Shown piece after piece: positions 1 to 64,000 of a stretch of 64,000 nt of DNA. The DNA comes from Actinomyces massiliensis 4401292 (GTDB lineage: Bacteria; Actinomycetota; Actinomycetes; Actinomycetales; Actinomycetaceae). The stretch spans positions 559,779 through 623,778 of the forward strand of contig NZ_JH711481.1 of assembly GCF_000269805.1 (NCBI RefSeq). Direction: 5' to 3'. Under the pieces are notes generated by a model. That model was not told the origin of the DNA. It searched no databases and was given only the letters and a program-made list of their open reading frames with translations. The stretch's first letter is position 1, and each line of letters begins with the position of its first letter. The position numbers and the translations under genes were made by a program.

Positions 1-1419
1 CAACCGGGTGAATGCGTTCTGCTGTGCGGCGCCAGCGGTTGCGGGAAATCCACATTGCTGCGCCTGATCAACGGCCTGGTGCCCAACTTCCATCCTGGAA
101 TCCTCACCGGGAGCGTTGTGGTGGCGAACGTCGATGCCTCCGCTTCACCGCTGGACGTGACCGGCCGCGAAGTCGCCACGGTCTTCCAGAATCCCCGCAC
201 CCAGTTCTTCACCTCCGACGTGCGCAGTGAGCTCGCATTCGGTCCGGAGAACTTCGGAATGAATCCTGACGTCATCCGCAGCCGCCTGATGGAGGCTGCG
301 CGGCGAACGGGGATCGAAGACCTTCTCAACGCCAATCTCTTCCGTCTCTCGGGCGGCCAGAAACAACTCGTGGCCTGCGCATCCTCAATGGTCGTCAAAC
401 CCCAGGTGCACCTGTTCGACGAGCCCACCTCGAATCTGTCGTCGGAATCGGTGGCGCTCTTGCGCAAGGTGCTCTTGGATCTGCACGCATCGGGCGCCAC
501 CATGGTCATCGCCGAACACCGATTGTCCTATCTGCGCGACATCGTGGATCGTGTGATTCTGCTCGATGGCGGCAGGATCGTGCGCGAGATGCCCGCCGCG
601 CACTTGTGGGCGATGAGCGAGCGGGAGCGAACCGACCTGGGACTGCGCGCCCTTCGCCCGGTCACCCCCATGCAGCCGTCCCTCGTCCTGCACGCCGAGG
701 ATGAAGGTTCCGAGAAGAACGACCAGGGGTCCACAGCGCATACGACTGACATCAGCACGCAGAATGCTCAAGACGACGCATCGACCCGGAGCGCACGCGG
801 CCTGGTGCTGGAGAACCTGCGCTTCTCCTATGGTTCCCACCGGGTCCTCAACATTCCGCGACTCGAGCTGCCACGCGGTCGGGTGACCGCACTCGTCGGT
901 CCCAACGGAGCGGGAAAATCGACTCTCACGCGCGTGCTCGTCGGCCTCGAGCGGGCCCGCGGCACGATTCGCCTGGACGGGCGGATCATTCGCAGCAAGG
1001 AGAGAACCAAACTCGGCTATGTCGTCATGCAGGACGTTCATCGTCAACTCTTCGGCGCCGAGGTGCGTGAAGAACTCACTCTGGGCATACCCTCCAAAGA
1101 TCTCGACGACAACCGGATTGACCGGATCCTGATCGATCACGGCCTGACCGACGTGGCGGAGCGTCACCCCATGTCATTGTCGGGCGGTCAGAAGCAGCGT
1201 CTGGTCGTCGCTGCGGCGCAGATGGTCGATAAAGAGATCTATGTCTTCGACGAGCCCTCCTCGGGACTGGATTATCGGCATCTGCACTCCACGGCGCACA
1301 CAATCCGCGACCTCGCTGAAGCGGACAAGGTGGTCGTCATCGTCACTCACGACGAGGAACTGCTGGCCGCCTGCGCCGACCACGTCGTGAAGATACAGCC
1401 ATTGACTCGATCACTCTGA
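1..1419 (+). CDS. Double ABC ATPase of an ECF-type transporter (5' end cut off)
   Basis: Cytoplasmic energising subunit of an importer, probably an energy-coupling-factor (ECF) vitamin or metal transporter. Frame 1 is open from the first base, so the true start lies left of the window; 472 residues are visible. There are two ABC domains in tandem. Domain 1 has Walker A GASGCGKST at visible residues 10-18, signature LSGGQ and Walker B LFDEPTS. Domain 2 has Walker A GPNGAGKST near residue 300, LSGGQKQR and VFDEPSSG. A low-complexity linker of about 50 residues (around residues 215-265) joins them. The fused EcfA1-EcfA2 arrangement is common in actinobacteria. Any S component and EcfT are outside the window, so the substrate cannot be named. 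It converges on dciA. Confidence 0.85.
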   Translation, partial: QPGECVLLCGASGCGKSTLLRLINGLVPNFHPGILTGSVVVANVDASASPLDVTGREVATVFQNPRTQFFTSDVRSELAFGPENFGMNPDVIRSRLMEAARRTGIEDLLNANLFRLSGGQKQLVACASSMVVKPQVHLFDEPTSNLSSESVALLRKVLLDLHASGATMVIAEHRLSYLRDIVDRVILLDGGRIVREMPAAHLWAMSERERTDLGLRALRPVTPMQPSLVLHAEDEGSEKNDQGSTAHTTDISTQNAQDDASTRSARGLVLENLRFSYGSHRVLNIPRLELPRGRVTALVGPNGAGKSTLTRVLVGLERARGTIRLDGRIIRSKERTKLGYVVMQDVHRQLFGAEVREELTLGIPSKDLDDNRIDRILIDHGLTDVAERHPMSLSGGQKQRLVVAAAQMVDKEIYVFDEPSSGLDYRHLHSTAHTIRDLAEADKVVVIVTHDEELLAACADHVVKIQPLTRSL

Positions 1420-1452
1420 CCGGCCGATCTCCACGGAACAGCTCGCACAAGA

Positions 1453-1561
1453 GGCGCCAGAGGCGGTCGACGGCCGATATGAGCTGATATGAGCCGTCAT
1501 CATTAGGCATCATCAAGCCTCACCCATAGGTATCCCGCGGGCCGCGACCGCCTCTGGCGCC
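1453..1561. repeat. 17-bp inverted repeat in the convergent gap
   Basis: GGCGCCAGAGGCGGTCG at 1453-1469 is repeated as its exact reverse complement at 1545-1561, inside the last codons of dciA. The arms are 75 bp apart, between two convergent genes. A role as a bidirectional transcription stop is possible, but the loop is long and no T-run follows. Confidence 0.4.
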
Positions 1562-2110
1562 GCCGAAACGGCCATTGCGCCAGGTCGGCCCGGCCGGGCC
1601 CAGGATTCGGATCTCGACCGCACCGCCGTGACGTCCCAGGGCCTCGATCACCCGCCGCTCGATCGTGGGCAGGAGCAAGCGCAACTGCTGAGCCCACGCA
1701 CTGGATGAAGCGCGCAGAGTCAATCGCCCGGGCTCGAAGCTCTCAATGACGGCATGCCCGGCGATCTGCGGTCCCACGATCTCGGTCCACCTCACCGACA
1801 CCGACGCGACAGCCAGATGATTCGCCCATCCGTGCGACTCCGCATACCGCCGAAGGTCGTTCTTACCGGTACGCGGATCGAAGCGCGTCGGACCAGGGCG
1901 ATCGCGTCCCGGAGGCAGTCCGGGACCGCGATCGGTCTCGTCGGGTGATCCGGAGGCGTCCGCTTTCATCCGCCGCTCATCCCAAACAGCGACACCGTCC
2001 TGGCTCGCGACCTGTCGCCATAAGGCCTTGCGAACCTCGCCCGCCTCCCAGGCATGCCCTCGTTCACGAGCCAACGCACGCATGGCCAAAGCGTCGCCGT
2101 CCTCAGTCAC
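1520..2110 (-). CDS. dciA: DciA-like DUF721 protein (helicase-loading factor)
   Basis: Protein of 196 residues with a C-terminal DUF721 domain (about residues 90-175, with W-x-E-I-V-G-P near its start and the S-S-x-A-W-A-Q-Q-L-R-L-L motif typical of the family). DUF721 proteins of the DciA type help load the replicative helicase DnaB in bacteria that lack DnaC. The first 90 residues are charged and low in complexity. The start overlaps the recF stop by 8 bp, which suggests translational coupling. Position directly after dnaA-dnaN-recF is the standard actinobacterial place for this gene. The usual next gene, gyrB, is absent here. Confidence 0.85.
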   Translation of the reverse strand: MTEDGDALAMRALARERGHAWEAGEVRKALWRQVASQDGVAVWDERRMKADASGSPDETDRGPGLPPGRDRPGPTRFDPRTGKNDLRRYAESHGWANHLAVASVSVRWTEIVGPQIAGHAVIESFEPGRLTLRASSSAWAQQLRLLLPTIERRVIEALGRHGGAVEIRILGPAGPTWRNGRFGGARGGRGPRDTYG

Positions 2111-3320
2111 GACTCACCCCCGAAGAGGAGACACTGAAGCGCATCGCGTCCAGTTCAGCGGGTATGTCCTCATCGACCGCCGCGGTCAGCAGTGCCTGCT
2201 GCGCTCCGACGACGACACCCGCCAGTGCCCCGCGACGTCCAGCGTCAAGCGAGGCGAAGACATCGTCAAGAATGAGAACCGGTTCGCCATCGCCGCCATA
2301 GGCATCGACATCATGTCGGAGCATCTCATAGGACGCCAGCCGCAGTGCCAGTGCTAGAGACCACTGCTCACCATGGGAGGCGAATCCCTTCGCGGGCAGG
2401 GCTCCCACGTGGAGGATCAGATCATCTCGATGCGCGCCGACCAGATTGGCTCCACGATCGATCTCGCGATCCCTCAATTCGGACATGGCCGCCTCCAGGC
2501 GCATGGCGATCGAGGAGACATCGTTGAGCGCCGTCTCGGCATCCGTTACTGCCATGTCATCACTCGGATCGGGCTCCGCGCGACCCTCGTGAAGCAGCAG
2601 GCTGGACCGGTAGGCGAGGTGCGCTGCTGACTGTCCCTGACTGACTCGCTCATAAGAGGACGCCGCCCACGGGCGCAGTCGAGTGACGACGTCGACGCGC
2701 GCGGCGATGAGCCGAGCGGCAGCAGCGGCCAATTGGGCATCCCACACCTCGAGGCTGGAGATCATGGAGGCCGGCACGCCCCCTGAACGACGCGCGGATC
2801 GGGCCGACTTCAGCAGACTGGATCGCTGAGCAAGGATCTTGTCGTGCTCGGCGCGCACCCCGGCCAGAGAAGGACGCAGGGTGACGGCCAAGTCATCGAG
2901 AAAACGACGTCGTACCCCCGGTTCCTCACGCACCAGAGACAGATCTTCAGGCGCGAAGACGACAGCGCGCAGAATTCCCAGAAGTTCACGGGGCCGTACG
3001 ACTCCGCGATTGAGCCGGGCACGATTCGCCTTTCCCGCGATGATCTCGATCTCCAGAACACTGGGACGATCACCATGAACCGCCTTGGCCCGCACGACTG
3101 CTCCACCCGGTTGCGGCTGACCCGGCGCAGCTCGACGGACCAAAGCGGTGTCCGCACCGACTCGGTGGCTCGAAAGGGTCGACAGATAAGCGATCGCCTC
3201 AACGAGGTTGGTCTTCCCCTGTCCATTGGGCCCTACGAAAGCCGTGGGACCGGGCTGAAGAGCGAGAACCAGTTCATCGTAGGAACGGAAGTCGTCGAGT
3301 GCGAGATCTGAGACGTACAC
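2103..3320 (-). CDS. recF: DNA replication and repair protein RecF
   Basis: SMC-like ATPase that helps load RecA at single-strand gaps through RecFOR. The N terminus V-Y-V-S-D-L-A-L-D-D-F-R-S-Y is the typical RecF opening, so I place the GTG start at 3320 and not further upstream; this gives 405 residues. Walker A is GPNGQGKT around residue 30. The C-terminal part has the ABC-type signature and Walker B LILDDVFASLD. It lies 31 bp after dnaN and overlaps dciA, so dnaA/dnaN/recF/dciA probably form one transcription unit, perhaps with extra promoters. No strong ribosome binding site is visible before the GTG. Confidence 0.95.
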   Translation of the reverse strand: MYVSDLALDDFRSYDELVLALQPGPTAFVGPNGQGKTNLVEAIAYLSTLSSHRVGADTALVRRAAPGQPQPGGAVVRAKAVHGDRPSVLEIEIIAGKANRARLNRGVVRPRELLGILRAVVFAPEDLSLVREEPGVRRRFLDDLAVTLRPSLAGVRAEHDKILAQRSSLLKSARSARRSGGVPASMISSLEVWDAQLAAAAARLIAARVDVVTRLRPWAASSYERVSQGQSAAHLAYRSSLLLHEGRAEPDPSDDMAVTDAETALNDVSSIAMRLEAAMSELRDREIDRGANLVGAHRDDLILHVGALPAKGFASHGEQWSLALALRLASYEMLRHDVDAYGGDGEPVLILDDVFASLDAGRRGALAGVVVGAQQALLTAAVDEDIPAELDAMRFSVSSSGVSRD

Positions 3321-3351
3321 GGATGTGCACGGGCGCGTATGCCCGTCCTGC

Positions 3352-4485
3352 TCAGGCGCCGAAACGGATCGGCATGAGGAGGTAGCGGAAGGAGGTGTCC
3401 TCCTCACCGCCAATAGCACTCATACCGGTCAGGACTGCGGGCTTGGATGGATGAGTGAAATCAACCTTGACATACGGCTGCGTAATCGCACCGAGACCGT
3501 CAATCAGATAACCGGGGTTGAAGGCCGTCGTGATGTCCTCGCCATCGAGATGAGCAACCAGTTGCTCAGAAGCTTGAGCGTCGTCGCCCTGTCCTGCATC
3601 CAATGTCAGAGTGCCCTCGGAGAAGGCCATGTGAATCGGGGTGGAGCGATCAGCCACCAGGCTGACACGGCGTACTGCGCCCATGAGCTCCTCACGTCCC
3701 ACAGTCGCATGAATGGTCGTGGTCTCCGGGAACAATCGCAGGACAGGGGGGTAGTCGCCATCGGTCAGCAGACTTGTGGTACGCCGTCCACCCGCCTCGA
3801 AGCCGATGAGACTGGAGGTCGTCGAACCGGAGTCCGTCAGCGCCACTGTCACCTCGCCGGTGGAGGTCAGGGATTTCGCTACATCGGAGAGCGTTCGGGC
3901 TTTGAGCAGCGCATGCGTCGACAGCCCGTCATCCTGGGGGGACCAGGTCATGTCGCGCACCGCCAAGCGATAGCGATCAGTGGCCATAAGAGTCAGAGAC
4001 TCCCCATCGACCTCCATCTGCACGCTCGTCAGCAGAGGAAGCGTCTCGTCCCGCGAGGCCGCTATCGAGACTTGGCTGACTGCCCGGGCCAAGTCGTGGG
4101 CATCGACTGTGCCGGCCACTGCGGGCATGGCCGGCAGGTCCGGGTAGTCATCAGCGGCCATAGCGGCCAAGGAGAAGTGCGCAGCACCGCATGAGACGGC
4201 GACCTTCGTGCCCTCGACCTCCAGGTCGACCGGCTTGGAGGGGAGAGCCTTGGCGATGTCCGCCAATAGACGCCCCGATACCAGGACGACGCCCTCTTCC
4301 TCGACTTCCGCGGCGACCTCGCAGCGTGCGGACACCTCGTAGTCGAAGGACGCCAGGATGAGGGAGGCGCGCGTGGCTTCCAAACGTACGCCCGCCAGCA
4401 CGGGCACGGGCGGACGAGCGGGTACTGAGCGGGCGGTCCAGGTGACGGCCTCGGCCAGGACGTCGCGGTCGACCCTCAGCTTCAT
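3352..4485 (-). CDS. dnaN: DNA polymerase III beta subunit (sliding clamp)
   Basis: Ring-shaped processivity clamp for DNA polymerase III; 377 residues, normal for the family. The start is set at the ATG of MKLRVDRDVLAEAV because AAGGAGG lies 7-8 bases upstream. An in-frame upstream extension to 4533 has no such support. The C terminus has the usual Y-L-L-M-P-I-R-F ending that contributes to the protein-binding cleft. It sits between the putative oriC and recF, as in most actinobacteria. Confidence 0.97.
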   Translation of the reverse strand: MKLRVDRDVLAEAVTWTARSVPARPPVPVLAGVRLEATRASLILASFDYEVSARCEVAAEVEEEGVVLVSGRLLADIAKALPSKPVDLEVEGTKVAVSCGAAHFSLAAMAADDYPDLPAMPAVAGTVDAHDLARAVSQVSIAASRDETLPLLTSVQMEVDGESLTLMATDRYRLAVRDMTWSPQDDGLSTHALLKARTLSDVAKSLTSTGEVTVALTDSGSTTSSLIGFEAGGRRTTSLLTDGDYPPVLRLFPETTTIHATVGREELMGAVRRVSLVADRSTPIHMAFSEGTLTLDAGQGDDAQASEQLVAHLDGEDITTAFNPGYLIDGLGAITQPYVKVDFTHPSKPAVLTGMSAIGGEEDTSFRYLLMPIRFGA

Positions 4486-5044
4486 AGGGCGCCTCCTTGA
4501 TACGAACGGGTATGAACGAGTGTGAGCGAGCACGGACGAGCGCGAGTGAGCGATTCCGTTTCCCGGTCAGGGGCAGAACTATCCAGGTGGAGTCTAGACG
4601 CATGAGGGAGGGATGCGTCCACATGCCGGTATGACCAATGTGCTCGCCACTGCGCCCGTCGTCTCTCCTGAGCCCCGGCGGGGTGGCCGGCACCCTTGAT
4701 GCGGGCTGTGGGGATGGGTTCGTGTGATGGAAGTTCAGTAGGGGTATTAGGAGATGTGGATTCTGGGGATAAGCCCGTTGCGGCCCGGAAGCGCGCGGGA
4801 GGCGGATGTGGAACGACAAAAGAGTGGTTCAGTGGAGCCGGCTCGTCAGCAGTGGTTTTCCCCGCGCATCCGCTGATGAGCTCGCAGGCCCAGTAACCGT
4901 CATCCACATGGCGGGGCGAGTTGTCCACCGGAACGCGCAGACTTCTCCCCAAGGGGCGCGACGGACCCGTTCTTCCCTGTTCTTCTCGGTATTCCGCGGT
5001 TTCCAGCGCTGTGTCTTGGTGTGGCCTGGTGGGCGGCGTCGGGC
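4486..5044. other. dnaA-dnaN intergenic region, candidate oriC
   Basis: This 559-bp gene-free stretch between dnaA and dnaN is where actinobacterial origins usually lie. It contains several near-consensus DnaA boxes: TGTGGATTC at 4755-4763, TGGGGATAA at 4764-4772 (one change from the reverse complement of TTATCCACA), CATCCACAT near 4901-4909 and TTGTCCACC at 4921-4929. No perfect box was found by eye, which fits low-affinity arrays. No long A+T tract is obvious. A GC-skew plot or marker-frequency data would confirm the origin. Confidence 0.65.
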
Positions 5045-6670
5045 TCATCGGGGAGCCTGAGCGGCCTGCTTGATGCGAGCGGTGATCTCCTGGACCTGGT
5101 TGTAGGTGTCGCGACGCTCGGCCATCTGCGTACTGATCTTGCGACTCGCGCTCATGACGGTTGTGTGGTCCTTGCCACCGAACTCTTTCCCGATCTTGGT
5201 CGTCGACATCTCGATCAGCTCGCGGCACAAGTACATGGCGATGTGGCGGGCGTGCACCATGGTCTGCGCCCGGTCCTTGGAGCGCAGGTCTTCGATCGTC
5301 AGGTTGAAGTAATCGGCTGTCTGAGTCATGACCATGGCGGCAGTGATCTCTCCGCCGCCCGAGTTGGCAATGATGTCCTTGAGCACCATCTCCGCCAATG
5401 TCTGGTCGATGGGCTGATCGGTCAGTGAGGCGAAGGCGGTGACGCGTATCAGCGCTCCCTCGAGCTCGCGGATATTAGTGGTGACCCGGCTGGCGATGTA
5501 CTCCAGGACGGGCATCGGCAGATCAACGCCTTCGGCACTGGCCTTGTTGCGCAGGATCGCGGTACGGGTTTCCAGAGTCGGAGGTTGAACGTCGACGGTG
5601 AGTCCGGATTCGAAGCGCGATAAGAGACGCTTCTCAAATCCCTTGAGGTCTTTGGGGGGCAGGTCGGAAGTGAGAACGACCTGCTTGTTGGCCATATAGA
5701 GGGTATTGAAGGTGTGGAAGAACTCTTCAAGAGTTTGTTCCTTGCCGCCCAGGAACTGGACGTCGTCGACCAGCAGGATGTCGACGTCGCGGTAGCGTCT
5801 CTTGAAGTCATTCATTTTGCCCTCGGCCACGGAGGCGATGAAATCCGAGACGAATTCTTCGGAGGAGACGTATTTGATGATCATGTCCCGGTACAGAGAC
5901 CGCGCATGGTTGCCGATGGCATGCAGAAGGTGAGTCTTCCCCAATCCTGATCCACCGTAGATGAACAACGGGTTGTAGCCGCCGGTGGAACGATCCGAAG
6001 CTGCATTGCCGGGCTGCTCCGCCACTTTCAGCGCGGCTGCGAAGGCGAAGCGGTTGGAATCGCCCATGACGTAGTTGTCGAAGGTATACCGAGGGTTCAA
6101 GTGCGAACTCTTGTCGAAGCTCTGCGCATTCTCGGAACGTGCGAAGGCGGCGGCGGGGTTGGTGACGTAAGCCGGTGTCGTCGAATGCGACGGATGCGTC
6201 GAGTGCGTTGGAGATGTCGAATGCATGGGGTGCAGGGATTGAGGGCTGTTGGCACTGGGGGTTGCGGACGGTTCGACGTCGGATGGACGAGCGTGCACGA
6301 CCGGTTCGGGTGCGTCGGCCTCTGCCAGTGCCGAGGATAGATCGGGGACCTGGGGCTGAGGCGGCACGGGTTGCGGTGTGCGGGTGACGGGGATCGCCGG
6401 CGCGGGTGCCCCGGTATCCAAGGAGGTATCGACAGTGACCTCGAAGGGGACGTCATGACCCCAAACCTGTGTGAGGGCCTGACTGATGGTGGCACGCGCC
6501 TCCTCGACCTTGCTCTTGGTGAAGGGCGAGCCGGCGACGAGCACGAGGGTGCCGTCGACATCGATCACGCGCGTCATCCGAATGATGGAGAGCTTGCCAG
6601 TGCTCAGCTCGGTGGAGTCGGACAGGATCTCCAGGACTGACTGCCACTTGGTAGTTGCTTCGTCTGGCAC
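5045..6670 (-). CDS. dnaA: Chromosomal replication initiator DnaA
   Basis: AAA+ initiator that binds DnaA boxes and opens oriC; 541 residues. Domain I is about residues 1-90, followed by a Pro/Ser/Thr/His-rich linker to about residue 195. Domain III has Walker [10 protein letters not shown] and Walker [10 protein letters not shown]. Domain IV near the C terminus has the DnaA signature with [12 protein letters not shown], which contacts the box. The start is GTG at 6670, with CAGGAG 7 bases before it. The linker is rich in repeated Ser/Thr-His-Pro steps. Perfect and near-perfect DnaA boxes just upstream suggest autoregulation. Confidence 0.97.
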
Positions 6671-7082
6671 GACGTGCTCCTGATGTACGGGGGTGATCGA
6701 GGTTCACATCATGAAGTTTTTCCACAGGGTTGTCCACACGTGTGTCTATTCTGTCTGCTCTCAGTCCATTCACGACGTGCCGTGACGTGCCATGACATGC
6801 CGTGACATGCATGGACTCGGTCCGTGTCCCACTCAGTGTCAGGGCGACAGGGCGGGGTCGCGGCACCCATGCGGACTGTGCGGACTGTGCGGGTGTCACC
6901 GGTCATGTGCGCGCCGCTTCGGATTCTGCAGAGTCTACGAGTCCGAATCCACAGGTCCGGAGTCGAGCGAGTCAACAGGGTGGGGATTGGCGGACCGCCG
7001 GGCGGGCGCGGGTCGGTTCACGTCAATGACGGTCAGTGACGACGGCGTGTCAGGACTCTCATCGCGGACACCACAAGATCGT
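6671..7082. promoter_or_regulatory. dnaA-rpmH divergent region with DnaA boxes
   Basis: Gap between dnaA (left) and rpmH (right). TTTTCCACA at 6718-6726 differs by one base from a DnaA box, and TTGTCCACA at 6730-6738 is a perfect actinobacterial DnaA box; both lie 50-70 bp before the dnaA start. Further right are 10-bp tandem repeats (6771-6810) and a 9-bp duplication GCGGACTGT near 6870-6890. This probably contains the dnaA promoter under DnaA control and may be part of a bipartite origin. Confidence 0.6.
6771..6810. repeat. Four 10-bp tandem repeats upstream of dnaA
   Basis: Four consecutive decamers read CACGACGTGC, CGTGACGTGC, CATGACATGC and CGTGACATGC. The period is one DNA helical turn, so a protein bound to each unit would sit on the same face. 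They lie about 33 bp from the perfect DnaA box. Confidence 0.7.
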
Positions 7083-7112
7083 TTGACCCTGCGGAAAACG
7101 GGGCCGTATTGT
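7083..7112 (+). promoter_or_regulatory. Putative promoter of rpmH-rnpA
   Basis: TTGACC at 7083-7088 and TATTGT at 7107-7112 are separated by 18 bp and lie about 110 bp before rpmH. Spacing and hexamers fit a housekeeping sigma factor promoter. Confidence 0.5.
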
Positions 7113-7224
7113 TGTGCGGACGTTCGTGCGGAGTCACGTCCCGATACATGGGGCAGCCGGTACGAGCGACCGTGTCGCGATCCCCGTGACGCACGGTTCC
7201 GATCATCCGACCAGGAGTACACCC

Positions 7225-7362
7225 GTGAGTAAGCGGACCTTCCAGCCGAACAACCGTCACCGTGCCAAGGTGCACGGCTTCCGCAAGCGCATGAGCACTC
7301 GTGCTGGCCGAGCTGTTCTCGCTGCGCGCCGTCGCAAGGGCCGCGCGCGTCTCGCCGCCTGA
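7225..7362 (+). CDS. rpmH: Ribosomal protein L34
   Basis: Small basic protein of the large ribosomal subunit; 45 residues, starting [14 protein letters not shown] and containing G-F-R-x-R-M and the C-terminal R-R-R-K-G-R-A-R-L, all diagnostic of L34. GTG start at 7225, with CCAGGAG upstream. First gene of the rpmH-rnpA-yidD-yidC-khpB-rsmG run. Confidence 0.97.
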
Positions 7363-7363
7363 G

Positions 7364-7756
7364 GTGCTCCCGGCCGCGCACCGAATGCTGCGGAGTGAGG
7401 ATTTCTTCGCCGCAGTACGATACGGTGTGCGCAGCGGCAGCCGCAGGCTGGTCATCCACTACAGCGCCGGCGAGGCCGGGGAGACGACTCCGGCTCTCGT
7501 CGGCGTCGTCGTTCCCAAGAAGCAGGTCTCGCATGCCGCTCGTCGCAATCGGATCAAGCGTCGTGTTCGTGCACTCATGAGTGCACGCGTGGGCAGCCTC
7601 GAGCCGGGGGCGCGAGTTGTCGTGCGCGGTCTGGCGGGGGCCGACGGTGCTACGAGTGATGAGCTGGGGGCTGACTTGGATCGTCTGCTCGCTCGCAGCC
7701 GCCAGGCAGCTCGGCAGTTCTCACGTACCGAGGAGCTGGAAGGGAGCCGCAGGTGA
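7364..7756 (+). CDS. rnpA: Ribonuclease P protein component
   Basis: Protein subunit of RNase P, which trims the 5' ends of tRNA precursors. I place the start at the GTG of 7364, two bases after the rpmH stop, because [15 protein letters not shown] matches the usual RnpA opening; this gives 130 residues. The RNA-binding signature [12 protein letters not shown] is present around residues 58-69. The C terminus overlaps the yidD start (GTGA). An internal ATG at 7385 is a possible alternative start. Confidence 0.93.
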
Positions 7757-8058
7757 GCAGAGCTGTAATTCGTCAACATGTCGTGCGCGCGCTGCTGATT
7801 CCTGTGCGCATCTATCAGACGAGTATTTCTCCGATGTTCCCGCGTCGGTGCCGTTACTACCCGACGTGCTCGGGTTACGCCGTTGAAGCAATTCAGGTCC
7901 ATGGAGCGGTCAAGGGCGTTCTCCTGGCTTCCTGGCGACTCGTGCGATGCAATCCCTTGACTCCTGGTGGCGTTGATCATGTTCCCGATCCTGGTCGATG
8001 GCGCTATCACCATCCCCACGACATTCCCCGTTTCGAGCTCGACCGGACTGCCGGATGA
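7753..8058 (+). CDS. yidD: Membrane protein insertion efficiency factor YidD
   Basis: Small membrane-associated protein (101 residues) that aids YidC-dependent insertion. It has the family core Y-Q[21 protein letters not shown] and the later R-C-N-P-x-x-x-G-G-x-D motif. GTG start overlaps the rnpA stop, so the two are translationally coupled. Confidence 0.95.
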
Positions 8059-8149
8059 TCATCATCGGAAGCAGGCCGAATATCCCACTAGGTTGAGAGC
8101 CGTGTGAACGGTACTCGCCGCGCCTTATAGCCTTATAGCAAGGAGTGCA

Positions 8150-9310
8150 ATGGACACGATCCTGTGGCCCCTCAAGGTCGCCGTCGCCTGGGTCATGGTC
8201 TACATCCACAAATTCCTGGTTCTCATCGGCCTGAGTGATGGTCCAGGCGTTGCCTGGGTGCTGTCGATCATTGGATTGACGATCTTCGTACGGATCCTCA
8301 TCATGCCGTTGTTCGTCAGGCAGATTCGGGCCAGCCGGGGAATGCAGCTCATGCAGCCCGAGCTCCAGGCGCTTCAGGCGAAGTACAAAGGGAAGAAGGA
8401 TGCCGCTTCGAAGCAGCGCCAACAGGAGGAGATGATGGCGCTGTACCGAAAACACGGGACGAATCCCTTCGCCTCCTGTTTTCCGATCCTCATCCAGATG
8501 CCTATATTCTTCGCACTCTTCCGGGTGCTGGCGAATCTCCAGGCGATTGCCGAGGGCACTTATGAGGGCCGTGATTCGATCGGTCCGCTCACTGCCGATC
8601 TGGCGAATCAGGTTCAACACTCCACAGTCTTCGGGGCGAGTCTTTCCTCGTCCTTCATGAATCCTTCGGATATATCCTCGGCCCTGACCGTCAAGATCGT
8701 CACCGTCATCATGATCATCGCCATGAGCGCCACACAGTGGTACACGATGGCGCAGCTGAGCATGAAGAATATGCCCGAGTCATCCAAGAACTCGGACAAT
8801 CCCATGATGCGTTCTCAGCGCATGATGATGACGATCATGCCCCTCTTCTTCGCATTTACTGGTGTGCAGTTCCAGATCGGCGTGCTGATCTACTGGGTCA
8901 CCTCGAACCTGTGGACCATGGGGCAGCAGTTCTACACCATTAGTCGGATGCCTGCGCCCGGGTCGGAGGCGGAGAAGAAGTTCCGAGCCCGTGAGAATGC
9001 CAAGCGCGCCCGCAAGGGTCTGCCCTCTCTGGAAGAGGAGGAACGCGCGAAGGCCGAGGCTGAGGGGAAGGTCTCTACCAGTGGGCAGCGTGCCCAGCCG
9101 GTGCGAAAGGACCGGCAGAAGAAGAACTCTGAGCAGTCATCGACCGCGGATGAAGCCGCTATGACGGCTGAGGGTGAATCGTCGTCCCGCAGACCCGGAG
9201 GTCTGACGGATGAGGAGATCGCGCGTCGTCGCTACGAGAAGCGGGCGCGTGAGCGGAAGCGCGCAGCCGAGCGGCGCAAGGCCCAGAATAAGAAGAAGCG
9301 CCGGAGCTGA
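8150..9310 (+). CDS. yidC: Membrane protein insertase YidC
   Basis: Inserts and folds inner-membrane proteins, alone or with Sec; 386 residues. The 60KD_IMP core spans about residues 20-270 with around five membrane segments, including the conserved Arg in V-R-I-L-I-M-P-L-F-V-R-Q and the later F-P-I-L-I-Q-M-P-I-F-F-A-L-F. The C-terminal 110 residues are a highly charged tail rich in Lys, Arg and Glu ending K-K-K-R-R-S, probably ribosome-interacting. ATG at 8150 is preceded by CAAGGAG. A 91-bp gap separates it from yidD. Confidence 0.96.
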   Translation: MDTILWPLKVAVAWVMVYIHKFLVLIGLSDGPGVAWVLSIIGLTIFVRILIMPLFVRQIRASRGMQLMQPELQALQAKYKGKKDAASKQRQQEEMMALYRKHGTNPFASCFPILIQMPIFFALFRVLANLQAIAEGTYEGRDSIGPLTADLANQVQHSTVFGASLSSSFMNPSDISSALTVKIVTVIMIIAMSATQWYTMAQLSMKNMPESSKNSDNPMMRSQRMMMTIMPLFFAFTGVQFQIGVLIYWVTSNLWTMGQQFYTISRMPAPGSEAEKKFRARENAKRARKGLPSLEEEERAKAEAEGKVSTSGQRAQPVRKDRQKKNSEQSSTADEAAMTAEGESSSRRPGGLTDEEIARRRYEKRARERKRAAERRKAQNKKKRRS

Positions 9311-9345
9311 GTCACAGTCGGAACATTGAGAAGAACGGACTCATC

Positions 9346-9927
9346 ATGAGCGAGAACACCGCCCCGTCCAACACCGTCAAGCGCCTCGAAGAAGAGGGTG
9401 AGGTCGGTGCCGATTACCTTGAAGAACTTCTCGATATCGTCGATCTCGGAGGAGATATCGACATTGACGTTGATCATGGCCGCGCGTCCATTGCGGTGGT
9501 TGCCTCTGAGGAGGGGGATGCCCAGGAGCTGGCCGTTCTCGTCGGTCGTGATGGCGAAGTACTCGAAGCCGTTCAGGAGCTCACTCGTCTGGCGGTGCAG
9601 ACTCGCACCGGTAACCGATCCCGCCTCATGCTCGATATCAATGGTTATCGGGCCGAGCGGCGCTCTGAGTTGACGAAGGTCGCGCAGGAGGCCGTGAAAC
9701 GGGTTCGAGTCACTGGCGACACCGTATCGCTGGAGCCCATGAATCCTTTCGAACGTAAGGTCTGCCATGATGTTGTGGCCGCCGAGGGTCTGATCTCGGA
9801 ATCTGAGGGCGCCGAACCTGAGCGCTATGTCGTCGTGCTGCCTGCAGAACAGGATTCCAGCGATTCTGGAGCTGAGACTGAGGATCGCCCCGCCGACAGC
9901 GGTGCCGAGACTTTCGGGCAGGAATGA
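9346..9927 (+). CDS. khpB: KhpB/Jag family RNA-binding protein
   Basis: Single-stranded nucleic-acid binding protein found next to yidC in Gram-positive bacteria; 193 residues. An acidic N terminus (residues 1-45) is followed by a KH domain (about 45-110, with R-S-R-L-M-L-D-I-N-G-Y-R) and an R3H domain (about 125-165, containing N-P-F-E-R-K-V-C-H, where R and H are the R3H pair). The Jag-N domain seen in Firmicutes homologues is absent, as is usual in actinobacteria. A short acidic tail follows. Confidence 0.93.
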   Translation: MSENTAPSNTVKRLEEEGEVGADYLEELLDIVDLGGDIDIDVDHGRASIAVVASEEGDAQELAVLVGRDGEVLEAVQELTRLAVQTRTGNRSRLMLDINGYRAERRSELTKVAQEAVKRVRVTGDTVSLEPMNPFERKVCHDVVAAEGLISESEGAEPERYVVVLPAEQDSSDSGAETEDRPADSGAETFGQE

Positions 9928-9928
9928 C

Positions 9929-10597
9929 GTGAGCCATGATGCGCCCGCTGGGCGTTCACGAGAAAGTTCTTCAATGTCGGTTGAACAACCGTCAGATGAG
10001 GTTCGAGAACTTTTCGGAGTCGCATTCGCGGGTGCCGAGCGCTTCGCTGAAATGCTTGTTTCGGAGGGTGAGCTGCGTGGACTTGTCGGGCCGCGCGAGC
10101 TGCCCCGTCTGTGGAGTCGCCATATAGTCAATTCTGCTGCAGTGGTGCCATTTCTGCCCGCTCGTGGAACAGTGGCCGATGTTGGTTCCGGTGCTGGATT
10201 TCCAGGAATTGTGATTGCGCTCCTGCGACCCGATTTAGAGGTTTCACTTATAGAAACAATGGAGCGTCGCGTTGCATGGTTGCAGGACGTTGCTCTCGAG
10301 CTCGACTTGGACAACGTCACCATACGCCGCGCTCGTGCCGAGGAGGTCAGGGATCGATTTGATGCCGTGACTGCTCGGGCCGTCGCCAATTTGACCAAGC
10401 TGGTACGGATCACGGCGCCGATCCTTCGCCGAGGGGGCTGTCTATTGGCTCTTAAAGGCGCCAAGGCCGAGGTTGAGGCCGAGGCCGCGAAGTACGTCAT
10501 TAAGAAGGCTAAGCTTGATCCCGCGATCATTCACGAGGTTGTGACGCCGGGCGAAGAGCTGACCAAGGTCGTCGAGGTGCGTAGACCCAAGCGATGA
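9929..10597 (+). CDS. rsmG: 16S rRNA (guanine-527-N7) methyltransferase
   Basis: SAM-dependent methyltransferase acting on 16S rRNA. The SAM-binding loop D-V-G-S-G-A-G-F-P-G-I lies near residue 85. I choose GTG at 9929, one base after the khpB stop with CAGGAA upstream, giving 222 residues; ATG at 9974 (207 residues) is an alternative with a weaker ribosome binding site. It separates khpB from parAB, the classical order near the origin. Codon use in this gene looks less GC-rich than in the flanking genes. Confidence 0.94.
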   Translation: MSHDAPAGRSRESSSMSVEQPSDEVRELFGVAFAGAERFAEMLVSEGELRGLVGPRELPRLWSRHIVNSAAVVPFLPARGTVADVGSGAGFPGIVIALLRPDLEVSLIETMERRVAWLQDVALELDLDNVTIRRARAEEVRDRFDAVTARAVANLTKLVRITAPILRRGGCLLALKGAKAEVEAEAAKYVIKKAKLDPAIIHEVVTPGEELTKVVEVRRPKR

Positions 10598-10792
10598 CGC
10601 ATCATGGTCGCACTGGCCGCGGAGTGCGATCGACTTGCGAGTCCGACAGCGCGACATGCGTCAGGAATCTTTGAAACATGTCATTGAGCACAACGTATGC
10701 GGCGGGGCTGGTCGTCGGCGTCGGCCAGCTCACGTAGACTGAAGTGCCCGATTCGTGGACGCGATCGGGGACGTCATCCGAGGAGAACAGTT

Positions 10793-11728
10793 TTGTCGGG
10801 ATCGTCTATCTTCGAGCAGCTGCGTGCCGATCACTCGGCGCTAGAGGAGTTCGCTGGAGTGCGTTTCCCGCATCCGGATCAGACTCGTATCATCGCTATC
10901 GCCAACCAGAAGGGAGGGGTCGGCAAAACTTCGACGACGGTCAATGTCGCAGCTGCGCTGGCGGAAGCTGGACTTCATGTCCTTGTCATCGATGCCGACT
11001 CTCAGGGCAATGCTTCGACGGCTCTCGGCGTTGCGCATGATGATGAGCAGGTCTCCATCTACGAGGTCCTTGTCGATGGGAGCCGCATTGAGGAAGTGGT
11101 GGTGGCAACCCATTTCTCGGAGACTCTGCTGTGCGTACCGGCAACAATCGATGTGGCAGCCATTGAGATCGAACTCATCAGTACTCCCGAGCGCGAGTCG
11201 CGTCTGCACCACGCGCTGCAGGAGTACTTGAGGAGCCGAGAGGCATCCGGCCTGCCTCGTCTGGATTATGTGCTCATTGATTGCCCGCCGAGTCTGGGCC
11301 TGATGACGATCAATGCATTCGTCGCTGCCGGTGAAGTTCTCATTCCCATGCAAGCCGAGTATTACGCCCTGGAGGGTCTTGCACTGCTCACCCGGTCGGT
11401 GGAGCGCATCGCGCGGATCCATAATCCAGCACTGACGGTCTCCATGATCGCCTTGACCATGTTCGATAAGCGCACGACCCTGGCTCGGGACGTCGAGGAA
11501 GAAGTTCGGGCCTATTTCCCCAACGCGGCGCTTCATACCCGTATCCCACGATCGGTGCGTGTGGCGGAAGCACCATCGTTCGGTGCACCTGTGGTCTTCT
11601 GGGATCCGCGGTGCTCAGGGGCGGTGGCCTACAAGCAGCTTGCGCAGGAGATCGCTCAGCGCGGGGTCGCCGGTTGGGAGAACTCAGCGGTTGGTAGCAA
11701 TGACGCAGACGACGCACAGGAGGCGTGA
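10793..11728 (+). CDS. parA: Chromosome partitioning ATPase ParA (Soj)
   Basis: Walker-type ATPase that binds nucleoid DNA and moves ParB-parS complexes; 311 residues. The deviant Walker A K-G-G-V-G-K-T sits near residue 42, followed by [13 protein letters not shown] and [12 protein letters not shown]. The start is a TTG at 10793 with AGGAG 7 bases before it; upstream in-frame sequence does not look ParA-like. The 3' end overlaps the parB ribosome binding site, so parA and parB are co-expressed. Confidence 0.94.
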
Positions 11729-11730
11729 CG

Positions 11731-13101
11731 ATGGCGCAGAAGAGGCGCGGGCTCGGTAGGGGACTTCAGGCGCTCATTCCCGAGACGCAGGCGGAGACGC
11801 CGTCGGCGCGTCCTACGGATGTCTTCTTCCCGGATTCGCAGGAAGAGGCAACTGCGAAGAACGCTGAAGCGACTGATGATCAGACGAGCGATGAAGCATC
11901 TCAGGCGGAGGGCGGCCAGCGCACATCGGACGACATCGCGGCAACGCTTCTAGCGCCCTCGAAACGGACGAAGAAGTCACCATCGAAGTCGTCAGCGGCG
12001 AAGGGAACATCGCGGCGTAGCTCGGCTGCGAAGGAGAACTCGGACTCCAGCGCTAGTGCGTCCAAGAAGAAGGCCTCGACACGATCCAAGCCTTCCAAGA
12101 CTGCCCGCAGTGTTTCACGTGAAACATCGGCGAAGAATGACTCCGAGAAGGTCGAGAAGCGGCGAGAGGAACCTGCCCAGGCTGCTCCCGAACCGGAGGA
12201 GGTACCTGCTGACATCAAGGTGAAGGAGGCGGAGACCGTGAAGGACGGCGACACCGAGGAGTCGTCACTCGTCCCGGTTCCGGGAGCGACCTTCGCAGAT
12301 CTGCCTGTGAACCTGATCGCCGCGAATCCGCACCAGCCGCGTCAGGTTTTCGATGAGGACGACATCACTGAGCTCGCCGCATCGATCAAGGAAGTCGGTC
12401 TACTCCAGCCGATTGTCGTGCGTCGTCGCGAACATGGCGACGACGGCGAGGCCGACTATGAGTTGATCATGGGAGAGCGGCGTCTGCGGGCCGCGAAAGA
12501 GGCCGGACTGGAGACGATTCCGGCTGTCGTCCGTTATGCAGCTGACGAGGACCTACTCCGGGATGCTCTCCTGGAGAACCTGCATCGGGTCCAGCTCAAT
12601 CCGCTGGAGGAGGCTGCTGCTTACCAACAGTTGCTCGAGGACTTCAACTGCACGCATGCGGAGCTCTCGCAACGGATCGCACGCTCTCGGTCGCAGATCT
12701 CGAATACCCTGCGCCTCATGAAGCTGCCTCCGCTTGTGCAGCGACGCCTTGCTGCGGGGGTGCTGTCGGCTGGACACGCCAGGGCTCTTCTGGGCCTTCC
12801 TGATGTTGCGGCTATGGAACGTATCGCCCAGCGCATTGTGGCCGAAGGGCTCTCAGTGCGAGCAACAGAAGAACTCGTGGCCCTGCACGACGAGCCCGAT
12901 ACTCGGCGAGCCAAGCCGCTCCGTACGCGATCGGCGACTCTTCCTGCCTTATCGACACGGCTCTCAGATGCGTTCGATACGAGGGTCAAGGTAACCCGAG
13001 GAGCCAAGAAGGGGCGGATTACGATTGAGTTCGCGGGTGATGATGACCTGGCGCGCATCGTTACTGCTCTCGCTCCGGGGACGTCGTTGGACGAGGAATG
13101 A
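11731..13101 (+). CDS. parB: Chromosome partitioning protein ParB (Spo0J)
   Basis: CTP-dependent clamp that loads at parS sites; 456 residues. ATG at 11731 has AGGAGG 7 bases upstream. After the start motif [12 protein letters not shown] comes an unusually long, Lys/Ser/Glu-rich insert to about residue 180. The ParB N-terminal domain then begins ([14 protein letters not shown]), with the CTP-binding motif G-E-R-R-L-R-A-A and a helix-turn-helix around [12 protein letters not shown]. The C-terminal dimerisation domain is short. One parS site lies inside its own low-complexity coding stretch. Confidence 0.96.
12111..12126. promoter_or_regulatory. parS site 1 (inside parB)
   Basis: Perfect 16-bp palindrome TGTTTCACGTGAAACA, the universal Spo0J/ParB site, located in codons for the Lys/Ser-rich region of ParB. 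Confidence 0.95.
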
Positions 13102-14317
13102 GCTCGCCGAGTGATCAGCCGATGCTGAAGCTGTACTGAAGATGCTCAGCACTGGCGTTCCATGGGGTGGAGCGCTATGCGCATGCATATCTGCCGGCCA
13201 CGAGGACGGACGTCCTGGGATGCCCAGATGTGTGTAGTACGGCGGTAGAACTCGCTATGGTGAACAGAGCGCGCTCGTCGTGTTCTTGTGCTCATGCCGG
13301 TTCTTCTCATCGGCTGGATGGAGCTTTCCAGCCTGAGAACCCTCTTGGGAGAGTGCCCAAGAGGTAGAGCGATCCGCGTTCTGCTTTTAGATTCCTGTTC
13401 GATCCTGGAGTGCTTCGCTACAGCTGCGGATGAAAGGGCTTTCTTCCGAGCACGTGTGCATGCGGTGTGCGGGAACGATTGGGGCCCCAGGCGGTGTCGT
13501 CGTAGATGGTCAGCTCCGGTCTCGATGATGATGAGAAGCTCGGACAGCGCGGACAGCTTTGAACTAGTGGGCTGGCCGGTGAGCCAGGAGCAGGCGTGTG
13601 GCGCAAGAAGAAGAGCATGTCAGGCCTCTATGAGAACTGGTTAATTAAAACGTTTTTGTTATTAGTGTCTGAAGGGACCTCACGATTGCTCAAAGGCTCT
13701 CTGGTGGTGATCAGTGGCGCTGCCGAGTCCCGATTGGGTTCTTATGCGGTGCAAGTGATGTGACCGCGACGCCTACGCCCGACCTAGTGCTGCCGCGGCG
13801 AAGGGCTACTCTGATGAGGTCTCGACAGAGCCCGATTCTCACATGGTTCGACGACGGTTCAGGACGCTCGCGGCGTAGGGATGGGTCGAACGGCTGTTTC
13901 ATGTGACACGTGGTTGTTCTACTGCTGAATCTGTGTTGCTCTGAAAGCACGCCGACCATTGACGGTACGGACTCTATCTGCCGTGCTGGAGGAGAGGCGT
14001 TTGTTGTAGGTGGGAGGCTAGAAGGAGAGGCCGAGGAGCAGCGGCCGTCAGGGTAGATTCTTTACATATGGGAAGCGCGAACCTCTGCCTTGTGAGAACT
14101 TAGCCGCTTCGACAGTGCGCACAGAACCCTGGAGCGCATTAGCAGTGATCGTGTCACAACAGCGATCGCTTCGGAGGCGGCGGCAGGCATCCTGTTCCGA
14201 TGCAGGTTTTGTGTATTGCAGTCGTCGCACATGGCTGGTAGAGGAGCGGATCGAGTTGGGTCGGGCGGCTTGTTGTGCCGAGGAGCGTATAGCTCCGAAG
14301 TAGAAGCCAAGATCGGC

Positions 14318-14333
14318 GGTTTCACGTGAAACC
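14318..14333. promoter_or_regulatory. parS site 2
   Basis: Contains the perfect 14-bp core GTTTCACGTGAAAC (14319-14332), flanked by G and C. Confidence 0.93.
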
Positions 14334-14934
14334 TGAAGATACCGTGCCCGAGCGCATTGCCTCTGAACTGGTTCAGAGGCTCGCCATCGTAGAGGTCTCA
14401 GCGATGGAAACCCTTCGGTATGACGATTGATGATGTCGAGTTCTTTGAGTCGGCTAGTGAGAGGCGGCAAGCGATCGAACGCACGCTGAGTAGTGGGAAT
14501 CTGCCTGTGGTAGATAGGTCGGGTAAGGAGCTTCTGCCTAGTACGCGTGAGCCATCTTAGGTGGCTATACGTGGAGAAGATCGCTCATGACGATCTGCGG
14601 GGAGATTCAGTGAGCGAGATGCTGAATGGTCATGAGAATGTTCGTGAGGAATAGTGTCGTTAACTGGGATGAAGGCTGCAGCGTCCTCGTGCACAGGAAG
14701 GGCATGATTCTGGTGGGAGTGCATTGAGTTTGGAGGCGTTCTGAAGAGCTGTTCGAGGGCCGAGCAGCGGCACTTGGCCCGGTTGGGCTGCTTTGGACAC
14801 CCGTTGTCATCGCAGAAGCGAGGGGCAGTCTTCGCGCTTACGTGCATCGTGTTTTAGTTCTTCCAGGGCGCTGAAGGTGTGAATGGACCACACAGATCGG
14901 CAATGACGTCGAGGCGGATCCATTGTGCTGGCAG

Positions 14935-14950
14935 GGTTTCACGTGAAACA
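14935..14950. promoter_or_regulatory. parS site 3
   Basis: Core GTTTCACGTGAAAC at 14936-14949, 617 bp from site 2. Confidence 0.93.
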
Positions 14951-15118
14951 CAGGCCTGCTCGTCATCGTGCGTCTAACGGTCGTCGTGAGGATCAGTCGC
15001 CTTCTGCTGTGATCAGCGGGGCCGGAATCACACAGCACGGTGAACTGAGAAGCAGGTGCGCTTTGATTGTTAGGCCATTAAGTCTCGCAATCTTGCTGAT
15101 GGGGAAGGTAAGTGCTCA

Positions 15119-15134
15119 TGTTTCACGTGAAACA
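15119..15134. promoter_or_regulatory. parS site 4
   Basis: Full 16-bp consensus TGTTTCACGTGAAACA, 184 bp from site 3. Confidence 0.95.
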
Positions 15135-15181
15135 CTTGCCTGGCGTATCCGTGGTGAGATCGGCGCCGACGGCCAGGGAGA

Positions 15182-15197
15182 CGTTTCACGTGAAACA
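15182..15197. promoter_or_regulatory. parS site 5
   Basis: Core GTTTCACGTGAAAC at 15183-15196, only 63 bp (about six helical turns) after site 4. Confidence 0.95.
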
Positions 15198-16079
15198 CAA
15201 CGAGTGGCTTGATACTGGATTGCGATGTGGCGGTGGAGAGTGTCGTGACCTTGGGAAGTAGTGACCGCTATCAGGTCTGGGTAGAGGAGGGATCCTCTGG
15301 AAAATGTCTCTGTGCGCCGATCTGAAACAAAGCACAGTGGCGGACCTTGGAGACAGTTCTCCTGGCCCGAATCTATGCTCCGGCTCGATAGATTGTTGCG
15401 ACGCTCGGTCGTCATTGAGTAAGCAGTATCGATCTGACTACCGGTAGAACACTGCTCCGCGGAGGCGGCGGTCGCGGCCAGAGTGGTGGCGCCCCTGGGT
15501 GGAGAGCCGAGCTGATTCGCTATAGAGGTCGGGCACTCGAGTGAGTCGCGACGTAAAGTCTGCGACTGTCACCGTGGAAAGGTACCTGGTACGGAGCGTT
15601 ATACGGTGATGTGCCTGAGCTGAGGATAGTCCTCGGGGTAGGGGTATTTTGGGCTGAAGACGCTCATACCCGCTGTAGTTATTCATGACCTGTGCTGTCG
15701 ATACACCATGAACACTTCGCATGCTGTCATCAATGACAGTATGAGGAGATTCGCAGGGGAATGAATGAGCCCTTCTGAGCGGAGGAAGCAGACAGCAACA
15801 GGTTCGCGAGGCTCCGTAGTGACCCGGCTGAATGCGCACCATGGCGCCTTCGGGGAGTAGACATCTAGCCTGTGGGCAAATGGAGATGCCGAGGGCGCTC
15901 TGTCATAGATCCATGGTGTTCAACGTGGGCGGACTGCTGAAAACAAGTGACGGTGTGGCGCCTATCCGCACTTCATCTCGCCACTGCAGGAATGTCCTGG
16001 TGGACGTGCATCTGTGAGCCGAATGAGATGTAGCCGGCTCTGATACTACTGGCTTAGCAAGACGAAGCTGCTCGGTCTA

Positions 16080-16095
16080 CGTTTCACGTGAAACA
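16080..16095. promoter_or_regulatory. parS site 6
   Basis: Core GTTTCACGTGAAAC at 16081-16094. Confidence 0.93.
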
Positions 16096-16528
16096 AGCTC
16101 ATATCACCGAAGGCTCGAGTACATGACGCCTTCGATCCGAGCGTGGCTGATGCATACGGTGGAGAAGAGAAAACGCCTGCCGCATACGGCTCGACAGCGT
16201 CTATCCGGGTCATGCGCGGGGCATGCGGGACAACTGAACTAACGATTGTGGGGTGCGCCCCCCCAGGCGGCGGTGAGGTGTTACGACTTGTTCTGCGTCT
16301 ATTTCTGTTTCCTAAAGGATGGCGAAGCGTGCATCTTTCACATCTGAAAGCCAAGCACCTGAGGTCAACGCTCCTCCATGTTGGTGGCATTGCGCGTTGC
16401 TCTTCACTCACGTCAACTCGTCTGTCTGGCCGCTGGACCGACGAGGCTCGAAAGTCCCAGTGCTGCACGTGCAGAATCTAGCGTCCACGAGCTTTGAAGT
16501 TGACGCCCGATAGCGCACGGAGGACCCG

Positions 16529-16544
16529 TGTTTCACGTGAAACC
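16529..16544. promoter_or_regulatory. parS site 7
   Basis: Core GTTTCACGTGAAAC at 16530-16543, preceded by T and followed by C. Confidence 0.93.
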
Positions 16545-17004
16545 ATGCGGATGGCGTTGAGAAGTATTGGCAGTGAGGCTCTAGCACAATCCAAGTCGAG
16601 AAGTATAGGCCGCGGATACGGGTAAGCAGCCCTAGAAATAGCTGCTGCCGTCGAAACCCTGGGCCCGGCTGCATGAGTGATCTCCAGTTGCTTGGGGCTG
16701 GCGGAATGGGACGGTTTCAGCCCATCGGTACCCGGCACGTTCTCTTTCTCGACATCCGTGTGTCGATCTATGGACGAGTCTCCAAACCCAACCGGCCCCC
16801 TACCGTACTGAGCGTAGTCCTAGATAAACAGCTGATACGCGTGGTCTGCGCACAGGAGGCTGAGTCTGATCAGGAGAGACAGTGTCAGACCATCCGCGCG
16901 CAGGCAGTTTCAACTTCTCGCAGTCAAGCAATCTCAGCGAGCCTGTTAACGGCTAAAGGGGCTACGGAGGCTGGTTGCACGTCCTGCACTGGCGGTACTT
17001 CATA

Positions 17005-17050
17005 AGCCGGGCGCCCTCAAGACTCCACTAGGTCTTGAGGGCGCCCGGCT
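17005..17050. terminator. Perfect 19-bp hairpin downstream of the ddl-like gene
   Basis: Arms 17005-17023 and 17032-17050 are exact reverse complements around the 8-base loop TCCACTAG. It lies about 165 bp beyond the stop of the minus-strand gene at 17216. There is no U-tract, so it may be a GC-rich actinobacterial terminator or a boundary of the parS zone. Confidence 0.6.
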
Positions 17051-17152
17051 CGCATACGGTCACGCATCGGCATCACCATGGCTCTGTTTCATGATGCGAT
17101 GCTCAAAACAGCTGACAGTAGCCACATCGAACAATGCGTTTCTCATCGAAGA

Positions 17153-17168
17153 CGTTTCACGTGAAACG
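17153..17168. promoter_or_regulatory. parS site 8
   Basis: Core GTTTCACGTGAAAC at 17154-17167, between the hairpin and the ddl-like stop codon. Confidence 0.93.
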
Positions 17169-17215
17169 TGGCGTGTTCGTCCATACGAGAGAAATGACGA
17201 AGCGCAAAGCCGTTC

Positions 17216-18211
17216 TCACGGGCGGACGGATGGATGACGGACCAGCGCGTCATACAAGCTTGGCAGATCACCGGCGGTCTTAGCTGCCAGCGGCAGCAAC
17301 GAGGTTTCGGTCATGCCCGGCACAACATTGACATCAATGAACCAGGGTGTCCCGTTCTCATCAAGGATCAGATCAGTGCGGGACAGATTGCCGAGTCCAA
17401 GCGTCTGGTGCACCAATACCGCCGTCTCCTGAACCTGTTCGAAGAGCGTGGGACTGAGCCTCGCTGGAACAAAATACTCCGAGCGCCCGGGGTTGTACCT
17501 GGCGTCGAAGTCGTAGTCCCCCTCAGATACAACTTCGACTGGTGGAAGCGCCTTCGGCCCCTCTCCTACATCGACGACGGAGATGGCTACTTCTGTGCCG
17601 GGAACGTACTGCTCGATGAGTGCCCGCTCGTCGTAAGCGAAGCAGGCCACCATGGCGTTGCGAAGCTCATCGGCGTCATGAGCCAAAGAGACGCCGAGGC
17701 CGGAACCGCCCTGATTCGGTTTGACGACGACTGGTAGACCAAGGTGAGACGACACGAGACCAAGAGCTTCTTGGGCCCCCAGCTGGGAGAAGTATGCCTT
17801 GGGCAGGGTGACCGAGTCCGGCGTCGCAACGCCCCGTCTTCTCACGGTGGCCTTAGCAGTCGGCTTGAATGAAGCTCGCTGGCAACCGTCAGAATGTGTT
17901 CCCACGTACGGCAGTCCGAGAGCAATGAGTACGTTCTGGAGCCCGCCGTCCTCCCCGTGCGAGCCGTGGACGAGCGGCCATACGACGTCTGGGCCGAATG
18001 CGCGTAGCGATGCGATAGTGCGAGCATCGACATCGAGAACAAGTACGGTGTGGCCGAGATGCTTCAGGACGGATGCGACCCTGTGCCCGGAGCGTAGAGA
18101 CACGTCGCGCTCGTGGCTGAGCCCACCGGCGAGAATGGCGATACGAAGCGGCTCGGTGCTGGTGGCTGTGGATGCTGCCGTAGACTCTACGGACTCTGTC
18201 GACTCAGTCAT
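17216..18211 (-). CDS. ddl: D-alanine--D-alanine ligase family ATP-grasp enzyme
   Basis: ATP-grasp ligase that joins two D-alanines for peptidoglycan; 331 residues after a Ser/Thr-rich N-terminal tail of about 20. Visible motifs are L-A-G-G-L-S-H-E-R-D-V-S-L-R-S-G (N-terminal fold), G-S-H-G-E-D-G-G, the ATP-grasp V-V-K-P-N-Q-G-G-S-G-L-G-V-S and D-V-N-V-V-P-G-M-T-E-T-S-L near the end. A ddl homologue close to parAB is seen in several actinobacteria. It may be a second Ddl paralogue, since the main ddl often lies with mur genes. It begins 9 bp after the upstream aminotransferase stop, so the two are probably co-transcribed. Confidence 0.85.
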   Translation of the reverse strand: MTESTESVESTAASTATSTEPLRIAILAGGLSHERDVSLRSGHRVASVLKHLGHTVLVLDVDARTIASLRAFGPDVVWPLVHGSHGEDGGLQNVLIALGLPYVGTHSDGCQRASFKPTAKATVRRRGVATPDSVTLPKAYFSQLGAQEALGLVSSHLGLPVVVKPNQGGSGLGVSLAHDADELRNAMVACFAYDERALIEQYVPGTEVAISVVDVGEGPKALPPVEVVSEGDYDFDARYNPGRSEYFVPARLSPTLFEQVQETAVLVHQTLGLGNLSRTDLILDENGTPWFIDVNVVPGMTETSLLPLAAKTAGDLPSLYDALVRHPSVRP

Positions 18212-18220
18212 GATGCTTCC

Positions 18221-19528
18221 TCAGATCTGATCCGGAGCGGGGGCGGACACGCCTTCAATGGGACGGGTATGAGACGGACCGAAAAGGGTGACGAGTTCAA
18301 GGTCTTGCGCGACCACTTCGGATAACCGTCGTACCCCTTCTCGAATGTCTGCGGGCTCGGGGTAGCAGAAGGACAGCCGGACATGATCATGCCCCGCGGA
18401 TCCTCCAGAATAGAAGGCCGTGCCGGAGACATAGGCGACAAGATTGGTGACTGCGCGTGGCAGCATGTCCTTGGCATCCAGGCCATCGGGCAATCCGACC
18501 CACACATAGAAGCCACCCGCAGGCACATTCCACGTACACATGGGCATGAACTCCCCGAGCGCAGAGATCATGGCATCACGGCGACCGCGATACATGCCTC
18601 GGAACTCCTCGACCTGCTGCTTCCAGTCGAAGCTCTCCAGATAGGTGGAGACGGAGTACTGACCGACTGAACTCGGGCAGAGAATCGCCGCCTCGGAGGC
18701 CAGCTTCATCTTCTCCCTGACAGCGGGCGGAGCCACTGCCCATCCGACTCGATACCCGGGTGCGAAGATCTTCGAGAAGGAACCGAGGTAAACGACGTCG
18801 TTGGGTGCGAGAGTCTTCAGGGCCGTGTAGGTCTGCCCCTCGAAGCCGAGCAGACCGTAGGGATTATCTTCAACGATCAGAATGTGGTGACGGCGGCAGA
18901 TCTCGATGATCTCCGGACGACGTTCCTCGGAGAGCGTGACTCCTGCAGGATTGTGGAAGTTCGGCAGGCAGTAGAAGAACTTGATGCGTTTGCCTTCGCG
19001 TTCCAGCCTCGTCATCGTTGTCTCCAGTGCTTCGGGAATAACACCGTCTGCATCGATCTCCACCTGTTGGACATCGCCCTGGTAGGTGGCGAAGATCGAC
19101 AGGGAACCGACATAGGTCGGCGCTTCTGCGAGGATGACGTCTCCCGGGTCGATGAAGAGCTCGGTGATAATGTCAACTGCCTGCTGGGAGCCGGTGGTGA
19201 CAATGATGTCCTCGGGATCGGCGTCGATGCCCTCGAGAGCCATGACCTCGGGGATCTGCTCGCGCAGTCTGGGCAGCCCCTGCCCGTTGCCGTACTGCAG
19301 CGCCCTTCCCCCGTCTTCCCGGATCATCCGGGCGGTGGCATCCGCGAGTTGGTCAAGTGGCAGATCTTTAAGGTTGGGCATACCGCCGGCGAGGGATACG
19401 ACTTCAGGGCGTGCGGCGACGGCGAAGAGCGATCTGGTTTCGGAAGCACGCAGGCCATGAGCTCGAGCGGCGTAACTATCCAGCCATTGATCGAGCCTAT
19501 CGCCTTTCACCTGGTTCGCGTCAGTCAC
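18221..19528 (-). CDS. PLP-dependent class I/II aminotransferase
   Basis: Fold-type I aminotransferase, 435 residues, with no N-terminal DNA-binding domain, so it is an enzyme and not a MocR regulator. The PLP-binding lysine is in Y-L-G-S-F-S-K-I-F-A-P-G-Y-R-V-G-W. Other family marks are G-N-G-Q-G-L-P-R-L-R, T-G-S-Q-Q-A-V-D, N-F-H-N-P-A-G-V and E-D-N-P-Y-G-L. The sequence resembles the 2-aminoadipate/aromatic (LysN, kynurenine-type) aminotransferases. The substrate cannot be decided. It is followed closely by the ddl-like gene, hinting at amino-acid supply for the wall, but that is inference. A parS site lies 115 bp upstream of its start. Confidence 0.82.
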   Translation of the reverse strand: MTDANQVKGDRLDQWLDSYAARAHGLRASETRSLFAVAARPEVVSLAGGMPNLKDLPLDQLADATARMIREDGGRALQYGNGQGLPRLREQIPEVMALEGIDADPEDIIVTTGSQQAVDIITELFIDPGDVILAEAPTYVGSLSIFATYQGDVQQVEIDADGVIPEALETTMTRLEREGKRIKFFYCLPNFHNPAGVTLSEERRPEIIEICRRHHILIVEDNPYGLLGFEGQTYTALKTLAPNDVVYLGSFSKIFAPGYRVGWAVAPPAVREKMKLASEAAILCPSSVGQYSVSTYLESFDWKQQVEEFRGMYRGRRDAMISALGEFMPMCTWNVPAGGFYVWVGLPDGLDAKDMLPRAVTNLVAYVSGTAFYSGGSAGHDHVRLSFCYPEPADIREGVRRLSEVVAQDLELVTLFGPSHTRPIEGVSAPAPDQI

Positions 19529-19641
19529 GTCGTCGTCCTTCCTGGGCGTATACCGCCATATGAGAGCAGTCTGCCATGGTGATATGGCGATCCACCGGTC
19601 CGTTCTGCAGGTGAGCAGAAGCCCCGGCCATGCTGCGGCAT

Positions 19642-19657
19642 GGTTTCACGTGAAACA
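19642..19657. promoter_or_regulatory. parS site 9 (between thrC and the aminotransferase)
   Basis: GGTTTCACGTGAAACA with the perfect core at 19643-19656. It is the site furthest from oriC in the window, and it lies in the 179-bp gap downstream of thrC and upstream of the aminotransferase start. Confidence 0.93.
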
Positions 19658-19707
19658 CGCTCGCCGCGGTGAGAGCACATGCGCCCGTCAAGCGGATCAC
19701 TCGATCC

Positions 19708-21144
19708 TTAGGCGTGTAAAGCATTCGCCTCGATGAGTGCGCGCAGTGGCGCCTCATCATTGGCGATGGTATCCACATGCTGCGGCAGTGCGAGCAGCTT
19801 GGTGATCTCAGGAGGATCGGGCTGAGCCCGTCCCAGCGCTTCAGTCACCGTTTCGCCGAATTTCGCGGCCTTCGCTGTTTCCATCACCAGAGTTGGAAAG
19901 TCCGGTTCCATGAACCTGAGGGCCACTGTGACACCATCGGCTGTATGCGGGTCGATAAGCCGATCCGCGGCTGAATGCACGCGACCGATTGCCGCGAGTC
20001 GATCGGCATGGGAGGACGAACCCGAGACGAAACCGAACTCAGTGTTCAGCCGGTCCAGATGGTCGGATAGATCCAGAGCGCCCTCTGCCTCCAGCTCCGG
20101 CCAGCGCTGAGTGAACTCCTCGGGGCCGAGCAGCTGCCAGATGAAGCGCTCAAGATTCGATGCCTTGGAAATGTCCATGGAGGGGCTCGACGTCGCCAGA
20201 GTCTCCGCCCTCCCCCGGGGACGGTAGACGCCCGTGGAGAAGAACTCTTCCAGAACGTTGTTCTCATTGGTGGCCAGGATGAGACGTCGTATCGGCACCC
20301 CCATTGAGCGGGCCAGGTGCCCGGCGTAGATATTGCCGAAGTTCCCACTGGGGACGGCAACGTCCACTTCATAGTCGGAGCGCAGCTCCTCCTCCAGCAC
20401 ATCGGTGCTCCTCAGCCAGGCCCACACGTAGTAGACGATCTGAGCCGCAATGCGTCCGATATTGATGGAGTTGACCGCACCGATGGCGTGGGTGGCCTTG
20501 AAGGCGGCGTCATTGTTGAGTGCTTTGACAAGGTTCTGGCAATCGTCGAAGACGCCGTCTACCGCAATGTTGTGGATATTGGGCTCATCCAGTGAGTACA
20601 TCTGGGCGCGCTGCACATCGCTCATCCGGCCTTGCGGCGAGAGCATGAAGACGGCAACGCCCTTCTGGCCACGGAAGGCATGCTCAGCAGACGACCCGGT
20701 GTCCCCGCTCGTCGCACCGAGAATGTTGAGAACTTGACCATTTCGGTTCAGAACATAAGGGATGGCTTGGCCCAGGAACTGCATGGCCAAGTCTTTGAAA
20801 GCCATGGTGGGGCCTTCGGAGAGACCAACGAGTTCAAGCCCGCCGGCGACCTCGTCGAGTCGGTGGACGGGGACAACGGGGTCCGGGAAATGTTCAGGTC
20901 CATAGGCGGCGGCGGTCAGTGCGCTAAGGTCCTCGGCCGGGATGTCTGTGGCGTACAGGCCGATCACTTCGGCGGCGAGCTCGGAGTAGGTCAGCGACCG
21001 CCATTGCTCGAGCTGTGCCCGACTCACCGGCGGGATGCTCTCCGGCACAGCCAGTCCTCCATCGGGCGCCAGCCCGGACAGAAGCACATCGGTGAAGCCT
21101 GCGGGAGCCATGCCCCCGCGAGTGGAGATGAAGCGCATTGGCAT
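19708..21144 (-). CDS. thrC: Threonine synthase
   Basis: Converts O-phosphohomoserine to threonine with PLP; 478 residues, matching the long class of threonine synthases. It opens M-R-F-I-S-T-R-G, and the PLP lysine is in E-G-P-T-M-A-F-K-D-L-A-M-Q-F. A-T-S-G-D-T-G-S-S-A and P-S-G-N-F-G-N are also present. ATG at 21144 or the second ATG two codons later are both possible. Not obviously in an operon: a strong hairpin separates it from trxA upstream. Confidence 0.95.
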   Translation of the reverse strand: MPMRFISTRGGMAPAGFTDVLLSGLAPDGGLAVPESIPPVSRAQLEQWRSLTYSELAAEVIGLYATDIPAEDLSALTAAAYGPEHFPDPVVPVHRLDEVAGGLELVGLSEGPTMAFKDLAMQFLGQAIPYVLNRNGQVLNILGATSGDTGSSAEHAFRGQKGVAVFMLSPQGRMSDVQRAQMYSLDEPNIHNIAVDGVFDDCQNLVKALNNDAAFKATHAIGAVNSINIGRIAAQIVYYVWAWLRSTDVLEEELRSDYEVDVAVPSGNFGNIYAGHLARSMGVPIRRLILATNENNVLEEFFSTGVYRPRGRAETLATSSPSMDISKASNLERFIWQLLGPEEFTQRWPELEAEGALDLSDHLDRLNTEFGFVSGSSSHADRLAAIGRVHSAADRLIDPHTADGVTVALRFMEPDFPTLVMETAKAAKFGETVTEALGRAQPDPPEITKLLALPQHVDTIANDEAPLRALIEANALHA

Positions 21145-21299
21145 GCCTTCGCGTTGTCGGAGTGCGATGCCCCAGTCTATAGCTGACTGATATGCAGGCG
21201 GTGCAGGCGGAGTTCAGCACCGATGAGGAATGAGTCTCGAGTCCGCCTGTTCCCTCCTCCGGAAGGCGACCGCGATCAGTGCTCGCGCCATGAATGCGA

Positions 21300-21342
21300 A
21301 TGTGGTTGGTGGCCGTCGTACAACGACGGCCACCAACCACAT
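21300..21342 (-). terminator. 20-bp stem hairpin after trxA
   Basis: Arms 21300-21319 and 21323-21342 are perfect reverse complements with a 3-base loop (ACA). It lies 29 bp past the trxA stop and 156 bp before the thrC start, so it most likely ends the trxB-trxA transcript. Confidence 0.75.
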
Positions 21343-21370
21343 GCCGTTTGACTGGGAGCCTGCGTGCGGA

Positions 21371-21697
21371 TCAGCCGAGGGCCTTCTCGACCTCTTTGGT
21401 GAAGGAGCCCTTGGGACGTGAGCCGGAGAACTGGTGCACGACTTCCCCGCCGCGCACGACGGCGAACGTTGGGATGGAGCTGACGCCGTAGGAACGGGCG
21501 GTGGCCGGGTTGGCGTCGACGTCGATCTTGACGAACTTGGCGCGCTCGCCGAATTCGGCGGCGACCTCGTCGATAACCGGCGCCATCTGACGGCACGGGC
21601 CGCACCATTCCGCCCAGAAGTCGATGACGACGGGCACGTCCGACTTCAGAACCTCCGAGTCGAAGGTGGCATCGGTGACGGCAAGAGCGTTGGACAT
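21371..21697 (-). CDS. trxA: Thioredoxin
   Basis: Small cytosolic disulfide reductase, 108 residues, with active site W-A-E-W-C-G-P-C-R and the cis-Pro loop S-S-I-P-T-F. The start at 21697 (M-S-N-A-L-A-V-T) has AAGGAGAA just upstream; the longer in-frame extension overlaps trxB and is not credible. It follows trxB by 28 bp, so both partners of the thioredoxin system share an operon. Confidence 0.96.
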   Translation of the reverse strand: MSNALAVTDATFDSEVLKSDVPVVIDFWAEWCGPCRQMAPVIDEVAAEFGERAKFVKIDVDANPATARSYGVSSIPTFAVVRGGEVVHQFSGSRPKGSFTKEVEKALG

Positions 21698-21725
21698 GGG
21701 TTCTCCTTCGGAAAAGTCAGCTGGA

Positions 21726-22652
21726 TCAGGCGGTGAGAGTGGCGAGGTAATGCTCGGCATCCAGTGCTGCGCGGCAACCGGAGCCGGCTGCGGTGATCGC
21801 CTGCTGGTAGTGCGGATCGGCGACATCACCGCATGCGAAGACGCCGGGGATCGCGGTCTGCTGCGACGGTGCCTGGACGGTGATGTAACCGGCGTCGTCG
21901 AGCTCGAGGGCATCGGCCACCAGCTCAGATCGAGGAATCTGCCCGATGGCCACGAATAGTCCCGCAGCAGGGATGTCCCGCCGCTCGCCGGTGTTCACGT
22001 CCTCCAGGGTCGCCGACGTCAGAGCCTCCTGCCCATTGAGAGCGACAACCCTGGAATTCCAGGCGAAATCGATCTTAGGGTCATCGTGGGCGCGCTTGGC
22101 CATGACGGCACTGGCGCGCAGCTCGTCACGTCGGTGGACGACGGTGACCGAGGAGCCGAATCGGGACAGGAAGAGGGCCTCCTCCATGGCGGAGTCTCCG
22201 CCGCCGACGACCACGATCGGCTGATCCTTGAAGAAGAAGCCGTCGCAGGTGGCGCAGTAGGACACCCCGTGGCCGGAGAGCCGCTCCTCGTCCTCCAGGC
22301 CCAGTTTGCGGTACTCGGAACCGGTCGAGATGATCACTGCCCGGGCCTCGTAGACGGCGTCGTCGGTGGTGATCCGCTTGACGTCACCGGTGAGCTCGAG
22401 GGCCGTGACGTCCTCATAGCGGACATCGGCTCCGAAACGCTCGGCCTGCTCCTGCATCTGGGTCATGAGCTGCGGCCCCATGATCCCGTCGATGAAGCCG
22501 GGGTAGTTCTCGACCTCGGTGGTGTTCATGAGCGCGCCCCCGGCGGTCACGGAGCCCGCGAGGACCACCGGGCTCAGCTGGGCCCGTGCCGCATAGATCG
22601 CGGCGGTGTAGCCGGCTGGGCCGGAACCGACGATGACGACGTCGTGGATCAT
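21726..22652 (-). CDS. trxB: Thioredoxin reductase (NADPH)
   Basis: FAD flavoprotein that reduces TrxA with NADPH; 308 residues. FAD-binding G-S-G-P-A-G-Y-T-A-A is at the N terminus, the redox centre C-A-T-C is around residue 135, the NADPH loop is G-G-G-D-S-A-M-E-E-A, and the final FAD motif is F-A-C-G-D-V-A-D. ATG at 22652 has AGGAGAG upstream. Gap of 101 bp from murJ. Confidence 0.96.
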   Translation of the reverse strand: MIHDVVIVGSGPAGYTAAIYAARAQLSPVVLAGSVTAGGALMNTTEVENYPGFIDGIMGPQLMTQMQEQAERFGADVRYEDVTALELTGDVKRITTDDAVYEARAVIISTGSEYRKLGLEDEERLSGHGVSYCATCDGFFFKDQPIVVVGGGDSAMEEALFLSRFGSSVTVVHRRDELRASAVMAKRAHDDPKIDFAWNSRVVALNGQEALTSATLEDVNTGERRDIPAAGLFVAIGQIPRSELVADALELDDAGYITVQAPSQQTAIPGVFACGDVADPHYQQAITAAGSGCRAALDAEHYLATLTA

Positions 22653-22753
22653 GACTCTCCTGACCGAGAAGTGGGCGTAGTGGGCTCGCAGGAGGCGAGC
22701 AGCAGGCAAATCATAGAACAGCCGATAAAAATCGGATGTTCCCTAAGATTCGC

Positions 22754-25700
22754 TTATTTGAAAGTGATCTCAGACACGGTCACCTTGGACTCACCGTCCG
22801 GGGCCGTCGGCTGATCAGTCACCCATATGACGATCGACTGAGTCTTCGTCGGTGAGAAGGTGAAGCTCGTCGTTCCCGACGTGAAGGCCCCCTCGGCCAG
22901 CACCGTTCCGCCGGTCGGGTCCTCCGGACTCGTGGCCCGGACCTGGACATTACCGCCCTGACCCGTGCCCTGGATGTCAATACCGGACACCTCGGACGTC
23001 TTGTCCAGGGTCACGGCAATTCCCGTACCGCTCTTCAGATTGGCGAACTTGGGGCCCCTGTAGAACTGCGACTCCCAGGTCGTGGCGGGGTTCCCATCAA
23101 CAGTCTTGCCCTCGTTCTCGGGATGGTCGCCCTGGCTCCCGCCCTGATCCACGGCCTTCGCGCTGGTGATCGTAATGGGCTCAGCGGTGGGCTCGGTGGT
23201 TTCCGACGGCGTCTGCTGAGTATCGTGCGCGGCCGTTGAGGGCACTGTGCTGGCGGCGGGCACATCCGGCTCGGTGAACGGCAGGTCGAACAGGCCGAGC
23301 ACGCTGTTCACTGCGAAGATGGCCCCCACCAACATGACGACGAGCATGCCGCTGATGATCGCCATGGTGGTCCGCGACACAGAGCGCTCGACCTCGTCGT
23401 CGCCGTCGGGATCACCACTGACCTGCAGCGCCTCCTCTGTGTTGACCGGGTTGACCGGCGGAGCTGTCGACTGCGCGGCCAGAGGGACCGAGGGCGGCTG
23501 GAAGGCGGGTGCTGTGCTTGTCGTGTTCGCTGTGTTGCCGACCAGCGGGCTCCCCTGTGCGGCGGTCGGCGATCCGCCGGCCTCCGGCGGTGCGATACCG
23601 GTTGGCGGTCCGGCAGCAGTTCGGGGCTCGGCCGCGGCCGGCGCGAAGCTCCGGGGGACGGCGTCGGTCTGCGGCTCGGCGGGAACAGGGTCGGCCACCA
23701 CGGCAGCCGGCTCCTGACGCGTCGCAGCTGCTCGACGCAGACGCGAGAGCACTCCCTTCAGCGCAGGCTCAGAGGCTCCGTTGTTGGTGCTGTCGGTCGA
23801 CGATGATGGCGACGCTGATGCCGCTGATGTTGTAGAAGTCCCTGAAGCCGCTGAGTCCGCTGAAGCCATGGCCTCCGCAGTCACCTGTGGCAGGAGTGAG
23901 GCGTCCCACGAGCCGAGGGCTTGAGCGATCTGGGAGGCGGACATCGGCTCCTCGTCGGACCAGGTGCGAGCCACCAGCTCGTCGAGATCGGCGTCGTCGG
24001 CACCCATGGTCGTCGCCAGCATGGAGGGCGCAACCGGTGCTCCGTCGGACGTCGTCGGCGCTGAGGGAAGGCCCGCTCGCTTGCCCGGCCAGCGCTTCGT
24101 CAGACCGTAGTAGAGCAGCTCGACCAGCGCGCGGGCGTCAATACGATCGGCCTCCAGCGGGTCCTCGTTGGAAGCGGCCTGAGAGTCCAGCCCGAGGATC
24201 GCGGCCTCGACGCCGATTCCGGTGACCTGAACAGTGCCGTCGGAGCGCAGTCGTACGGACTCCGGAGATAGGTTCAGGTGGTGCAGGCCCCGACGGGAGC
24301 ACGCATCCAGCGCCTGGGCGACCTCCCCGACGATGGCGCGAACCTGCGCGGCATTCAACCCCTGGCCGACCAGGGCCGACAGGGGGCGGCCGTCGGCGGG
24401 CTCGGTGACGACGAAGGCCGGGTGATGCGTCTCGACGTCGAGAACCCTTTGGATCCGCCGATCCTCGACAAGGACTGCACGACTGGCCGATTCCAGGACC
24501 TCGGCACGATGAGGGGTGGCGTCGGTGAGCATGAGGATCGTCACCGTGCGATCCAGGATCGTATCTCGTCCAACATGCCGGACTACTCGTGGGAGTGTTG
24601 CGGGCAGGGTAGCGGCCAGGGCGTAGCGCCCTGTGCCGATCGGCGTTGCGTCGGTCATGATGCTCCCTCCTCCCGTGCCAAGGAGTCCCAGTGCATGTGG
24701 AGCGAGTGTACCGGGCGTGAGTGCCCGTACGGAGGCTGCCTGAGCGGCCAGATCCGCAAACGTGGGGGGTGGCGCCGGAATAGCAGGCGGTGGGGCTGGT
24801 GCCGGTCGTGGTGCGTCCACGGCGCGCAGCATCGGTCTGTATGTCGGCGGGTATGACGGCGGAAGCTCGGTGCCCGCCCGGTCGGCGGAGGTCGGTGCCA
24901 GGAGGTGGGCCAGATGCAGGACCGCCTCGCCTGCACGACCCGGCAGGAGCCGTCCGATCTTGGCCACGATGCGTGACAGTGGGACGAAGAGCACACCGAG
25001 CTCCTCGACACGCAGCAGGCGCGCGGCCGCGAGGTAGGTCGCCGTCATGAGGAGGGCGGCCACGATGACGGTCAGCATGGCGTCCGTCGGCCTCGACCCG
25101 GTCAGGGAGCCGTCGGCCGGCCCCAGCAGGGCCCGCACGCCCAGCCCGACAAGCACTGCGGGGATGGCCGCTACCGCCAGGCGGGCGTAGGTGGCGATGA
25201 CGCGGGGGCCGTCGAGGTCGGGCAGGTGCCGCCTGATCAGTGGGATCACGGCCACCGAGCCGCCCACCTGGCTGAGCATCGAGCCCGCTGCCGCCCAGGT
25301 CATCCAGTGGTTGGCCGGTGTCGCCAGGTAGGCGACCAGGCAGACGATGGCGGGAACGATGCCGACCACGGAGTCGGCTATGAGCAGCCGCTTCGTATCC
25401 GCGTAGGCCAGCATGACGCGCTGCGTGGTGAACCAGATGCCCTGGAAGATGATGCCTATCGCCAGGACCGTCAGGATCGGTCCTGCGGCCGTGGCCTCGG
25501 CCAGGGACAACGAGGGGACGAAGAGTTGGAGTGAGGGCGTGGCCAGAGTCCCGATGCCCGCGGCGAACAGGATGGTGAACACCGCGACGCTGCGCAGGCC
25601 CAATGACAGGTCGTCTCGCACTCCTCCGCGGTCGCCGGCGGCGGCCTTCTCACTCATGCGTGTGAACAGGGCGGTGATGATGGAGGTCGTCACCAGAGAC

Positions 25701-26611
25701 TGCGGCAGCATGTAGACCAGCTGGGTGTTGTCGTACAGCGTCTTGGAGGGCACGATCTGGTCGGCGTACTGCGCCGACTCCGCCGCGGTGACCGCCTGGG
25801 AACCCAGGTTCGCCGTCGCTATGTCACCCAGTGAGACCACGGCCGTTCCCAGCAGCGCCCACAGCGCCACCTTCGACATGGTTCCCAGGCCCATGCCGCG
25901 CACGCCCCACACGAAGCGCGGGTGGAAGCCCGAACGCACCAGGGGGATGTAAAGGATCAGGGCCTGAATGGCGATGCCCGCCGTCGTCGTGGCCCCGACC
26001 AGAGCGATACGGCCCGCATTCCAGATGCCCGGATCCTGACCGGACGCGTAGTGCCCGTAGATGTGCAGGTAGGCCATGATCGAGGCGATCGAGATGATGT
26101 TGTTGAGAACCGGGGACCACATATACGGCCCGAAACTCGACCGCGCATTGAGAACCTGCCCCCATAGGGCGTACAGGCCGTAGAAGAAGATCTGCGGCAT
26201 GCACCAGAAGGCGAAGGCGAAGGCCAGCGGCTGCCACCGATCCAGACCCGAGGCGTAGAGCATGATGACCAGTGGCGCGCACACCGTGAGTACGGCCGAC
26301 ACCGTGGCCATGGCGACGGAGGCCGCCGTCAGCAGACGGTTGACGAGCTCCTCGCCGTTGCGCTGGCGCAGCGCCTGCACGATCTGCGGGACCAGGATCG
26401 CATTGAGTACGCCGCCGATCACCAGGTTGTACAGCTGGGTGGGCAGGTTGTTCGCGATGTTGAACGCCTCGGCGGCGCCCGAGGCCGTCGCCCCCAGGGC
26501 GGCTATCAGCAGGGCGTTGCGCACCAGTCCCAGCAGGCGGCTGGCCAGCGTGCCGGCCGCCATCACGGCGCTCGAACGGGCGATCGATGAGCCGTTGTCC
26601 TTGTTGCTCAT
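22754..26611 (-). CDS. murJ: MurJ lipid II flippase fused to a pseudokinase and an extracellular domain
   Basis: Large membrane protein (1285 residues) with the build of mycobacterial MviN. The MurJ/MviN flippase core (about residues 10-545, roughly 14 membrane segments) moves lipid II across the membrane. A linker leads to a kinase-like domain at about 660-900 that lacks catalytic residues: the HRD position reads H-L-N in L-H-H-L-N-L-S-P-E-S, the DFG position reads T-G-I-G, and no VAIK lysine is seen. An Ala/Pro/Ser-rich linker follows, then a single membrane segment near 1080-1106 and a C-terminal extracellular beta-rich domain (about 1140-1285). In mycobacteria the phosphorylated pseudokinase recruits an FHA protein; the same role here is inference. 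The start overlaps the upstream DUF6049 stop. Confidence 0.93.
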   Translation of the reverse strand: MSNKDNGSSIARSSAVMAAGTLASRLLGLVRNALLIAALGATASGAAEAFNIANNLPTQLYNLVIGGVLNAILVPQIVQALRQRNGEELVNRLLTAASVAMATVSAVLTVCAPLVIMLYASGLDRWQPLAFAFAFWCMPQIFFYGLYALWGQVLNARSSFGPYMWSPVLNNIISIASIMAYLHIYGHYASGQDPGIWNAGRIALVGATTTAGIAIQALILYIPLVRSGFHPRFVWGVRGMGLGTMSKVALWALLGTAVVSLGDIATANLGSQAVTAAESAQYADQIVPSKTLYDNTQLVYMLPQSLVTTSIITALFTRMSEKAAAGDRGGVRDDLSLGLRSVAVFTILFAAGIGTLATPSLQLFVPSLSLAEATAAGPILTVLAIGIIFQGIWFTTQRVMLAYADTKRLLIADSVVGIVPAIVCLVAYLATPANHWMTWAAAGSMLSQVGGSVAVIPLIRRHLPDLDGPRVIATYARLAVAAIPAVLVGLGVRALLGPADGSLTGSRPTDAMLTVIVAALLMTATYLAAARLLRVEELGVLFVPLSRIVAKIGRLLPGRAGEAVLHLAHLLAPTSADRAGTELPPSYPPTYRPMLRAVDAPRPAPAPPPAIPAPPPTFADLAAQAASVRALTPGTLAPHALGLLGTGGGSIMTDATPIGTGRYALAATLPATLPRVVRHVGRDTILDRTVTILMLTDATPHRAEVLESASRAVLVEDRRIQRVLDVETHHPAFVVTEPADGRPLSALVGQGLNAAQVRAIVGEVAQALDACSRRGLHHLNLSPESVRLRSDGTVQVTGIGVEAAILGLDSQAASNEDPLEADRIDARALVELLYYGLTKRWPGKRAGLPSAPTTSDGAPVAPSMLATTMGADDADLDELVARTWSDEEPMSASQIAQALGSWDASLLPQVTAEAMASADSAASGTSTTSAASASPSSSTDSTNNGASEPALKGVLSRLRRAAATRQEPAAVVADPVPAEPQTDAVPRSFAPAAAEPRTAAGPPTGIAPPEAGGSPTAAQGSPLVGNTANTTSTAPAFQPPSVPLAAQSTAPPVNPVNTEEALQVSGDPDGDDEVERSVSRTTMAIISGMLVVMLVGAIFAVNSVLGLFDLPFTEPDVPAASTVPSTAAHDTQQTPSETTEPTAEPITITSAKAVDQGGSQGDHPENEGKTVDGNPATTWESQFYRGPKFANLKSGTGIAVTLDKTSEVSGIDIQGTGQGGNVQVRATSPEDPTGGTVLAEGAFTSGTTSFTFSPTKTQSIVIWVTDQPTAPDGESKVTVSEITFK

Positions 26612-28989
26612 GTCTTCTCCTCGACGCGTTGGGGCGCTGCCGTGCGCCGCCCGCGACGCACGGTTCGCACAATGCCGCCGACGAGCAGGACGACAAGTCC
26701 GGCCCCCAACACTTGGGTGCCCCTGGACTCCCAGTCGGCGTGCACGCGCATATGGATGGTCTGCGGCGCCCCGACGGCGGTGCCGTCAGCGGCCAGCAGC
26801 ATGATGGTCAGGTTGACGTCTCCACTGCCCACCGCTTTGACCGGCACGGTGGCGGTCGTCTGACCGGACGCCGGTACGGTCAGCGTAATGTCCTCAACAG
26901 TCTGCAGTCGCGCCGAGCCGGACAGCAGGCGCACCACGACGGTGGCGTCCTGATCCAGGGACGAGGTGATGCGTACCGGCAGGTTGGCCTCGGAGGCGAT
27001 CAGATTGATCGTTCGCGACGGTACGGCCGTGAGCTTGGAGGTCACGGCCGTACCGCGCTCGCGAGCCGAGTCCGTCATGACCGTGCGTCTTTCCGGGTCT
27101 GATCGCCATACGGCCGATGCGGTGCGCACCACGACCTCGGAGGCCGAGCCAATCGCCGCCTGAGGATCGGGCAGGATCGAGGTCACCGAGGTCAGGTAGT
27201 CCCAGGTCGCGCGGGCTGCCGCGAGGTCGGTCGCCGAGACCTCCTGATCGCCGATCACCTGGTCCGGAATGTCGGCGCGATGCGTCTTCGCGGCGTCGTC
27301 CTGCTGGGCGCCGGCCTCGGTGGACAGCGCCTGCAGGTTCTGAGGCGTGGTCCAGGAGGCTTCTCGCAGCGCCTTCAGACGCGTGTCGAGCGTCTTCGGG
27401 TCGATGCCCGCCGCATCGGCCCGATCGAGGGTGATCACGATGGAGCGACTGATCGCGGGGGCCTGACGGGTGATGATCGCCGTCTCGCCGCGCAGAAGCT
27501 GGATGGTATCGAGGTTGGACAGATCGGTGGAGGACTCGTCGGTCGTCAGGGTGCCGCCGAGCGTGTCGGACAGGTTCTTGTCGGGCGTCAGAACCGTGCG
27601 TGAGCCCACGCTCGTCACCTCGGAGGGCGTATATGTCAGATCCTCCTCCACCGGCAGATCTCCGGGGGTGGTGACGATCGTCTGCGTCGAGTCGGGCAGT
27701 GCGGACAGCGTTGCGGCGTCCAGGCTGCCGGCCAGCCAGGTGAGCGACGTGGGAGCGCCGACCTCTGCGGTCCGGGACTCCTCGGCGCGTTTCTGGACGT
27801 CCGCGAGCAGGTCGGTCTCCTCCTGGTGAGTCAGGGCGGCGACGTCGGCATCCGCCCAGGGCAGGGCCACGACATCACCGGCATCGAGCGCCTCGAGCAG
27901 CGCCTTGGTCAGGGCCTGACCGGGAAGCGTCTTTCCGGGTTGTGAACCGGGGGCGGTTGGGGAGGCCGTGGCGGATGGCATTGATGGCGTAGACGGTGCA
28001 GACGGCGCGGACGGCCCTGTGGGTGAGGGGCCCGTCGCAGGAGCCGAGGGCGTCGAGGACGACGTCGCCGCAGGGCTCTCTTCGCCGGCTGCCGAGGGGC
28101 TTGCCGAGGGCTCGGGCGACGGTTTGGCGGCGGCCAGCGTGTCCTCATTCACCCCGAGGGCGTCGAGCAGTGCCGGATCCACCGCCAGAACGACGCCGTC
28201 TCCGGCCAATGACAGCAGGGAGGCGATCCGCTTGCGCAGGTCCGCCAGCGCAGCATCCGTGGGCGGCTCGGCACCTGTGGTCAGGAGCTCCAGGTCGTCG
28301 GCCGAGGCCGTCACCGGGACCAGCGCCGTCACGCGCGATCGACTGGCCGCCCCGCCCGCGTCCCATACGAGGAGCGTGCGGTCCTGGGCGACAGCGGAAC
28401 GCCCTTGGAAGACCGATACCTCCACACCGCGCGGACCCCACTGGGCCTCCTCGTCGAGGGGAAGATCGTCTGCATTGATGGTCAATGAGAAGGGCTTCAC
28501 CTCGCCGGGGGTGATGCTCTCGCCGAAATCGCCGGAATAGACCTCGCGCATGGCGGAGTCCCGCTCGGCCGCCAGCCACGACTCCATACCCGTGACGGCC
28601 ATCTCTGTGGAGTCCTGCATCTGGGCGGTGAGGGAGAGCCCCTCCAGGGCTTTGTCGGTGCCGTTGGCGATGGTGCCGGAGATGGTGAGATCCTGCCCGG
28701 CGGTGATGACCTCCGGGGCCAGTGAATCGACGGAGACAGTCACCTGGCCGTCGATCATCTGTGCTGTTGACGGTGGCGTGGTGGCAGTCTGCGTGGCGAT
28801 CGGCGGTGCGGGCACCTGGGCAGTCGGCATGGCAGTCGGCATGGCGGGAACGGCAGACGCCGCCGCGGCTGCGCCGGTGCCGGGAGCAGGACCCACGAGC
28901 GCGATGGAAGCAGCCACAGCCGCTGCCAGGGCGACCATCGGGTGCGCCCGGGAGCGACGGGGATGACGGCGGATTCGGATTGCGATCAC
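26608..28989 (-). CDS. DUF6049 family secreted/membrane-anchored protein
   Basis: Protein of 793 residues between the Nudix gene and murJ, the usual actinobacterial position of DUF6049. It has a basic N terminus, a signal peptide ending near A-A-A-A-A-S-A, a long extracellular part with Ig-like beta segments, and a Ser/Pro/Ala-rich insert around residues 290-350. A C-terminal membrane helix (V-L-G-A-G-L-V-V-L-L-V-G-G-I-V) is followed by a short basic tail (R-R-G-R-R). GTG start overlaps the Nudix stop. Function unknown; context suggests envelope assembly with MurJ. Confidence 0.85.
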   Translation of the reverse strand: MIAIRIRRHPRRSRAHPMVALAAAVAASIALVGPAPGTGAAAAASAVPAMPTAMPTAQVPAPPIATQTATTPPSTAQMIDGQVTVSVDSLAPEVITAGQDLTISGTIANGTDKALEGLSLTAQMQDSTEMAVTGMESWLAAERDSAMREVYSGDFGESITPGEVKPFSLTINADDLPLDEEAQWGPRGVEVSVFQGRSAVAQDRTLLVWDAGGAASRSRVTALVPVTASADDLELLTTGAEPPTDAALADLRKRIASLLSLAGDGVVLAVDPALLDALGVNEDTLAAAKPSPEPSASPSAAGEESPAATSSSTPSAPATGPSPTGPSAPSAPSTPSMPSATASPTAPGSQPGKTLPGQALTKALLEALDAGDVVALPWADADVAALTHQEETDLLADVQKRAEESRTAEVGAPTSLTWLAGSLDAATLSALPDSTQTIVTTPGDLPVEEDLTYTPSEVTSVGSRTVLTPDKNLSDTLGGTLTTDESSTDLSNLDTIQLLRGETAIITRQAPAISRSIVITLDRADAAGIDPKTLDTRLKALREASWTTPQNLQALSTEAGAQQDDAAKTHRADIPDQVIGDQEVSATDLAAARATWDYLTSVTSILPDPQAAIGSASEVVVRTASAVWRSDPERRTVMTDSARERGTAVTSKLTAVPSRTINLIASEANLPVRITSSLDQDATVVVRLLSGSARLQTVEDITLTVPASGQTTATVPVKAVGSGDVNLTIMLLAADGTAVGAPQTIHMRVHADWESRGTQVLGAGLVVLLVGGIVRTVRRGRRTAAPQRVEEKT

Positions 28990-29495
28990 CCGTCCCCTAC
29001 GAGGATCTCACGCGCGGCGGCGACGATGCGCCGCTCGTTGGGGTAGGCGAGGCGACGGGCGACGTCGTCGAGACTCACCCATTCGACCTCCTCGGCCTCG
29101 TGATCCGGATCGTTCTCCGTGGTGAGGTCGCCGCCGATCGCCTCGAGGAGGAAATGGTGGACGACCTTGTGAACACGATGGTCGTCACCGGCGAACCAGT
29201 AGTCAATGGTAGCCAAATGGCGCAGTACGCGCCCCGAGATGCCGGTCTCCTCGGCGATCTCGCGCACAGCCGCCTCCTCGGCCGTCTCGGCGCCCTCCAG
29301 GTGGCCCTTGGGAAGGCACCATTCGAGGCGGCCTCCGCGGTTGCGGCGCGCAATGACGGCGGTCACCGCGCGGCCCTCCTGGACGTCGATCACGAGCCCG
29401 CCGGCGCTGGTCTCGTCGACCACCGGCAGGAAGCGCGCACTCGCGCGTCGCGGCGCTGTGCCGGCGCGGGGCTTGCGAGTGCGGTGGGAGGGCAT
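28986..29495 (-). CDS. Nudix hydrolase
   Basis: Pyrophosphohydrolase of 169 residues. The Nudix box runs from Gly64 to Ile86 with the required G-x5-E-x7-R-E-U-x-E-E-x-G-U pattern (G-H-L-E-G ... R-E-I-A-E-E-T-G-I). Preceded by a 20-residue basic tail. Its place between the CCA-adding enzyme gene and murJ is conserved in actinobacteria, where the mycobacterial counterpart is called MutT4. The substrate is not predictable. GTGA overlap with the DUF6049 gene shows one operon. Confidence 0.9.
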   Translation of the reverse strand: MPSHRTRKPRAGTAPRRASARFLPVVDETSAGGLVIDVQEGRAVTAVIARRNRGGRLEWCLPKGHLEGAETAEEAAVREIAEETGISGRVLRHLATIDYWFAGDDHRVHKVVHHFLLEAIGGDLTTENDPDHEAEEVEWVSLDDVARRLAYPNERRIVAAAREILVGDG

Positions 29496-29561
29496 GAGGA
29501 CACTCTAGGCGGTTCGGCTGAGTGGGTGCCGTCGGGGGGTCCGCGTGGCAGGCTTGGGTCA

Positions 29562-31133
29562 ATGACTGACCCAGCCGACCCCGCCCTTCCCTCTGTCTCA
29601 TCCGCCTCATCCGCGTCCCCGTCCGCTTCGGGCTCATCCCGCGCAGCCAGCGGATCCGCCGCGGTCTCCCGTTCCGCGGTCCGCGCGCTGCTCGACGAGA
29701 GCCTTGACACCTGTGGTCTGAGTCCCACGGCCCGGGAGGCCCTGCGCGCACTGCCGCCTTCCCTGGCGGCTCTCGGGCATGCCTTCACCCGTGCCGGGTA
29801 TGAGCTCGCCCTCGTCGGGGGTCCGGTGCGTGACGCCTTTCTCGGCGTCGTCCCTCACGATCTGGACTGCGCGACCTCCGCACGTCCCGAGCAGACCGAG
29901 AGGATTCTGGCGGCCTGGGGCGACGCCTGCTGGGACATCGGCAAGGAGTTCGGCACGATCGGGGCGCGCAAGGGCGAGACGGTCGTGGAGGCGACGACCT
30001 ACCGCACCGAGGAGTACGAGGTTGGCTCCCGCAAGCCGGTGGTCGCCTACGGGGACACGCTTGAGGGCGATCTCACTCGGCGCGACTTCACCATCAACGC
30101 CATGGCGCTGCGGTTGCCCGACCTTGAGCTCGTCGATCCGTGCGGAGGGCTCGACGACCTGCGCGCCGGGGTGCTGCGGACTCCCGTGAGCGCCGTGCAG
30201 TCCTTCGACGACGACCCGCTGCGCATCATGCGCGCCGCGCGTTTCTCCGCTCAGTTGGGGTTCGACGTCGAGATGGATGTCATGACCGCGATGGAGGAGA
30301 TGGCGCCGCGGCTGAAGATCGTCTCGGCCGAGCGCGTGCGCGCCGAGTTGGAGCGCCTGCTGATCTCGCCCTGGCCGCGCCGCGGGCTCGAGCTCATGGT
30401 GCACACCGGGGTCGCCGACGTCGTCCTGCCCGAGCTGGCGGATCTGCAGGAGACGGTCGATGAGCACAAGCGGCACAAGGACGTCTATGAGCACACGCTG
30501 ACGGTGCTGGACCAGGCGATGGCTCTGGAGACGGGGCCCGACGGGCCGGTGCCCGCCCCGGACCTCGTGCTGCGCCTGGCCGCGATCATGCACGACATCG
30601 GCAAGCCGGCCACGCGCCGATTCCTTCCGGGCGGCACCGTGACCTTCCACGGTCACGATCACGTGGGTGCGCGCATGACCAGGAAGCGGCTGCGGGCGCT
30701 GCGCTTCGACAAGCAGACGATCAAGGACGTCTCCCGGCTGGTCGAGCTGCATCTGCGCTTCCACGGCTACGCCGACGCCGCCTGGTCGGACTCGGCGGTG
30801 CGGCGGTACGTGGCCGACGCCGGGCCGTTGCTGGAGCGTCTTCACCGGCTCACCCGCGCGGACGTCACCACCCGCAACAAGCGCAAGGCCCGCATGCTCG
30901 ACGCCGCCTACGACGACCTTGAGGAGCGGATCGCGGCGCTGCGCGAGGCCGAGGAGCTGGCCGCCATCCGCCCGGACCTCGACGGGGCGCAGATCATGGA
31001 CGAGCTCGGCGTTGAGCCGGGGCCGGTCGTGGGCGAGGCCTACCGCTTCCTGCTCGACCTGCGCATGGAGAAGGGGCCGCTCGGCGAGGAGATGGCGCGG
31101 CAGGCGCTGCGCTCCTGGTGGGCGGCGCGCTGA
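29562..31133 (+). CDS. cca: CCA tRNA nucleotidyltransferase
   Basis: Adds or repairs the 3' CCA end of tRNAs; class II nucleotidyltransferase of 523 residues. After a Ser-rich tail of about 30 residues come L-V-G-G-P-V-R-D and the catalytic D-L-D in V-P-H-D-L-D-C-A-T, then R-R-D-F-T-I-N-A-M and F-D-D-D-P-L-R-I-M-R-A-A-R-F. An HD domain (A-A-I-M-H-D-I-G-K-P) follows. I set the start at ATG 29562; the frame is open further left but overlaps the divergent Nudix gene. Divergent promoters fit in the 66-bp gap. Confidence 0.94.
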   Translation: MTDPADPALPSVSSASSASPSASGSSRAASGSAAVSRSAVRALLDESLDTCGLSPTAREALRALPPSLAALGHAFTRAGYELALVGGPVRDAFLGVVPHDLDCATSARPEQTERILAAWGDACWDIGKEFGTIGARKGETVVEATTYRTEEYEVGSRKPVVAYGDTLEGDLTRRDFTINAMALRLPDLELVDPCGGLDDLRAGVLRTPVSAVQSFDDDPLRIMRAARFSAQLGFDVEMDVMTAMEEMAPRLKIVSAERVRAELERLLISPWPRRGLELMVHTGVADVVLPELADLQETVDEHKRHKDVYEHTLTVLDQAMALETGPDGPVPAPDLVLRLAAIMHDIGKPATRRFLPGGTVTFHGHDHVGARMTRKRLRALRFDKQTIKDVSRLVELHLRFHGYADAAWSDSAVRRYVADAGPLLERLHRLTRADVTTRNKRKARMLDAAYDDLEERIAALREAEELAAIRPDLDGAQIMDELGVEPGPVVGEAYRFLLDLRMEKGPLGEEMARQALRSWWAAR

Positions 31134-31150
31134 GCGGCTGATCGTTGGGA

Positions 31151-31229
31151 TGCGCTTACTCCGCTCCTTTGCCCCTTGCTGTACGGCGGGAAGGAGCGGA
31201 GTAAGGGGTGAAGGAGCGTAGTAAGCGCA
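31151..31229. terminator. Long hairpin between cca and serC
   Basis: Arms 31151-31177 and 31203-31229 pair at 24 of 27 positions around a 25-base loop. The loop also contains a second copy of AAGGAGCGGAGT, allowing an alternative stem. Probably the cca terminator, with possible alternative folding ahead of serC. Confidence 0.55.
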
Positions 31230-31298
31230 GGCCGCTGGCCCCGCACCGCCCCATGAGACGTTCCGCCTTCGCCGTCGGTACCCGACTATCGTGGCGCC

Positions 31299-32381
31299 AT
31301 GCGCGTGTACAACTTCTCCGCCGGTCCCGCCCAGCTCCCCCTGCCCGTCCTCGAGCAGGCCGCCGCCGAGCTCACGGACTGGCGGGGCTCCGGCATGAGC
31401 GTGCTCGAGGTCTCCCACCGCGGCAAGGACTTCGTCGAGTGCGCCGCCGACGCTGAGGCCACCCTCCGCTCCGTCGCCGGTATCCCGGACGACTACCGCG
31501 TCCTGTTCCTCGCCGGCGGCGCCACCGGCCAGTTCTCCGCCATCCCCGCCAATCTCACCGCCCCCGGCGACCCCGCCGCCTTCCTGAACACCGGCCAGTG
31601 GTCCGCCAAGGCCATCAAGGAGGCCGGTCGCCAGGGCGTCGTCGTCAACACCCTCGCGGACGAGGCCGCATCCTCCTACACCACCGCACCCGCCGAGGGC
31701 TCCTTCACGGTCCCCGCCGACGCCGCCTACCTCCACTACACGCCCAACGAGACCATCGGCGGCGTCGAGTTCCCCTACATCCCGGACGCCGGCGATGTCC
31801 CGCTGGTCGCGGACTTCTCCTCCACCTACCTCTCGCGTCCCATGGACGTCTCGCGCTACGGCGTCATCTACGGCGGCGCCCAGAAGAACCTGGGGCCGGC
31901 CGGCCTGGCCGTCGTCATCGTCCGCGAAGACCTGCTCGGTCGCGCCCGCCCCGACGTCCCCGCCATCTGGGACTGGACCGTCATGGCCGCCAAGGACTCC
32001 ATGCTCAACACCCCGCCGACCTTCTCCATCTATCTGCTGGGCCTCATCCTCCACTGGATCGAGGACACCGGCGGCCTGGCGGCCATGGGTGAGCGCAACC
32101 AGACCAAGGCCGCCCGACTGTACGAGGCCATCGACGCCTCCGACTTCTACGCCAACCCGGTCGAGCCCCGCTCCCGCTCCTGGATGAACATCCCCTTCAC
32201 CCTGGCCGACTCCGCCCTCGACGCCGACTTCCTCGCCGGTGCCGCAGCGGCCGGCCTGACCAACCTCAAGGGGCACCGCAGCGTCGGCGGTATGCGCGCC
32301 TCCATCTACAACGCCATGCCCGCCGAGGGCGTCACCGCCCTCATCGACTACATGGCCGACTTCGAGCGCACCCGCGCCTGA
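31299..32381 (+). CDS. serC: Phosphoserine aminotransferase
   Basis: PLP enzyme making phosphoserine from 3-phosphohydroxypyruvate and glutamate; 360 residues. N-terminal N-F-S-A-G-P-A-Q-L-P, H-R-G-K-D-F and the PLP lysine in Y-G-G-A-Q-K-N-L-G-P-A-G identify the E. coli-type SerC and not the shorter mycobacterial type. The C-terminal R-S-V-G-G-M-R-A-S-I-Y-N-A is typical. It is followed by serA 68 bp downstream; a serB phosphatase is not in the window. Confidence 0.95.
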   Translation: MRVYNFSAGPAQLPLPVLEQAAAELTDWRGSGMSVLEVSHRGKDFVECAADAEATLRSVAGIPDDYRVLFLAGGATGQFSAIPANLTAPGDPAAFLNTGQWSAKAIKEAGRQGVVVNTLADEAASSYTTAPAEGSFTVPADAAYLHYTPNETIGGVEFPYIPDAGDVPLVADFSSTYLSRPMDVSRYGVIYGGAQKNLGPAGLAVVIVREDLLGRARPDVPAIWDWTVMAAKDSMLNTPPTFSIYLLGLILHWIEDTGGLAAMGERNQTKAARLYEAIDASDFYANPVEPRSRSWMNIPFTLADSALDADFLAGAAAAGLTNLKGHRSVGGMRASIYNAMPAEGVTALIDYMADFERTRA

Positions 32382-32449
32382 CTCACAGCCCAAGCACTCA
32401 CACCCAAGCTCCGAATCCCGCACGTCAGCACACGTCAGCGAAGGACCCC

Positions 32450-33631
32450 ATGACCACCCACAAGCAGTTCCGCGTCCAGACCCTCAACGCCATCTCGGGC
32501 GCCGGACTCTCCCGCTTCCCCGACGACCTGTACGACGTCGGCGGCTCCCTGAACGATCCCGACGCGCTCCTCGTGCGCTCGGCGAAGCTTCACGACGCGC
32601 CGATCCCCGACTCCGTCCTGGCCATCGGCCGCGCCGGTGCCGGCACCAACAACATTCCCGTCGCCGCCATGACGGAGCGGGGCATCCCCGTGTTCAACAC
32701 GCCCGGCGCCAATGCCAACGCGGTCAAGGAGCTCGTCCTGGCGGGCCTGTTCATCGCCTCGCGCAACCTCATCCCCGCCGCACGCTTCGCCCACACGCTC
32801 GAGGGCGACGACGCCGCCATCGCCGAGGCCGTCGAGGCCGGCAAGAAGCGGTTCGTCGGCTTCGAGCTGCCCGGCCGCACGCTGGGCGTGGTCGGACTGG
32901 GAGCGATCGGCGTGCAGGTGGCCAATGCCGCCCTCGGCCTGGGGCTGAACGTCGTCGGCTTCGACCCGGGCATCAGCGTTGAGCACGCCTGGCATCTGAG
33001 CGCCGAGGTCGAGCGGGCCGAGTCCATTGAAGAGGTCTTCCGCCGTGCCGACATCCTCACCATCCACGTGCCGCTCATCGACGCCACCCGTGGGCTGGTG
33101 AGCACGCAGCGGATCGCCCTGATGAAGGAGACCGCGGTGCTGCTCAACTTCGCGCGCGCCGAGATCGTCGACACCGACGCCGTCGTCGCCGCCCTCGACG
33201 AGGGCACCCTGGGCGGCTACGTGTGCGACTTCCCCTCCACGAAGGTCCACAAGCACCCCAAGTGCATCTCCCTGCCCCACCTGGGCGCCTCCACCAAGGA
33301 GGCCGAGCGCAACTGCGCCATCATGGCCGCCGACTCCCTGCGCGGCTTCCTAGAGGACGGGCAGGTCCACAACTCGGTGAACTTCCCCGAGGCGGTCATG
33401 GCCCGCCAGGAGGGCACCCACCGCTTCGTCATCGTCAACCGCAACGTGCCCAACATGGTGGGGCAGGTCTCCACCATCGTGGCCCAGCACGGGCAGAACA
33501 TCGCCAACCTGCTGAATAAGTCCCGCGGTGAGCTGGCCGTGACCCTCGTGGACGTCGAGGGCGAGATCGAGCCCCAGGTCCTCGACGAGCTGCGGGCGAT
33601 CGACGGCGTCATGTCCGCTCGCGGGATCTGA
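32450..33631 (+). CDS. serA: D-3-phosphoglycerate dehydrogenase
   Basis: First enzyme of serine synthesis, NAD-dependent; 393 residues, the short form with one C-terminal ACT domain and no intervening domain. Rossmann motif V-G-L-G-A-I-G-V-Q-V-A, catalytic Arg and Glu around N-F-A-R-A-E-I and T-L-G-G, and His in L-P-H-L-G-A-S-T. The ACT domain (from about residue 318, H-R-F-V-I-V-N-R-N-V-P) suggests serine feedback. A strong hairpin follows the stop. Confidence 0.94.
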   Translation: MTTHKQFRVQTLNAISGAGLSRFPDDLYDVGGSLNDPDALLVRSAKLHDAPIPDSVLAIGRAGAGTNNIPVAAMTERGIPVFNTPGANANAVKELVLAGLFIASRNLIPAARFAHTLEGDDAAIAEAVEAGKKRFVGFELPGRTLGVVGLGAIGVQVANAALGLGLNVVGFDPGISVEHAWHLSAEVERAESIEEVFRRADILTIHVPLIDATRGLVSTQRIALMKETAVLLNFARAEIVDTDAVVAALDEGTLGGYVCDFPSTKVHKHPKCISLPHLGASTKEAERNCAIMAADSLRGFLEDGQVHNSVNFPEAVMARQEGTHRFVIVNRNVPNMVGQVSTIVAQHGQNIANLLNKSRGELAVTLVDVEGEIEPQVLDELRAIDGVMSARGI

Positions 33632-33653
33632 CGGCCGGCGCTGCGGCAGCTCG

Positions 33654-33699
33654 ACGACGGCGCGGGGCAGATCCTTCATGACCTGCCCCGCGCCGTCGT
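33654..33699. terminator. 17-bp stem terminator after serA
   Basis: Arms 33654-33670 and 33683-33699 pair perfectly around a 12-base loop, 22 bp after the serA stop. It also lies just past the end of the decayed minus-strand gene, so it could serve both directions. Confidence 0.75.
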
Positions 33700-33711
33700 G
33701 CATGGCGTCGA

Positions 33712-34067
33712 TCAGGCTGCCGCCGCGGCCTCGACAACATGCGCGGCCTCGCGCGCTTCCCGGCGTGCGGGCAGTGTGACGTGCTTGAGCTTGGCCGCCC
33801 AGTAGCATGCTCAGCGCGATCACCGTCATGCCGGCGCCGCCGATACCGCCCATGATGAGGGGCAGTGCCGCCAGCGCGAGACCCGCACCGGTGGAGTCGC
33901 CGCTGGCGAGCGGGACGATGTCGGTCACGGTGACGCTCACGGTCGGGATGGTGAAGTCCTCCCCGGTCGCGGACATCTGGGCCCCGGCCAGCCCCTGGTC
34001 GACGGCGACAAGGATTACCCCGAGGCCGTCCGTCTCCTTCTGGAGCGACCTCGGGGCGACTAGATGA
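33712..34067 (-). pseudogene. Decayed 3' fragment of a membrane-protein gene
   Basis: The minus strand reads a protein-like segment with S-V-T-V-T-D-I-V-P-L-A-S-G-D and a hydrophobic stretch A-A-L-P-L-I-M-G-G-I-G-G. Near 33800 the reading frame must shift by one to continue into a basic cytosolic tail (W-A-A-K-L-K-H-V-T-L-P-A-R-R-E) ending at a stop at 33712-33714. No start or 5' half is present. It resembles the C-terminal region of actinobacterial ABC-2-like/YhgE-type membrane proteins, but that family call is weak. Confidence 0.45.
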
Positions 34068-34117
34068 TCGGTTCCGGGGGTGTGGGGAGGAAGGGAGGGC
34101 TTGCGGCTTCCCCTCGT

Positions 34118-34161
34118 CGAGATCGGTCGCAACCCGCATCGAGATCGGTCCGGGACGCTTG
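34118..34161 (+). repeat. 22-bp tandem repeat array A (2 units)
   Basis: Two adjoining 22-bp units beginning CGAGATCGGTC, at 34118-34139 and 34140-34161. Same family as arrays at 40285, 44632, 45210 and 48374. The rest of the 34068-34273 gap shows no gene. Confidence 0.75.
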
Positions 34162-34273
34162 CCGGGAGTCGCGATCCTTCGGTTGAGGTCGGCTCCTCGG
34201 AAGACCTCAAAGACTCGACGGGAATCGCTTGGCCCCGGGCGGGTGCGGTCACGCCGTCCATTACGACCGGCCA

Positions 34274-34319
34274 CGGCCAGTGCGCCCAGCTGTTCCGGCC
34301 CGGCTGGGCGCACTGGCCG
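34274..34319 (-). terminator. Terminator of the VOC gene
   Basis: Perfect 17-bp arms at 34274-34290 and 34303-34319 with a 12-base loop, starting 6 bp beyond the VOC-gene stop. Confidence 0.8.
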
Positions 34320-34325
34320 ATCCTG

Positions 34326-34742
34326 TCACTCCGAGCTGCCGATGTTGACGGACCACCTAATTCCGAAGACGTCGATGAGAGCCCCATTGAGGTCTCCCCA
34401 TGGCATCTCCTGAAGCGGTTCGATGATGGTGGCGCCCTCGGTCAGCGCATTCCAGCAGGCGGTGAGGCGCTCCGCTTCCTCGCCGTTCAAGCACAGAGCC
34501 CAAGCGGTCCCCTGCTCGACCGGCTCCTCGTCGGATGCGCGATCCTTGACCCGCAGCACGAATCCGTCGTCGGTGCGCAGCACGCCGTAGACGACGTCGT
34601 CCTCATGCCCGGGAGCAGTCGGGATTCCCCATTTCCGGAAGGTCTCGATGAGGACTTTTCCGCCCAAGGCTGTCTGATAGTGCTCCAATGCCTCGCGGGC
34701 TCGCCCTTCGAAGGTGATGTAGGCGCTGAGGTCGGCTTTCAT
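34326..34742 (-). CDS. VOC superfamily (PhnB-like glyoxalase-fold) protein
   Basis: Protein of 138 residues with the paired beta-alpha-beta-beta-beta fold of the vicinal-oxygen-chelate superfamily; A-Y-I-T-F-E-G-R-A-R-E-A-L-E-H-Y near the N terminus and the C-terminal W-G-D-L-N-G-A-L-I-D-V-F-G-I-R-W are typical of the PhnB-like branch. Members include resistance proteins and enzymes of unknown substrate, so no reaction is assigned. ATG at 34742 has AAAGGA upstream. It diverges from a WYL regulator that probably controls it. Confidence 0.85.
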   Translation of the reverse strand: MKADLSAYITFEGRAREALEHYQTALGGKVLIETFRKWGIPTAPGHEDDVVYGVLRTDDGFVLRVKDRASDEEPVEQGTAWALCLNGEEAERLTACWNALTEGATIIEPLQEMPWGDLNGALIDVFGIRWSVNIGSSE

Positions 34743-34786
34743 GGTGGTCCTTTCGGTGGTTCCAATAGGTGTCCACCACTCTCGTC

Positions 34787-34798
34787 GTCATATATGAC
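34787..34798. promoter_or_regulatory. Palindrome in the VOC/WYL divergent promoter
   Basis: GTCATATATGAC is a perfect 12-bp palindrome in the 86-bp gap, followed by a second TGACAT at 34806-34811. A likely operator for the adjacent WYL regulator. Confidence 0.5.
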
Positions 34799-34828
34799 AT
34801 CTTCTGACATGTATGTGAGAGGAGCGCC

Positions 34829-35791
34829 ATGAGAGCTGATCGACTGCTGCGATTGACCTGGATTCTGAGCGGCCGCTCTGTTCCGGTTCCTGCGGCGCAG
34901 CTCGCTGCCGAGCTGGAGGTCAGTACCCGGACGGTCCTGCGCGACGTCGAAGCCCTGTCGGCGGCCGGCGTGCCGGTATACGCAACCAGGGGGAGCCGCG
35001 GAGGGATCGCCCTGGTTGATGGGTATCGTCCGGATATTCTCGGCCTGAGCCGGGACGAGGCCCGGGCGCTGACCGCGGTGGCCTCGCTGCCGACGGCGGG
35101 CGCGCTGGGCTTGGGGGATCTGGTGCGCTCGGCGGTCGGAAAGGTGCGCCGTGCCGCCGACCGTAGTGAGGAGACGCTTCTCGGATCCCGGGTTGTCGTT
35201 GATCCGAACGGGTGGCTGGGCGGACAGCGCCGCTCCTGGCTGCAGGAAGCCTTGACGGCGGCTCAGGGCCGGTGCCGGGTGCGGTTCCGCTACACGGCCG
35301 GAAGCTCGGGCGCTGTCTCGCAGGTGACGACGACGGCGCTCGGGCTGCTGTGCGCCGCAGCGGACTGGTACCTCGTCGGAGGCCGGGGCTCGGAGAGCGT
35401 CCGTTTTTACCGGCTCGATCGTGTGGATGACCTTCGCGTCGGTGAGGAGGACGATGCTGCACCGCGAGTCGACGTCGCCGAGGAATGGCGCCGTGCGCGT
35501 GCACGATTCCAGGAGCGCTTCACTCCGGTGTCGGCGGTTCTGAATGTGCGGCGGTGCGCACTCGGCAGGCTCCGCGGTCTCGTGTCCGTCGACCGGGTCG
35601 AGAACCTCTCGGGGCCCGCGGGTGGTGCCCAAGGCGAGGACTGGGTCCAGGTGTGCGCGACCTTCGGGGATGTCTCCCACGCCACGGAGGTGCTTCCCAG
35701 GCTGGCCGCGCACGTGAGAGTCGTGGAGCCCGAGGAACTGAAGGAGGCGTTGCGAGGTCTTGCGGAGCAGGTGTGGGCAGCCGCCGTTTAG
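34829..35791 (+). CDS. HTH-WYL domain transcriptional regulator
   Basis: DeoR-like winged helix at residues 1-60 (L-A-A-E-L-E-V-S-T-R-T-V-L-R-D-V-E-A-L) followed by a WYL ligand-sensing domain (about 135-215) with the signature A-D-W-Y-L-V-G-G, and a C-terminal WCX-like extension; 320 residues. ATG at 34829 has AGAGGAG upstream. WYL proteins bind small or nucleic-acid ligands. Divergence from the VOC gene suggests it is that gene's regulator. It is followed at once by 23-bp tandem repeats. Confidence 0.9.
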   Translation: MRADRLLRLTWILSGRSVPVPAAQLAAELEVSTRTVLRDVEALSAAGVPVYATRGSRGGIALVDGYRPDILGLSRDEARALTAVASLPTAGALGLGDLVRSAVGKVRRAADRSEETLLGSRVVVDPNGWLGGQRRSWLQEALTAAQGRCRVRFRYTAGSSGAVSQVTTTALGLLCAAADWYLVGGRGSESVRFYRLDRVDDLRVGEEDDAAPRVDVAEEWRRARARFQERFTPVSAVLNVRRCALGRLRGLVSVDRVENLSGPAGGAQGEDWVQVCATFGDVSHATEVLPRLAAHVRVVEPEELKEALRGLAEQVWAAAV

Positions 35792-35804
35792 CGCCTGCGG
35801 ACGG

Positions 35805-35890
35805 CCTCAAACCTCCCCCTGGAGCCGCCTCAAACCTCCCCCTGGAGCCGCCTCAAACCTCCCCCTGGAGCCGCCTCAAACCTCCCCCTG
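35805..35890. repeat. 23-bp tandem repeat, 3.7 copies
   Basis: Unit CCTCAAACCTCCCCCTGGAGCCG repeats without change at 35805-35827, 35828-35850 and 35851-35873, plus a 17-bp partial unit to 35890. The reverse strand reads GGGGGAGGTTTGAGG. It lies between the WYL stop and the DUF4143 ATPase, whose transcript leader would begin here. A related GGAGGTTTAAGCGGAGG is found just after the ATPase gene, near 37209. Confidence 0.85.
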
Positions 35891-35937
35891 CATGTAGAAT
35901 GGCGCAGATTGGAGCTGGTTAGGGCTGGGTGAGGAGC

Positions 35938-37191
35938 ATGTACCGGACGCGCGTCGTCGATGCCGCAGTGGCCGACGTCCTGACCTACAGCGGCGGGCTC
36001 CTCATTGAGGGGGTGAGGGCCTGCGGGAAGACGGAGACGGGTCGCCGTCACGCCCGATCCGAGGTCGCGTTGGACTCAGGGGCACCCGCCGTGGAGGCGA
36101 TCCTGGCGGCGGATCCCGGTCTCCTCCTCCGAGGGGAGGTGCCCCGGCTCTTGGATGAGTGGCAGCTCGAACCCTCCCTCTGGAACAGGGTGCGGCGCGA
36201 GATCGATGTCCGCCAGGCCAAGGGGCAGTTCATCCTCACGGGCTCATCCGTTCCCGCTGAGGATGCGCAGCGCCACTCCGGCGCGCATCGGATCTCCCGG
36301 ATCCGCATGCGCCCCATGACCCTGGCCGAGCAGGGCCGGGGGACCGGGGCGGTCTCACTGGCGTCCCTGTTCAAGGGCGAGGAGCTGCCAGTGTCGCTGG
36401 ATGGCACGGTGAGTGTGCCCGATGCGCTCCAAGCCTTGGCGCACGGAGGGTGGCCCGGGGACCTGGAGGCCACGACCGCCCAGGCGCAGCGCCATCTGCG
36501 GGACTACGCCGAGGACATCGCCAGCCGCGACCTGCTCCGGCTCGACGGCGAATCCCGCCGCGATCCCGACCGCATGCGCATCCTTCTGCGCTCGCTGGCG
36601 CGCAATCTGGCCACCGAGGTCAAGTACGCCACCATCGCCCAGGACATGAGTGCCGCGATGCCGGTCAAGGCTGAGACGGTGGCCGCTTACATCGGTGCCC
36701 TTCAACGGCTCTTCGTTGTCGAGACGCAGCCCGCGTGGGCCCCTCACCTGCGCTCCCGGGCGGCGATCAGGACCACGGCCAAGCTCCACTTCGCCGATCC
36801 GGCCCTGGCGGTGGCGGTCATGCGTGCCTCACCGGACCGGTTGGTGGATGATCTGGAGACAGCCGGGCTCTGGTTCGAGTCGCAAGTGGTGCAGCATGCG
36901 AGGGTCTATGCCGAGGCGCTGGACGGCAGGGTCTACCACTACCGCGATTCCAACGGCCAGGAGGTCGACCTCATCATCCAGCTTGACGACGGCCGATGGG
37001 CCGCCATCGAGATCAAGCTGGGGCAGCGCCAACTGCCCAAGGCGCAGGCGTCGCTCGCCTCCTTCCGGTCCGTGGTGGACCTGGAGCGCGTCGGCGAGCC
37101 CAGCTTCATGGCGGTGGTGACGGCCGACGGGCCCGTGATGACCATGCCCGACGGCGTGCACACCTTCCCGATCCACGTGCTGACGCTGTGA
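35938..37191 (+). CDS. AAA_14/DUF4143 ATPase
   Basis: Predicted ATPase of 417 residues from ATG 35938; an in-frame GTG at 35929 is the alternative. The Walker A is atypical: L-L-I-E-G-V-R-A-C-G-K-T-E-T. Walker B equivalent R-L-L-D-E-W-Q and the sensor F-I-L-T-G-S-S follow. The C-terminal DUF4143 domain (from about residue 195) ends in a restriction-endonuclease-like segment Q-E-V-D-L-I-I ... A-I-E-I-K-L-G-Q. Such genes are frequent single cargo in actinobacteria and archaea and their role is unknown; defence or mobile-element functions have been guessed. Flanked by related A/G-rich repeat tracts. Confidence 0.85.
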   Translation: MYRTRVVDAAVADVLTYSGGLLIEGVRACGKTETGRRHARSEVALDSGAPAVEAILAADPGLLLRGEVPRLLDEWQLEPSLWNRVRREIDVRQAKGQFILTGSSVPAEDAQRHSGAHRISRIRMRPMTLAEQGRGTGAVSLASLFKGEELPVSLDGTVSVPDALQALAHGGWPGDLEATTAQAQRHLRDYAEDIASRDLLRLDGESRRDPDRMRILLRSLARNLATEVKYATIAQDMSAAMPVKAETVAAYIGALQRLFVVETQPAWAPHLRSRAAIRTTAKLHFADPALAVAVMRASPDRLVDDLETAGLWFESQVVQHARVYAEALDGRVYHYRDSNGQEVDLIIQLDDGRWAAIEIKLGQRQLPKAQASLASFRSVVDLERVGEPSFMAVVTADGPVMTMPDGVHTFPIHVLTL

Positions 37192-37297
37192 GCGTGCCTG
37201 TCCAGTATGGAGGTTTAAGCGGAGGTCGGATCCGCCATCGCTCGACGACGGCGTCATCGTGCGGGATCCCTATCCGGCACCGGCGTCGGCGGTGGCT

Positions 37298-38176
37298 CTA
37301 AACCGCCGGGCTGGACAACCGCGCCAGCGCCCGAGCCGATGGGGAGCCCGGGGCCACGGGGAGGACCACGAGGGTCAGCCCGGGATCGGCTGCGAGCGGC
37401 GTCGCCTCCATGAACACCTCCACATCACCCACCACCGGGTGGTGCAGCCGCAGGATGCCCGCGCGCTGGTCCATGACGTCATGGGCCTCCCACAACCTCC
37501 GGAAGTGCCCGCTTCCCGAGCACAGCTCCACGACCAGTTCGCGCAGGGAGTCGTCGTCGGGAACGCGCCCGGCCTCGGCGTGCAGCGTGGCCACGATGTC
37601 ACCGGCCACCTTCTCCCAGTCCGTGTAGAAGGTGCGCGCCCCCTCATCCAGGAAGACGAAGCGGGCGATGTTCGCACCGGCCGCCTGGACGCCGCCTTCC
37701 TCAGTGGGCCCCGCGGCTTCAGCATGGGCCCGGTAATGGGGCGAGTACAGGCTGCGCCCCAGCTCGTTGGCCCCCAGCAGGTTGAGCCGCCCGTCGCGGA
37801 TGAAGGCCGGAGCGCCCTCGATCGCGTCGAGCAGGTAGTGCAGGCTCGGCCGCAGTTCCTGCGGAGCGGGCCGTCCCTGGACCGCCGCATCGGCCGAGGC
37901 GCCGCGGATCAGGCGCCGCAGGTGGGACTGCTCGACGTCGTCGAGCTGCAGGACATCGCCGATGGAATCGAGCACGGAGTCCGAGACGCCGCTGGCACGG
38001 CCCCGCTCCAGGCGGGTGTAGTACTCCACGCTCACCTCGGCGAGCATGGCGACCTCCTCACGGCGCAGGCCCGGGACCCGGCGGTGGCCGCCGGCCGCGG
38101 CGAGACCAGCGGCCTCGGGCGAGATGCGGGCGCGCCGCGTGCTCAGGAAGTTGCGCAGCTCGGTTCTGGGGTCCAT
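37298..38176 (-). CDS. XRE-type HTH regulator with MmyB-like ligand-binding domain
   Basis: Protein of 292 residues. An N-terminal helix-turn-helix (L-R-R-E-E-V-A-M-L-A-E-V-S-V-E-Y-Y-T-R-L-E-R-G) is followed by a PAS-like MmyB domain of about 170 residues, which in relatives binds fatty-acid or other hydrophobic ligands. In actinobacteria such regulators typically sit divergent from a short-chain dehydrogenase they control, exactly as here (107-bp gap to the SDR at 38284). Confidence 0.9.
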   Translation of the reverse strand: MDPRTELRNFLSTRRARISPEAAGLAAAGGHRRVPGLRREEVAMLAEVSVEYYTRLERGRASGVSDSVLDSIGDVLQLDDVEQSHLRRLIRGASADAAVQGRPAPQELRPSLHYLLDAIEGAPAFIRDGRLNLLGANELGRSLYSPHYRAHAEAAGPTEEGGVQAAGANIARFVFLDEGARTFYTDWEKVAGDIVATLHAEAGRVPDDDSLRELVVELCSGSGHFRRLWEAHDVMDQRAGILRLHHPVVGDVEVFMEATPLAADPGLTLVVLPVAPGSPSARALARLSSPAV

Positions 38177-38283
38177 CGCTCAACCATAGGCCTCCGGCCC
38201 GCCGCGGTCTGGAGGGGCGCCCCGCCGGTACCCCCTCTCAGCAGGGCCTGCCGGTCCTGCGCTCATGCTGGTGCGATGGAGCC

Positions 38284-39051
38284 ATGACATCGACCGAGAA
38301 GAGCAGAACGACGATCGCACTCATCACCGGCGCGGGCCGCGAGGGCGGGCTCGGCCACGAGGTGGCCCGGCAGCTGGCGGCCAAGGGGCACCACGTCATC
38401 CTCACCGCCCGGGACCTTTCCCAGGTGGAGCCCCTCGCCGACGCGATCAACGCCGAGGGCCTTAGCGCCTCCGCGCTGCAACTGGACCTGACCGACGAGG
38501 ACAGCGTCACCACCGCCGTGCGCGCTGTCGCCTCCGAGCACGGCCGCCTGGACGTGCTCGTCAACAACGCGGTCATGATGGTCCCCTCCGCGGTCAGCGC
38601 CGCCGAGAAGGACATGGGGGAGCTGAGTCGGGAGTTCGAGACCAACGTCGTCGGCACCTGGCGCGTCACCAAGCACTTCTTCCCGCTCCTGGAGGCCGGC
38701 GGCCATGGCCGGGTCGTCAATGTCTCCAGCGGCGCCGGATCCTTCTGGGACCCCGACTACGGCCTGGTCAACTTCCCCGGCCTGGCCATGGGTGACTTCG
38801 GCGACATGCCGATCACCGCCTACGCGATCACCAAAACTGCTCTCAATGCCCTGACCATCAAGATGGCCAAGGACTTCCGCGCCAGCCGCATCCTGGTCAA
38901 CTCCGTGTGCCCGGACGTCACCGCCAGCCGCGGCCCCGGCTGGGGGCGCCCCGTTGCGGACAGCGCTCTCGGCGTGGTCTGGGCCGCCACCCTGCCCGAC
39001 GACGGCCCCACCGGCCTCTTCTTCCGCGACGGCAAGCAGCTGCCCTGGTGA
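38284..39051 (+). CDS. Short-chain dehydrogenase/reductase
   Basis: NAD(P)-dependent oxidoreductase of the classical SDR family, 255 residues. Cofactor motif T-G-A-G-R-E-G-G-L-G, N-N-A, and the catalytic Tyr/Lys in A-Y-A-I-T-K-T-A are all present. The R in L-T-A-R-D favours NADP(H). Substrate unknown. Probably the target of the divergent XRE/MmyB regulator. Confidence 0.9.
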   Translation: MTSTEKSRTTIALITGAGREGGLGHEVARQLAAKGHHVILTARDLSQVEPLADAINAEGLSASALQLDLTDEDSVTTAVRAVASEHGRLDVLVNNAVMMVPSAVSAAEKDMGELSREFETNVVGTWRVTKHFFPLLEAGGHGRVVNVSSGAGSFWDPDYGLVNFPGLAMGDFGDMPITAYAITKTALNALTIKMAKDFRASRILVNSVCPDVTASRGPGWGRPVADSALGVVWAATLPDDGPTGLFFRDGKQLPW

Positions 39052-39074
39052 GAATCCTGCGCAGGGCCGAGAAG

Positions 39075-39196
39075 TGTCCAAAACGGAGGGGATCTATCCC
39101 CGGAGCGGCTGCGCCGATTCTGACGATGCAGGTCATCGCGCCATTTCCTGTGGGATGCCGGGTCGGCTGGAGCGTTGATCCCCTCCGTTTTGGACA
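39075..39196. mobile_element. 122-bp element with 20-bp terminal inverted repeats (MITE-like)
   Basis: TGTCCAAAACGGAGGGGATC at 39075-39094 is repeated as its exact reverse complement at 39177-39196. The 82 bp between are not coding. Size and ends fit a miniature inverted-repeat element; a large hairpin terminator for the SDR gene (24 bp upstream) is the other possibility. No clear target duplication is seen. Confidence 0.5.
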
Positions 39197-39500
39197 TCCC
39201 GGCCCATGCCTCTCTGGTGCGGGGCGCTTCAAAACGGGTGAGCGTCAAGTACGGCCCCCGCCCGCGAATCACGACCCATAGACGGCCGTGCGATACAGGC
39301 AAAGGCCGCGCGATGCGCTGGAACTGCCGACCAAAGGGCACCAGAGGCCAAGGGGCGTCCCACGGCCCAACCCACTGAGGCCCATTCATAGCGACACCCG
39401 CGACCGCCAGCAGGTCAAAGCCAACCGAGACCAGCCATGCGAACAGCTCTGATGAGTCAATGGATATCAAAACGAGTAGTACGAGCATGAGATTGGATAT
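39197..39500 (-). pseudogene. Possible gene fragment of a small membrane protein
   Basis: The minus strand is open across this gap and reads a hydrophobic segment (L-F-A-W-L-V-S-V-G-F-D-L-L-A-V-A-G-V-A) followed by a protein-like basic part (F-G-R-Q-F-Q-R-I-A-R-P-L-P-V). It runs straight into the inverted repeat element and loses protein character there, as if interrupted. It has no credible start, and no family is recognised. It could be chance. Confidence 0.25.
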
Positions 39501-39504
39501 AGGA

Positions 39505-40227
39505 ATGAGCAAGACAACCGGCCGGACCATTGCAGTACTGGGGGCAGGACCGGGTCTGGGCGGCGCCGTCGCCCGGCGGTTCGGCACCGAGGGCTACAGC
39601 GTCGCCCTCATGGCGCGCCGACCGGAGCAACTCCGGCAGATGGCCGAGGAGCTCCGCGCCCAGGGCATCACCGCATCCGCCTTCCCGGTGAACCTCACCG
39701 ATCTGGACGCGATGCGGGCCGCTCTGGCCGGGGCCGAGCAGCAACTCGGCCCCATCGACGTCCTCTACCTCGGGGCCACCTCGGATGCGCCCCACACACC
39801 GCCCAGCCAGGTGGAGGCGGCCGACGTCGCCCGAGCCGCCATCCTGAACACCTGGGCGCCCATCGAAGCGGTTCGCGCAGTGCTGCCCGGGATGCGCGAG
39901 CGCGGCCGCGGCACCATCCTGATGGCCAATGCCGCCAGCGCCATCGCCGCGCCCCCGGCCATGAGCGGCGCCGTCGCCCCGGCATTGGCCGCTACCCGCA
40001 ACTGGCTGCAGAGCCTGCACGATGAGGTGGCCGCCGACGGCGTCTACGTGGGCGCCCTGTTCGTAGCCGCCATGATCGAGGGCAGCGCCGCCTGGGAGCA
40101 GGTGCGGCGGATGCCCGGGGCCGAGTCCTTCCCCCGGGTGAGGGCTGAGGATCTGGCGGACAGGCTGTGGGACATGGCTTCCGCCCGGGACGTCTTCGAG
40201 GCCGTGCTGCCTGCACCGCGGGCGTGA
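39505..40227 (+). CDS. SDR-like Rossmann protein lacking the catalytic Tyr-x-x-x-Lys
   Basis: Protein of 240 residues with an SDR fold: cofactor loop V-L-G-A-G-P-G-L-G-G-A-V-A at the N terminus and A-R-R-P for cofactor choice. The usual Y-x-x-x-K is not present where expected; the segment reads A-P-P-A-M-S-G-A-V-A-P-A-L-A-A-T. The protein is therefore either a non-catalytic binder or uses other residues. ATG 39505 is chosen as the last start before the conserved motif; ATG 39487 is possible and neither has a strong ribosome binding site. Confidence 0.75.
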   Translation: MSKTTGRTIAVLGAGPGLGGAVARRFGTEGYSVALMARRPEQLRQMAEELRAQGITASAFPVNLTDLDAMRAALAGAEQQLGPIDVLYLGATSDAPHTPPSQVEAADVARAAILNTWAPIEAVRAVLPGMRERGRGTILMANAASAIAAPPAMSGAVAPALAATRNWLQSLHDEVAADGVYVGALFVAAMIEGSAAWEQVRRMPGAESFPRVRAEDLADRLWDMASARDVFEAVLPAPRA

Positions 40228-40284
40228 TCGGGCGGGCGGCGCAGGCGATGCCCTGATGTCGCCCACGCGCCCGTCCTGGCCCCG

Positions 40285-40372
40285 GACCGATTTCGGTGCG
40301 GACTACGACCGATCTCGGCGCGGAACTCGACCGATCTCGAGCCGGAAGCGGACCGATCTCGCGATCTCGGCG
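40285..40372 (-). repeat. 22-bp tandem repeat array B (4 units)
   Basis: Four 22-bp units beginning GACCGAT(C/T)TCG at 40285, 40307, 40329 and 40351; the last is degenerate. They lie between the 3' ends of two convergent genes and are the reverse orientation of arrays A and C. Confidence 0.8.
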
Positions 40373-40398
40373 ATGGGGGGCGGGCGTTGTGCGCGCCG

Positions 40399-41553
40399 TC
40401 ACCTCTTGGGGGCGGCGACCAGGGAGTCCCCGAAGTACTGGTGACGCACGTCGAGGGCGGCGCGTCGAACGGCTCCGCGGGCGACGGCGTCGCGCCCGAT
40501 CGTCGATACCCTGATCGAGGGCATATGAAGAACGAGGCGACCCAGGGCGCGAGTGAAATGCTCCAACCACAAGTCGGCGCTCGCTGTCAGATCGCCTCCC
40601 AGCACGAGGACGGCGGGGTCGACGGCGAGCGCCAGGGCCGCGGCTCCGGTGGCCAGGTCGCGGGCATAGGTCCTCATGCAGGCGAGCGCCTCGGGGTCTC
40701 CGTCCCGAGCGGCTCGCACGATCCAGGCGATGCGCTCGCGCTCGTCGTCGAGCTCCGGCAGGTCCGGGTGGGCGGTCAGGTCCCGGATGGCGCGCTCCCA
40801 CCGCAGGATCTTGAGCCCTCCGATCTCTCCCGCCGCTCCTCCCGATCCTTCGATCACCGCGCCCCGGCTCATGATCGCTGCGCTTATGCGCTGATCGGCG
40901 AGGATGTGGACGACGTCGGTGAACCCGACCGCCTCGCCGTGCCGGGTCTCCTCCAGCAGCGCGAGCTTGCAGCTGTTGCTGATCCGCACCGGGCACGTGA
41001 AGCTCGCCCTCAGGCGCGCCACTAGATCCACCTCGTGCCATTGGGGAAGCGGAGTCTCGAAGGGCGTGCGCCCCGAGTCGTCGACCACTCCGCTGACGGC
41101 GGCGGTCAGGGCGTGCACGTCCTCGGCCTTCAGCTGCGCCTGCGAGAGCGCCTCGGCGATGAGTCGGTCCAGGACTGCGAGACGAGACGGCGGATCAAGA
41201 TCGGGGTCCACGGCCTGGGAGCGCTGGGCCAGCGCCGTGCCCGCCAGGTCCGCGAGCAGGACCTCGACGTGATGCACACCGATATCCGCGCCCAGGACGA
41301 CGGCGCCCTCGCTGCGGAAACGATACCGGCGCGCCGGGCGCCCGCCGGCCGTGCCCGTGACCGCATTGAGCGTTGTGATCCAACCCAGCTCGCGAAGGTT
41401 GGCCAGGGCGGCGTTGACACTGGTGCGCGATAGGTCGCAGTGCTCGGCGATCTCGGTGGCGGTGGTCTCGCTGCCGTCGATGAGCCAGTGGAGGATCCGC
41501 AGGGAGTTGATCTCCCGGATTCGCTCGGGACCCACTCCCATCCTGCCTGTCAA
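40399..41553 (-). CDS. ROK family transcriptional regulator
   Basis: 384 residues: an N-terminal winged helix (T-E-I-A-E-H-C-D-L-S-R-T-S-V-N-A-A-L-A-N-L) followed by a ROK sugar-kinase-like domain (V-L-G-A-D-I-G-V-H-H-V). The Cys-rich zinc motif of ROK kinases is replaced by G-G-A-A-G-E-I-G-G-L, so it is a repressor and not a kinase. TTG at 41553 has GGAGG five bases upstream; ATG at 41541 is the alternative. No sugar genes lie beside it, so the effector is unknown. Confidence 0.88.
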   Translation of the reverse strand: MTGRMGVGPERIREINSLRILHWLIDGSETTATEIAEHCDLSRTSVNAALANLRELGWITTLNAVTGTAGGRPARRYRFRSEGAVVLGADIGVHHVEVLLADLAGTALAQRSQAVDPDLDPPSRLAVLDRLIAEALSQAQLKAEDVHALTAAVSGVVDDSGRTPFETPLPQWHEVDLVARLRASFTCPVRISNSCKLALLEETRHGEAVGFTDVVHILADQRISAAIMSRGAVIEGSGGAAGEIGGLKILRWERAIRDLTAHPDLPELDDERERIAWIVRAARDGDPEALACMRTYARDLATGAAALALAVDPAVLVLGGDLTASADLWLEHFTRALGRLVLHMPSIRVSTIGRDAVARGAVRRAALDVRHQYFGDSLVAAPKR

Positions 41554-41757
41554 CGTGTCCTCCGTCCGTGGTCGATAGGACCACGTTAACGGGTTTTCAC
41601 AGAGACATGCATCAAGAGACTAATGCATGTTTTCCTTATTCGTCAAGAGCATTGACAAACTTTCGTCGGGATGCGACTTTATTCGTGGCAGAACGGTGGG
41701 GCGCCCTCGCGGCTCCCGTCGGTGCGGCCGACGGTGTCGAATGAATGAGGGGCGGCG

Positions 41758-42888
41758 GTGATCGTGATGGCTTCGACGGCCGCCTCCGCAGGCGGATTCA
41801 CGTTCCAACTCCTGAGCGAGAGGGATGGGCGCGAGTATCTCGCCGTCCAGTGCCGGGCGCTCGGCCACTCCCGCTGCGGCCCCGCCATGCCGGGGTTGGC
41901 GGACCGTGCGCCGCGGGTCATGGGGGCTTTCGACCGCAACGGCCTCTTGTCCGCCATGGCCGGGATGTTGCCGATGACGGTCCGGATCGGCGGCTGCGAG
42001 GTGCCCGGGCACGGCGTCCTCGATGTCGCAGTCGATCTGCTCCACAGGGGGCGGGGCGCCGCCCCCGCACTCATCGCCCGCATCCTCGCCGACGCGCGCA
42101 AGAACGGCTCCGCGGTGTCTCTGGCCCATCCCTCCGCGCCCGCCTTGTACCGGGGACTGGGATACGAGGCCGTTGCCTGCCTGGAGCTGCGGCGCCTGAA
42201 TCGCACCGTCGTTGAGGGCGCCACCGCGGATCCGGGCGTGCGTCTGCGCGACGGCGTCATCGAGGAGGTTCTCGGCTCCCTGTCGCGCCACCTCGAAGGC
42301 GCCTGCAGTCCCGCCCCGCCCGCGGTCGAAGGCGTGCGCGACGTCGTTCTGGACCGGGACGGCCAGGCCGTCGGCATGCTGCGGCTCGAGCGGCTTGCCG
42401 GACGCGTGGTCGTGCATCTGCTGCGAGTCGCCGACGCCGGTGCGTGGGCGACGGCACTGGTCGCGCTCGGGGCCGAGGCCGCGCAGGAGGCGGGTGAGTC
42501 GTGCATTGAGGTGTGGGGCGGCGGGGACGATGACCTGGCACTCTGGCATCCCGGCCGGCTGAGGGTGCGGGAGTGCTCCATGCCGATGCTGCGGGTCGTC
42601 GATGTCGTACGGGCGCTGGAGGAGCGGGGCTGGCCCGCTGACGTCGCAGGGCAATGGTGCTTCGACATCGCCGATCCCCTGATCCCGGCCAATACCGGGG
42701 CATGGGTTCTGGAGCTGGAGGGCGGTCGAGCCCATGTGAGCGCGAGCACGGCTCGAGGCTTCCCGGTGAGCCTGTCGCGCCTGGCCCAGCTGGTGGCAGG
42801 GGTGTTGCCCGCCGTCGATGAAACCGTGCCGGCGGATCTGGCGCGCGCGAGCGCACTGCGCCCGTGGGCCGGGATCTTCGAGTTCTGA
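41758..42888 (+). CDS. Eis-like GNAT acetyltransferase
   Basis: 376 residues with the three-part build of the mycobacterial Eis family: an N-terminal GNAT domain with acetyl-CoA loop (H-R-G-R-G-A-A-P-A-L), a second GNAT-like domain, and a C-terminal SCP2-like domain ending in W-A-G-I-F-E-F, close to the C-terminal carboxylate that acts in Eis. Relatives acetylate amines, including aminoglycosides, at several positions; the substrate here is unknown. GTG 41758 has GAGGGG upstream; ATG 41767 is the alternative start. Confidence 0.8.
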   Translation: MIVMASTAASAGGFTFQLLSERDGREYLAVQCRALGHSRCGPAMPGLADRAPRVMGAFDRNGLLSAMAGMLPMTVRIGGCEVPGHGVLDVAVDLLHRGRGAAPALIARILADARKNGSAVSLAHPSAPALYRGLGYEAVACLELRRLNRTVVEGATADPGVRLRDGVIEEVLGSLSRHLEGACSPAPPAVEGVRDVVLDRDGQAVGMLRLERLAGRVVVHLLRVADAGAWATALVALGAEAAQEAGESCIEVWGGGDDDLALWHPGRLRVRECSMPMLRVVDVVRALEERGWPADVAGQWCFDIADPLIPANTGAWVLELEGGRAHVSASTARGFPVSLSRLAQLVAGVLPAVDETVPADLARASALRPWAGIFEF

Positions 42889-43050
42889 TCGCTCTTCTGA
42901 GCGCCCTCCCGATACCCGCGAGCAACCGCGAGTACCCGGAGCGCGGTGTCCGGCCCGACGTCGCTTCCGCCGGGACCCGCGCCGAGAACCTGCCGGTGGA
43001 CTTTCCCATTCCGGTTCCGCCATTGTCCCTGGGTGGGACAGTCTTGACCC

Positions 43051-44358
43051 ATGCGCCTGACTGCCGACCTGAGGGACCTCGCCGCGGTTCCGGCCTTCCG
43101 CACGCTGCTGGCCGTGCGCCTCGTCTCCCAAACCGGGGACGGGATGGTCCAGGCCGGCCTGGCGACACTGTTCTTCTTCCGGCCGCAGAACATGGCCGAT
43201 GCCACCGGCGTCGCCGCCGCGCTGGTCGTCATGCTGCTGCCCTTCTCGACCATCGGCCCCTTCGCCGGTCCGTTCATCGATCGCTGGCGGCGGCGTCAGA
43301 CCCTTCTGGCCTGCAATCTCGTGCGGTCGGGTCTTATCGCGATGACTGCGGTATGCCTGAGCACACAGGGAATCGGACCGGCCGTCTACGTCTTGGTCCT
43401 CATCATCCTGGGCGTCAACCGCTTCCTGCTGTCCGTGCTGTCGGCGGGACTGCCGCAGATCATCCGCCATGAGCGGCTGCTGGTCGCCAACTCCATCATG
43501 CCGACCCTGGGCGGTGCGGCCACCGCTGTGGGCGTCGGCCTCGGCCTGCTTCTGCGTCTGCTGATCCCGGTCGGCATCGGTCAGGACATCGGCAGTCTCA
43601 CCATTGCCGCGGGGCTGTATGCGCTCGCGGCCGGAGTCGTTACCCGTCTGGGCAGGGACGAGCTCGGGCCCGAGCGGATCGACCGCCGCATGGGAATCGC
43701 CTCGGCCCTCGCGGCCACAGCAGGAGACCTGGGCAGTGCCATTCGCTACCTCGTGCGGCGCGGAACGCCCGGTTTGGCTCTGACCACCATGGCCCTGCAC
43801 CGCTTCGTGTACGGCATGGAGCTGATCACGATGATCCTCATGGCCAGGAATCTTCTCGCGCCCCCTGAGGACGCCGACGCCGGTCTGGCGGTCTTCGGCA
43901 CGCTCCTGGGGGCGATGGTGGCCGGGCACGGCCTCGCCGTCGTGATCACTCCCCTGGCTCACGAGGCAGTGGCGCCGTCGACCTGGATCGTCATGTGCCT
44001 GGTCGGGGGGACCGTGGGACAGCTCGTCCTCGTGGCGACGCACGCCCTGCATGCGATGGTGGCGGGGATCCTCGTCTTCGGCATCGGAGTGCAGGGCGCC
44101 AAGATCGCCGTGGACACGATCGTTCAGACCGATACCGCCGATGCCTATCGCGGACGGGCCTTCTCCATCTACGACGTCCTGTTCAACACCGCCGAGTGCC
44201 TGGCGGCCGGTGTCGCCGTGCTGGTGCTGCCCTCGGGCGGCTGGTCGCGAGGTGTTCAGGTGGCGCTGGTGGTCTTCGTGTGGGCGGTCGCACTGGTCTA
44301 CCGCGGGCGTGTCAGGGCGCTGGGCGATCAGCCCCGTGCTGTCGGCGATTCTGCCTGA
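43051..44358 (+). CDS. MFS transporter
   Basis: Membrane protein of 435 residues with about 12 hydrophobic segments and the MFS loop-2 motif F-I-D-R-W-R-R-R-Q-T. Part of the major facilitator drug-efflux-like group; no substrate is evident. It follows the Eis-like gene by 162 bp, and the pair may be a small resistance or export unit. No clear ribosome binding site is visible before ATG 43051. Confidence 0.85.
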   Translation: MRLTADLRDLAAVPAFRTLLAVRLVSQTGDGMVQAGLATLFFFRPQNMADATGVAAALVVMLLPFSTIGPFAGPFIDRWRRRQTLLACNLVRSGLIAMTAVCLSTQGIGPAVYVLVLIILGVNRFLLSVLSAGLPQIIRHERLLVANSIMPTLGGAATAVGVGLGLLLRLLIPVGIGQDIGSLTIAAGLYALAAGVVTRLGRDELGPERIDRRMGIASALAATAGDLGSAIRYLVRRGTPGLALTTMALHRFVYGMELITMILMARNLLAPPEDADAGLAVFGTLLGAMVAGHGLAVVITPLAHEAVAPSTWIVMCLVGGTVGQLVLVATHALHAMVAGILVFGIGVQGAKIAVDTIVQTDTADAYRGRAFSIYDVLFNTAECLAAGVAVLVLPSGGWSRGVQVALVVFVWAVALVYRGRVRALGDQPRAVGDSA

Positions 44359-44364
44359 GGCTGT

Positions 44365-44392
44365 GTTGCAGGTTGCAGGTTGCAGGTTGCAG
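44365..44392 (+). repeat. Four 7-bp tandem repeats after the MFS gene
   Basis: GTTGCAG occurs four times in a row, followed by two imperfect GGTTC(C/T)GG copies. Starts 7 bp past the MFS stop. Likely slippage-prone. Confidence 0.85.
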
Positions 44393-44631
44393 GTTCCGGG
44401 TTCTGGGTTCTCTGTTCTCTATCTTTCGCCCCCGAGGTCGTCGTGCGCGCCTCGACGTTGGGGTCGGCCGGGCTGAATCGGACCGATTTTGCGGCGGGAT
44501 GCGGGGTATGACTGATCTTGGTGCGGGGCCTGGGGCTCGGTCTGTGGGGTGTCTGTGCGTCTGGGGTGGTGTGTTGTCTGCGTTTGAGCATTCGAGATGG
44601 TGTCTGCGAACGCCTCATTTATTTTGTTTCT

Positions 44632-44763
44632 CGAGATCGGTCGTATTCCGCGTCGAGATCGGTCGTATTCCGCGTCGAGATCGGTCCAGTTCCGCGTCGA
44701 GATCGGTCCAGTTCCGCGTCGAGATCGGTCCGCTTCCGCATCGAAATCGGTTGCACTCCGCCG
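44632..44763 (+). repeat. 22-bp tandem repeat array C (6 units)
   Basis: Six contiguous 22-bp units starting at 44632, 44654, 44676, 44698, 44720 and 44742. Units 1 and 2 are identical (CGAGATCGGTCGTATTCCGCGT), units 3-5 differ at a few bases and unit 6 is degenerate. No spacers, so not CRISPR; the period is not a multiple of three, so not coding. Confidence 0.9.
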
Positions 44764-44824
44764 CGAGGTTGTGGTGTGTCAGGACATCCGAGTCAAGGTG
44801 CGTGCTTCGGGTGTGGTTGTCTTC

Positions 44825-45044
44825 GGTGTTGCACATGGGAGATCAGGGTTTCGGCGGGGTGAGGGTTGGTTCTTGTTGGAATGATGGGCTTTTCCGGCGA
44901 TCATAGTGCATGACGGTCGGGCTCCCATGTGCGGTGAGGGGGGTCTGCGCACATGGGAGCAGGACCGTGGCCGTTACTGACGTTGCTGTTCCGCATGATT
45001 CCGCGGTTTCTGCTGATGTGGGGAGTGCATGAGTGTGCAACTTC
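44825..45044 (+). repeat. 220-bp inverted element, copy 1
   Basis: Highly similar to the reverse complement of 48016-48235 over its full length. Ends are GGTGTTGCACA and TGTGCAAC. It holds three copies of CACATGGGAG or its complement, and a central hairpin with arms 44913-44932 and 44949-44968 (18 of 20 paired) around a 16-base loop containing TGAGGGGGGTCT. Confidence 0.8.
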
Positions 45045-45209
45045 GACTGCCCCCGGCCGGGCGTGGGCATCAGGGCAAGGCTCTTCATGCTGAGTAATCG
45101 CGGTGACGACCGCCCCAGGCGCATGCGAGCACCGGCAGGGTCGGCCCGCAACGGTCAAACCCGACTCATACGACCCCCAGCCCCGAGACATCGCACCCCG
45201 AACCGGAAC

Positions 45210-45297
45210 GACCGATCTCGAGCCGGAGATGGACCGATCTCGACACGGGTTGCTACCGATCTCGACGCGGGTTGCGACCGATCTCGGCGGAGAGACG
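45210..45297 (-). repeat. 22-bp tandem repeat array D (4 units)
   Basis: Units at 45210, 45232, 45254 and 45276, reading (G/T)ACCGATCTCG on this strand. Located between element copy 1 and the FadR-type regulator gene. Confidence 0.85.
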
Positions 45298-45488
45298 CGG
45301 AAAATGACGGGTCGCTGTGCAAGACCGTGACTGTGGTGAGATGCTTCTACCCGAAGGGGCGCCGCCCCGACACGAACCGAACGTCATCGAGTGTTGTTGT
45401 CGACATTCCCTGTCACCGGAGCACGTGTGTCCCGCATGCGCATTGATGTGCCCCGATACATTTCCATGCCTAGTCCTCGGGAGGTCGG

Positions 45489-46211
45489 ATGGCCGTCGAC
45501 ATGGTCGCCGGAGCGGTGAAGAAGATCCTGGACGCCGTTGTCGGCGGTACATTCGTCGAGGAGGAGCCATTGCCCGCCGAGGCGGAACTGGCGCGCTTCC
45601 TCAACGTGTCCAGACCGACCATGCGGGAGGCGGTTCGTACGCTGGCGCTGGGCGGTGTGCTCAATGTGGTGCACGGCCGTGGTACATTCCTGCTGCCGCG
45701 GTTCCGCTGGAGCGAGTTGCGCTACTTGATGTACGTCTCGGCGCACGAGGGCAATGCCGTCGAGGTGGAGGCCGAGGTGCTGGGCGTCGAGGAGATGATT
45801 GAGGTGGGGGCGGTTCGTCTGGCGGTCCGCAATCGCACTGAGGATGATCTTGCCGAGATGCGGCGCTGCGTCGAGCACTACGCGGTCGCGGATCGCACCG
45901 ATGACGTCCAGGCCCTGGTCGGAATCGACTACGCCTTCCACGATGTGATTCTGAGGACGGCCGGCAACCAGTTCGTCTCCTCGGCCGTTCACCCCTATCG
46001 GGATGCTCTGCTCGGGGCGAGGTTCCGAGCGACTGAATCGAGTGAGGTGCGCAGCCGTGTGGATGCCCAGCACAGGGAGATCCTGGAGGCGGTCGAGAAG
46101 CAGGATGAGGACCGGGCGGTCTCTCTGATGCAGGCGCATATGGCCCAAACCCGCGAGGACATCCTGGCCGCGCGCGAACGCCGTGATGACGAGGTCTCGG
46201 AGAACCTGTAG
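45489..46211 (+). CDS. GntR/FadR family transcriptional regulator
   Basis: 240 residues: GntR winged helix at about 1-70 (L-A-R-F-L-N-V-S-R-P-T-M-R-E-A-V-R-T-L, then V-V-H-G-R-G-T-F) and a helical FCD ligand domain with metal-site candidates (D-Y-A-F-H and later D-A-Q-H-R-E-I). FCD regulators sense small carboxylates such as glyoxylate, lactate or allantoate derivatives. It is followed 94 bp later by an M20 amidohydrolase and sits near the ureide cluster, so it is the best local candidate regulator for both; that link is inference. Confidence 0.9.
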   Translation: MAVDMVAGAVKKILDAVVGGTFVEEEPLPAEAELARFLNVSRPTMREAVRTLALGGVLNVVHGRGTFLLPRFRWSELRYLMYVSAHEGNAVEVEAEVLGVEEMIEVGAVRLAVRNRTEDDLAEMRRCVEHYAVADRTDDVQALVGIDYAFHDVILRTAGNQFVSSAVHPYRDALLGARFRATESSEVRSRVDAQHREILEAVEKQDEDRAVSLMQAHMAQTREDILAARERRDDEVSENL

Positions 46212-46267
46212 TCGACAAAATAGACAAATACCCGGCGAGCACCCGGCAAGGACTTTGGTACGCTACT

Positions 46268-46279
46268 CCTCAGAGGTCT
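46268..46279. promoter_or_regulatory. Candidate operator CCTCAGAGGTCT upstream of the M20 gene
   Basis: This 12-mer, with the 9-bp palindrome CCTCAGAGG, occurs again at 49263-49274 upstream of the ureide cluster. It lies 26 bp before the M20 start. Confidence 0.4.
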
Positions 46280-46305
46280 GGTCTCTACTATGGGAGTATG
46301 CCGTG

Positions 46306-47709
46306 ATGTCCTCCGATGAACCGAAACCGTCAGAACCGTCAGGGACGGGTGCGGGCGCCACTCTGCCGACCACCCCGACGACGGCTTACACCGAGCACAT
46401 GCGCGCCGAGACGCAGGAGCGGTCGGCCGTTCTGTCCGCGCCGCCGGCTCTCGAGGCCGGCGAGGGCGCCCCGTCCGAGTGGCGCGAGCGCCTCGGCGGG
46501 CTGCTCGAGAACCTGCGCTCCGAGCTGCTGGAGCTGTCCCACGACATCCACGACCATCCTGAGACCGGGTGGAACGAGCATCACGCCATGGCGGCGGTTG
46601 GGGCCCTCCTGGATCGTCACGGCATCGCGCATGACGACGGCGTCTTCGGGCTGGAGACCGCACTGCGCGCTGAGATCGGTGCGACCGTCGACGGCGACCC
46701 GATCCCCGCCGTCGCGATCCTCTGCGAGTACGACGCCCTGCCGGGGATCGGGCACGGCTGCGGCCACAACGTCATGTGCGCCCAGGCGCTCGGCGCCTTC
46801 CTCGCACTGGCGGCCCTCGATCGTGAGCTCGACGGCGGCCTGCCGGGGCGCGTCGTCCTGCAGACGACTCCGGCGGAGGAGAACTCGACCTGCAAGGAGC
46901 TCTTGGCGCACGCGGGAGCGTTCGACGGCGTCGGCGCCGCAGTCATGGCCCACTCCTACGGCTACGACCTGGCTCATCAGACCTGGCTCGGGGCCCGTCG
47001 CTTCCGGGTCGTCTTCACCGGCGTGCCGGCTCACGCCTCGGCCGCCCCGTTCATGGGGCGCAATGCGCTCGACGCCGCAGTGCTGGCGCTCAACGGCATC
47101 AGCATGCTGCGCCAGCAGCTGTCGCCGACAGATCGGGTCCACGCGATCATCGTCGATGGCGGCCAGGTCCCCAACATCATTCCGGAGCGGGCGGAGGTCA
47201 GTGCGCGCGTGCGCTCCAAGTATCCGGAAACGCTCGTCGATCTGTTCCGACGCGTGTCGGACATCTTCCATGGAGCCGGGCTCATGACCGGAGTCGGCGT
47301 TGAGATCATCGCCGATGAGCTGCCCAACGAGATGCCTGTGCGGGACAACCGGCCCCTCCTGAAGTCCTGGGTGCGCGCCGAGCGCGAGCGGGGGCGCGAG
47401 CCGCTGCCCTTCGGAGTGGTCACGGAGTCGGTGGCGGCGGGAACGGACTTCGGCAACGTCTCGGTGCGCATTCCGGGGATTCATCCTCTGGTGAGCGTGG
47501 GGGACGAATCGCTCATGCTGCACACCCGGGAGATGGAGGAGGCCGCCGGATCGGCCGCAGGGGACGCCGCGGTGCTCGATGGCGCCTACGGGCTGGCCGC
47601 AGTGGCTGCGGATTACCTTGATGACGCTCGTCTGCGCGAGCAGGTTCAGGCGGATTTCGAGGCGGAGGGAGGCGTCATCGACGTGGAGGAGATGTTCCGG
47701 TCCATGTGA
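46306..47709 (+). CDS. M20 family amidohydrolase (M20D-like)
   Basis: Metal-dependent hydrolase of 467 residues from ATG 46306 (GTG 46303 also possible), with a 60-residue low-complexity N terminus. Motifs: H-D-I-H-D-H-P-E-T-G-W, the metal-site string C-E-Y-D-A-L-P-G-I-G-H-G-C-G-H-N, T-P-A-E-E-N and the dimerisation-domain segment F-T-G-V-P-A-H-A-S. This is the p-aminobenzoyl-glutamate/indole-acetyl-amino-acid hydrolase branch and not the allantoate amidohydrolase (AllC) branch. It is co-directional with the FadR-type regulator. It might act on N-carbamoyl or N-acyl amino acids; not certain. Confidence 0.85.
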   Translation: MSSDEPKPSEPSGTGAGATLPTTPTTAYTEHMRAETQERSAVLSAPPALEAGEGAPSEWRERLGGLLENLRSELLELSHDIHDHPETGWNEHHAMAAVGALLDRHGIAHDDGVFGLETALRAEIGATVDGDPIPAVAILCEYDALPGIGHGCGHNVMCAQALGAFLALAALDRELDGGLPGRVVLQTTPAEENSTCKELLAHAGAFDGVGAAVMAHSYGYDLAHQTWLGARRFRVVFTGVPAHASAAPFMGRNALDAAVLALNGISMLRQQLSPTDRVHAIIVDGGQVPNIIPERAEVSARVRSKYPETLVDLFRRVSDIFHGAGLMTGVGVEIIADELPNEMPVRDNRPLLKSWVRAERERGREPLPFGVVTESVAAGTDFGNVSVRIPGIHPLVSVGDESLMLHTREMEEAAGSAAGDAAVLDGAYGLAAVAADYLDDARLREQVQADFEAEGGVIDVEEMFRSM

Positions 47710-48015
47710 TCTCCTCGGAGGCTGCGGTGTGTCAGGACATCTGAGACGGGGTGTGGTGATCCGGTGGGGTGGTTCCTGGGGGACTCGATGACGAGGTCGA
47801 GGTCCCCGATGCCCGCGTGCGCCGGGGCGGCGCATAAGCGGCCGGGGCGGCCGTCAGCTCTCGGGCCGATGTCTGCATACGCCTGGGGTGGTGGGGTGTG
47901 AACACCTGACATCTACTCACGCGAATCCCGGTGCCGGCATGGGCCGGGGGTGGCGCGCATGCCGATTCCCACGACGCGGAGGCCCGGACTGGTGCTCGCG
48001 TGTGCCGGGGTGGTG

Positions 48016-48235
48016 GGTGTTGCACACTCGCGTGCACCCGGCGTCGGTGGGAACTGCGGAATCATGCGGAACAGCAATGTCGGTAGCGGGCGCGGTCCTG
48101 CTCCCATGTGCGTAGACCCCCCTCATTGCACATGGGAGCCCGACCGCCGCACACGACGCTCGCCAGAAGATCCCGTCATTCCAGCAAAAACCAGCCCCCA
48201 CCCCGCAGAGCCCCTGGTCTCCCATGTGCAACACC
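48016..48235 (-). repeat. 220-bp inverted element, copy 2
   Basis: Reverse-orientation copy of 44825-45044. Its ends GGTGTTGCACA (48016-48026) and TGTGCAACACC (48225-48235) form a perfect 11-bp terminal inverted repeat. The central hairpin arms are 48092-48111 and 48128-48147. Its outer pair is G-C where copy 1 has A-T, a compensatory change. Confidence 0.8.
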
Positions 48236-48373
48236 GAGGAAAACCACGCCCACTGACGCATCATGCTCCCTCGCACCCGCCCCACCGCCTCGTTTGCTCG
48301 GTTGCAGAGAACAAGCGGCGACCTCCTCACCCATTGAGACGTTCGCAAACACCTCCCCAGATGTACTGCACAC

Positions 48374-48460
48374 GACAATCTCGACGCGGGTTGCGACCGA
48401 TCTCGAGCCGGAAGTGGACCGATCTCGACGCGGAGTACGACCGATCTCGGCGTATGAGGC
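48374..48460 (-). repeat. 22-bp tandem repeat array E (4 units)
   Basis: Units at 48374 (21 bp, degenerate), 48395, 48417 and 48439, reading GACCGATCTCG on this strand. It stands outside element copy 2 as array C stands outside copy 1, and in the opposite orientation. Confidence 0.85.
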
Positions 48461-48632
48461 CCCGATCCCGGTGACTTCGCGACACCGACTTTTCCCGTGA
48501 CAGACGCGACATATCTCAGTGCTCTGAGGTGTTGTATGGTACTACCAGTTCCGAATGAAGGACTCACACACACCGCCGTGCGGGAGCGCGGCAGTACTCC
48601 CGCATCTTCACCTATGAAGAAAGCAGGGAATC

Positions 48633-48911
48633 ATGTCCGCTGTAGCCCTGGACGTCACGACGAGCCGCCCCTCCTCCACCCGCCTTCACGCCGTCTCCTC
48701 GGAGGCTCCGGCCGAGAAGGCCTCTGCTGTCGCATCGCAGCCCGACATCGCGGTGGTCTCCACCGCCCTGGCGGTCCTGACCATCCTCGGCATGTTCACG
48801 GCCTTCGCCGCCGTCGCCGACTCGAAGCCGGTCGTGGTCGGCTGCGCGATCGTCTCAGTGGTGGTCTCCGTGGCGACCGCATTCCAGCAGCTGCGCCGCG
48901 CAGGCGTCTGA
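48633..48911 (+). CDS. Small hypothetical membrane protein
   Basis: 92 residues: a polar N terminus of about 35, then two hydrophobic helices (V-S-T-A-L-A-V-L-T-I-L-G-M-F-T-A-F and V-V-V-G-C-A-I-V-S-V-V-V-S-V) joined by A-D-S-K-P, and a short basic end (Q-Q-L-R-R-A). ATG at 48633 has GCAGGGA upstream. It is followed by a hairpin, so it is probably its own transcript. No family recognised. Confidence 0.7.
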   Translation: MSAVALDVTTSRPSSTRLHAVSSEAPAEKASAVASQPDIAVVSTALAVLTILGMFTAFAAVADSKPVVVGCAIVSVVVSVATAFQQLRRAGV

Positions 48912-49000
48912 AACCCCTGACGGTCCTCGGCGTTCCCCAGTGATCTTCTGGGACTTCCGCGGGGACTGGGGAACCTCAGTGCACATGCGGGTGCCCGCTA

Positions 49001-49038
49001 GCGCCGGGGGCGGTGCCGAGAGGCGCTGCCCCCGGCGC
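49001..49038 (+). terminator. Hairpin after the small membrane-protein gene
   Basis: Perfect arms GCGCCGGGGGC (49001-49011) and GCCCCCGGCGC (49028-49038) around a 16-base loop. Confidence 0.7.
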
Positions 49039-49259
49039 GTCTGCTCTGGCCCTGGCCGGCGGTTCGGCCCGGTCGGCAGCCCGGCCCGGTTATGGACGAG
49101 GCTGTTTTCTCCCCTTGTTTCTCCTCTTGGCTTTGATATGTCGGCGATCGTGTGCGATGGCGCACGGGGCACGCCCACGCCCTGTCGATGACACGATTCA
49201 AGTGAATGTGATCCGGGTCTTGCCAAGAGCGCAGCAGTGGGGTTCAATTGAGTCACCTC

Positions 49260-49274
49260 AGACCTCAGAGGTCT
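49260..49274. promoter_or_regulatory. 15-bp palindrome upstream of the ureide cluster
   Basis: AGACCTCAGAGGTCT is a perfect palindrome around a central A. Its right 12 bases equal the motif before the M20 gene at 46268-46279. Likely operator, possibly of the FadR-type regulator. Confidence 0.5.
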
Positions 49275-49326
49275 ATGGACCGCAACGTCGTGGTCCGCTA
49301 TGAACCCCCACACGGAAGAGCGCGGA

Positions 49327-50049
49327 ATGAAGATCCTCGCGGTGAATGTCAACACCACTCGGACGATGACACACTCCATCGCTGAAGCGGCGCGCGCCGT
49401 TGCCCGCCCGGGCACCGAGATCATCGAGCTCACTCCGAGCTTCGGAGCGGATTCAGTCGAAGGCAACTTCGAGTCCTACATGGCGGCTGTCGGCGTCATG
49501 GATGCTGTGACGACCTACGACGGCGACTTCGACGCCGTCATCCAGGCCGGCTTCGGCGAGCACGGCAAGGAAGGGCTCATGGAGCTCCTCGACGTGCCGG
49601 TCATCGACATCACTGAAGCGGCCGCCCATATGGCGATGCTCATCGGGCACCGCTTCTCGGTGGTCACCACGCTGGACAGAACGGTTCCCGGGATTGAGGA
49701 CCGTCTGCTGTGCTTCGGGCTGAGCGCGCACTGCGCCTCAGTGCGCTCCTCGGGACTCGGCGTGCTGGAGCTGGAGGACGCGGACGCCGCCCGTCGAGCG
49801 GTGATCGCACAGGCCCGTCGAGCGGTCGAAGAGGACCGCGCAGAGGTCATCGTCCTCGGATGCGGGGGCATGGCGGGCCTGGATGAGCAGCTGACCGCCG
49901 ACCTGGGGGTCCCCGTCGTCGAGGGCGTCGCCGCTGCGGTCAAACTCGCCGAGGGCCTGTCCGACCTGCACCTGAGCACCTCTAAAGTCCGCACCTTCGC
50001 CCCTCCGCGCCCCAAGAAACTCAGCGGCTGGCCGCTGTCGGCGCACTGA
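49327..50049 (+). CDS. Asp/Glu/hydantoin racemase-superfamily protein (one catalytic Cys missing)
   Basis: 240 residues from ATG 49327 (M-K-I-L-A-V-N-V-N); ATG 49300 in frame is less likely. Two-domain racemase fold. Allantoin and hydantoin racemases use two cysteines, one near residue 75-80 and one near 180. Here the second is kept (Cys179 in V-L-G-C-G-G-M-A-G), but the first position reads Gly75 in V-I-Q-A-G-F-G-E-H. The protein may therefore be a one-base enzyme, a lyase, or a racemase with other chemistry. First gene of the ureide operon, 72 bp before carbamate kinase. Confidence 0.8.
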   Translation: MKILAVNVNTTRTMTHSIAEAARAVARPGTEIIELTPSFGADSVEGNFESYMAAVGVMDAVTTYDGDFDAVIQAGFGEHGKEGLMELLDVPVIDITEAAAHMAMLIGHRFSVVTTLDRTVPGIEDRLLCFGLSAHCASVRSSGLGVLELEDADAARRAVIAQARRAVEEDRAEVIVLGCGGMAGLDEQLTADLGVPVVEGVAAAVKLAEGLSDLHLSTSKVRTFAPPRPKKLSGWPLSAH

Positions 50050-50121
50050 ACCACCCTGAACCCCGATTTCCTCACTTCCCAACCCGTTTCCATCAACACC
50101 GTCGTCGCTGGAAGGACACCC

Positions 50122-51063
50122 GTGATCACCAAGGGAATCGTCGTTGCCGTGGGTGGCAACGCACTCATCAAGGACAAGCACCAGATCTCCGTGGAGAGCC
50201 AGAGCGACTCCATCATGGAGTCGTCGGAGTGCATCGCCGCACTCGTCGATGCCGGCTACACCCCGGTCATCACCCACGGCAACGGGCCGCAGGTGGGCTT
50301 CCTCCTGCGTCGTGCCGAGCTGGCGCTCAGCGAGCTCCCCGCACTCCCCCTCGACGTGCTCGGCGCGGACACGCAGGGCGCCACCGGTTACCTCTTCAGC
50401 AGGAACCTGCGCGGCTGTCTGGCCGACAAGGGCATCGATCGCCAGGTCGTCGCCGTCGTGACTCAGAGCCTGGTCGACCCCGACGACCCGGCGTTCGCCG
50501 AGCTCAGCAAGCCGATCGGCTCCTTCATGAGCGAGGAGGAGGCCCGCGAGCACGAGGAGAAGGACGGCTGGGTTCTGCGAGAGGACTCCGGCCGCGGATG
50601 GCGGCGGGTCGTCGCCTCGCCGCAGCCCCTCGACATCCTCGAGCGCCAGGTCATCGGCTCGCTGGTCGACTCCGGCTGCGTCGTCGTCGCCTGCGGCGGC
50701 GGCGGCATTCCGGTGCGTCGCGAGGGCTCCGGGTACATCGGCGTCGAGGCGGTCATCGACAAGGACTTCGCCTCCGCACTGCTCGCCAACCAGCTGGGTG
50801 TCGAGGACTTCGCCATCTGCACCGCGGTCGACGCCGTCAGCCTCAACTACAACACTCCCGAGCAGGTCGACCTGCACGAACTGACGATCGAAGAGGCCGA
50901 GAAGTACCTGGCCGAGGGGCAGTTCGGCAAGGGCTCAATGGCGCCGAAGGTTCAGGCGGCCATCAACTTCCTCCGCAATGGCGGCCGCAGGGTCGTCATC
51001 ACCTCCCTGGAGAAGCTCCGGGACGCCGTGGACGGTAAAGCCGGCACCGTCATCACCCGTTAA
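50122..51063 (+). CDS. arcC: Carbamate kinase
   Basis: Converts carbamoyl phosphate and ADP to ATP, CO2 and ammonia; 313 residues. Amino-acid-kinase motifs A-V-G-G-N-A-L, I-T-H-G-N-G-P-Q-V-G, A-C-G-G-G-G-I-P-V and the end A-G-T-V-I-T are all typical. GTG start at 50122 has GGAAGGAC upstream. No arginine deiminase genes are nearby; the carbamoyl phosphate most likely comes from the carbamoyltransferase three genes downstream. Confidence 0.95.
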   Translation: MITKGIVVAVGGNALIKDKHQISVESQSDSIMESSECIAALVDAGYTPVITHGNGPQVGFLLRRAELALSELPALPLDVLGADTQGATGYLFSRNLRGCLADKGIDRQVVAVVTQSLVDPDDPAFAELSKPIGSFMSEEEAREHEEKDGWVLREDSGRGWRRVVASPQPLDILERQVIGSLVDSGCVVVACGGGGIPVRREGSGYIGVEAVIDKDFASALLANQLGVEDFAICTAVDAVSLNYNTPEQVDLHELTIEEAEKYLAEGQFGKGSMAPKVQAAINFLRNGGRRVVITSLEKLRDAVDGKAGTVITR

Positions 51064-51122
51064 TCCCCCAATTCCCTCACGGACCGGGCAAAGGAGCTCG
51101 GTCCTCACCCACAGGAGAACTC

Positions 51123-52631
51123 ATGACCGCACAAACAAAAGATCAACCTCCGGCAGCCTCCGAACCTGCCGTTGATGTCGACGCCCACCTCATCAACGAC
51201 GACCTCGCCCCGGCCAAGAGCCGGGACTGGGGATTCTTCTCCCTGTTCGCCATGTGGATGAGCGACATCCACTCCATCGGCGGCTACACCTTCGCCGCGG
51301 GACTGTTCGCCCTCGGGCTCGGCGCCGCCTACGTGTTCACCTCGCTGAGCATCGGCATCGTCATCGTCTTCCTCCTGATGAACCTGGTGGGATTCGCGGG
51401 CCAGAAGACCGGTCTGTGCTACCCGGTGCTCGCCCGCATCACCTTCGGCACGGTCGGCTCGAACCTGCCCGCGCTGCTGCGCGGCTTCGTCGCCATCTGC
51501 TGGTACGGCATCCAGACGTGGCTGGCCTCCAGGGCCGTCATCGTGCTCGTGGCCGGCCTGTGGCCGGGCGTGGTTGAGATCGGCCAGTTCCGCTTCCTCG
51601 GTGAGACGCTGCTCGGCTGGGTGGCATTCATCCTCATGTGGGCGCTTCAGCTGCTCCTGCTGCGCAAGGGCATGGAGACCATCCGCAAGTTCCAGGACTG
51701 GGCGGGCCCGGCCGTGTGGGTCGTCATGCTCATCCTGACCGTCTACGTCCTCAAGCTCGCCGGCTGGCACATCTCGTTCAACCTCTCCACCTCCCCCTCG
51801 CAGTGGGGCACCGCGCACGCCGTCCTCGCCGGCATCTCCCTGACCGTGGCCTACTTCGCCACGCTCATGCTCAACTTCTGCGACTTCTCGCGGTTCTCCC
51901 CCACCCGCAAGGCGGTGTGGATGGCGAACCTGTGGGGCCTGCCTGTCAACTTCATCGCCTTCTCGGTGGTCTCAGTCCTCGTCACGGCCGGTTCCCTGCA
52001 GATCTACGGCGAGTACATCTTCGACCCCGTTGACCTGGTGGCCCGCCTCGACCACCCCATCGCCATCGTGCTCGGCGCTGTGACCTTCACCGTCGCCACC
52101 CTGGGCATCAACGTCGTGGCCAACTTCGTCTCCCCGGCCTACGACCTCGCCAACGCCTGGCCCTCGAAGATCAACTTCCAGCGCGGCGGAGTCATCTCCG
52201 CATGCATCGCACTGGTGATGACGCCGTGGAACCTGTTCAACAGCCCCTTCATCATCAACGTGTTCCTCGCCGCCCTCGGCGCCGTCCTCGGGCCGCTCTT
52301 CGGCATCATCATCGCCGACTACTTCATCCTGCGCAGGCAGCAGGTCCAGGTCTCCGAGCTGTTCAAGTCCCAGGGAACGCACTCCTTCAACAACGGCTGG
52401 AACATGCGCGCCGTGTGGGCCTTCGTCATCGCCTCGATCCCCTCGATCCTGGTCGCCGTCGTGCAGGTCGACTTCTGCAAGTTCCTCAGCCCCTTCTCCT
52501 GGTTCATCGGGGCCGGCCTCGGCTTCCTCATCCACCTGGCGATCTCCCGCAACGACCCCTACATCGTCAAGGCGCTGGAGCAGGCGGCGACCGTGGACCT
52601 CGACGCCGACCGCGACTCGGTCGCGCGCTGA
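51123..52631 (+). CDS. NCS1 family permease (allantoin/nucleobase type) 1
   Basis: 502-residue membrane protein with about 12 helices. N-terminal N-D-D-L-A-P-A-K-S-R-D-W-G-F-F-S-L-F-A-M-W-M and later F-S-P-T-R-K are NCS1 marks. Family members import allantoin, hydantoin, uracil, cytosine or purines with H+ or Na+. Position between carbamate kinase and allantoinase favours allantoin. CAGGAGAA precedes ATG 51123. Confidence 0.9.
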   Translation: MTAQTKDQPPAASEPAVDVDAHLINDDLAPAKSRDWGFFSLFAMWMSDIHSIGGYTFAAGLFALGLGAAYVFTSLSIGIVIVFLLMNLVGFAGQKTGLCYPVLARITFGTVGSNLPALLRGFVAICWYGIQTWLASRAVIVLVAGLWPGVVEIGQFRFLGETLLGWVAFILMWALQLLLLRKGMETIRKFQDWAGPAVWVVMLILTVYVLKLAGWHISFNLSTSPSQWGTAHAVLAGISLTVAYFATLMLNFCDFSRFSPTRKAVWMANLWGLPVNFIAFSVVSVLVTAGSLQIYGEYIFDPVDLVARLDHPIAIVLGAVTFTVATLGINVVANFVSPAYDLANAWPSKINFQRGGVISACIALVMTPWNLFNSPFIINVFLAALGAVLGPLFGIIIADYFILRRQQVQVSELFKSQGTHSFNNGWNMRAVWAFVIASIPSILVAVVQVDFCKFLSPFSWFIGAGLGFLIHLAISRNDPYIVKALEQAATVDLDADRDSVAR

Positions 52632-52664
52632 GCGGTCCCGGACATACGTGAGGAGAACCGAACC

Positions 52665-54038
52665 ATGACTGCTACTACCCGAACCACCTCAACCAGTCGA
52701 ACCGACCAGCCCATCCATCAGCTCGTCATCCGCGCCAAGCGCGCGGTCTTCCCCGACGGGATCCGACCGGCCGTCGTCGTCGTCGATGACGAGCGCATCA
52801 CCGCCCTGCTCGAGGACGGCGCCGCCGTGGAGGCCCGGGAGGAGATCGTCGTGCCCGACGACCAGGTCCTCATGCCGGGGCTCGTCGATTCCCACGTGCA
52901 CGTCAACGAGCCCGGCCGCACGCCCTGGGAGGGCTACGAGAGCGCCACCCGGGCGGGCCTGGCCGGAGGCATCACCACCATCCTCGACATGCCGCTGAAC
53001 TCGAGCCCGCCCACGACGACGGTCGACAACCTCGATGCCAAGGAGGAGGCCGCCCAGGGCAAGCTCTCGGTCGACGTCGGCTTCTGGGGCGGCGCCGTCC
53101 CGGGCAACATCGACCAGATGGCGCCCCTGTGGGACAAGGGCGTCTTCGGGTTCAAGTGCTTCACCGCGCACTCGGGCATCGACGAGTACGGCTACCTCGG
53201 CTACGAGGGCGTCAAGGAGGTCCTCGCCAAGCTCGCCGAGCTCGACGCCGTCCTCATCGTCCACGCCGAGGACTCCCGCATCCTGGCTGAGGCGCCCCAG
53301 GACATCACCGACCAGTACGCCACCTTCCTGGCCTCCCGGCCGCGTGCGGCTGAGAACACCGCCATCGAGCAGGTCCTCGCCGCCGCGCGAGAGACCGGCG
53401 CCCGGGTGCACATCCTCCACCTGTCCTCCGCCGAGGCCCTGCCCGCCATCCGCGCCGCCAAGCAGGAGGGCGTCAAGGTCACCGTCGAGACCTGTCCGCA
53501 CTACCTCACCTTCGCCTCCGAGCTCATCCCCGACGGCGCCACCGAGTACAAGTGCTGCCCGCCGCTGCGCGAGAACGACAACCGCAAGGCCCTGTGGGAG
53601 GGACTCAAGGACGGCACCATCGACCACATCGCCTCCGACCACTCGCCGTGCACCGTGGACCTCAAGGTCAAGGACACCGGCGACTTCGGCAAGGCATGGG
53701 GAGGCGTCGCCTCGGTTCAGCTCGGGCTGCCGGCGGTGTGGACCGCAGGCGAGGAGTTCGGCATCGAGCTGAGCGACATCGCCCGGTGGCTCGCGGCCAA
53801 CCCCTGCGCGAGCTTCCGCGTCCCCGGCAAGGGCTCCATCGCCGTCGGGAACGACGCCGACTTCGCCGTGGTCGCCCCCGAGGAGACCTTCGTCGTCGAT
53901 GTCGAGGACCTGGAGCACAAGAACAAGATCTCCCCCTACCAGGGGCGCACCCTGCGCGGCGTCGTCAAGCGGACCGTGCTGCGGGGCCGGACCGTTGACC
54001 GGGACTCCAAGGCCGGCCGCATCGTCCGCCGTCCCTGA
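52665..54038 (+). CDS. allB: Allantoinase
   Basis: Opens the hydantoin ring of allantoin to give allantoate; cyclic amidohydrolase of 457 residues. Metal ligands: D-S-H-V-H-V-N-E-P-G-R, the carboxylated Lys in G-F-K-C-F-T-A-H-S-G, His in I-V-H-A-E-D and I-L-H-L-S-S, Asp in A-S-D-H-S-P-C. G-R-T-P-W-E-G-Y-E-S-A-T-R and the C-terminal I-S-P-Y-x-G-R-T match AllB and not dihydropyrimidinase or dihydroorotase. TGAGGAGAA precedes the ATG. Confidence 0.92.
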   Translation: MTATTRTTSTSRTDQPIHQLVIRAKRAVFPDGIRPAVVVVDDERITALLEDGAAVEAREEIVVPDDQVLMPGLVDSHVHVNEPGRTPWEGYESATRAGLAGGITTILDMPLNSSPPTTTVDNLDAKEEAAQGKLSVDVGFWGGAVPGNIDQMAPLWDKGVFGFKCFTAHSGIDEYGYLGYEGVKEVLAKLAELDAVLIVHAEDSRILAEAPQDITDQYATFLASRPRAAENTAIEQVLAAARETGARVHILHLSSAEALPAIRAAKQEGVKVTVETCPHYLTFASELIPDGATEYKCCPPLRENDNRKALWEGLKDGTIDHIASDHSPCTVDLKVKDTGDFGKAWGGVASVQLGLPAVWTAGEEFGIELSDIARWLAANPCASFRVPGKGSIAVGNDADFAVVAPEETFVVDVEDLEHKNKISPYQGRTLRGVVKRTVLRGRTVDRDSKAGRIVRRP

Positions 54039-54171
54039 ACCGGGGCGCGGCACCCAGTGCACCCAGTGCGCTCAGTGAGCTCAGCAATTTCAGCGAGCTC
54101 AGCAGTCTCGTTGGGCTCAGCGATCAACCAACTTCACACATCACCCCACCATCTCGAAGGAGAGACAACCT

Positions 54172-55167
54172 ATGTCCGAGTACATGCGTTCGATGAAGGG
54201 CCTGGTCGACGCCGTCGACCACGTCGGCAAGGACTTCATCTCGATCACCGACATGAGCACCGACCAGCTCTACTCGCTGTTCGAGCTCGGCAAGAACCTG
54301 GAGCTGTTCAACCGCTCGAAGATCGACCTGCTCAGCGACAAGATGCTGGCGCTCATGTTCTTCCAGCCCTCGACCCGCACCCGCATGAGCTTCCAGACCG
54401 CCATGGAGCGCCTGGGCGGCCACGTCATCGTCGAGGCCAACCCCAAGGTCACCTCCTCGGTGGCCAAGGAGGAGAGCATCGAGGACACGATGCGCTGCAT
54501 CTCGCAGTACGCCAACCTCATGGTCATCCGCCACTACGACGCCGATGAGGCGCGCCGCGGCGCGGAGGCCGCCGAGTGCCCGGTCATCAACGGCGGTTGG
54601 GGTCACTGGGAGCACCCGACCCAGGCCCTGCTCGACCTGTACACCATGTGGCGCCGCTTCGGCCGTATCGAGGGACTCAACGTCGCCGTCGTCTCGCCGG
54701 ACATGATCGAGGCCCGCACGGGTCACTCGATGGCCGCCGGCCTGGCCCGCTTCGGCGCCAACGTCACCATCTGCTCCGACTCCGACCGCCGCACCCCCGC
54801 CGACGTCCGCGAGCGGATCCTCTCCCACGGCAACGTCAACCTCAAGGAGGAGTTCGACTTCGAGCAGGACACCTTCAACGAGTTCATCCGCACTCAGGAC
54901 CTCATTTACCTGCCCGGCTGCTCCGCCCCCGCCGGCGCCAAGGCCGACGAGTTCAAGACCCTCATGGACCGCTACCTCGTGCGCTACGAGACCCTCGAGG
55001 AGGAGGCCGCCAAGGGCCACCAGATCTACGTGACGCACACTCTGCCGCGTCGCGCCGGCGAGATGGACCTGCGGATCGACAACACCCCGCACCAGCTCTA
55101 CTTCCGGGCCATCCTCCAGTCCGTCTCCATCCGCATGGCCCTGGTCACCGCGATCCTCGGCCTGTGA
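54172..55167 (+). CDS. ATCase-fold carbamoyltransferase with altered amino-acid site
   Basis: 331 residues. The carbamoyl-phosphate site is intact: F-F-Q-P-S-T-R-T-R-M-S-F (STRTR 67-71), Lys99 in S-S-V-A-K-E-E, H-P-T-Q at 148-151, Arg182 and T-L-P-R at 290-293. In aspartate carbamoyltransferase the 230s loop reads Y-x-T-R-x-Q-x-E-R and its Arg and Gln hold aspartate; here it reads Y-L-P-G-C-S-A-P (246-253). Another ureido acceptor or donor is therefore likely. Between allantoinase and DUF3830, with carbamate kinase in the same operon, a catabolic phosphorolysis of a ureide is the most economical role (inference). GAAGGAGAG precedes the ATG. Confidence 0.85.
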   Translation: MSEYMRSMKGLVDAVDHVGKDFISITDMSTDQLYSLFELGKNLELFNRSKIDLLSDKMLALMFFQPSTRTRMSFQTAMERLGGHVIVEANPKVTSSVAKEESIEDTMRCISQYANLMVIRHYDADEARRGAEAAECPVINGGWGHWEHPTQALLDLYTMWRRFGRIEGLNVAVVSPDMIEARTGHSMAAGLARFGANVTICSDSDRRTPADVRERILSHGNVNLKEEFDFEQDTFNEFIRTQDLIYLPGCSAPAGAKADEFKTLMDRYLVRYETLEEEAAKGHQIYVTHTLPRRAGEMDLRIDNTPHQLYFRAILQSVSIRMALVTAILGL

Positions 55168-55232
55168 CAGGCGCGCGACAACCGCGACTCGTTATCGAAC
55201 ATCTGAACCCCATCTGAGAAAGGACCTGCACC

Positions 55233-55643
55233 ATGCTTGAGATCAAGGCCGGCGGCTTCACCTTCCTGGCCCGTTACGAGGAGGAGGCGGCCCCCAAGAC
55301 CGTGGCCGCCTTCCGGGAGAAGCTTCTGCCGCTCGACTCCAAGATCATCCACGTCCGCTGGTCCGGCCAGGCCGGCTGGATCCCCATGGGCGACCTCGAC
55401 CTGGGCATCGCCCCGGAGAACGGCACCTGCTACCCGCACCCCGGCGAGCTCGTGATCTACCCCGGCGGCGTCTCCGAGACCGAGCTGCTCATGGCCTACG
55501 GTTACGTCAACTTCGCCTCGAAGGCCGGTCAGCTCGCGGGCAACCACTTCGCCACCGTCGTCGAGGGCGCTGAGAACCTCTACACCCTCGGTGAGAAGTT
55601 CCTGTGGGACGGCGCGCAGGAGATCACCTTCCGCGAGGTCTGA
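55233..55643 (+). CDS. DUF3830 family protein (cyclophilin-like fold)
   Basis: 136 residues, nearly all one small beta-barrel domain, starting M-L-E-I-K-A-G-G-F-T-F-L-A-R. Conserved features include A-F-R-E-K-L-L-P-L, I-H-V-R-W-S-G-Q-A and the G-E-L-V-I-Y-P-G-G-V-S-E-T-E-L segment. DUF3830 proteins have no settled function and often sit with hydantoinase or racemase genes. AAAGGAC precedes ATG 55233, 65 bp after the carbamoyltransferase gene. Confidence 0.85.
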   Translation: MLEIKAGGFTFLARYEEEAAPKTVAAFREKLLPLDSKIIHVRWSGQAGWIPMGDLDLGIAPENGTCYPHPGELVIYPGGVSETELLMAYGYVNFASKAGQLAGNHFATVVEGAENLYTLGEKFLWDGAQEITFREV

Positions 55644-55720
55644 AGCACCACAAGCCAGCACCGCGTCCCGTCCGGCGGGACGGCCCCCGGGCGGGACGCG
55701 GGGCTCCAAAGGAGGAAACC

Positions 55721-56542
55721 ATGCTCAATGACCAGGAGCTCACCGAGCTCAAGGACGTTGCGCGTCAGTGCCGGCGCGACATCGTCCGGATGACCCACAA
55801 GGCCGGCAGCGGTCACCCGGGAGGCTCGCTCTCGGCCATTGACGCGCTCGTCGTCCTCTACCTTCGGCACATGCGCGTGCGTCCCCAGGAACCGCTGTGG
55901 CACGAGCGCGACATGTTCTTCCTGTCCAAGGGGCACTGCACCCCCGCCTACTACGCGGTCATGGCCGCGCGCGGCTACTTCCCCCGCGAGGAGCTACTCA
56001 CCTTCAGGGCCCTGGGCACCCGGCTCCAGGGCCACCCGTCCAACACCCACCTGCCCGGGGTCGACTCCTCGTCCGGATCGCTGGGCCAGGGCCTGTCGGT
56101 GGCCAACGGGGCCGCGCTCGCGGCCCGCTACGAGGGCCTGGACTCGCGCTACTACGTCATGATCGGCGACGGCGAGAGCCAGGAGGGCCAGATCTGGGAG
56201 GCGGCCATGACGGCGGCCGCCCAGGGCCTCGACAACGTCTGCGCCATCGTCGACGTCAACGGCATCCAGCTCGACGGAACCGTCGAGTCCGTCAAGTCGC
56301 TGGGGGACCTGCCGGCCAAGTGGCGCGCCTTCGGCTGGAACGTCATCGACATCGACGGACACGACCTGCGCGCCGTGGACGACGCGCTCACCGAGGCCGC
56401 CCGCACCAAGGGCGTCCCCACCACGATCATCTCCCGCACCGTCAAGGGCAAGGGCGTGTCCTTCATGGAGAACACCGCCAAGTACCACGGGCTCGCCCCC
56501 ACGGACGAGGAGCTCACCACTGCTCTGGAGGAACTGCGATGA
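55721..56542 (+). CDS. Transketolase, N-terminal (ThDP diphosphate-binding) subunit
   Basis: 273 residues. H-K-A-G-S-G-H-P-G-G near the start, F-F-L-S-K-G-H, and the ThDP/Mg motif G-D-G-E-S-Q-E-G ... D-V-N-G mark the N-terminal half of transketolase. AAAGGAGGAAACC gives a very strong ribosome binding site for ATG 55721. The stop overlaps the C-subunit start (ATGA), so subunits are made in equal amounts. Split transketolases often serve special sugar-acid pathways and not the general pentose phosphate pathway. Confidence 0.93.
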   Translation: MLNDQELTELKDVARQCRRDIVRMTHKAGSGHPGGSLSAIDALVVLYLRHMRVRPQEPLWHERDMFFLSKGHCTPAYYAVMAARGYFPREELLTFRALGTRLQGHPSNTHLPGVDSSSGSLGQGLSVANGAALAARYEGLDSRYYVMIGDGESQEGQIWEAAMTAAAQGLDNVCAIVDVNGIQLDGTVESVKSLGDLPAKWRAFGWNVIDIDGHDLRAVDDALTEAARTKGVPTTIISRTVKGKGVSFMENTAKYHGLAPTDEELTTALEELR

Positions 56543-57489
56543 CCCAGCATCTCGAGTCCCGAGAGCCCCGCGACGGCTACGCCGAGGGGCTGGTGGAGAT
56601 CGGCGCCGAGCACGACGACGTCTTCGTGCTCGACGGCGACTGCGCCAAGGCCAACTACACCACCCGCTTCCAGGAGAAGTTCCCGGACCGGTTCTTCAAC
56701 CTCGGCATCGCCGAGTGCGACATCGTGGGTACCGCGGCTGGCATGGCCGCCATGGGGAAGGTGCCCTTCGCCAACGCCTACGGCAACTTCCTGACCGGCC
56801 GCGGCTTCGATCAGGTGCGCGTCTCGGTGGCCTACTCCGGGCGCAACGCCAAGATCGTCGGGCACAACGCCGGCACCACCGCCGCTCAGGAGGGTGCGAC
56901 CCACCTGCCGCTGGAGGACGTCGCCATCATGCGCGCCCTGCCCGAGATGACCGTCATCGTGCCGTGCGACGCCGTCGAGATGCGCAAGGCCGTTCACGCC
57001 GTCCACGCCCTGGACGGGCCCGTGTACCTGCGCGTCGGCAAGCTGCCCGTCCCCGTTGTCACCGATGAGGACACGCCCTTCGAGATCGGCAAGGCGGTCC
57101 AGCTGCGCGAGGGCGACGACGTCACCCTGCTCACGACGGGCTCCATGGCCTCCGAGACGCTCGGCGCGGCCGACCTGCTGGCAGCCGAGGGCATCAAGGC
57201 GGAGGTCCTCCACCTGCACACCATCAAGCCCCTGGACGCCGAGGCGGTCATCGCCTCGGTGACCAAGACCGGCTGCGCCGTCACCGCCGAGGAGCATTCC
57301 GTGGTGGGCGGCCTGGGCTCGGCCGTCGCGGAGGTCCTGAGCGAGCACCTGCCCGCCCCCCTGGAGCGGGTCGGCACCAAGGACACCTTCGGACTGTCCG
57401 GAACCATGGACGAGCTCTTCGACTACTTCGGTCTGCGCGCCGCCAACATCGCTCAGGCGGCCCGCGCCGCTGTGGAGCGTCGCAGCTGA
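56539..57489 (+). CDS. Transketolase, C-terminal (pyrimidine-binding) subunit
   Basis: 316 residues with the pyrimidine-binding domain (N-L-G-I-A-E-C-D-I-V-G, containing the catalytic Glu that activates ThDP) and the transketolase C-terminal domain (from about residue 190, V-T-L-L-T-T-G-S-M). Together with the preceding gene it forms a full enzyme. Confidence 0.93.
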   Translation: MTQHLESREPRDGYAEGLVEIGAEHDDVFVLDGDCAKANYTTRFQEKFPDRFFNLGIAECDIVGTAAGMAAMGKVPFANAYGNFLTGRGFDQVRVSVAYSGRNAKIVGHNAGTTAAQEGATHLPLEDVAIMRALPEMTVIVPCDAVEMRKAVHAVHALDGPVYLRVGKLPVPVVTDEDTPFEIGKAVQLREGDDVTLLTTGSMASETLGAADLLAAEGIKAEVLHLHTIKPLDAEAVIASVTKTGCAVTAEEHSVVGGLGSAVAEVLSEHLPAPLERVGTKDTFGLSGTMDELFDYFGLRAANIAQAARAAVERRS

Positions 57490-57571
57490 CCGTTCGGCAT
57501 CGCCCGGGCAAACCGCTGCTCGTGCCCATCACTCGCAATTCATCAGGCGTACGACTATCAGGAGAGACAGC

Positions 57572-58492
57572 ATGAAAGACTCACTGCACGACTACATGAA
57601 GGTCGGGATCGTCCATTTCATGGCCTACCCCTTCGCCCTGAGCGGGGAGGAGCCGGTCGCGGACTCGATCGCCGAGATCGTCGAGGACGACTTCTTCGAC
57701 GCCATTGAGGTCACCCGCATCAACGACGACGCCGAGCGCCGGCGCGTGGCCGACATCCTGACCACTGCCGGCGCCACCGTCGGCTTCGGCGGCCAGCCCT
57801 ACATCCTCAAGGGAAAGCTCAACCTCAATTCGCCCGATGAGGAGGAGCGCGCGCATGCCATCGACATCCTCAAGGGCGGCATCGACCAGGCCTACGAGCT
57901 GGGCGCGGGCAAGTTCGGCTTCCTCTCCGGTCCCAAGCCGCCTGCGGACCAGCGGGATCAGGCTCTTGAGCTCCTGGCCGACTCGATCGTCCAGCTCGGC
58001 CGCTACGCCCGCTCCAAGGGGGACCTCGTCCTGTCCCTGGAGACCTTCGACGACTCCACCGACAAGAAGGCCTTCATCGGCACCAACCGTCTGGCGTGCG
58101 AGCTCGCCTACGAGGTGCGCAAGGCCATTCCGAACTTCGGGCTCATGGTCGACCTGTCCCACCTGCCGATGCAGGGCGAGAACTCGCGCCAGGCGCTGAG
58201 CGTGACCAAGGAGTTCATCAACCACGCCCACATCGGCAACTGCGTCATCGGCGACCCGAGTCACCCCGACTACGGCGACCTCCACCCGTACTTCGGCCAC
58301 CCCGAGGGCGAGAACAACGTCCCCCAGGTGCGCGAGTTCCTGCGGTGCCTGCTGGACATCGGCTACCTGCGCCCCGACGCCCCCGAGCGCAACATCGTGG
58401 CCTTCGAGGTGCAGCCGCTGGGCGGCCAGCGCAGCCGCGCGGTCATCGCGGACGCCAAGCGCGTACTGCGAGAGGCCTGGCGGACGCTGTGA
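57572..58492 (+). CDS. Xylose isomerase-like TIM barrel enzyme
   Basis: 306 residues of the AP_endonuc_2/sugar isomerase family. Likely metal ligands: Glu in L-S-L-E-T-F-D, Asp/His in M-V-D-L-S-H-L-P, His in N-H-A-H-I-G-N and Glu in V-A-F-E-V-Q-P. It is longer than typical hydroxypyruvate isomerase (about 260), but its place between transketolase and tartronate semialdehyde reductase suggests that reaction or an epimerisation of a related C3 or sugar acid. TCAGGAGAG precedes the ATG. Confidence 0.75.
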   Translation: MKDSLHDYMKVGIVHFMAYPFALSGEEPVADSIAEIVEDDFFDAIEVTRINDDAERRRVADILTTAGATVGFGGQPYILKGKLNLNSPDEEERAHAIDILKGGIDQAYELGAGKFGFLSGPKPPADQRDQALELLADSIVQLGRYARSKGDLVLSLETFDDSTDKKAFIGTNRLACELAYEVRKAIPNFGLMVDLSHLPMQGENSRQALSVTKEFINHAHIGNCVIGDPSHPDYGDLHPYFGHPEGENNVPQVREFLRCLLDIGYLRPDAPERNIVAFEVQPLGGQRSRAVIADAKRVLREAWRTL

Positions 58493-58534
58493 CCCTGCGG
58501 GCGGGCGCGCGATAGGGCTGCGGAAGGAGCTGAT

Positions 58535-59473
58535 ATGAGCGTTGCGGAACGCGAGAACCGCGAGGCGCACAGCCGCGAGATCGCACTGGTCGGGCTCGGT
58601 GCGATGGGCCTGCCCATGGCCCTGAACCTCCTGGCCGCCGGTCATCGGGTCACCAGCAGGTCCGGCGACGCGGGCAGAACAGCCCGATTCGCGCAGGCCG
58701 GCGGAGTGGTCGGCGCCTCCTGGGCGGAGGTCCTGGAGGGCGCCGACGTCGTCATCACCGTCCTGCCCGACGGCGGCGTCGTTCGGGACCTGATCGATCG
58801 GCCCGACGGAGTGGCGCAGCACGTGCCCTCCGGCGCGCTCATGATCGACATGAGCACCACCTCGCCGCAGGACGCCCGGGCCGTCGGGGCACGGTGCGCC
58901 GAGCTGGGGATCGACTTCATCGACGCCCCCGTCTCCGGCGGCGTGACCGGGGCCGAGGCGGGGACGCTGTCGATCATGGTCGGGGGCCGGGAGGCCGACC
59001 TGGAGCGGGCCCGGCCGGTGCTGGAGGCCATGGGCGCCTCGATCACGCATGTCGGTCCGCTCGGCTCCGGGCAGGTCGCCAAGGCGGCCAACCAGCTGCT
59101 GGTCGGCTCCACCCTGACCGCCCTGGGCGAGGCCGTCCTGCTCCTGGAGCGCTCGGGGGTGGACCCCGCCGTCGCCCTTGAGGCGCTCGCCGGTGGCCTG
59201 GCCGGATCGCGGATCCTGGAGGCCAAGGGCGCCAAGGTCATCGACCGCGAGTTCTCGCCGACCTTCACCACGCGACTCCACGCCAAGGACATGGCCATCG
59301 TCCGGGCCGCCGCCCAGGACGCCGGATGCGTCCTGCCCGTGGCGGATCGGGTCAACGAAGTATTCGCCGTCGCCATCGCTAACGGCCTGAACGAGCAGGA
59401 CCACTCCGCCGTGGTCCGCGTCGCGGAGCTGCTCAGCGGCACACACCCCACCGATTGGAGCAAAGAACCATGA
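58535..59473 (+). CDS. glxR: Tartronate semialdehyde reductase (2-hydroxy-3-oxopropionate reductase)
   Basis: Reduces tartronate semialdehyde to D-glycerate; 312 residues of the beta-hydroxyacid dehydrogenase family. Cofactor loop [11 protein letters not shown], substrate motif [16 protein letters not shown] and the catalytic Lys in G-Q-V-A-K-A-A-N-Q are present. The stop overlaps the gcl start (ATGA), fixing its partner enzyme. CGGAAGGAG precedes ATG 58535. Confidence 0.92.
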
Positions 59474-61245
59474 CAGTCATGAGAGCAGTAGACGCCATCG
59501 TCCTCATTCTGGAGAAAGAGGGCGCCACCCAGGCCTTCGGCGTCCCGGGCGCCGCCATCAACCCCCTGTACTCCGCGATGAAGAACCACGGAGGCATCAA
59601 GCACGTGCTCGCGCGGCACGTCGAGGGCGCCTCCCATATGGCGGAGGGCTACAGCCGCACCGGTGCCGGGAACATCGGCGTGTGCCTGGGCACCTCGGGC
59701 CCTGGCGGGACCGACATGGTCACCGGCCTGTACTCCGCCTGGGCGGACTCCATCCCGATCCTGTGCATCACCGGCCAGGCGACCGTGCCGATGCTGAACA
59801 AGGAGGAGTTCCAGGGCGTCGACATCGCCTCCGTAGCCGCTCCCGTGACGAAGATGGCCGAGACCGTCCTCGAGCCCGCCCAGATCCCCGGCACCTTCGC
59901 CAAGGCCTTCCAGCTCATGCGCTCCGGACGCCGCGGCCCGGTCCTCATCGACCTGCCCTTCGACGTCCAGGTCGCCCAGATCGATTTCGACATCGACTGC
60001 TACGAGCCGCTTCCCGTCGCGGTCCCCACGATGTCCCGCACCCAGGCCGAGCGCATCCTGGACATGCTGGACGCCGCCGAGCACCCGCTGCTCATCGCCG
60101 GCGGCGGCGTCATCAACGCCGACGCCGCCGGGGACCTCGTCGCTCTGGCCGAGTACCTGGATGTGCCGGTCATCTCCACCCTCATGGGCTGGGGCTCCAT
60201 CCCCGACGACCACCGGCTCGCCCAGGGCATGGTCGGCATCCAGACCTCGCAGCGCTACGCCAATGCCACCTTCCTCGAGTCGGATCTGGTCATCGGCATC
60301 GGCAACCGCTGGGCCGCCCGTCACACCGGGAACCTGGACGTGTACCGCAAGGGACGCCGGTTCGTCCACGTCGATATCGAGCCCACTCAGATCGGACGCG
60401 TCTTCGCCCCCGACCTGGGCTCCGTCTCCGACGCCGGCGCCGCACTGCGAGTGCTGCTGGAGGCCGCCGAGGAGCGCTACTCCGGCCCCCTGGAGAGGTA
60501 CGGCTCCTGGGTCGAGGCGTGCAACGAGCGCAAGGGCACCCTGCTGCGCAAGACCCACTTCGACAACGTGCCGCTCAAGCCCCAGCGCGTCTACGAGGAG
60601 ATGTGCCGGGCCTTCGGGCCGGAGACCCGCTACGTCACCACCATCGGCCTGTCGCAGATCGCGGCGGCGCAGATGCTGCACGTCTTCCAGCCGCGACACT
60701 GGGTCAATGCGGGGCAGGCCGGTCCGCTCGGGTGGACCATCCCCGCCGCGATCGGCGCGTGCGTGGCCGATCCGGACACTCCTGTGGTGGCGCTCTCGGG
60801 GGACTACGACTTCCAGTTCCTCATCGAGGAGCTGGCGGTGGCCGCGCACTTCCGAGTCCCCTACGTCCACGTCGTCGTCAACAACGCCTACCTGGGACTG
60901 ATCCGCCAGTCCCAGAGGAACTTCGACATGGACTACCAGGTCCAGCTCTCCTTCGAGAACATCAATGCTCCTGAGACCGACGGCTACGGCGTGGACCACG
61001 TCAGCGTCGTCAAGGGCCTGGGGTGCCATGCCATCCGCGTGCGCACTCCCGAGGAGCTCGGAGATGCGTTGGCGCGGGCGCGCGAGCTCGCCGAGCGCGA
61101 CCGCGTGCCGGTCGTCGTCGAGGCCGTCCTCGAGCGCGTCACCAACATCTCCATGGGCGGTGCGATCGACGCCGTCACCGAGTTCGAGGAGATCGCTGAA
61201 GATCCCGCCGCCGATGCTCCGACGGCGGTCGGGCTCCCCGCTTGA
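59470..61245 (+). CDS. gcl: Glyoxylate carboligase
   Basis: ThDP enzyme joining two glyoxylates into tartronate semialdehyde with loss of CO2; 591 residues from ATG 59470. [10 protein letters not shown] and [14 protein letters not shown] are diagnostic. Val51 stands in place of the usual catalytic Glu of ThDP enzymes, at the same number as in E. coli Gcl. The ThDP motif is G-D-Y-D-F-Q-F ... N-N-A-Y-L-G-L. It consumes the glyoxylate produced from ureides. Confidence 0.95.
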
Positions 61246-61326
61246 GCAGGACGAGCGCCGCTGCTGCCGGCAAGCCGGCTCGACGTCGCTCAATCGCTCA
61301 ACGTCGCTCGACAGGGCCATACGCCC

Positions 61327-61366
61327 CCCGGTCCCGCTGATACGAGGACCCATCAGCGGGACCGGG
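61327..61366 (+). terminator. 15-bp stem terminator after gcl
   Basis: Perfect arms 61327-61341 and 61352-61366 with loop ACGAGGACCC. Confidence 0.75.
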
Positions 61367-61374
61367 TGGTACCG

Positions 61375-61409
61375 GCGGCCTTCACCGATTGCCCACCGGT
61401 GAGGGCCGC
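61375..61409 (+). terminator. Second hairpin after gcl
   Basis: Arms 61375-61387 and 61397-61409 pair at 12 of 13 positions around a 9-base loop. Confidence 0.5.
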
Positions 61410-61460
61410 CGGGGCGGGGACGCCCGCCGACTGCCGGTGAGGTCCGCCCTCGCCGATCGC

Positions 61461-61480
61461 GCGCCCCGGATAAGGGGCGC
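61461..61480 (+). other. Third short hairpin before permease 2
   Basis: Arms GCGCCCC (61461-61467) and GGGGCGC (61474-61480) with loop GGATAA. Confidence 0.4.
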
Positions 61481-61591
61481 CCCGCGTCGTCACGGTACGG
61501 GCCGGTGACGACAGCCGACTGCTGCGACGGCGGTGGATCGCGCCTTCCGCAAGGCCCGCGCTACCTGACAATGGTGTGAGGAGATAAAGCT

Positions 61592-63115
61592 ATGAAAGCA
61601 CTGGACGTCGACCACGACGAATTGCGCCGTGGCGACACCGAGGGACGTCTTTTCAACGACGACCTGGCCCCGGCGCGTGCGGACGACCGCAGCTGGAACA
61701 GCTACTCGCTGTTCTCCCTGTGGATGAACGACGCGCACAACGCCTCGAACTACACCTTCGCGGCCGCCCTGTTCATCGGTACGGGGACGCTCATGGGCAT
61801 GACGCCGCTCGCGATCGTCATCGGCGTGCTCGTCGCCACGGTGATCATCTTCGCGGCGTGTTGCGTATCTGGGCAGATGGGATATGAGACCGGCGCTCCG
61901 TACCCGGTCATCAGCAGGGTGACGTGGGGCGTGTGGGGCGCGAACTTCCCGGCGATCGTCAGGGGGATCGTCGCCATCGCCTGGTACGGCATTCAGACCT
62001 ACCTGGCCTCCATCTCCCTGGAACTGCTCATGATGCGAGTGTTCCCGGCCATGCAGACGTGGGACGCCTCGTTCGTCGGGCTCCGACTCTCCGGCTGGCT
62101 GGCGTTCCTGATCCTGTCGGCCATTCAGCTGATCATCGTGTGGCGCGGAATGGAGGCGGTCCGGCACTTCCAGGGAGCCGCCGGCCCGACCATCTGGGTC
62201 ATCATGATCGGCCTGGGCCTGTGGATGCTCTCCCAGGCGGGCTGGCAGTTCCACTGGACGGTCAACGCCGACGGCGTGGTGCCGCCCATGGGGACGCAGG
62301 TTCACCAGGTGCTGGTCACCGTGGGCCTGACGGTCGGCACACTGGCGACCCTCATGCTCAACTTCTCCGACTTCGCCCGCTACGCGCCGAGCTCGCGCTC
62401 CATGGTCATGGGCAACCTGCTCGGCCTGCCGCTGAACTGGACCGCCTTCGCCATGACGTCGGTCCTCTGCTCGGCCGCGGCGATCGAGGTCTACGGCGTC
62501 GCCATCCACGATCCGGGCGAATTGCTGGCCCTGGTCGACAACGACATCGTCTTCTACGCGGTGAGCATCGGATTCATTGTGGCCACGATCGGGGTGAACA
62601 TCGTCGCCAACTTCGTCTCCGCGGCGTTCGACCTGTCCAATGTCAATCCCAAGCGGGTCTCCTTCCGCGTGGGCGGGATCGTCGCCGTCATCGCCTCCAT
62701 TGTCGTTACGCCGTGGAACCTCTACGGCAGCCCGACGGCCATCACCTATTTCCTGGGCTCACTGGGGGCGCTCCTCGGACCCTTCTTCGGGATTCTCGTC
62801 ATCGACTACTTCTACTTCAAGCGCGCGCGCATCGACCTGCGCGACCTGTACTCCCCGGCGCGCGAGGGGCGGTACTACTACCAGCGCGGAATCAATATGA
62901 ATGCGCTCATTGCCTTCATTCCGGCGGCGATCATCGCCCTGTGCATCGCACTGATCCCGCTGCCGCTGTTCCAGACGCTGGCTCCGTTCTCCTGGTTCAT
63001 CGCGGCTCCGCTCGGGTCGCTGTGCTACTGGGCGGTCATGCGCGTGCGCGGGGTCGAGGAGCGACTGGTGCCCGTGCCCGCGGACGGGACGGATGAAGCA
63101 GAGGAGGCTGCGTAG
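61592..63115 (+). CDS. NCS1 family permease 2
   Basis: 507-residue membrane transporter with about 12 helices, N-terminal F-N-D-D-L-A-P-A-R and W-N-S-Y-S-L-F-S-L-W-M-N-D-A-H. A homologue of permease 1 but clearly divergent, so it probably takes a different ureide or nucleobase. GTGAGGAG precedes ATG 61592. It appears to be a separate transcript, since three hairpins precede it and a strong one follows. Confidence 0.9.
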   Translation: MKALDVDHDELRRGDTEGRLFNDDLAPARADDRSWNSYSLFSLWMNDAHNASNYTFAAALFIGTGTLMGMTPLAIVIGVLVATVIIFAACCVSGQMGYETGAPYPVISRVTWGVWGANFPAIVRGIVAIAWYGIQTYLASISLELLMMRVFPAMQTWDASFVGLRLSGWLAFLILSAIQLIIVWRGMEAVRHFQGAAGPTIWVIMIGLGLWMLSQAGWQFHWTVNADGVVPPMGTQVHQVLVTVGLTVGTLATLMLNFSDFARYAPSSRSMVMGNLLGLPLNWTAFAMTSVLCSAAAIEVYGVAIHDPGELLALVDNDIVFYAVSIGFIVATIGVNIVANFVSAAFDLSNVNPKRVSFRVGGIVAVIASIVVTPWNLYGSPTAITYFLGSLGALLGPFFGILVIDYFYFKRARIDLRDLYSPAREGRYYYQRGINMNALIAFIPAAIIALCIALIPLPLFQTLAPFSWFIAAPLGSLCYWAVMRVRGVEERLVPVPADGTDEAEEAA

Positions 63116-63576
63116 CGACGAACCAGTGAATGTGAACTGATCTCGACGGACATCAGTGGAGATCAGCGGAGATCTGCGGAAAGCAGTGGTGTGACTGCGG
63201 CCCGCGGGCCGGGCTCCCCCGGCCCGCGGGCCTCCGTCATCAAGGGGCTCATCGTCCGGGTTCCCATCCCCGGAGGAGCACTCCTTCTTCGCCAGAGCGA
63301 CCGGGCCGGGCTCCCTAAGACCCGACTCCGTCTCGGCAGCGATCCGGTCATCGGGTTCCCCAACCCTCGCGGCCCGCTCCGTCCGGCGGCTGCGCCCATG
63401 TAACCCGCCTCGCCTGGAAGCTCACCCCCATGTCTGCTGACAAGTTCCTGTGAGCGCGCGATCGTCCGGGCGATGGCGCATGATGCGCGCCGGAATGCGC
63501 CGGAGACGGATGGACAGGAGCCGACGAGTTGGTGCGGGGCGCGTGAGAGCTCTTGGCCGGGCCGGCCGTGATCGCC
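63116..63576. other. Gap between permease 2 and the MerR gene
   Basis: Contains AGTGGAGATCAGCGGAGATCTGCGG-like short direct repeats near 63150-63180 and the terminator at 63199-63232. The remaining 340 bp hold open frames with no recognisable product; nothing else is seen. Confidence 0.5.
63199..63232 (+). terminator. Terminator after permease 2
   Basis: GGCCCGCGGGCC occurs at 63199-63210 and 63221-63232. Each copy is self-complementary and they pair with each other around GGGCTCCCCC. Confidence 0.7.
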
Positions 63577-63607
63577 TTGACCCTCGCGCTGCGTGAGGGC
63601 CCAGGCT
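63577..63607 (+). promoter_or_regulatory. Putative autoregulated MerR-type promoter
   Basis: TTGACC at 63577-63582 and CAGGCT at 63602-63607 are 19 bp apart, the long spacing typical of MerR-controlled promoters. Between them lies the operator-like inverted repeat CCCTCGCG-CTG-CGTGAGGG (63581-63599, one mismatch). Confidence 0.6.
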
Positions 63608-63632
63608 CGAGTTCGTGAGAGATGCTGTGCTC

Positions 63633-64000
63633 ATGGAAACCGCGAACACCGCGCCGCGCCGGAGCGAGGATTCCGGTGAGTTGACGGTCGGGCAGGTCGC
63701 CGGGCTCGTCGGGGTCAGCGTGCGCACCCTGCACCACTGGGACGAGATCGGTCTGGTGGTGCCCTCGGCGCGCTCGTGGGCCGGCTACCGGCTCTACGGG
63801 CCCGACGACGTCGCCCGGATCCACCGAGTTCTCGTCTACCGGGAGACCGGGATGCCGTTGGCCGAGGTGGCCCGGGTCCTGGACGACCCCGACGTCGATG
63901 CCACCGCACATCTGGCTCGCCAGCGCGACCTGCTCCAAGCACGCATCGCTCACCTGACCCGGATGCTCCGGGCGGTCGACACGATGATGGAGAGGAACAG
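63633..64000 (+). CDS. MerR family regulator (TipA-like), 3' end cut off
   Basis: The first 122 residues are visible from ATG 63633. The MerR helix-turn-helix reads L-T-V-G-Q-V-A-G-L-V-G-V-S-V-R-T-L-H-H-W-D-E-I-G-L in two parts, with the wing G-Y-R-L-Y and the dimerisation helix beginning near residue 85. H-H-W and the following sequence resemble TipA-type multidrug-sensing regulators; the effector domain is outside the window. The promoter architecture upstream suggests it regulates itself. Confidence 0.88.
   Translation, partial: METANTAPRRSEDSGELTVGQVAGLVGVSVRTLHHWDEIGLVVPSARSWAGYRLYGPDDVARIHRVLVYRETGMPLAEVARVLDDPDVDATAHLARQRDLLQARIAHLTRMLRAVDTMMERN

Follow-up and report, generated by a model that had tools for sequence, protein, structure and literature searches.

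A probable catabolic ureidoglycine carbamoyltransferase in an allantoin gene cluster of Actinomyces massiliensis, and a candidate role for its DUF3830 neighbor

The window analyzed here (the whole stretch of 64 000 nt from the Actinomyces massiliensis 4401292 contig NZ_JH711481.1) contains a gene, within a cluster of allantoin genes, for an aspartate carbamoyltransferase (ATCase)-like protein. It very probably functions as a catabolic ureidoglycine carbamoyltransferase (UGTCase), which would turn allantoate and phosphate into carbamoyl phosphate and ureidoglycine, with ATP then obtained through carbamate kinase. From homology, active-site residues, gene context and the lack of AllC, AllE and AllA model matches in the genome, we infer the activity of the window protein, which way it runs in vivo and a subsequent step by DUF3830. 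The UGTCase function is not new: the loss of the R-x-Q motif in 'pseudo-ATCases' and the reaction with allantoate were both published in 2013. Prior knowledge is extended by finding UGTCase in Actinomyces and by the wide spread of a family that was known from a single assay in a single heat-loving bacterium and now has members across many groups. UGTCase is likely a means for these bacteria to gain ATP from allantoin, a compound that most mammals are described as producing from uric acid (PMC12507026). A concrete candidate function for DUF3830 follows as well; that role is the new lead, and few independent exchanges lie behind the proposal.

Barba et al. (2013; PMC4016543) described 'pseudo-ATCases' without R-x-Q, and named one of them, Rxyl_2847 of Rubrobacter xylanophilus, ureidoglycine carbamoyltransferase. 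According to their assays, the purified protein cleaves allantoate to ureidoglycine and carbamoyl phosphate with phosphate or arsenate and not without them, and phosphorolysis runs at 0.050 μmol/min/mg at 37 °C and 5.9 at 60 °C (PMC4016543). The same paper remarks that such proteins are annotated as aspartate carbamoyltransferases, and that carbamoyltransferase equilibria favor carbamoylation. UGTCase has since been counted among the established carbamoyl phosphate sources in a review (PMC6022934) and cited as reaction R12703 (PMC12949509). In the open-licence literature, searches on UGTCase and allantoate phosphorolysis led only to Barba et al., two reviews, a methods paper and the paper on AllFGH (PMC11326118); a search of the same literature for papers joining Actinomyces, allantoin and carbamate kinase returned none.

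The window protein shares 60% identity over 325 a.a. with the carbamoyltransferase of a genome in our collection (G081). This genome is taken to be R. xylanophilus, and its protein to be Rxyl_2847, because the gene order is that of Table 2 of Barba et al. and the sequence fits 13 out of the 14 active-site residue numbers that a review (Shi 2015; PMC4581275) assigns to the R. xylanophilus enzyme; at this locus uricase, allantoinase, carbamate kinase and DUF3830 were checked by model, and the other genes by eye. Twelve of the 14 listed positions are identical between the window protein and the listed residue. At position 126 of the review, given as Arg, the residue is Leu in G081 and Ile in the window protein, and an Arg occupies the next position in both (127 in G081, R120 in the window protein); R126 in the review is probably a numbering slip. 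The other position is Lys261 of the Rubrobacter enzyme, which has been suggested, rather than demonstrated, to be a second-substrate residue, and which corresponds to Ala254 in the window protein. The review also remarks on an H(T/S)LP motif, found as HTLP (residues 289–292) in the window protein, where GCS occupies residues 249–251. The motifs given for subgroup 1 in Table 1 of Barba et al. (HPLA, AIA) differ from the G081 sequence; the HTLP and GCS of that sequence stand there under subgroup 2, while the text of the paper assigns R. xylanophilus to subgroup 1 (PMC4016543). We considered and dropped the reading of the window protein as a 'pseudo-ATCase 2' (a Nocardioides-only subgroup) by that table, as G081 (locus L136) has identical motifs and the review remarks on H(T/S)LP.

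The open reading frame is judged to be a real gene from its GC content at codon positions 1, 2 and 3 (0.61, 0.40 and 0.97) and from its orthologs in the genus: 11 out of 41 Actinomyces genomes, its own included, encode one at 83–100% identity, with 95% identity to the Actinomyces gerencseriae and Actinomyces israelii proteins. The preliminary description had noted that all carbamoyl-phosphate residues are kept and that the aspartate-binding R-x-Q is lost, and translation and alignment bear out both points. Besides the STRTR motif (Table 1), the protein has K99, HPTQ (148–151), R182 and LPR (291–293) at the positions given. Aligned to genuine ATCases, the protein has G249 and S251 at the positions of the R and the Q of R-x-Q. 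The corresponding residues of Escherichia coli ATCase, R229 and Q231, are described as holding the side-chain carboxylate of aspartate, and R167 as helping to place its alpha-carboxylate (PMC4581275). R167 corresponds to R182 of the window protein, which is kept, as is the whole carbamoyl-phosphate site. The absence of both beta-carboxylate-binding residues would fit a substrate with a ureido or amino group at that place.

Table 1. Features of the allantoin cluster in the window, with the evidence for each
Feature	Coordinates	Strand	Evidence
Asp/Glu/hydantoin racemase family, possibly allantoin racemase (substrate a guess)	49300..50049	+	PF01177 165.6 bits; no NCBIfam match
Carbamate kinase, ArcC type (carbamoyl phosphate + ADP -> ATP)	50122..51063	+	TIGR00746 368.6 bits, cut-off 358.25
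NCS1-family permease, probable importer of allantoin or a related ureide	51123..52631	+	PF02133 303.7 bits; under allantoin-permease equivalog cut-offs
Allantoinase AllB, allantoate-making	52665..54038	+	TIGR03178 558.4 bits, cut-off 357.85
UGTCase candidate, 331 a.a.	54172..55167	+	60% identity to presumed Rxyl_2847, clade, active-site residues
STRTR motif, residues 67–71, phosphate site for carbamoyl phosphate	54370..54384	+	STRT in 79/79 relatives with the region
Second-substrate loop YLPGCSAP, residues 246–253, replacing R-x-Q of ATCase	54907..54930	+	G249 and S251 in 80/80 relatives
DUF3830 protein, short type; candidate ureidoglycine-processing enzyme	55233..55643	+	PF12903 102.8 bits, cut-off 26; gene context
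Transketolase-like, N-terminal half	55721..56542	+	NF004559 328 bits, model positions 10–279 of 627
Transketolase-like, C-terminal half	56539..57489	+	NF004559 274 bits, model positions 319–625 of 627
Xylose-isomerase-like TIM-barrel protein	57572..58492	+	PF01261 63 bits
2-Hydroxy-3-oxopropionate (tartronate semialdehyde) reductase-like	58535..59473	+	TIGR01505 291 bits, under cut-off 340.75
Glyoxylate carboligase Gcl	59470..61245	+	TIGR01504 1033 bits, cut-off 711
Second NCS1-family permease	61592..63115	+	TIGR00800 281.6 bits, under cut-off 353.1

The genes of the cluster follow one another on the plus strand in the order of Table 1, from the racemase to the second NCS1 permease, and model matches over the cut-offs agree with the earlier placement of the UGTCase gene beside allantoinase and DUF3830, with carbamate kinase in the same cluster. 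The split transketolase adjoins the TIM-barrel protein gene and, further on, gcl; its ketol donor may be hydroxypyruvate formed from tartronate semialdehyde. Upstream of the cluster are genes for a GntR regulator and an M20-family amidohydrolase (45489–47709). The latter (46183–47709) matches TIGR01891 with 215 bits, and the sole allantoate amidohydrolase model that it matches with 24.8 bits (cut-off 424); by score it is not an AllC. Around these two genes, arrays of a 22-bp tandem repeat, TCGAGATCGGTCNNNTTCCGCG, were observed on both strands (44631–44740, 45215–45311, 48378–48452 and 40319–40340), with nine matches in the window (at most two mismatches) against 0 expected. A 245-nt inverted repeat (44809–45053 and 48007–48251) goes with these arrays, and the 22-bp repeat is also found in a related genome (loci L047 and L018, on one contig). 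A promoter scan of the window found none against 1.2 expected, and a terminator scan gave seven, all on the minus strand, against 4.7 expected, with nothing usable among them.

In the proposed route, imported allantoin would be opened by allantoinase to allantoate, which UGTCase would bind together with inorganic phosphate through the carbamoyl-phosphate site and Arg182 (both common to ATCase), releasing carbamoyl phosphate and ureidoglycine. The carbamoyl phosphate would be converted by carbamate kinase to ATP, ammonia and CO2; the ureidoglycine would become glyoxylate, probably with the help of DUF3830, and enter central metabolism via Gcl. UGTCase would thereby take the place of the hydrolytic allantoate amidohydrolase AllC and conserve energy. 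As the equilibrium favors carbamoylation, carbamate kinase and the removal of ureidoglycine would have to pull the reaction. The reaction of allantoate with phosphate at the core of such an ATP-yielding bypass of AllC, proposed earlier for the window gene, has been measured for the R. xylanophilus enzyme (PMC4016543), presumably the protein that is 60% identical.

The preliminary description had also reported no gene for AllC, AllA or AllE, and searches of the genome and the genus with models and proteins gave the same result. No match to the AllC model TIGR03176 was found in the genome itself at E ≤ 0.001, nor one to an AllC protein query at E ≤ 1e-30 in the 11 Actinomyces genomes with UGTCase; AllE and AllA were each found in 0 out of 41 Actinomyces genomes. 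Allantoicase likewise gave 0 out of 41, a count without weight because the controls gave no match either. A normal pyrB does exist elsewhere in the genome (contig C2 of G000), with RVQRER and HPGP motifs. It is one of three further carbamoyltransferases encoded there besides the window gene, the other two being near-identical proteins of the ornithine carbamoyltransferase (OTCase) branch, whose genes lie on different contigs (G000:C1:320953 and G000:C2:269192).

A scan of genome contigs gave 124 relatives, of which the best 80 are the named relatives considered here. They occur in Actinomyces, Trueperella, Rubrobacteraceae, Chloroflexi, Synergistota, Neisseria, Sutterella and marine proteobacteria; a scan of viral contigs gave no confirmed relative. 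K99, R120, H148, Q151, R182, G249, S251, L291 and P292 are kept in all 80, so the residues in place of R-x-Q are invariant at 249 and 251, while position 250 is Cys (73 proteins) or Ser (seven) and position 290 is Thr (29) or Ser (51). The Lys261 position has Lys in 64 proteins, Ala in 14, Arg in one and Leu in one; the Ala is found in Actinomycetaceae, Trueperella, one Actinomycetales MAG and one Propionicimonas MAG.

A tree was built from 71 proteins (the window protein, 48 from named loci and 22 from other genomes; 43 out of the 80 named loci are included), by a quick search without bootstrap and with several long branches flagged. The 45 UGTCase sequences group together (SH-aLRT 100) and divide into part A (92), which contains both the window and the G081 proteins, and part B (100). 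This group is apart from PyrB, from ArgF-like proteins, from a third pseudo-ATCase group and from second carbamoyltransferases; the PyrB of the same genome and ArgF fall outside it. The separation from true PyrB that the preliminary description had anticipated is thus seen, and most genes of the group lie near allB-type genes and arcC. The third pseudo-ATCase group (L037, L039, L040, L043, L044 and L045) has a VEPVVQ or MEPVVQ loop and an HSLP motif, and its gene adjoins a second, different carbamoyltransferase gene in several genomes of the phylum. In another observation, a second carbamoyltransferase, of the OTCase branch, is encoded inside the UGTCase locus in Chloroflexi and Spirochaetes (L059, L060, L070, L071 and L073); the one in L071 is nearest to N-acetylornithine carbamoyltransferase, under the cut-off. 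A ketol-acid-reductoisomerase-like gene is found in Chloroflexi and Spirochaetes UGTCase loci with the second carbamoyltransferase.

The genomic contexts of the 80 relatives were surveyed mostly with proteins from the loci themselves as queries, at score thresholds set by hand. Carbamate kinase is found in 59 loci, an AllB-family hydrolase or PuuE in 56 (AllB-query matches go as low as 90 bits, and some may be other cyclic amidohydrolases), and either of the two in 75. The flanks of the other 21 loci, some of them ended by contig ends, have no carbamate kinase; seven of these 21 are among the 17 loci with DUF3830. AllC-type M20 proteins are found in four loci, all weak (163–208 bits). The genes that might act on ureidoglycine are distributed in a mutually exclusive way: AllE is found in 41 loci, DUF3830 in 17 and a class V aminotransferase in 12, with exactly one of these in 70 loci, none in 10 and two in 0 loci; but the 0 overlaps among 80 are no statistical proof, because three changes on the tree suffice to give the pattern, with one to two independent AllE/DUF3830 pairs. 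Forty-eight loci have flanks of ≥5 kb on both sides, and 47 of these hold exactly one such gene. The AllE representative matches TIGR03214 with 249.9 bits (cut-off 200). The aminotransferase belongs to the Pfam family Aminotran_5, its curated matches all being under cut-off, and we take it to be a ureidoglycine–glyoxylate aminotransferase of the PucG type.

AllF, AllG and AllH (the representatives of the last two named by Pfam, that of AllF by NF004760) are encoded in eight out of 12 aminotransferase loci, the other four having <5 kb on that side; all three are present in nine out of 80 loci, including L098, which has AllE. An asparaginase-family gene is found in all 12 aminotransferase loci. 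On marine proteobacterial contigs (L095, L097, L102, L108, L111, L115, L117 and L122) genes for UGTCase, carbamate kinase, an asparaginase-family protein, the class V aminotransferase and AllF/AllG/AllH are clustered; through the unrelated UGTCase and AllFGH, carbamoyl phosphate could there be gained from each of the two ureido groups of allantoate. The N-terminal half of the transketolase is matched in eight out of the 17 named DUF3830 loci (L047–L054, from Actinomyces, Trueperella and one Actinomycetaceae MAG), and not in the other nine.

It is extremely unlikely that the window protein is a second ATCase for pyrimidine synthesis, even though the ATCase model TIGR00670 is its best curated match (217.6 bits) and the ATCase 1ml4 its closest solved structure: the score is under the cut-off of 236.95, G-C/S-S stands instead of R-x-Q in 80 out of 80 relatives, a normal pyrB is present elsewhere, and the protein belongs to a separate clade and has catabolic neighbors. 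The reading as a spare PyrB was dropped on the sub-cut-off score and the separate clade. The reaction might also run in the opposite direction, an amine made by the cluster being carbamoylated with carbamoyl phosphate from carbamate kinase, and carbamoyltransferase equilibria do favor carbamoylation (PMC4016543); but the neighbors (allantoinase, Gcl, reductase and permeases) make up a degradative route and, among Rubrobacteraceae clusters that are alike in other respects, UGTCase replaces AllC, which makes this direction very unlikely.

A catabolic carbamoyltransferase for another ureide (oxalurate, ureidoglycolate or the diureido acid of YgeW) would have the identical chemistry and the identical carbamate kinase partner, and the change from Lys261 to Ala254 in the Actinomycetaceae branch could be read in its favor, as could the OTCase-branch second carbamoyltransferase in five Chloroflexi and Spirochaetes loci, where ureide pathways may mix. 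Nevertheless, in the window the allantoinase gene is directly upstream, AllE or DUF3830 is found in 58 out of 80 loci, and AllFGH, an unrelated oxalurate enzyme, coexists with UGTCase in nine loci. The YgeW models give the window protein only 33.7 (cut-off 453) and 32.8 bits (cut-off 500), over ∼110 N-terminal residues, and the presumed assayed relative is reported to use allantoate (PMC4016543). Another ureide is an improbable substrate. From the list of possible substrates in the preliminary description, allantoate (with ureidoglycine as the product) is retained, and ureidoglycolate and oxalurate are less favored because of the AllE and AllFGH counts (41 and nine out of 80 loci).

If UGTCase cleaves allantoate, the next step concerns ureidoglycine. 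The short type of DUF3830 is also found in genomes without UGTCase, mostly of Rubrobacteraceae; the clusters there include uricase and, in varying combination, an AllB-family hydrolase, hydroxypyruvate isomerase, GlxR and Gcl. Seven M20 proteins of such clusters were scored against the allantoate amidohydrolase model NF006775, and all seven pass. AllC at ≥360 bits is encoded in 16 out of 21 DUF3830 genomes without UGTCase (five are without it; the set of 21 leaves out the weaker DUF3830 matches of G217, best 82 bits, and G135, 41 bits), always on the same contig as DUF3830 and <7 kb from it. At the same threshold, it is found in 0 out of 16 UGTCase genomes (11 Actinomyces and five Rubrobacteraceae), those of the Rubrobacteraceae having only AllC-query matches of ≤252 bits, away from the cluster. 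In a DUF3830 tree (36 sequences), the four UGTCase-adjacent Rubrobacteraceae copies join that of L181, from an AllC genome, with a support of 97, and together they nest among copies from genomes without UGTCase. Residues H40, R42, E62, E82, E84 and N104 of DUF3830 are invariant. In the Rubrobacteraceae, the allantoate step is carried by AllC or by UGTCase, and DUF3830 is constant. As the allantoate enzyme varies and DUF3830 stays, an action of DUF3830 on the common product, ureidoglycine, fits; the five DUF3830 genomes with neither UGTCase nor a strong AllC depart from this pattern. AllE over the cut-off was found in 0 out of 26 Rubrobacteraceae and other DUF3830 genomes (13 have weak cupin matches of 20–27 bits); in the phylum it was found in just three out of 396 genomes, one of which (G048) also has a long-type DUF3830, and a genome-level comparison of AllE with DUF3830 is uninformative.

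We put forward, at roughly even chances, that the short DUF3830 protein (that of the window, and the G081 protein at the Rxyl_2846 position) processes ureidoglycine, probably to glyoxylate (plus urea and ammonia) or to ureidoglycolate, replacing the cupin AllE; that UGTCase, carbamate kinase and DUF3830 would make up a complete energy-saving allantoin module in actinobacteria; and that, next to a DUF3830 that was conserved, UGTCase displaced AllC in the Rubrobacteraceae. DUF3830, a Pfam family of unknown function, goes unmentioned in the open-licence papers searched. For the ureidoglycine step, Barba et al. proposed an asparaginase-like neighbor and not Rxyl_2846 (PMC4016543).

Compared with known systems, the window protein shares the protein family, the carbamoyl-phosphate site and the 1ml4 match with the PyrB catalytic chain, but it has no R-x-Q, its setting is catabolic and it scores under the equivalog cut-off. 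YgeW of the reductive urate pathway is similar in its phosphate-dependent cleavage of a ureido acid and its clustered carbamate kinase (PMC12507026); it acts on a different substrate (PMC12507026), and the window protein is in a different branch, with YgeW models at 33–34 bits. The oxamic transcarbamylase AllFGH of E. coli likewise obtains carbamoyl phosphate from a product of allantoin breakdown, but its substrate is oxalurate and its proteins are unrelated to UGTCase (PMC11326118). Closest is Rxyl_2847, presumably the G081 protein, with 60% identity, the same clade and the same GCS loop and HTLP motif; the difference is Ala254 where the Rubrobacter enzyme has Lys261. The two loci have allantoinase, DUF3830 and carbamate kinase as common neighbors and, further off, GlxR-like and Gcl genes. 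No uricase or asparaginase match was found at 45001–64000 of the window, which adds to the Rubrobacter arrangement a racemase, two NCS1 permeases and the split transketolase.
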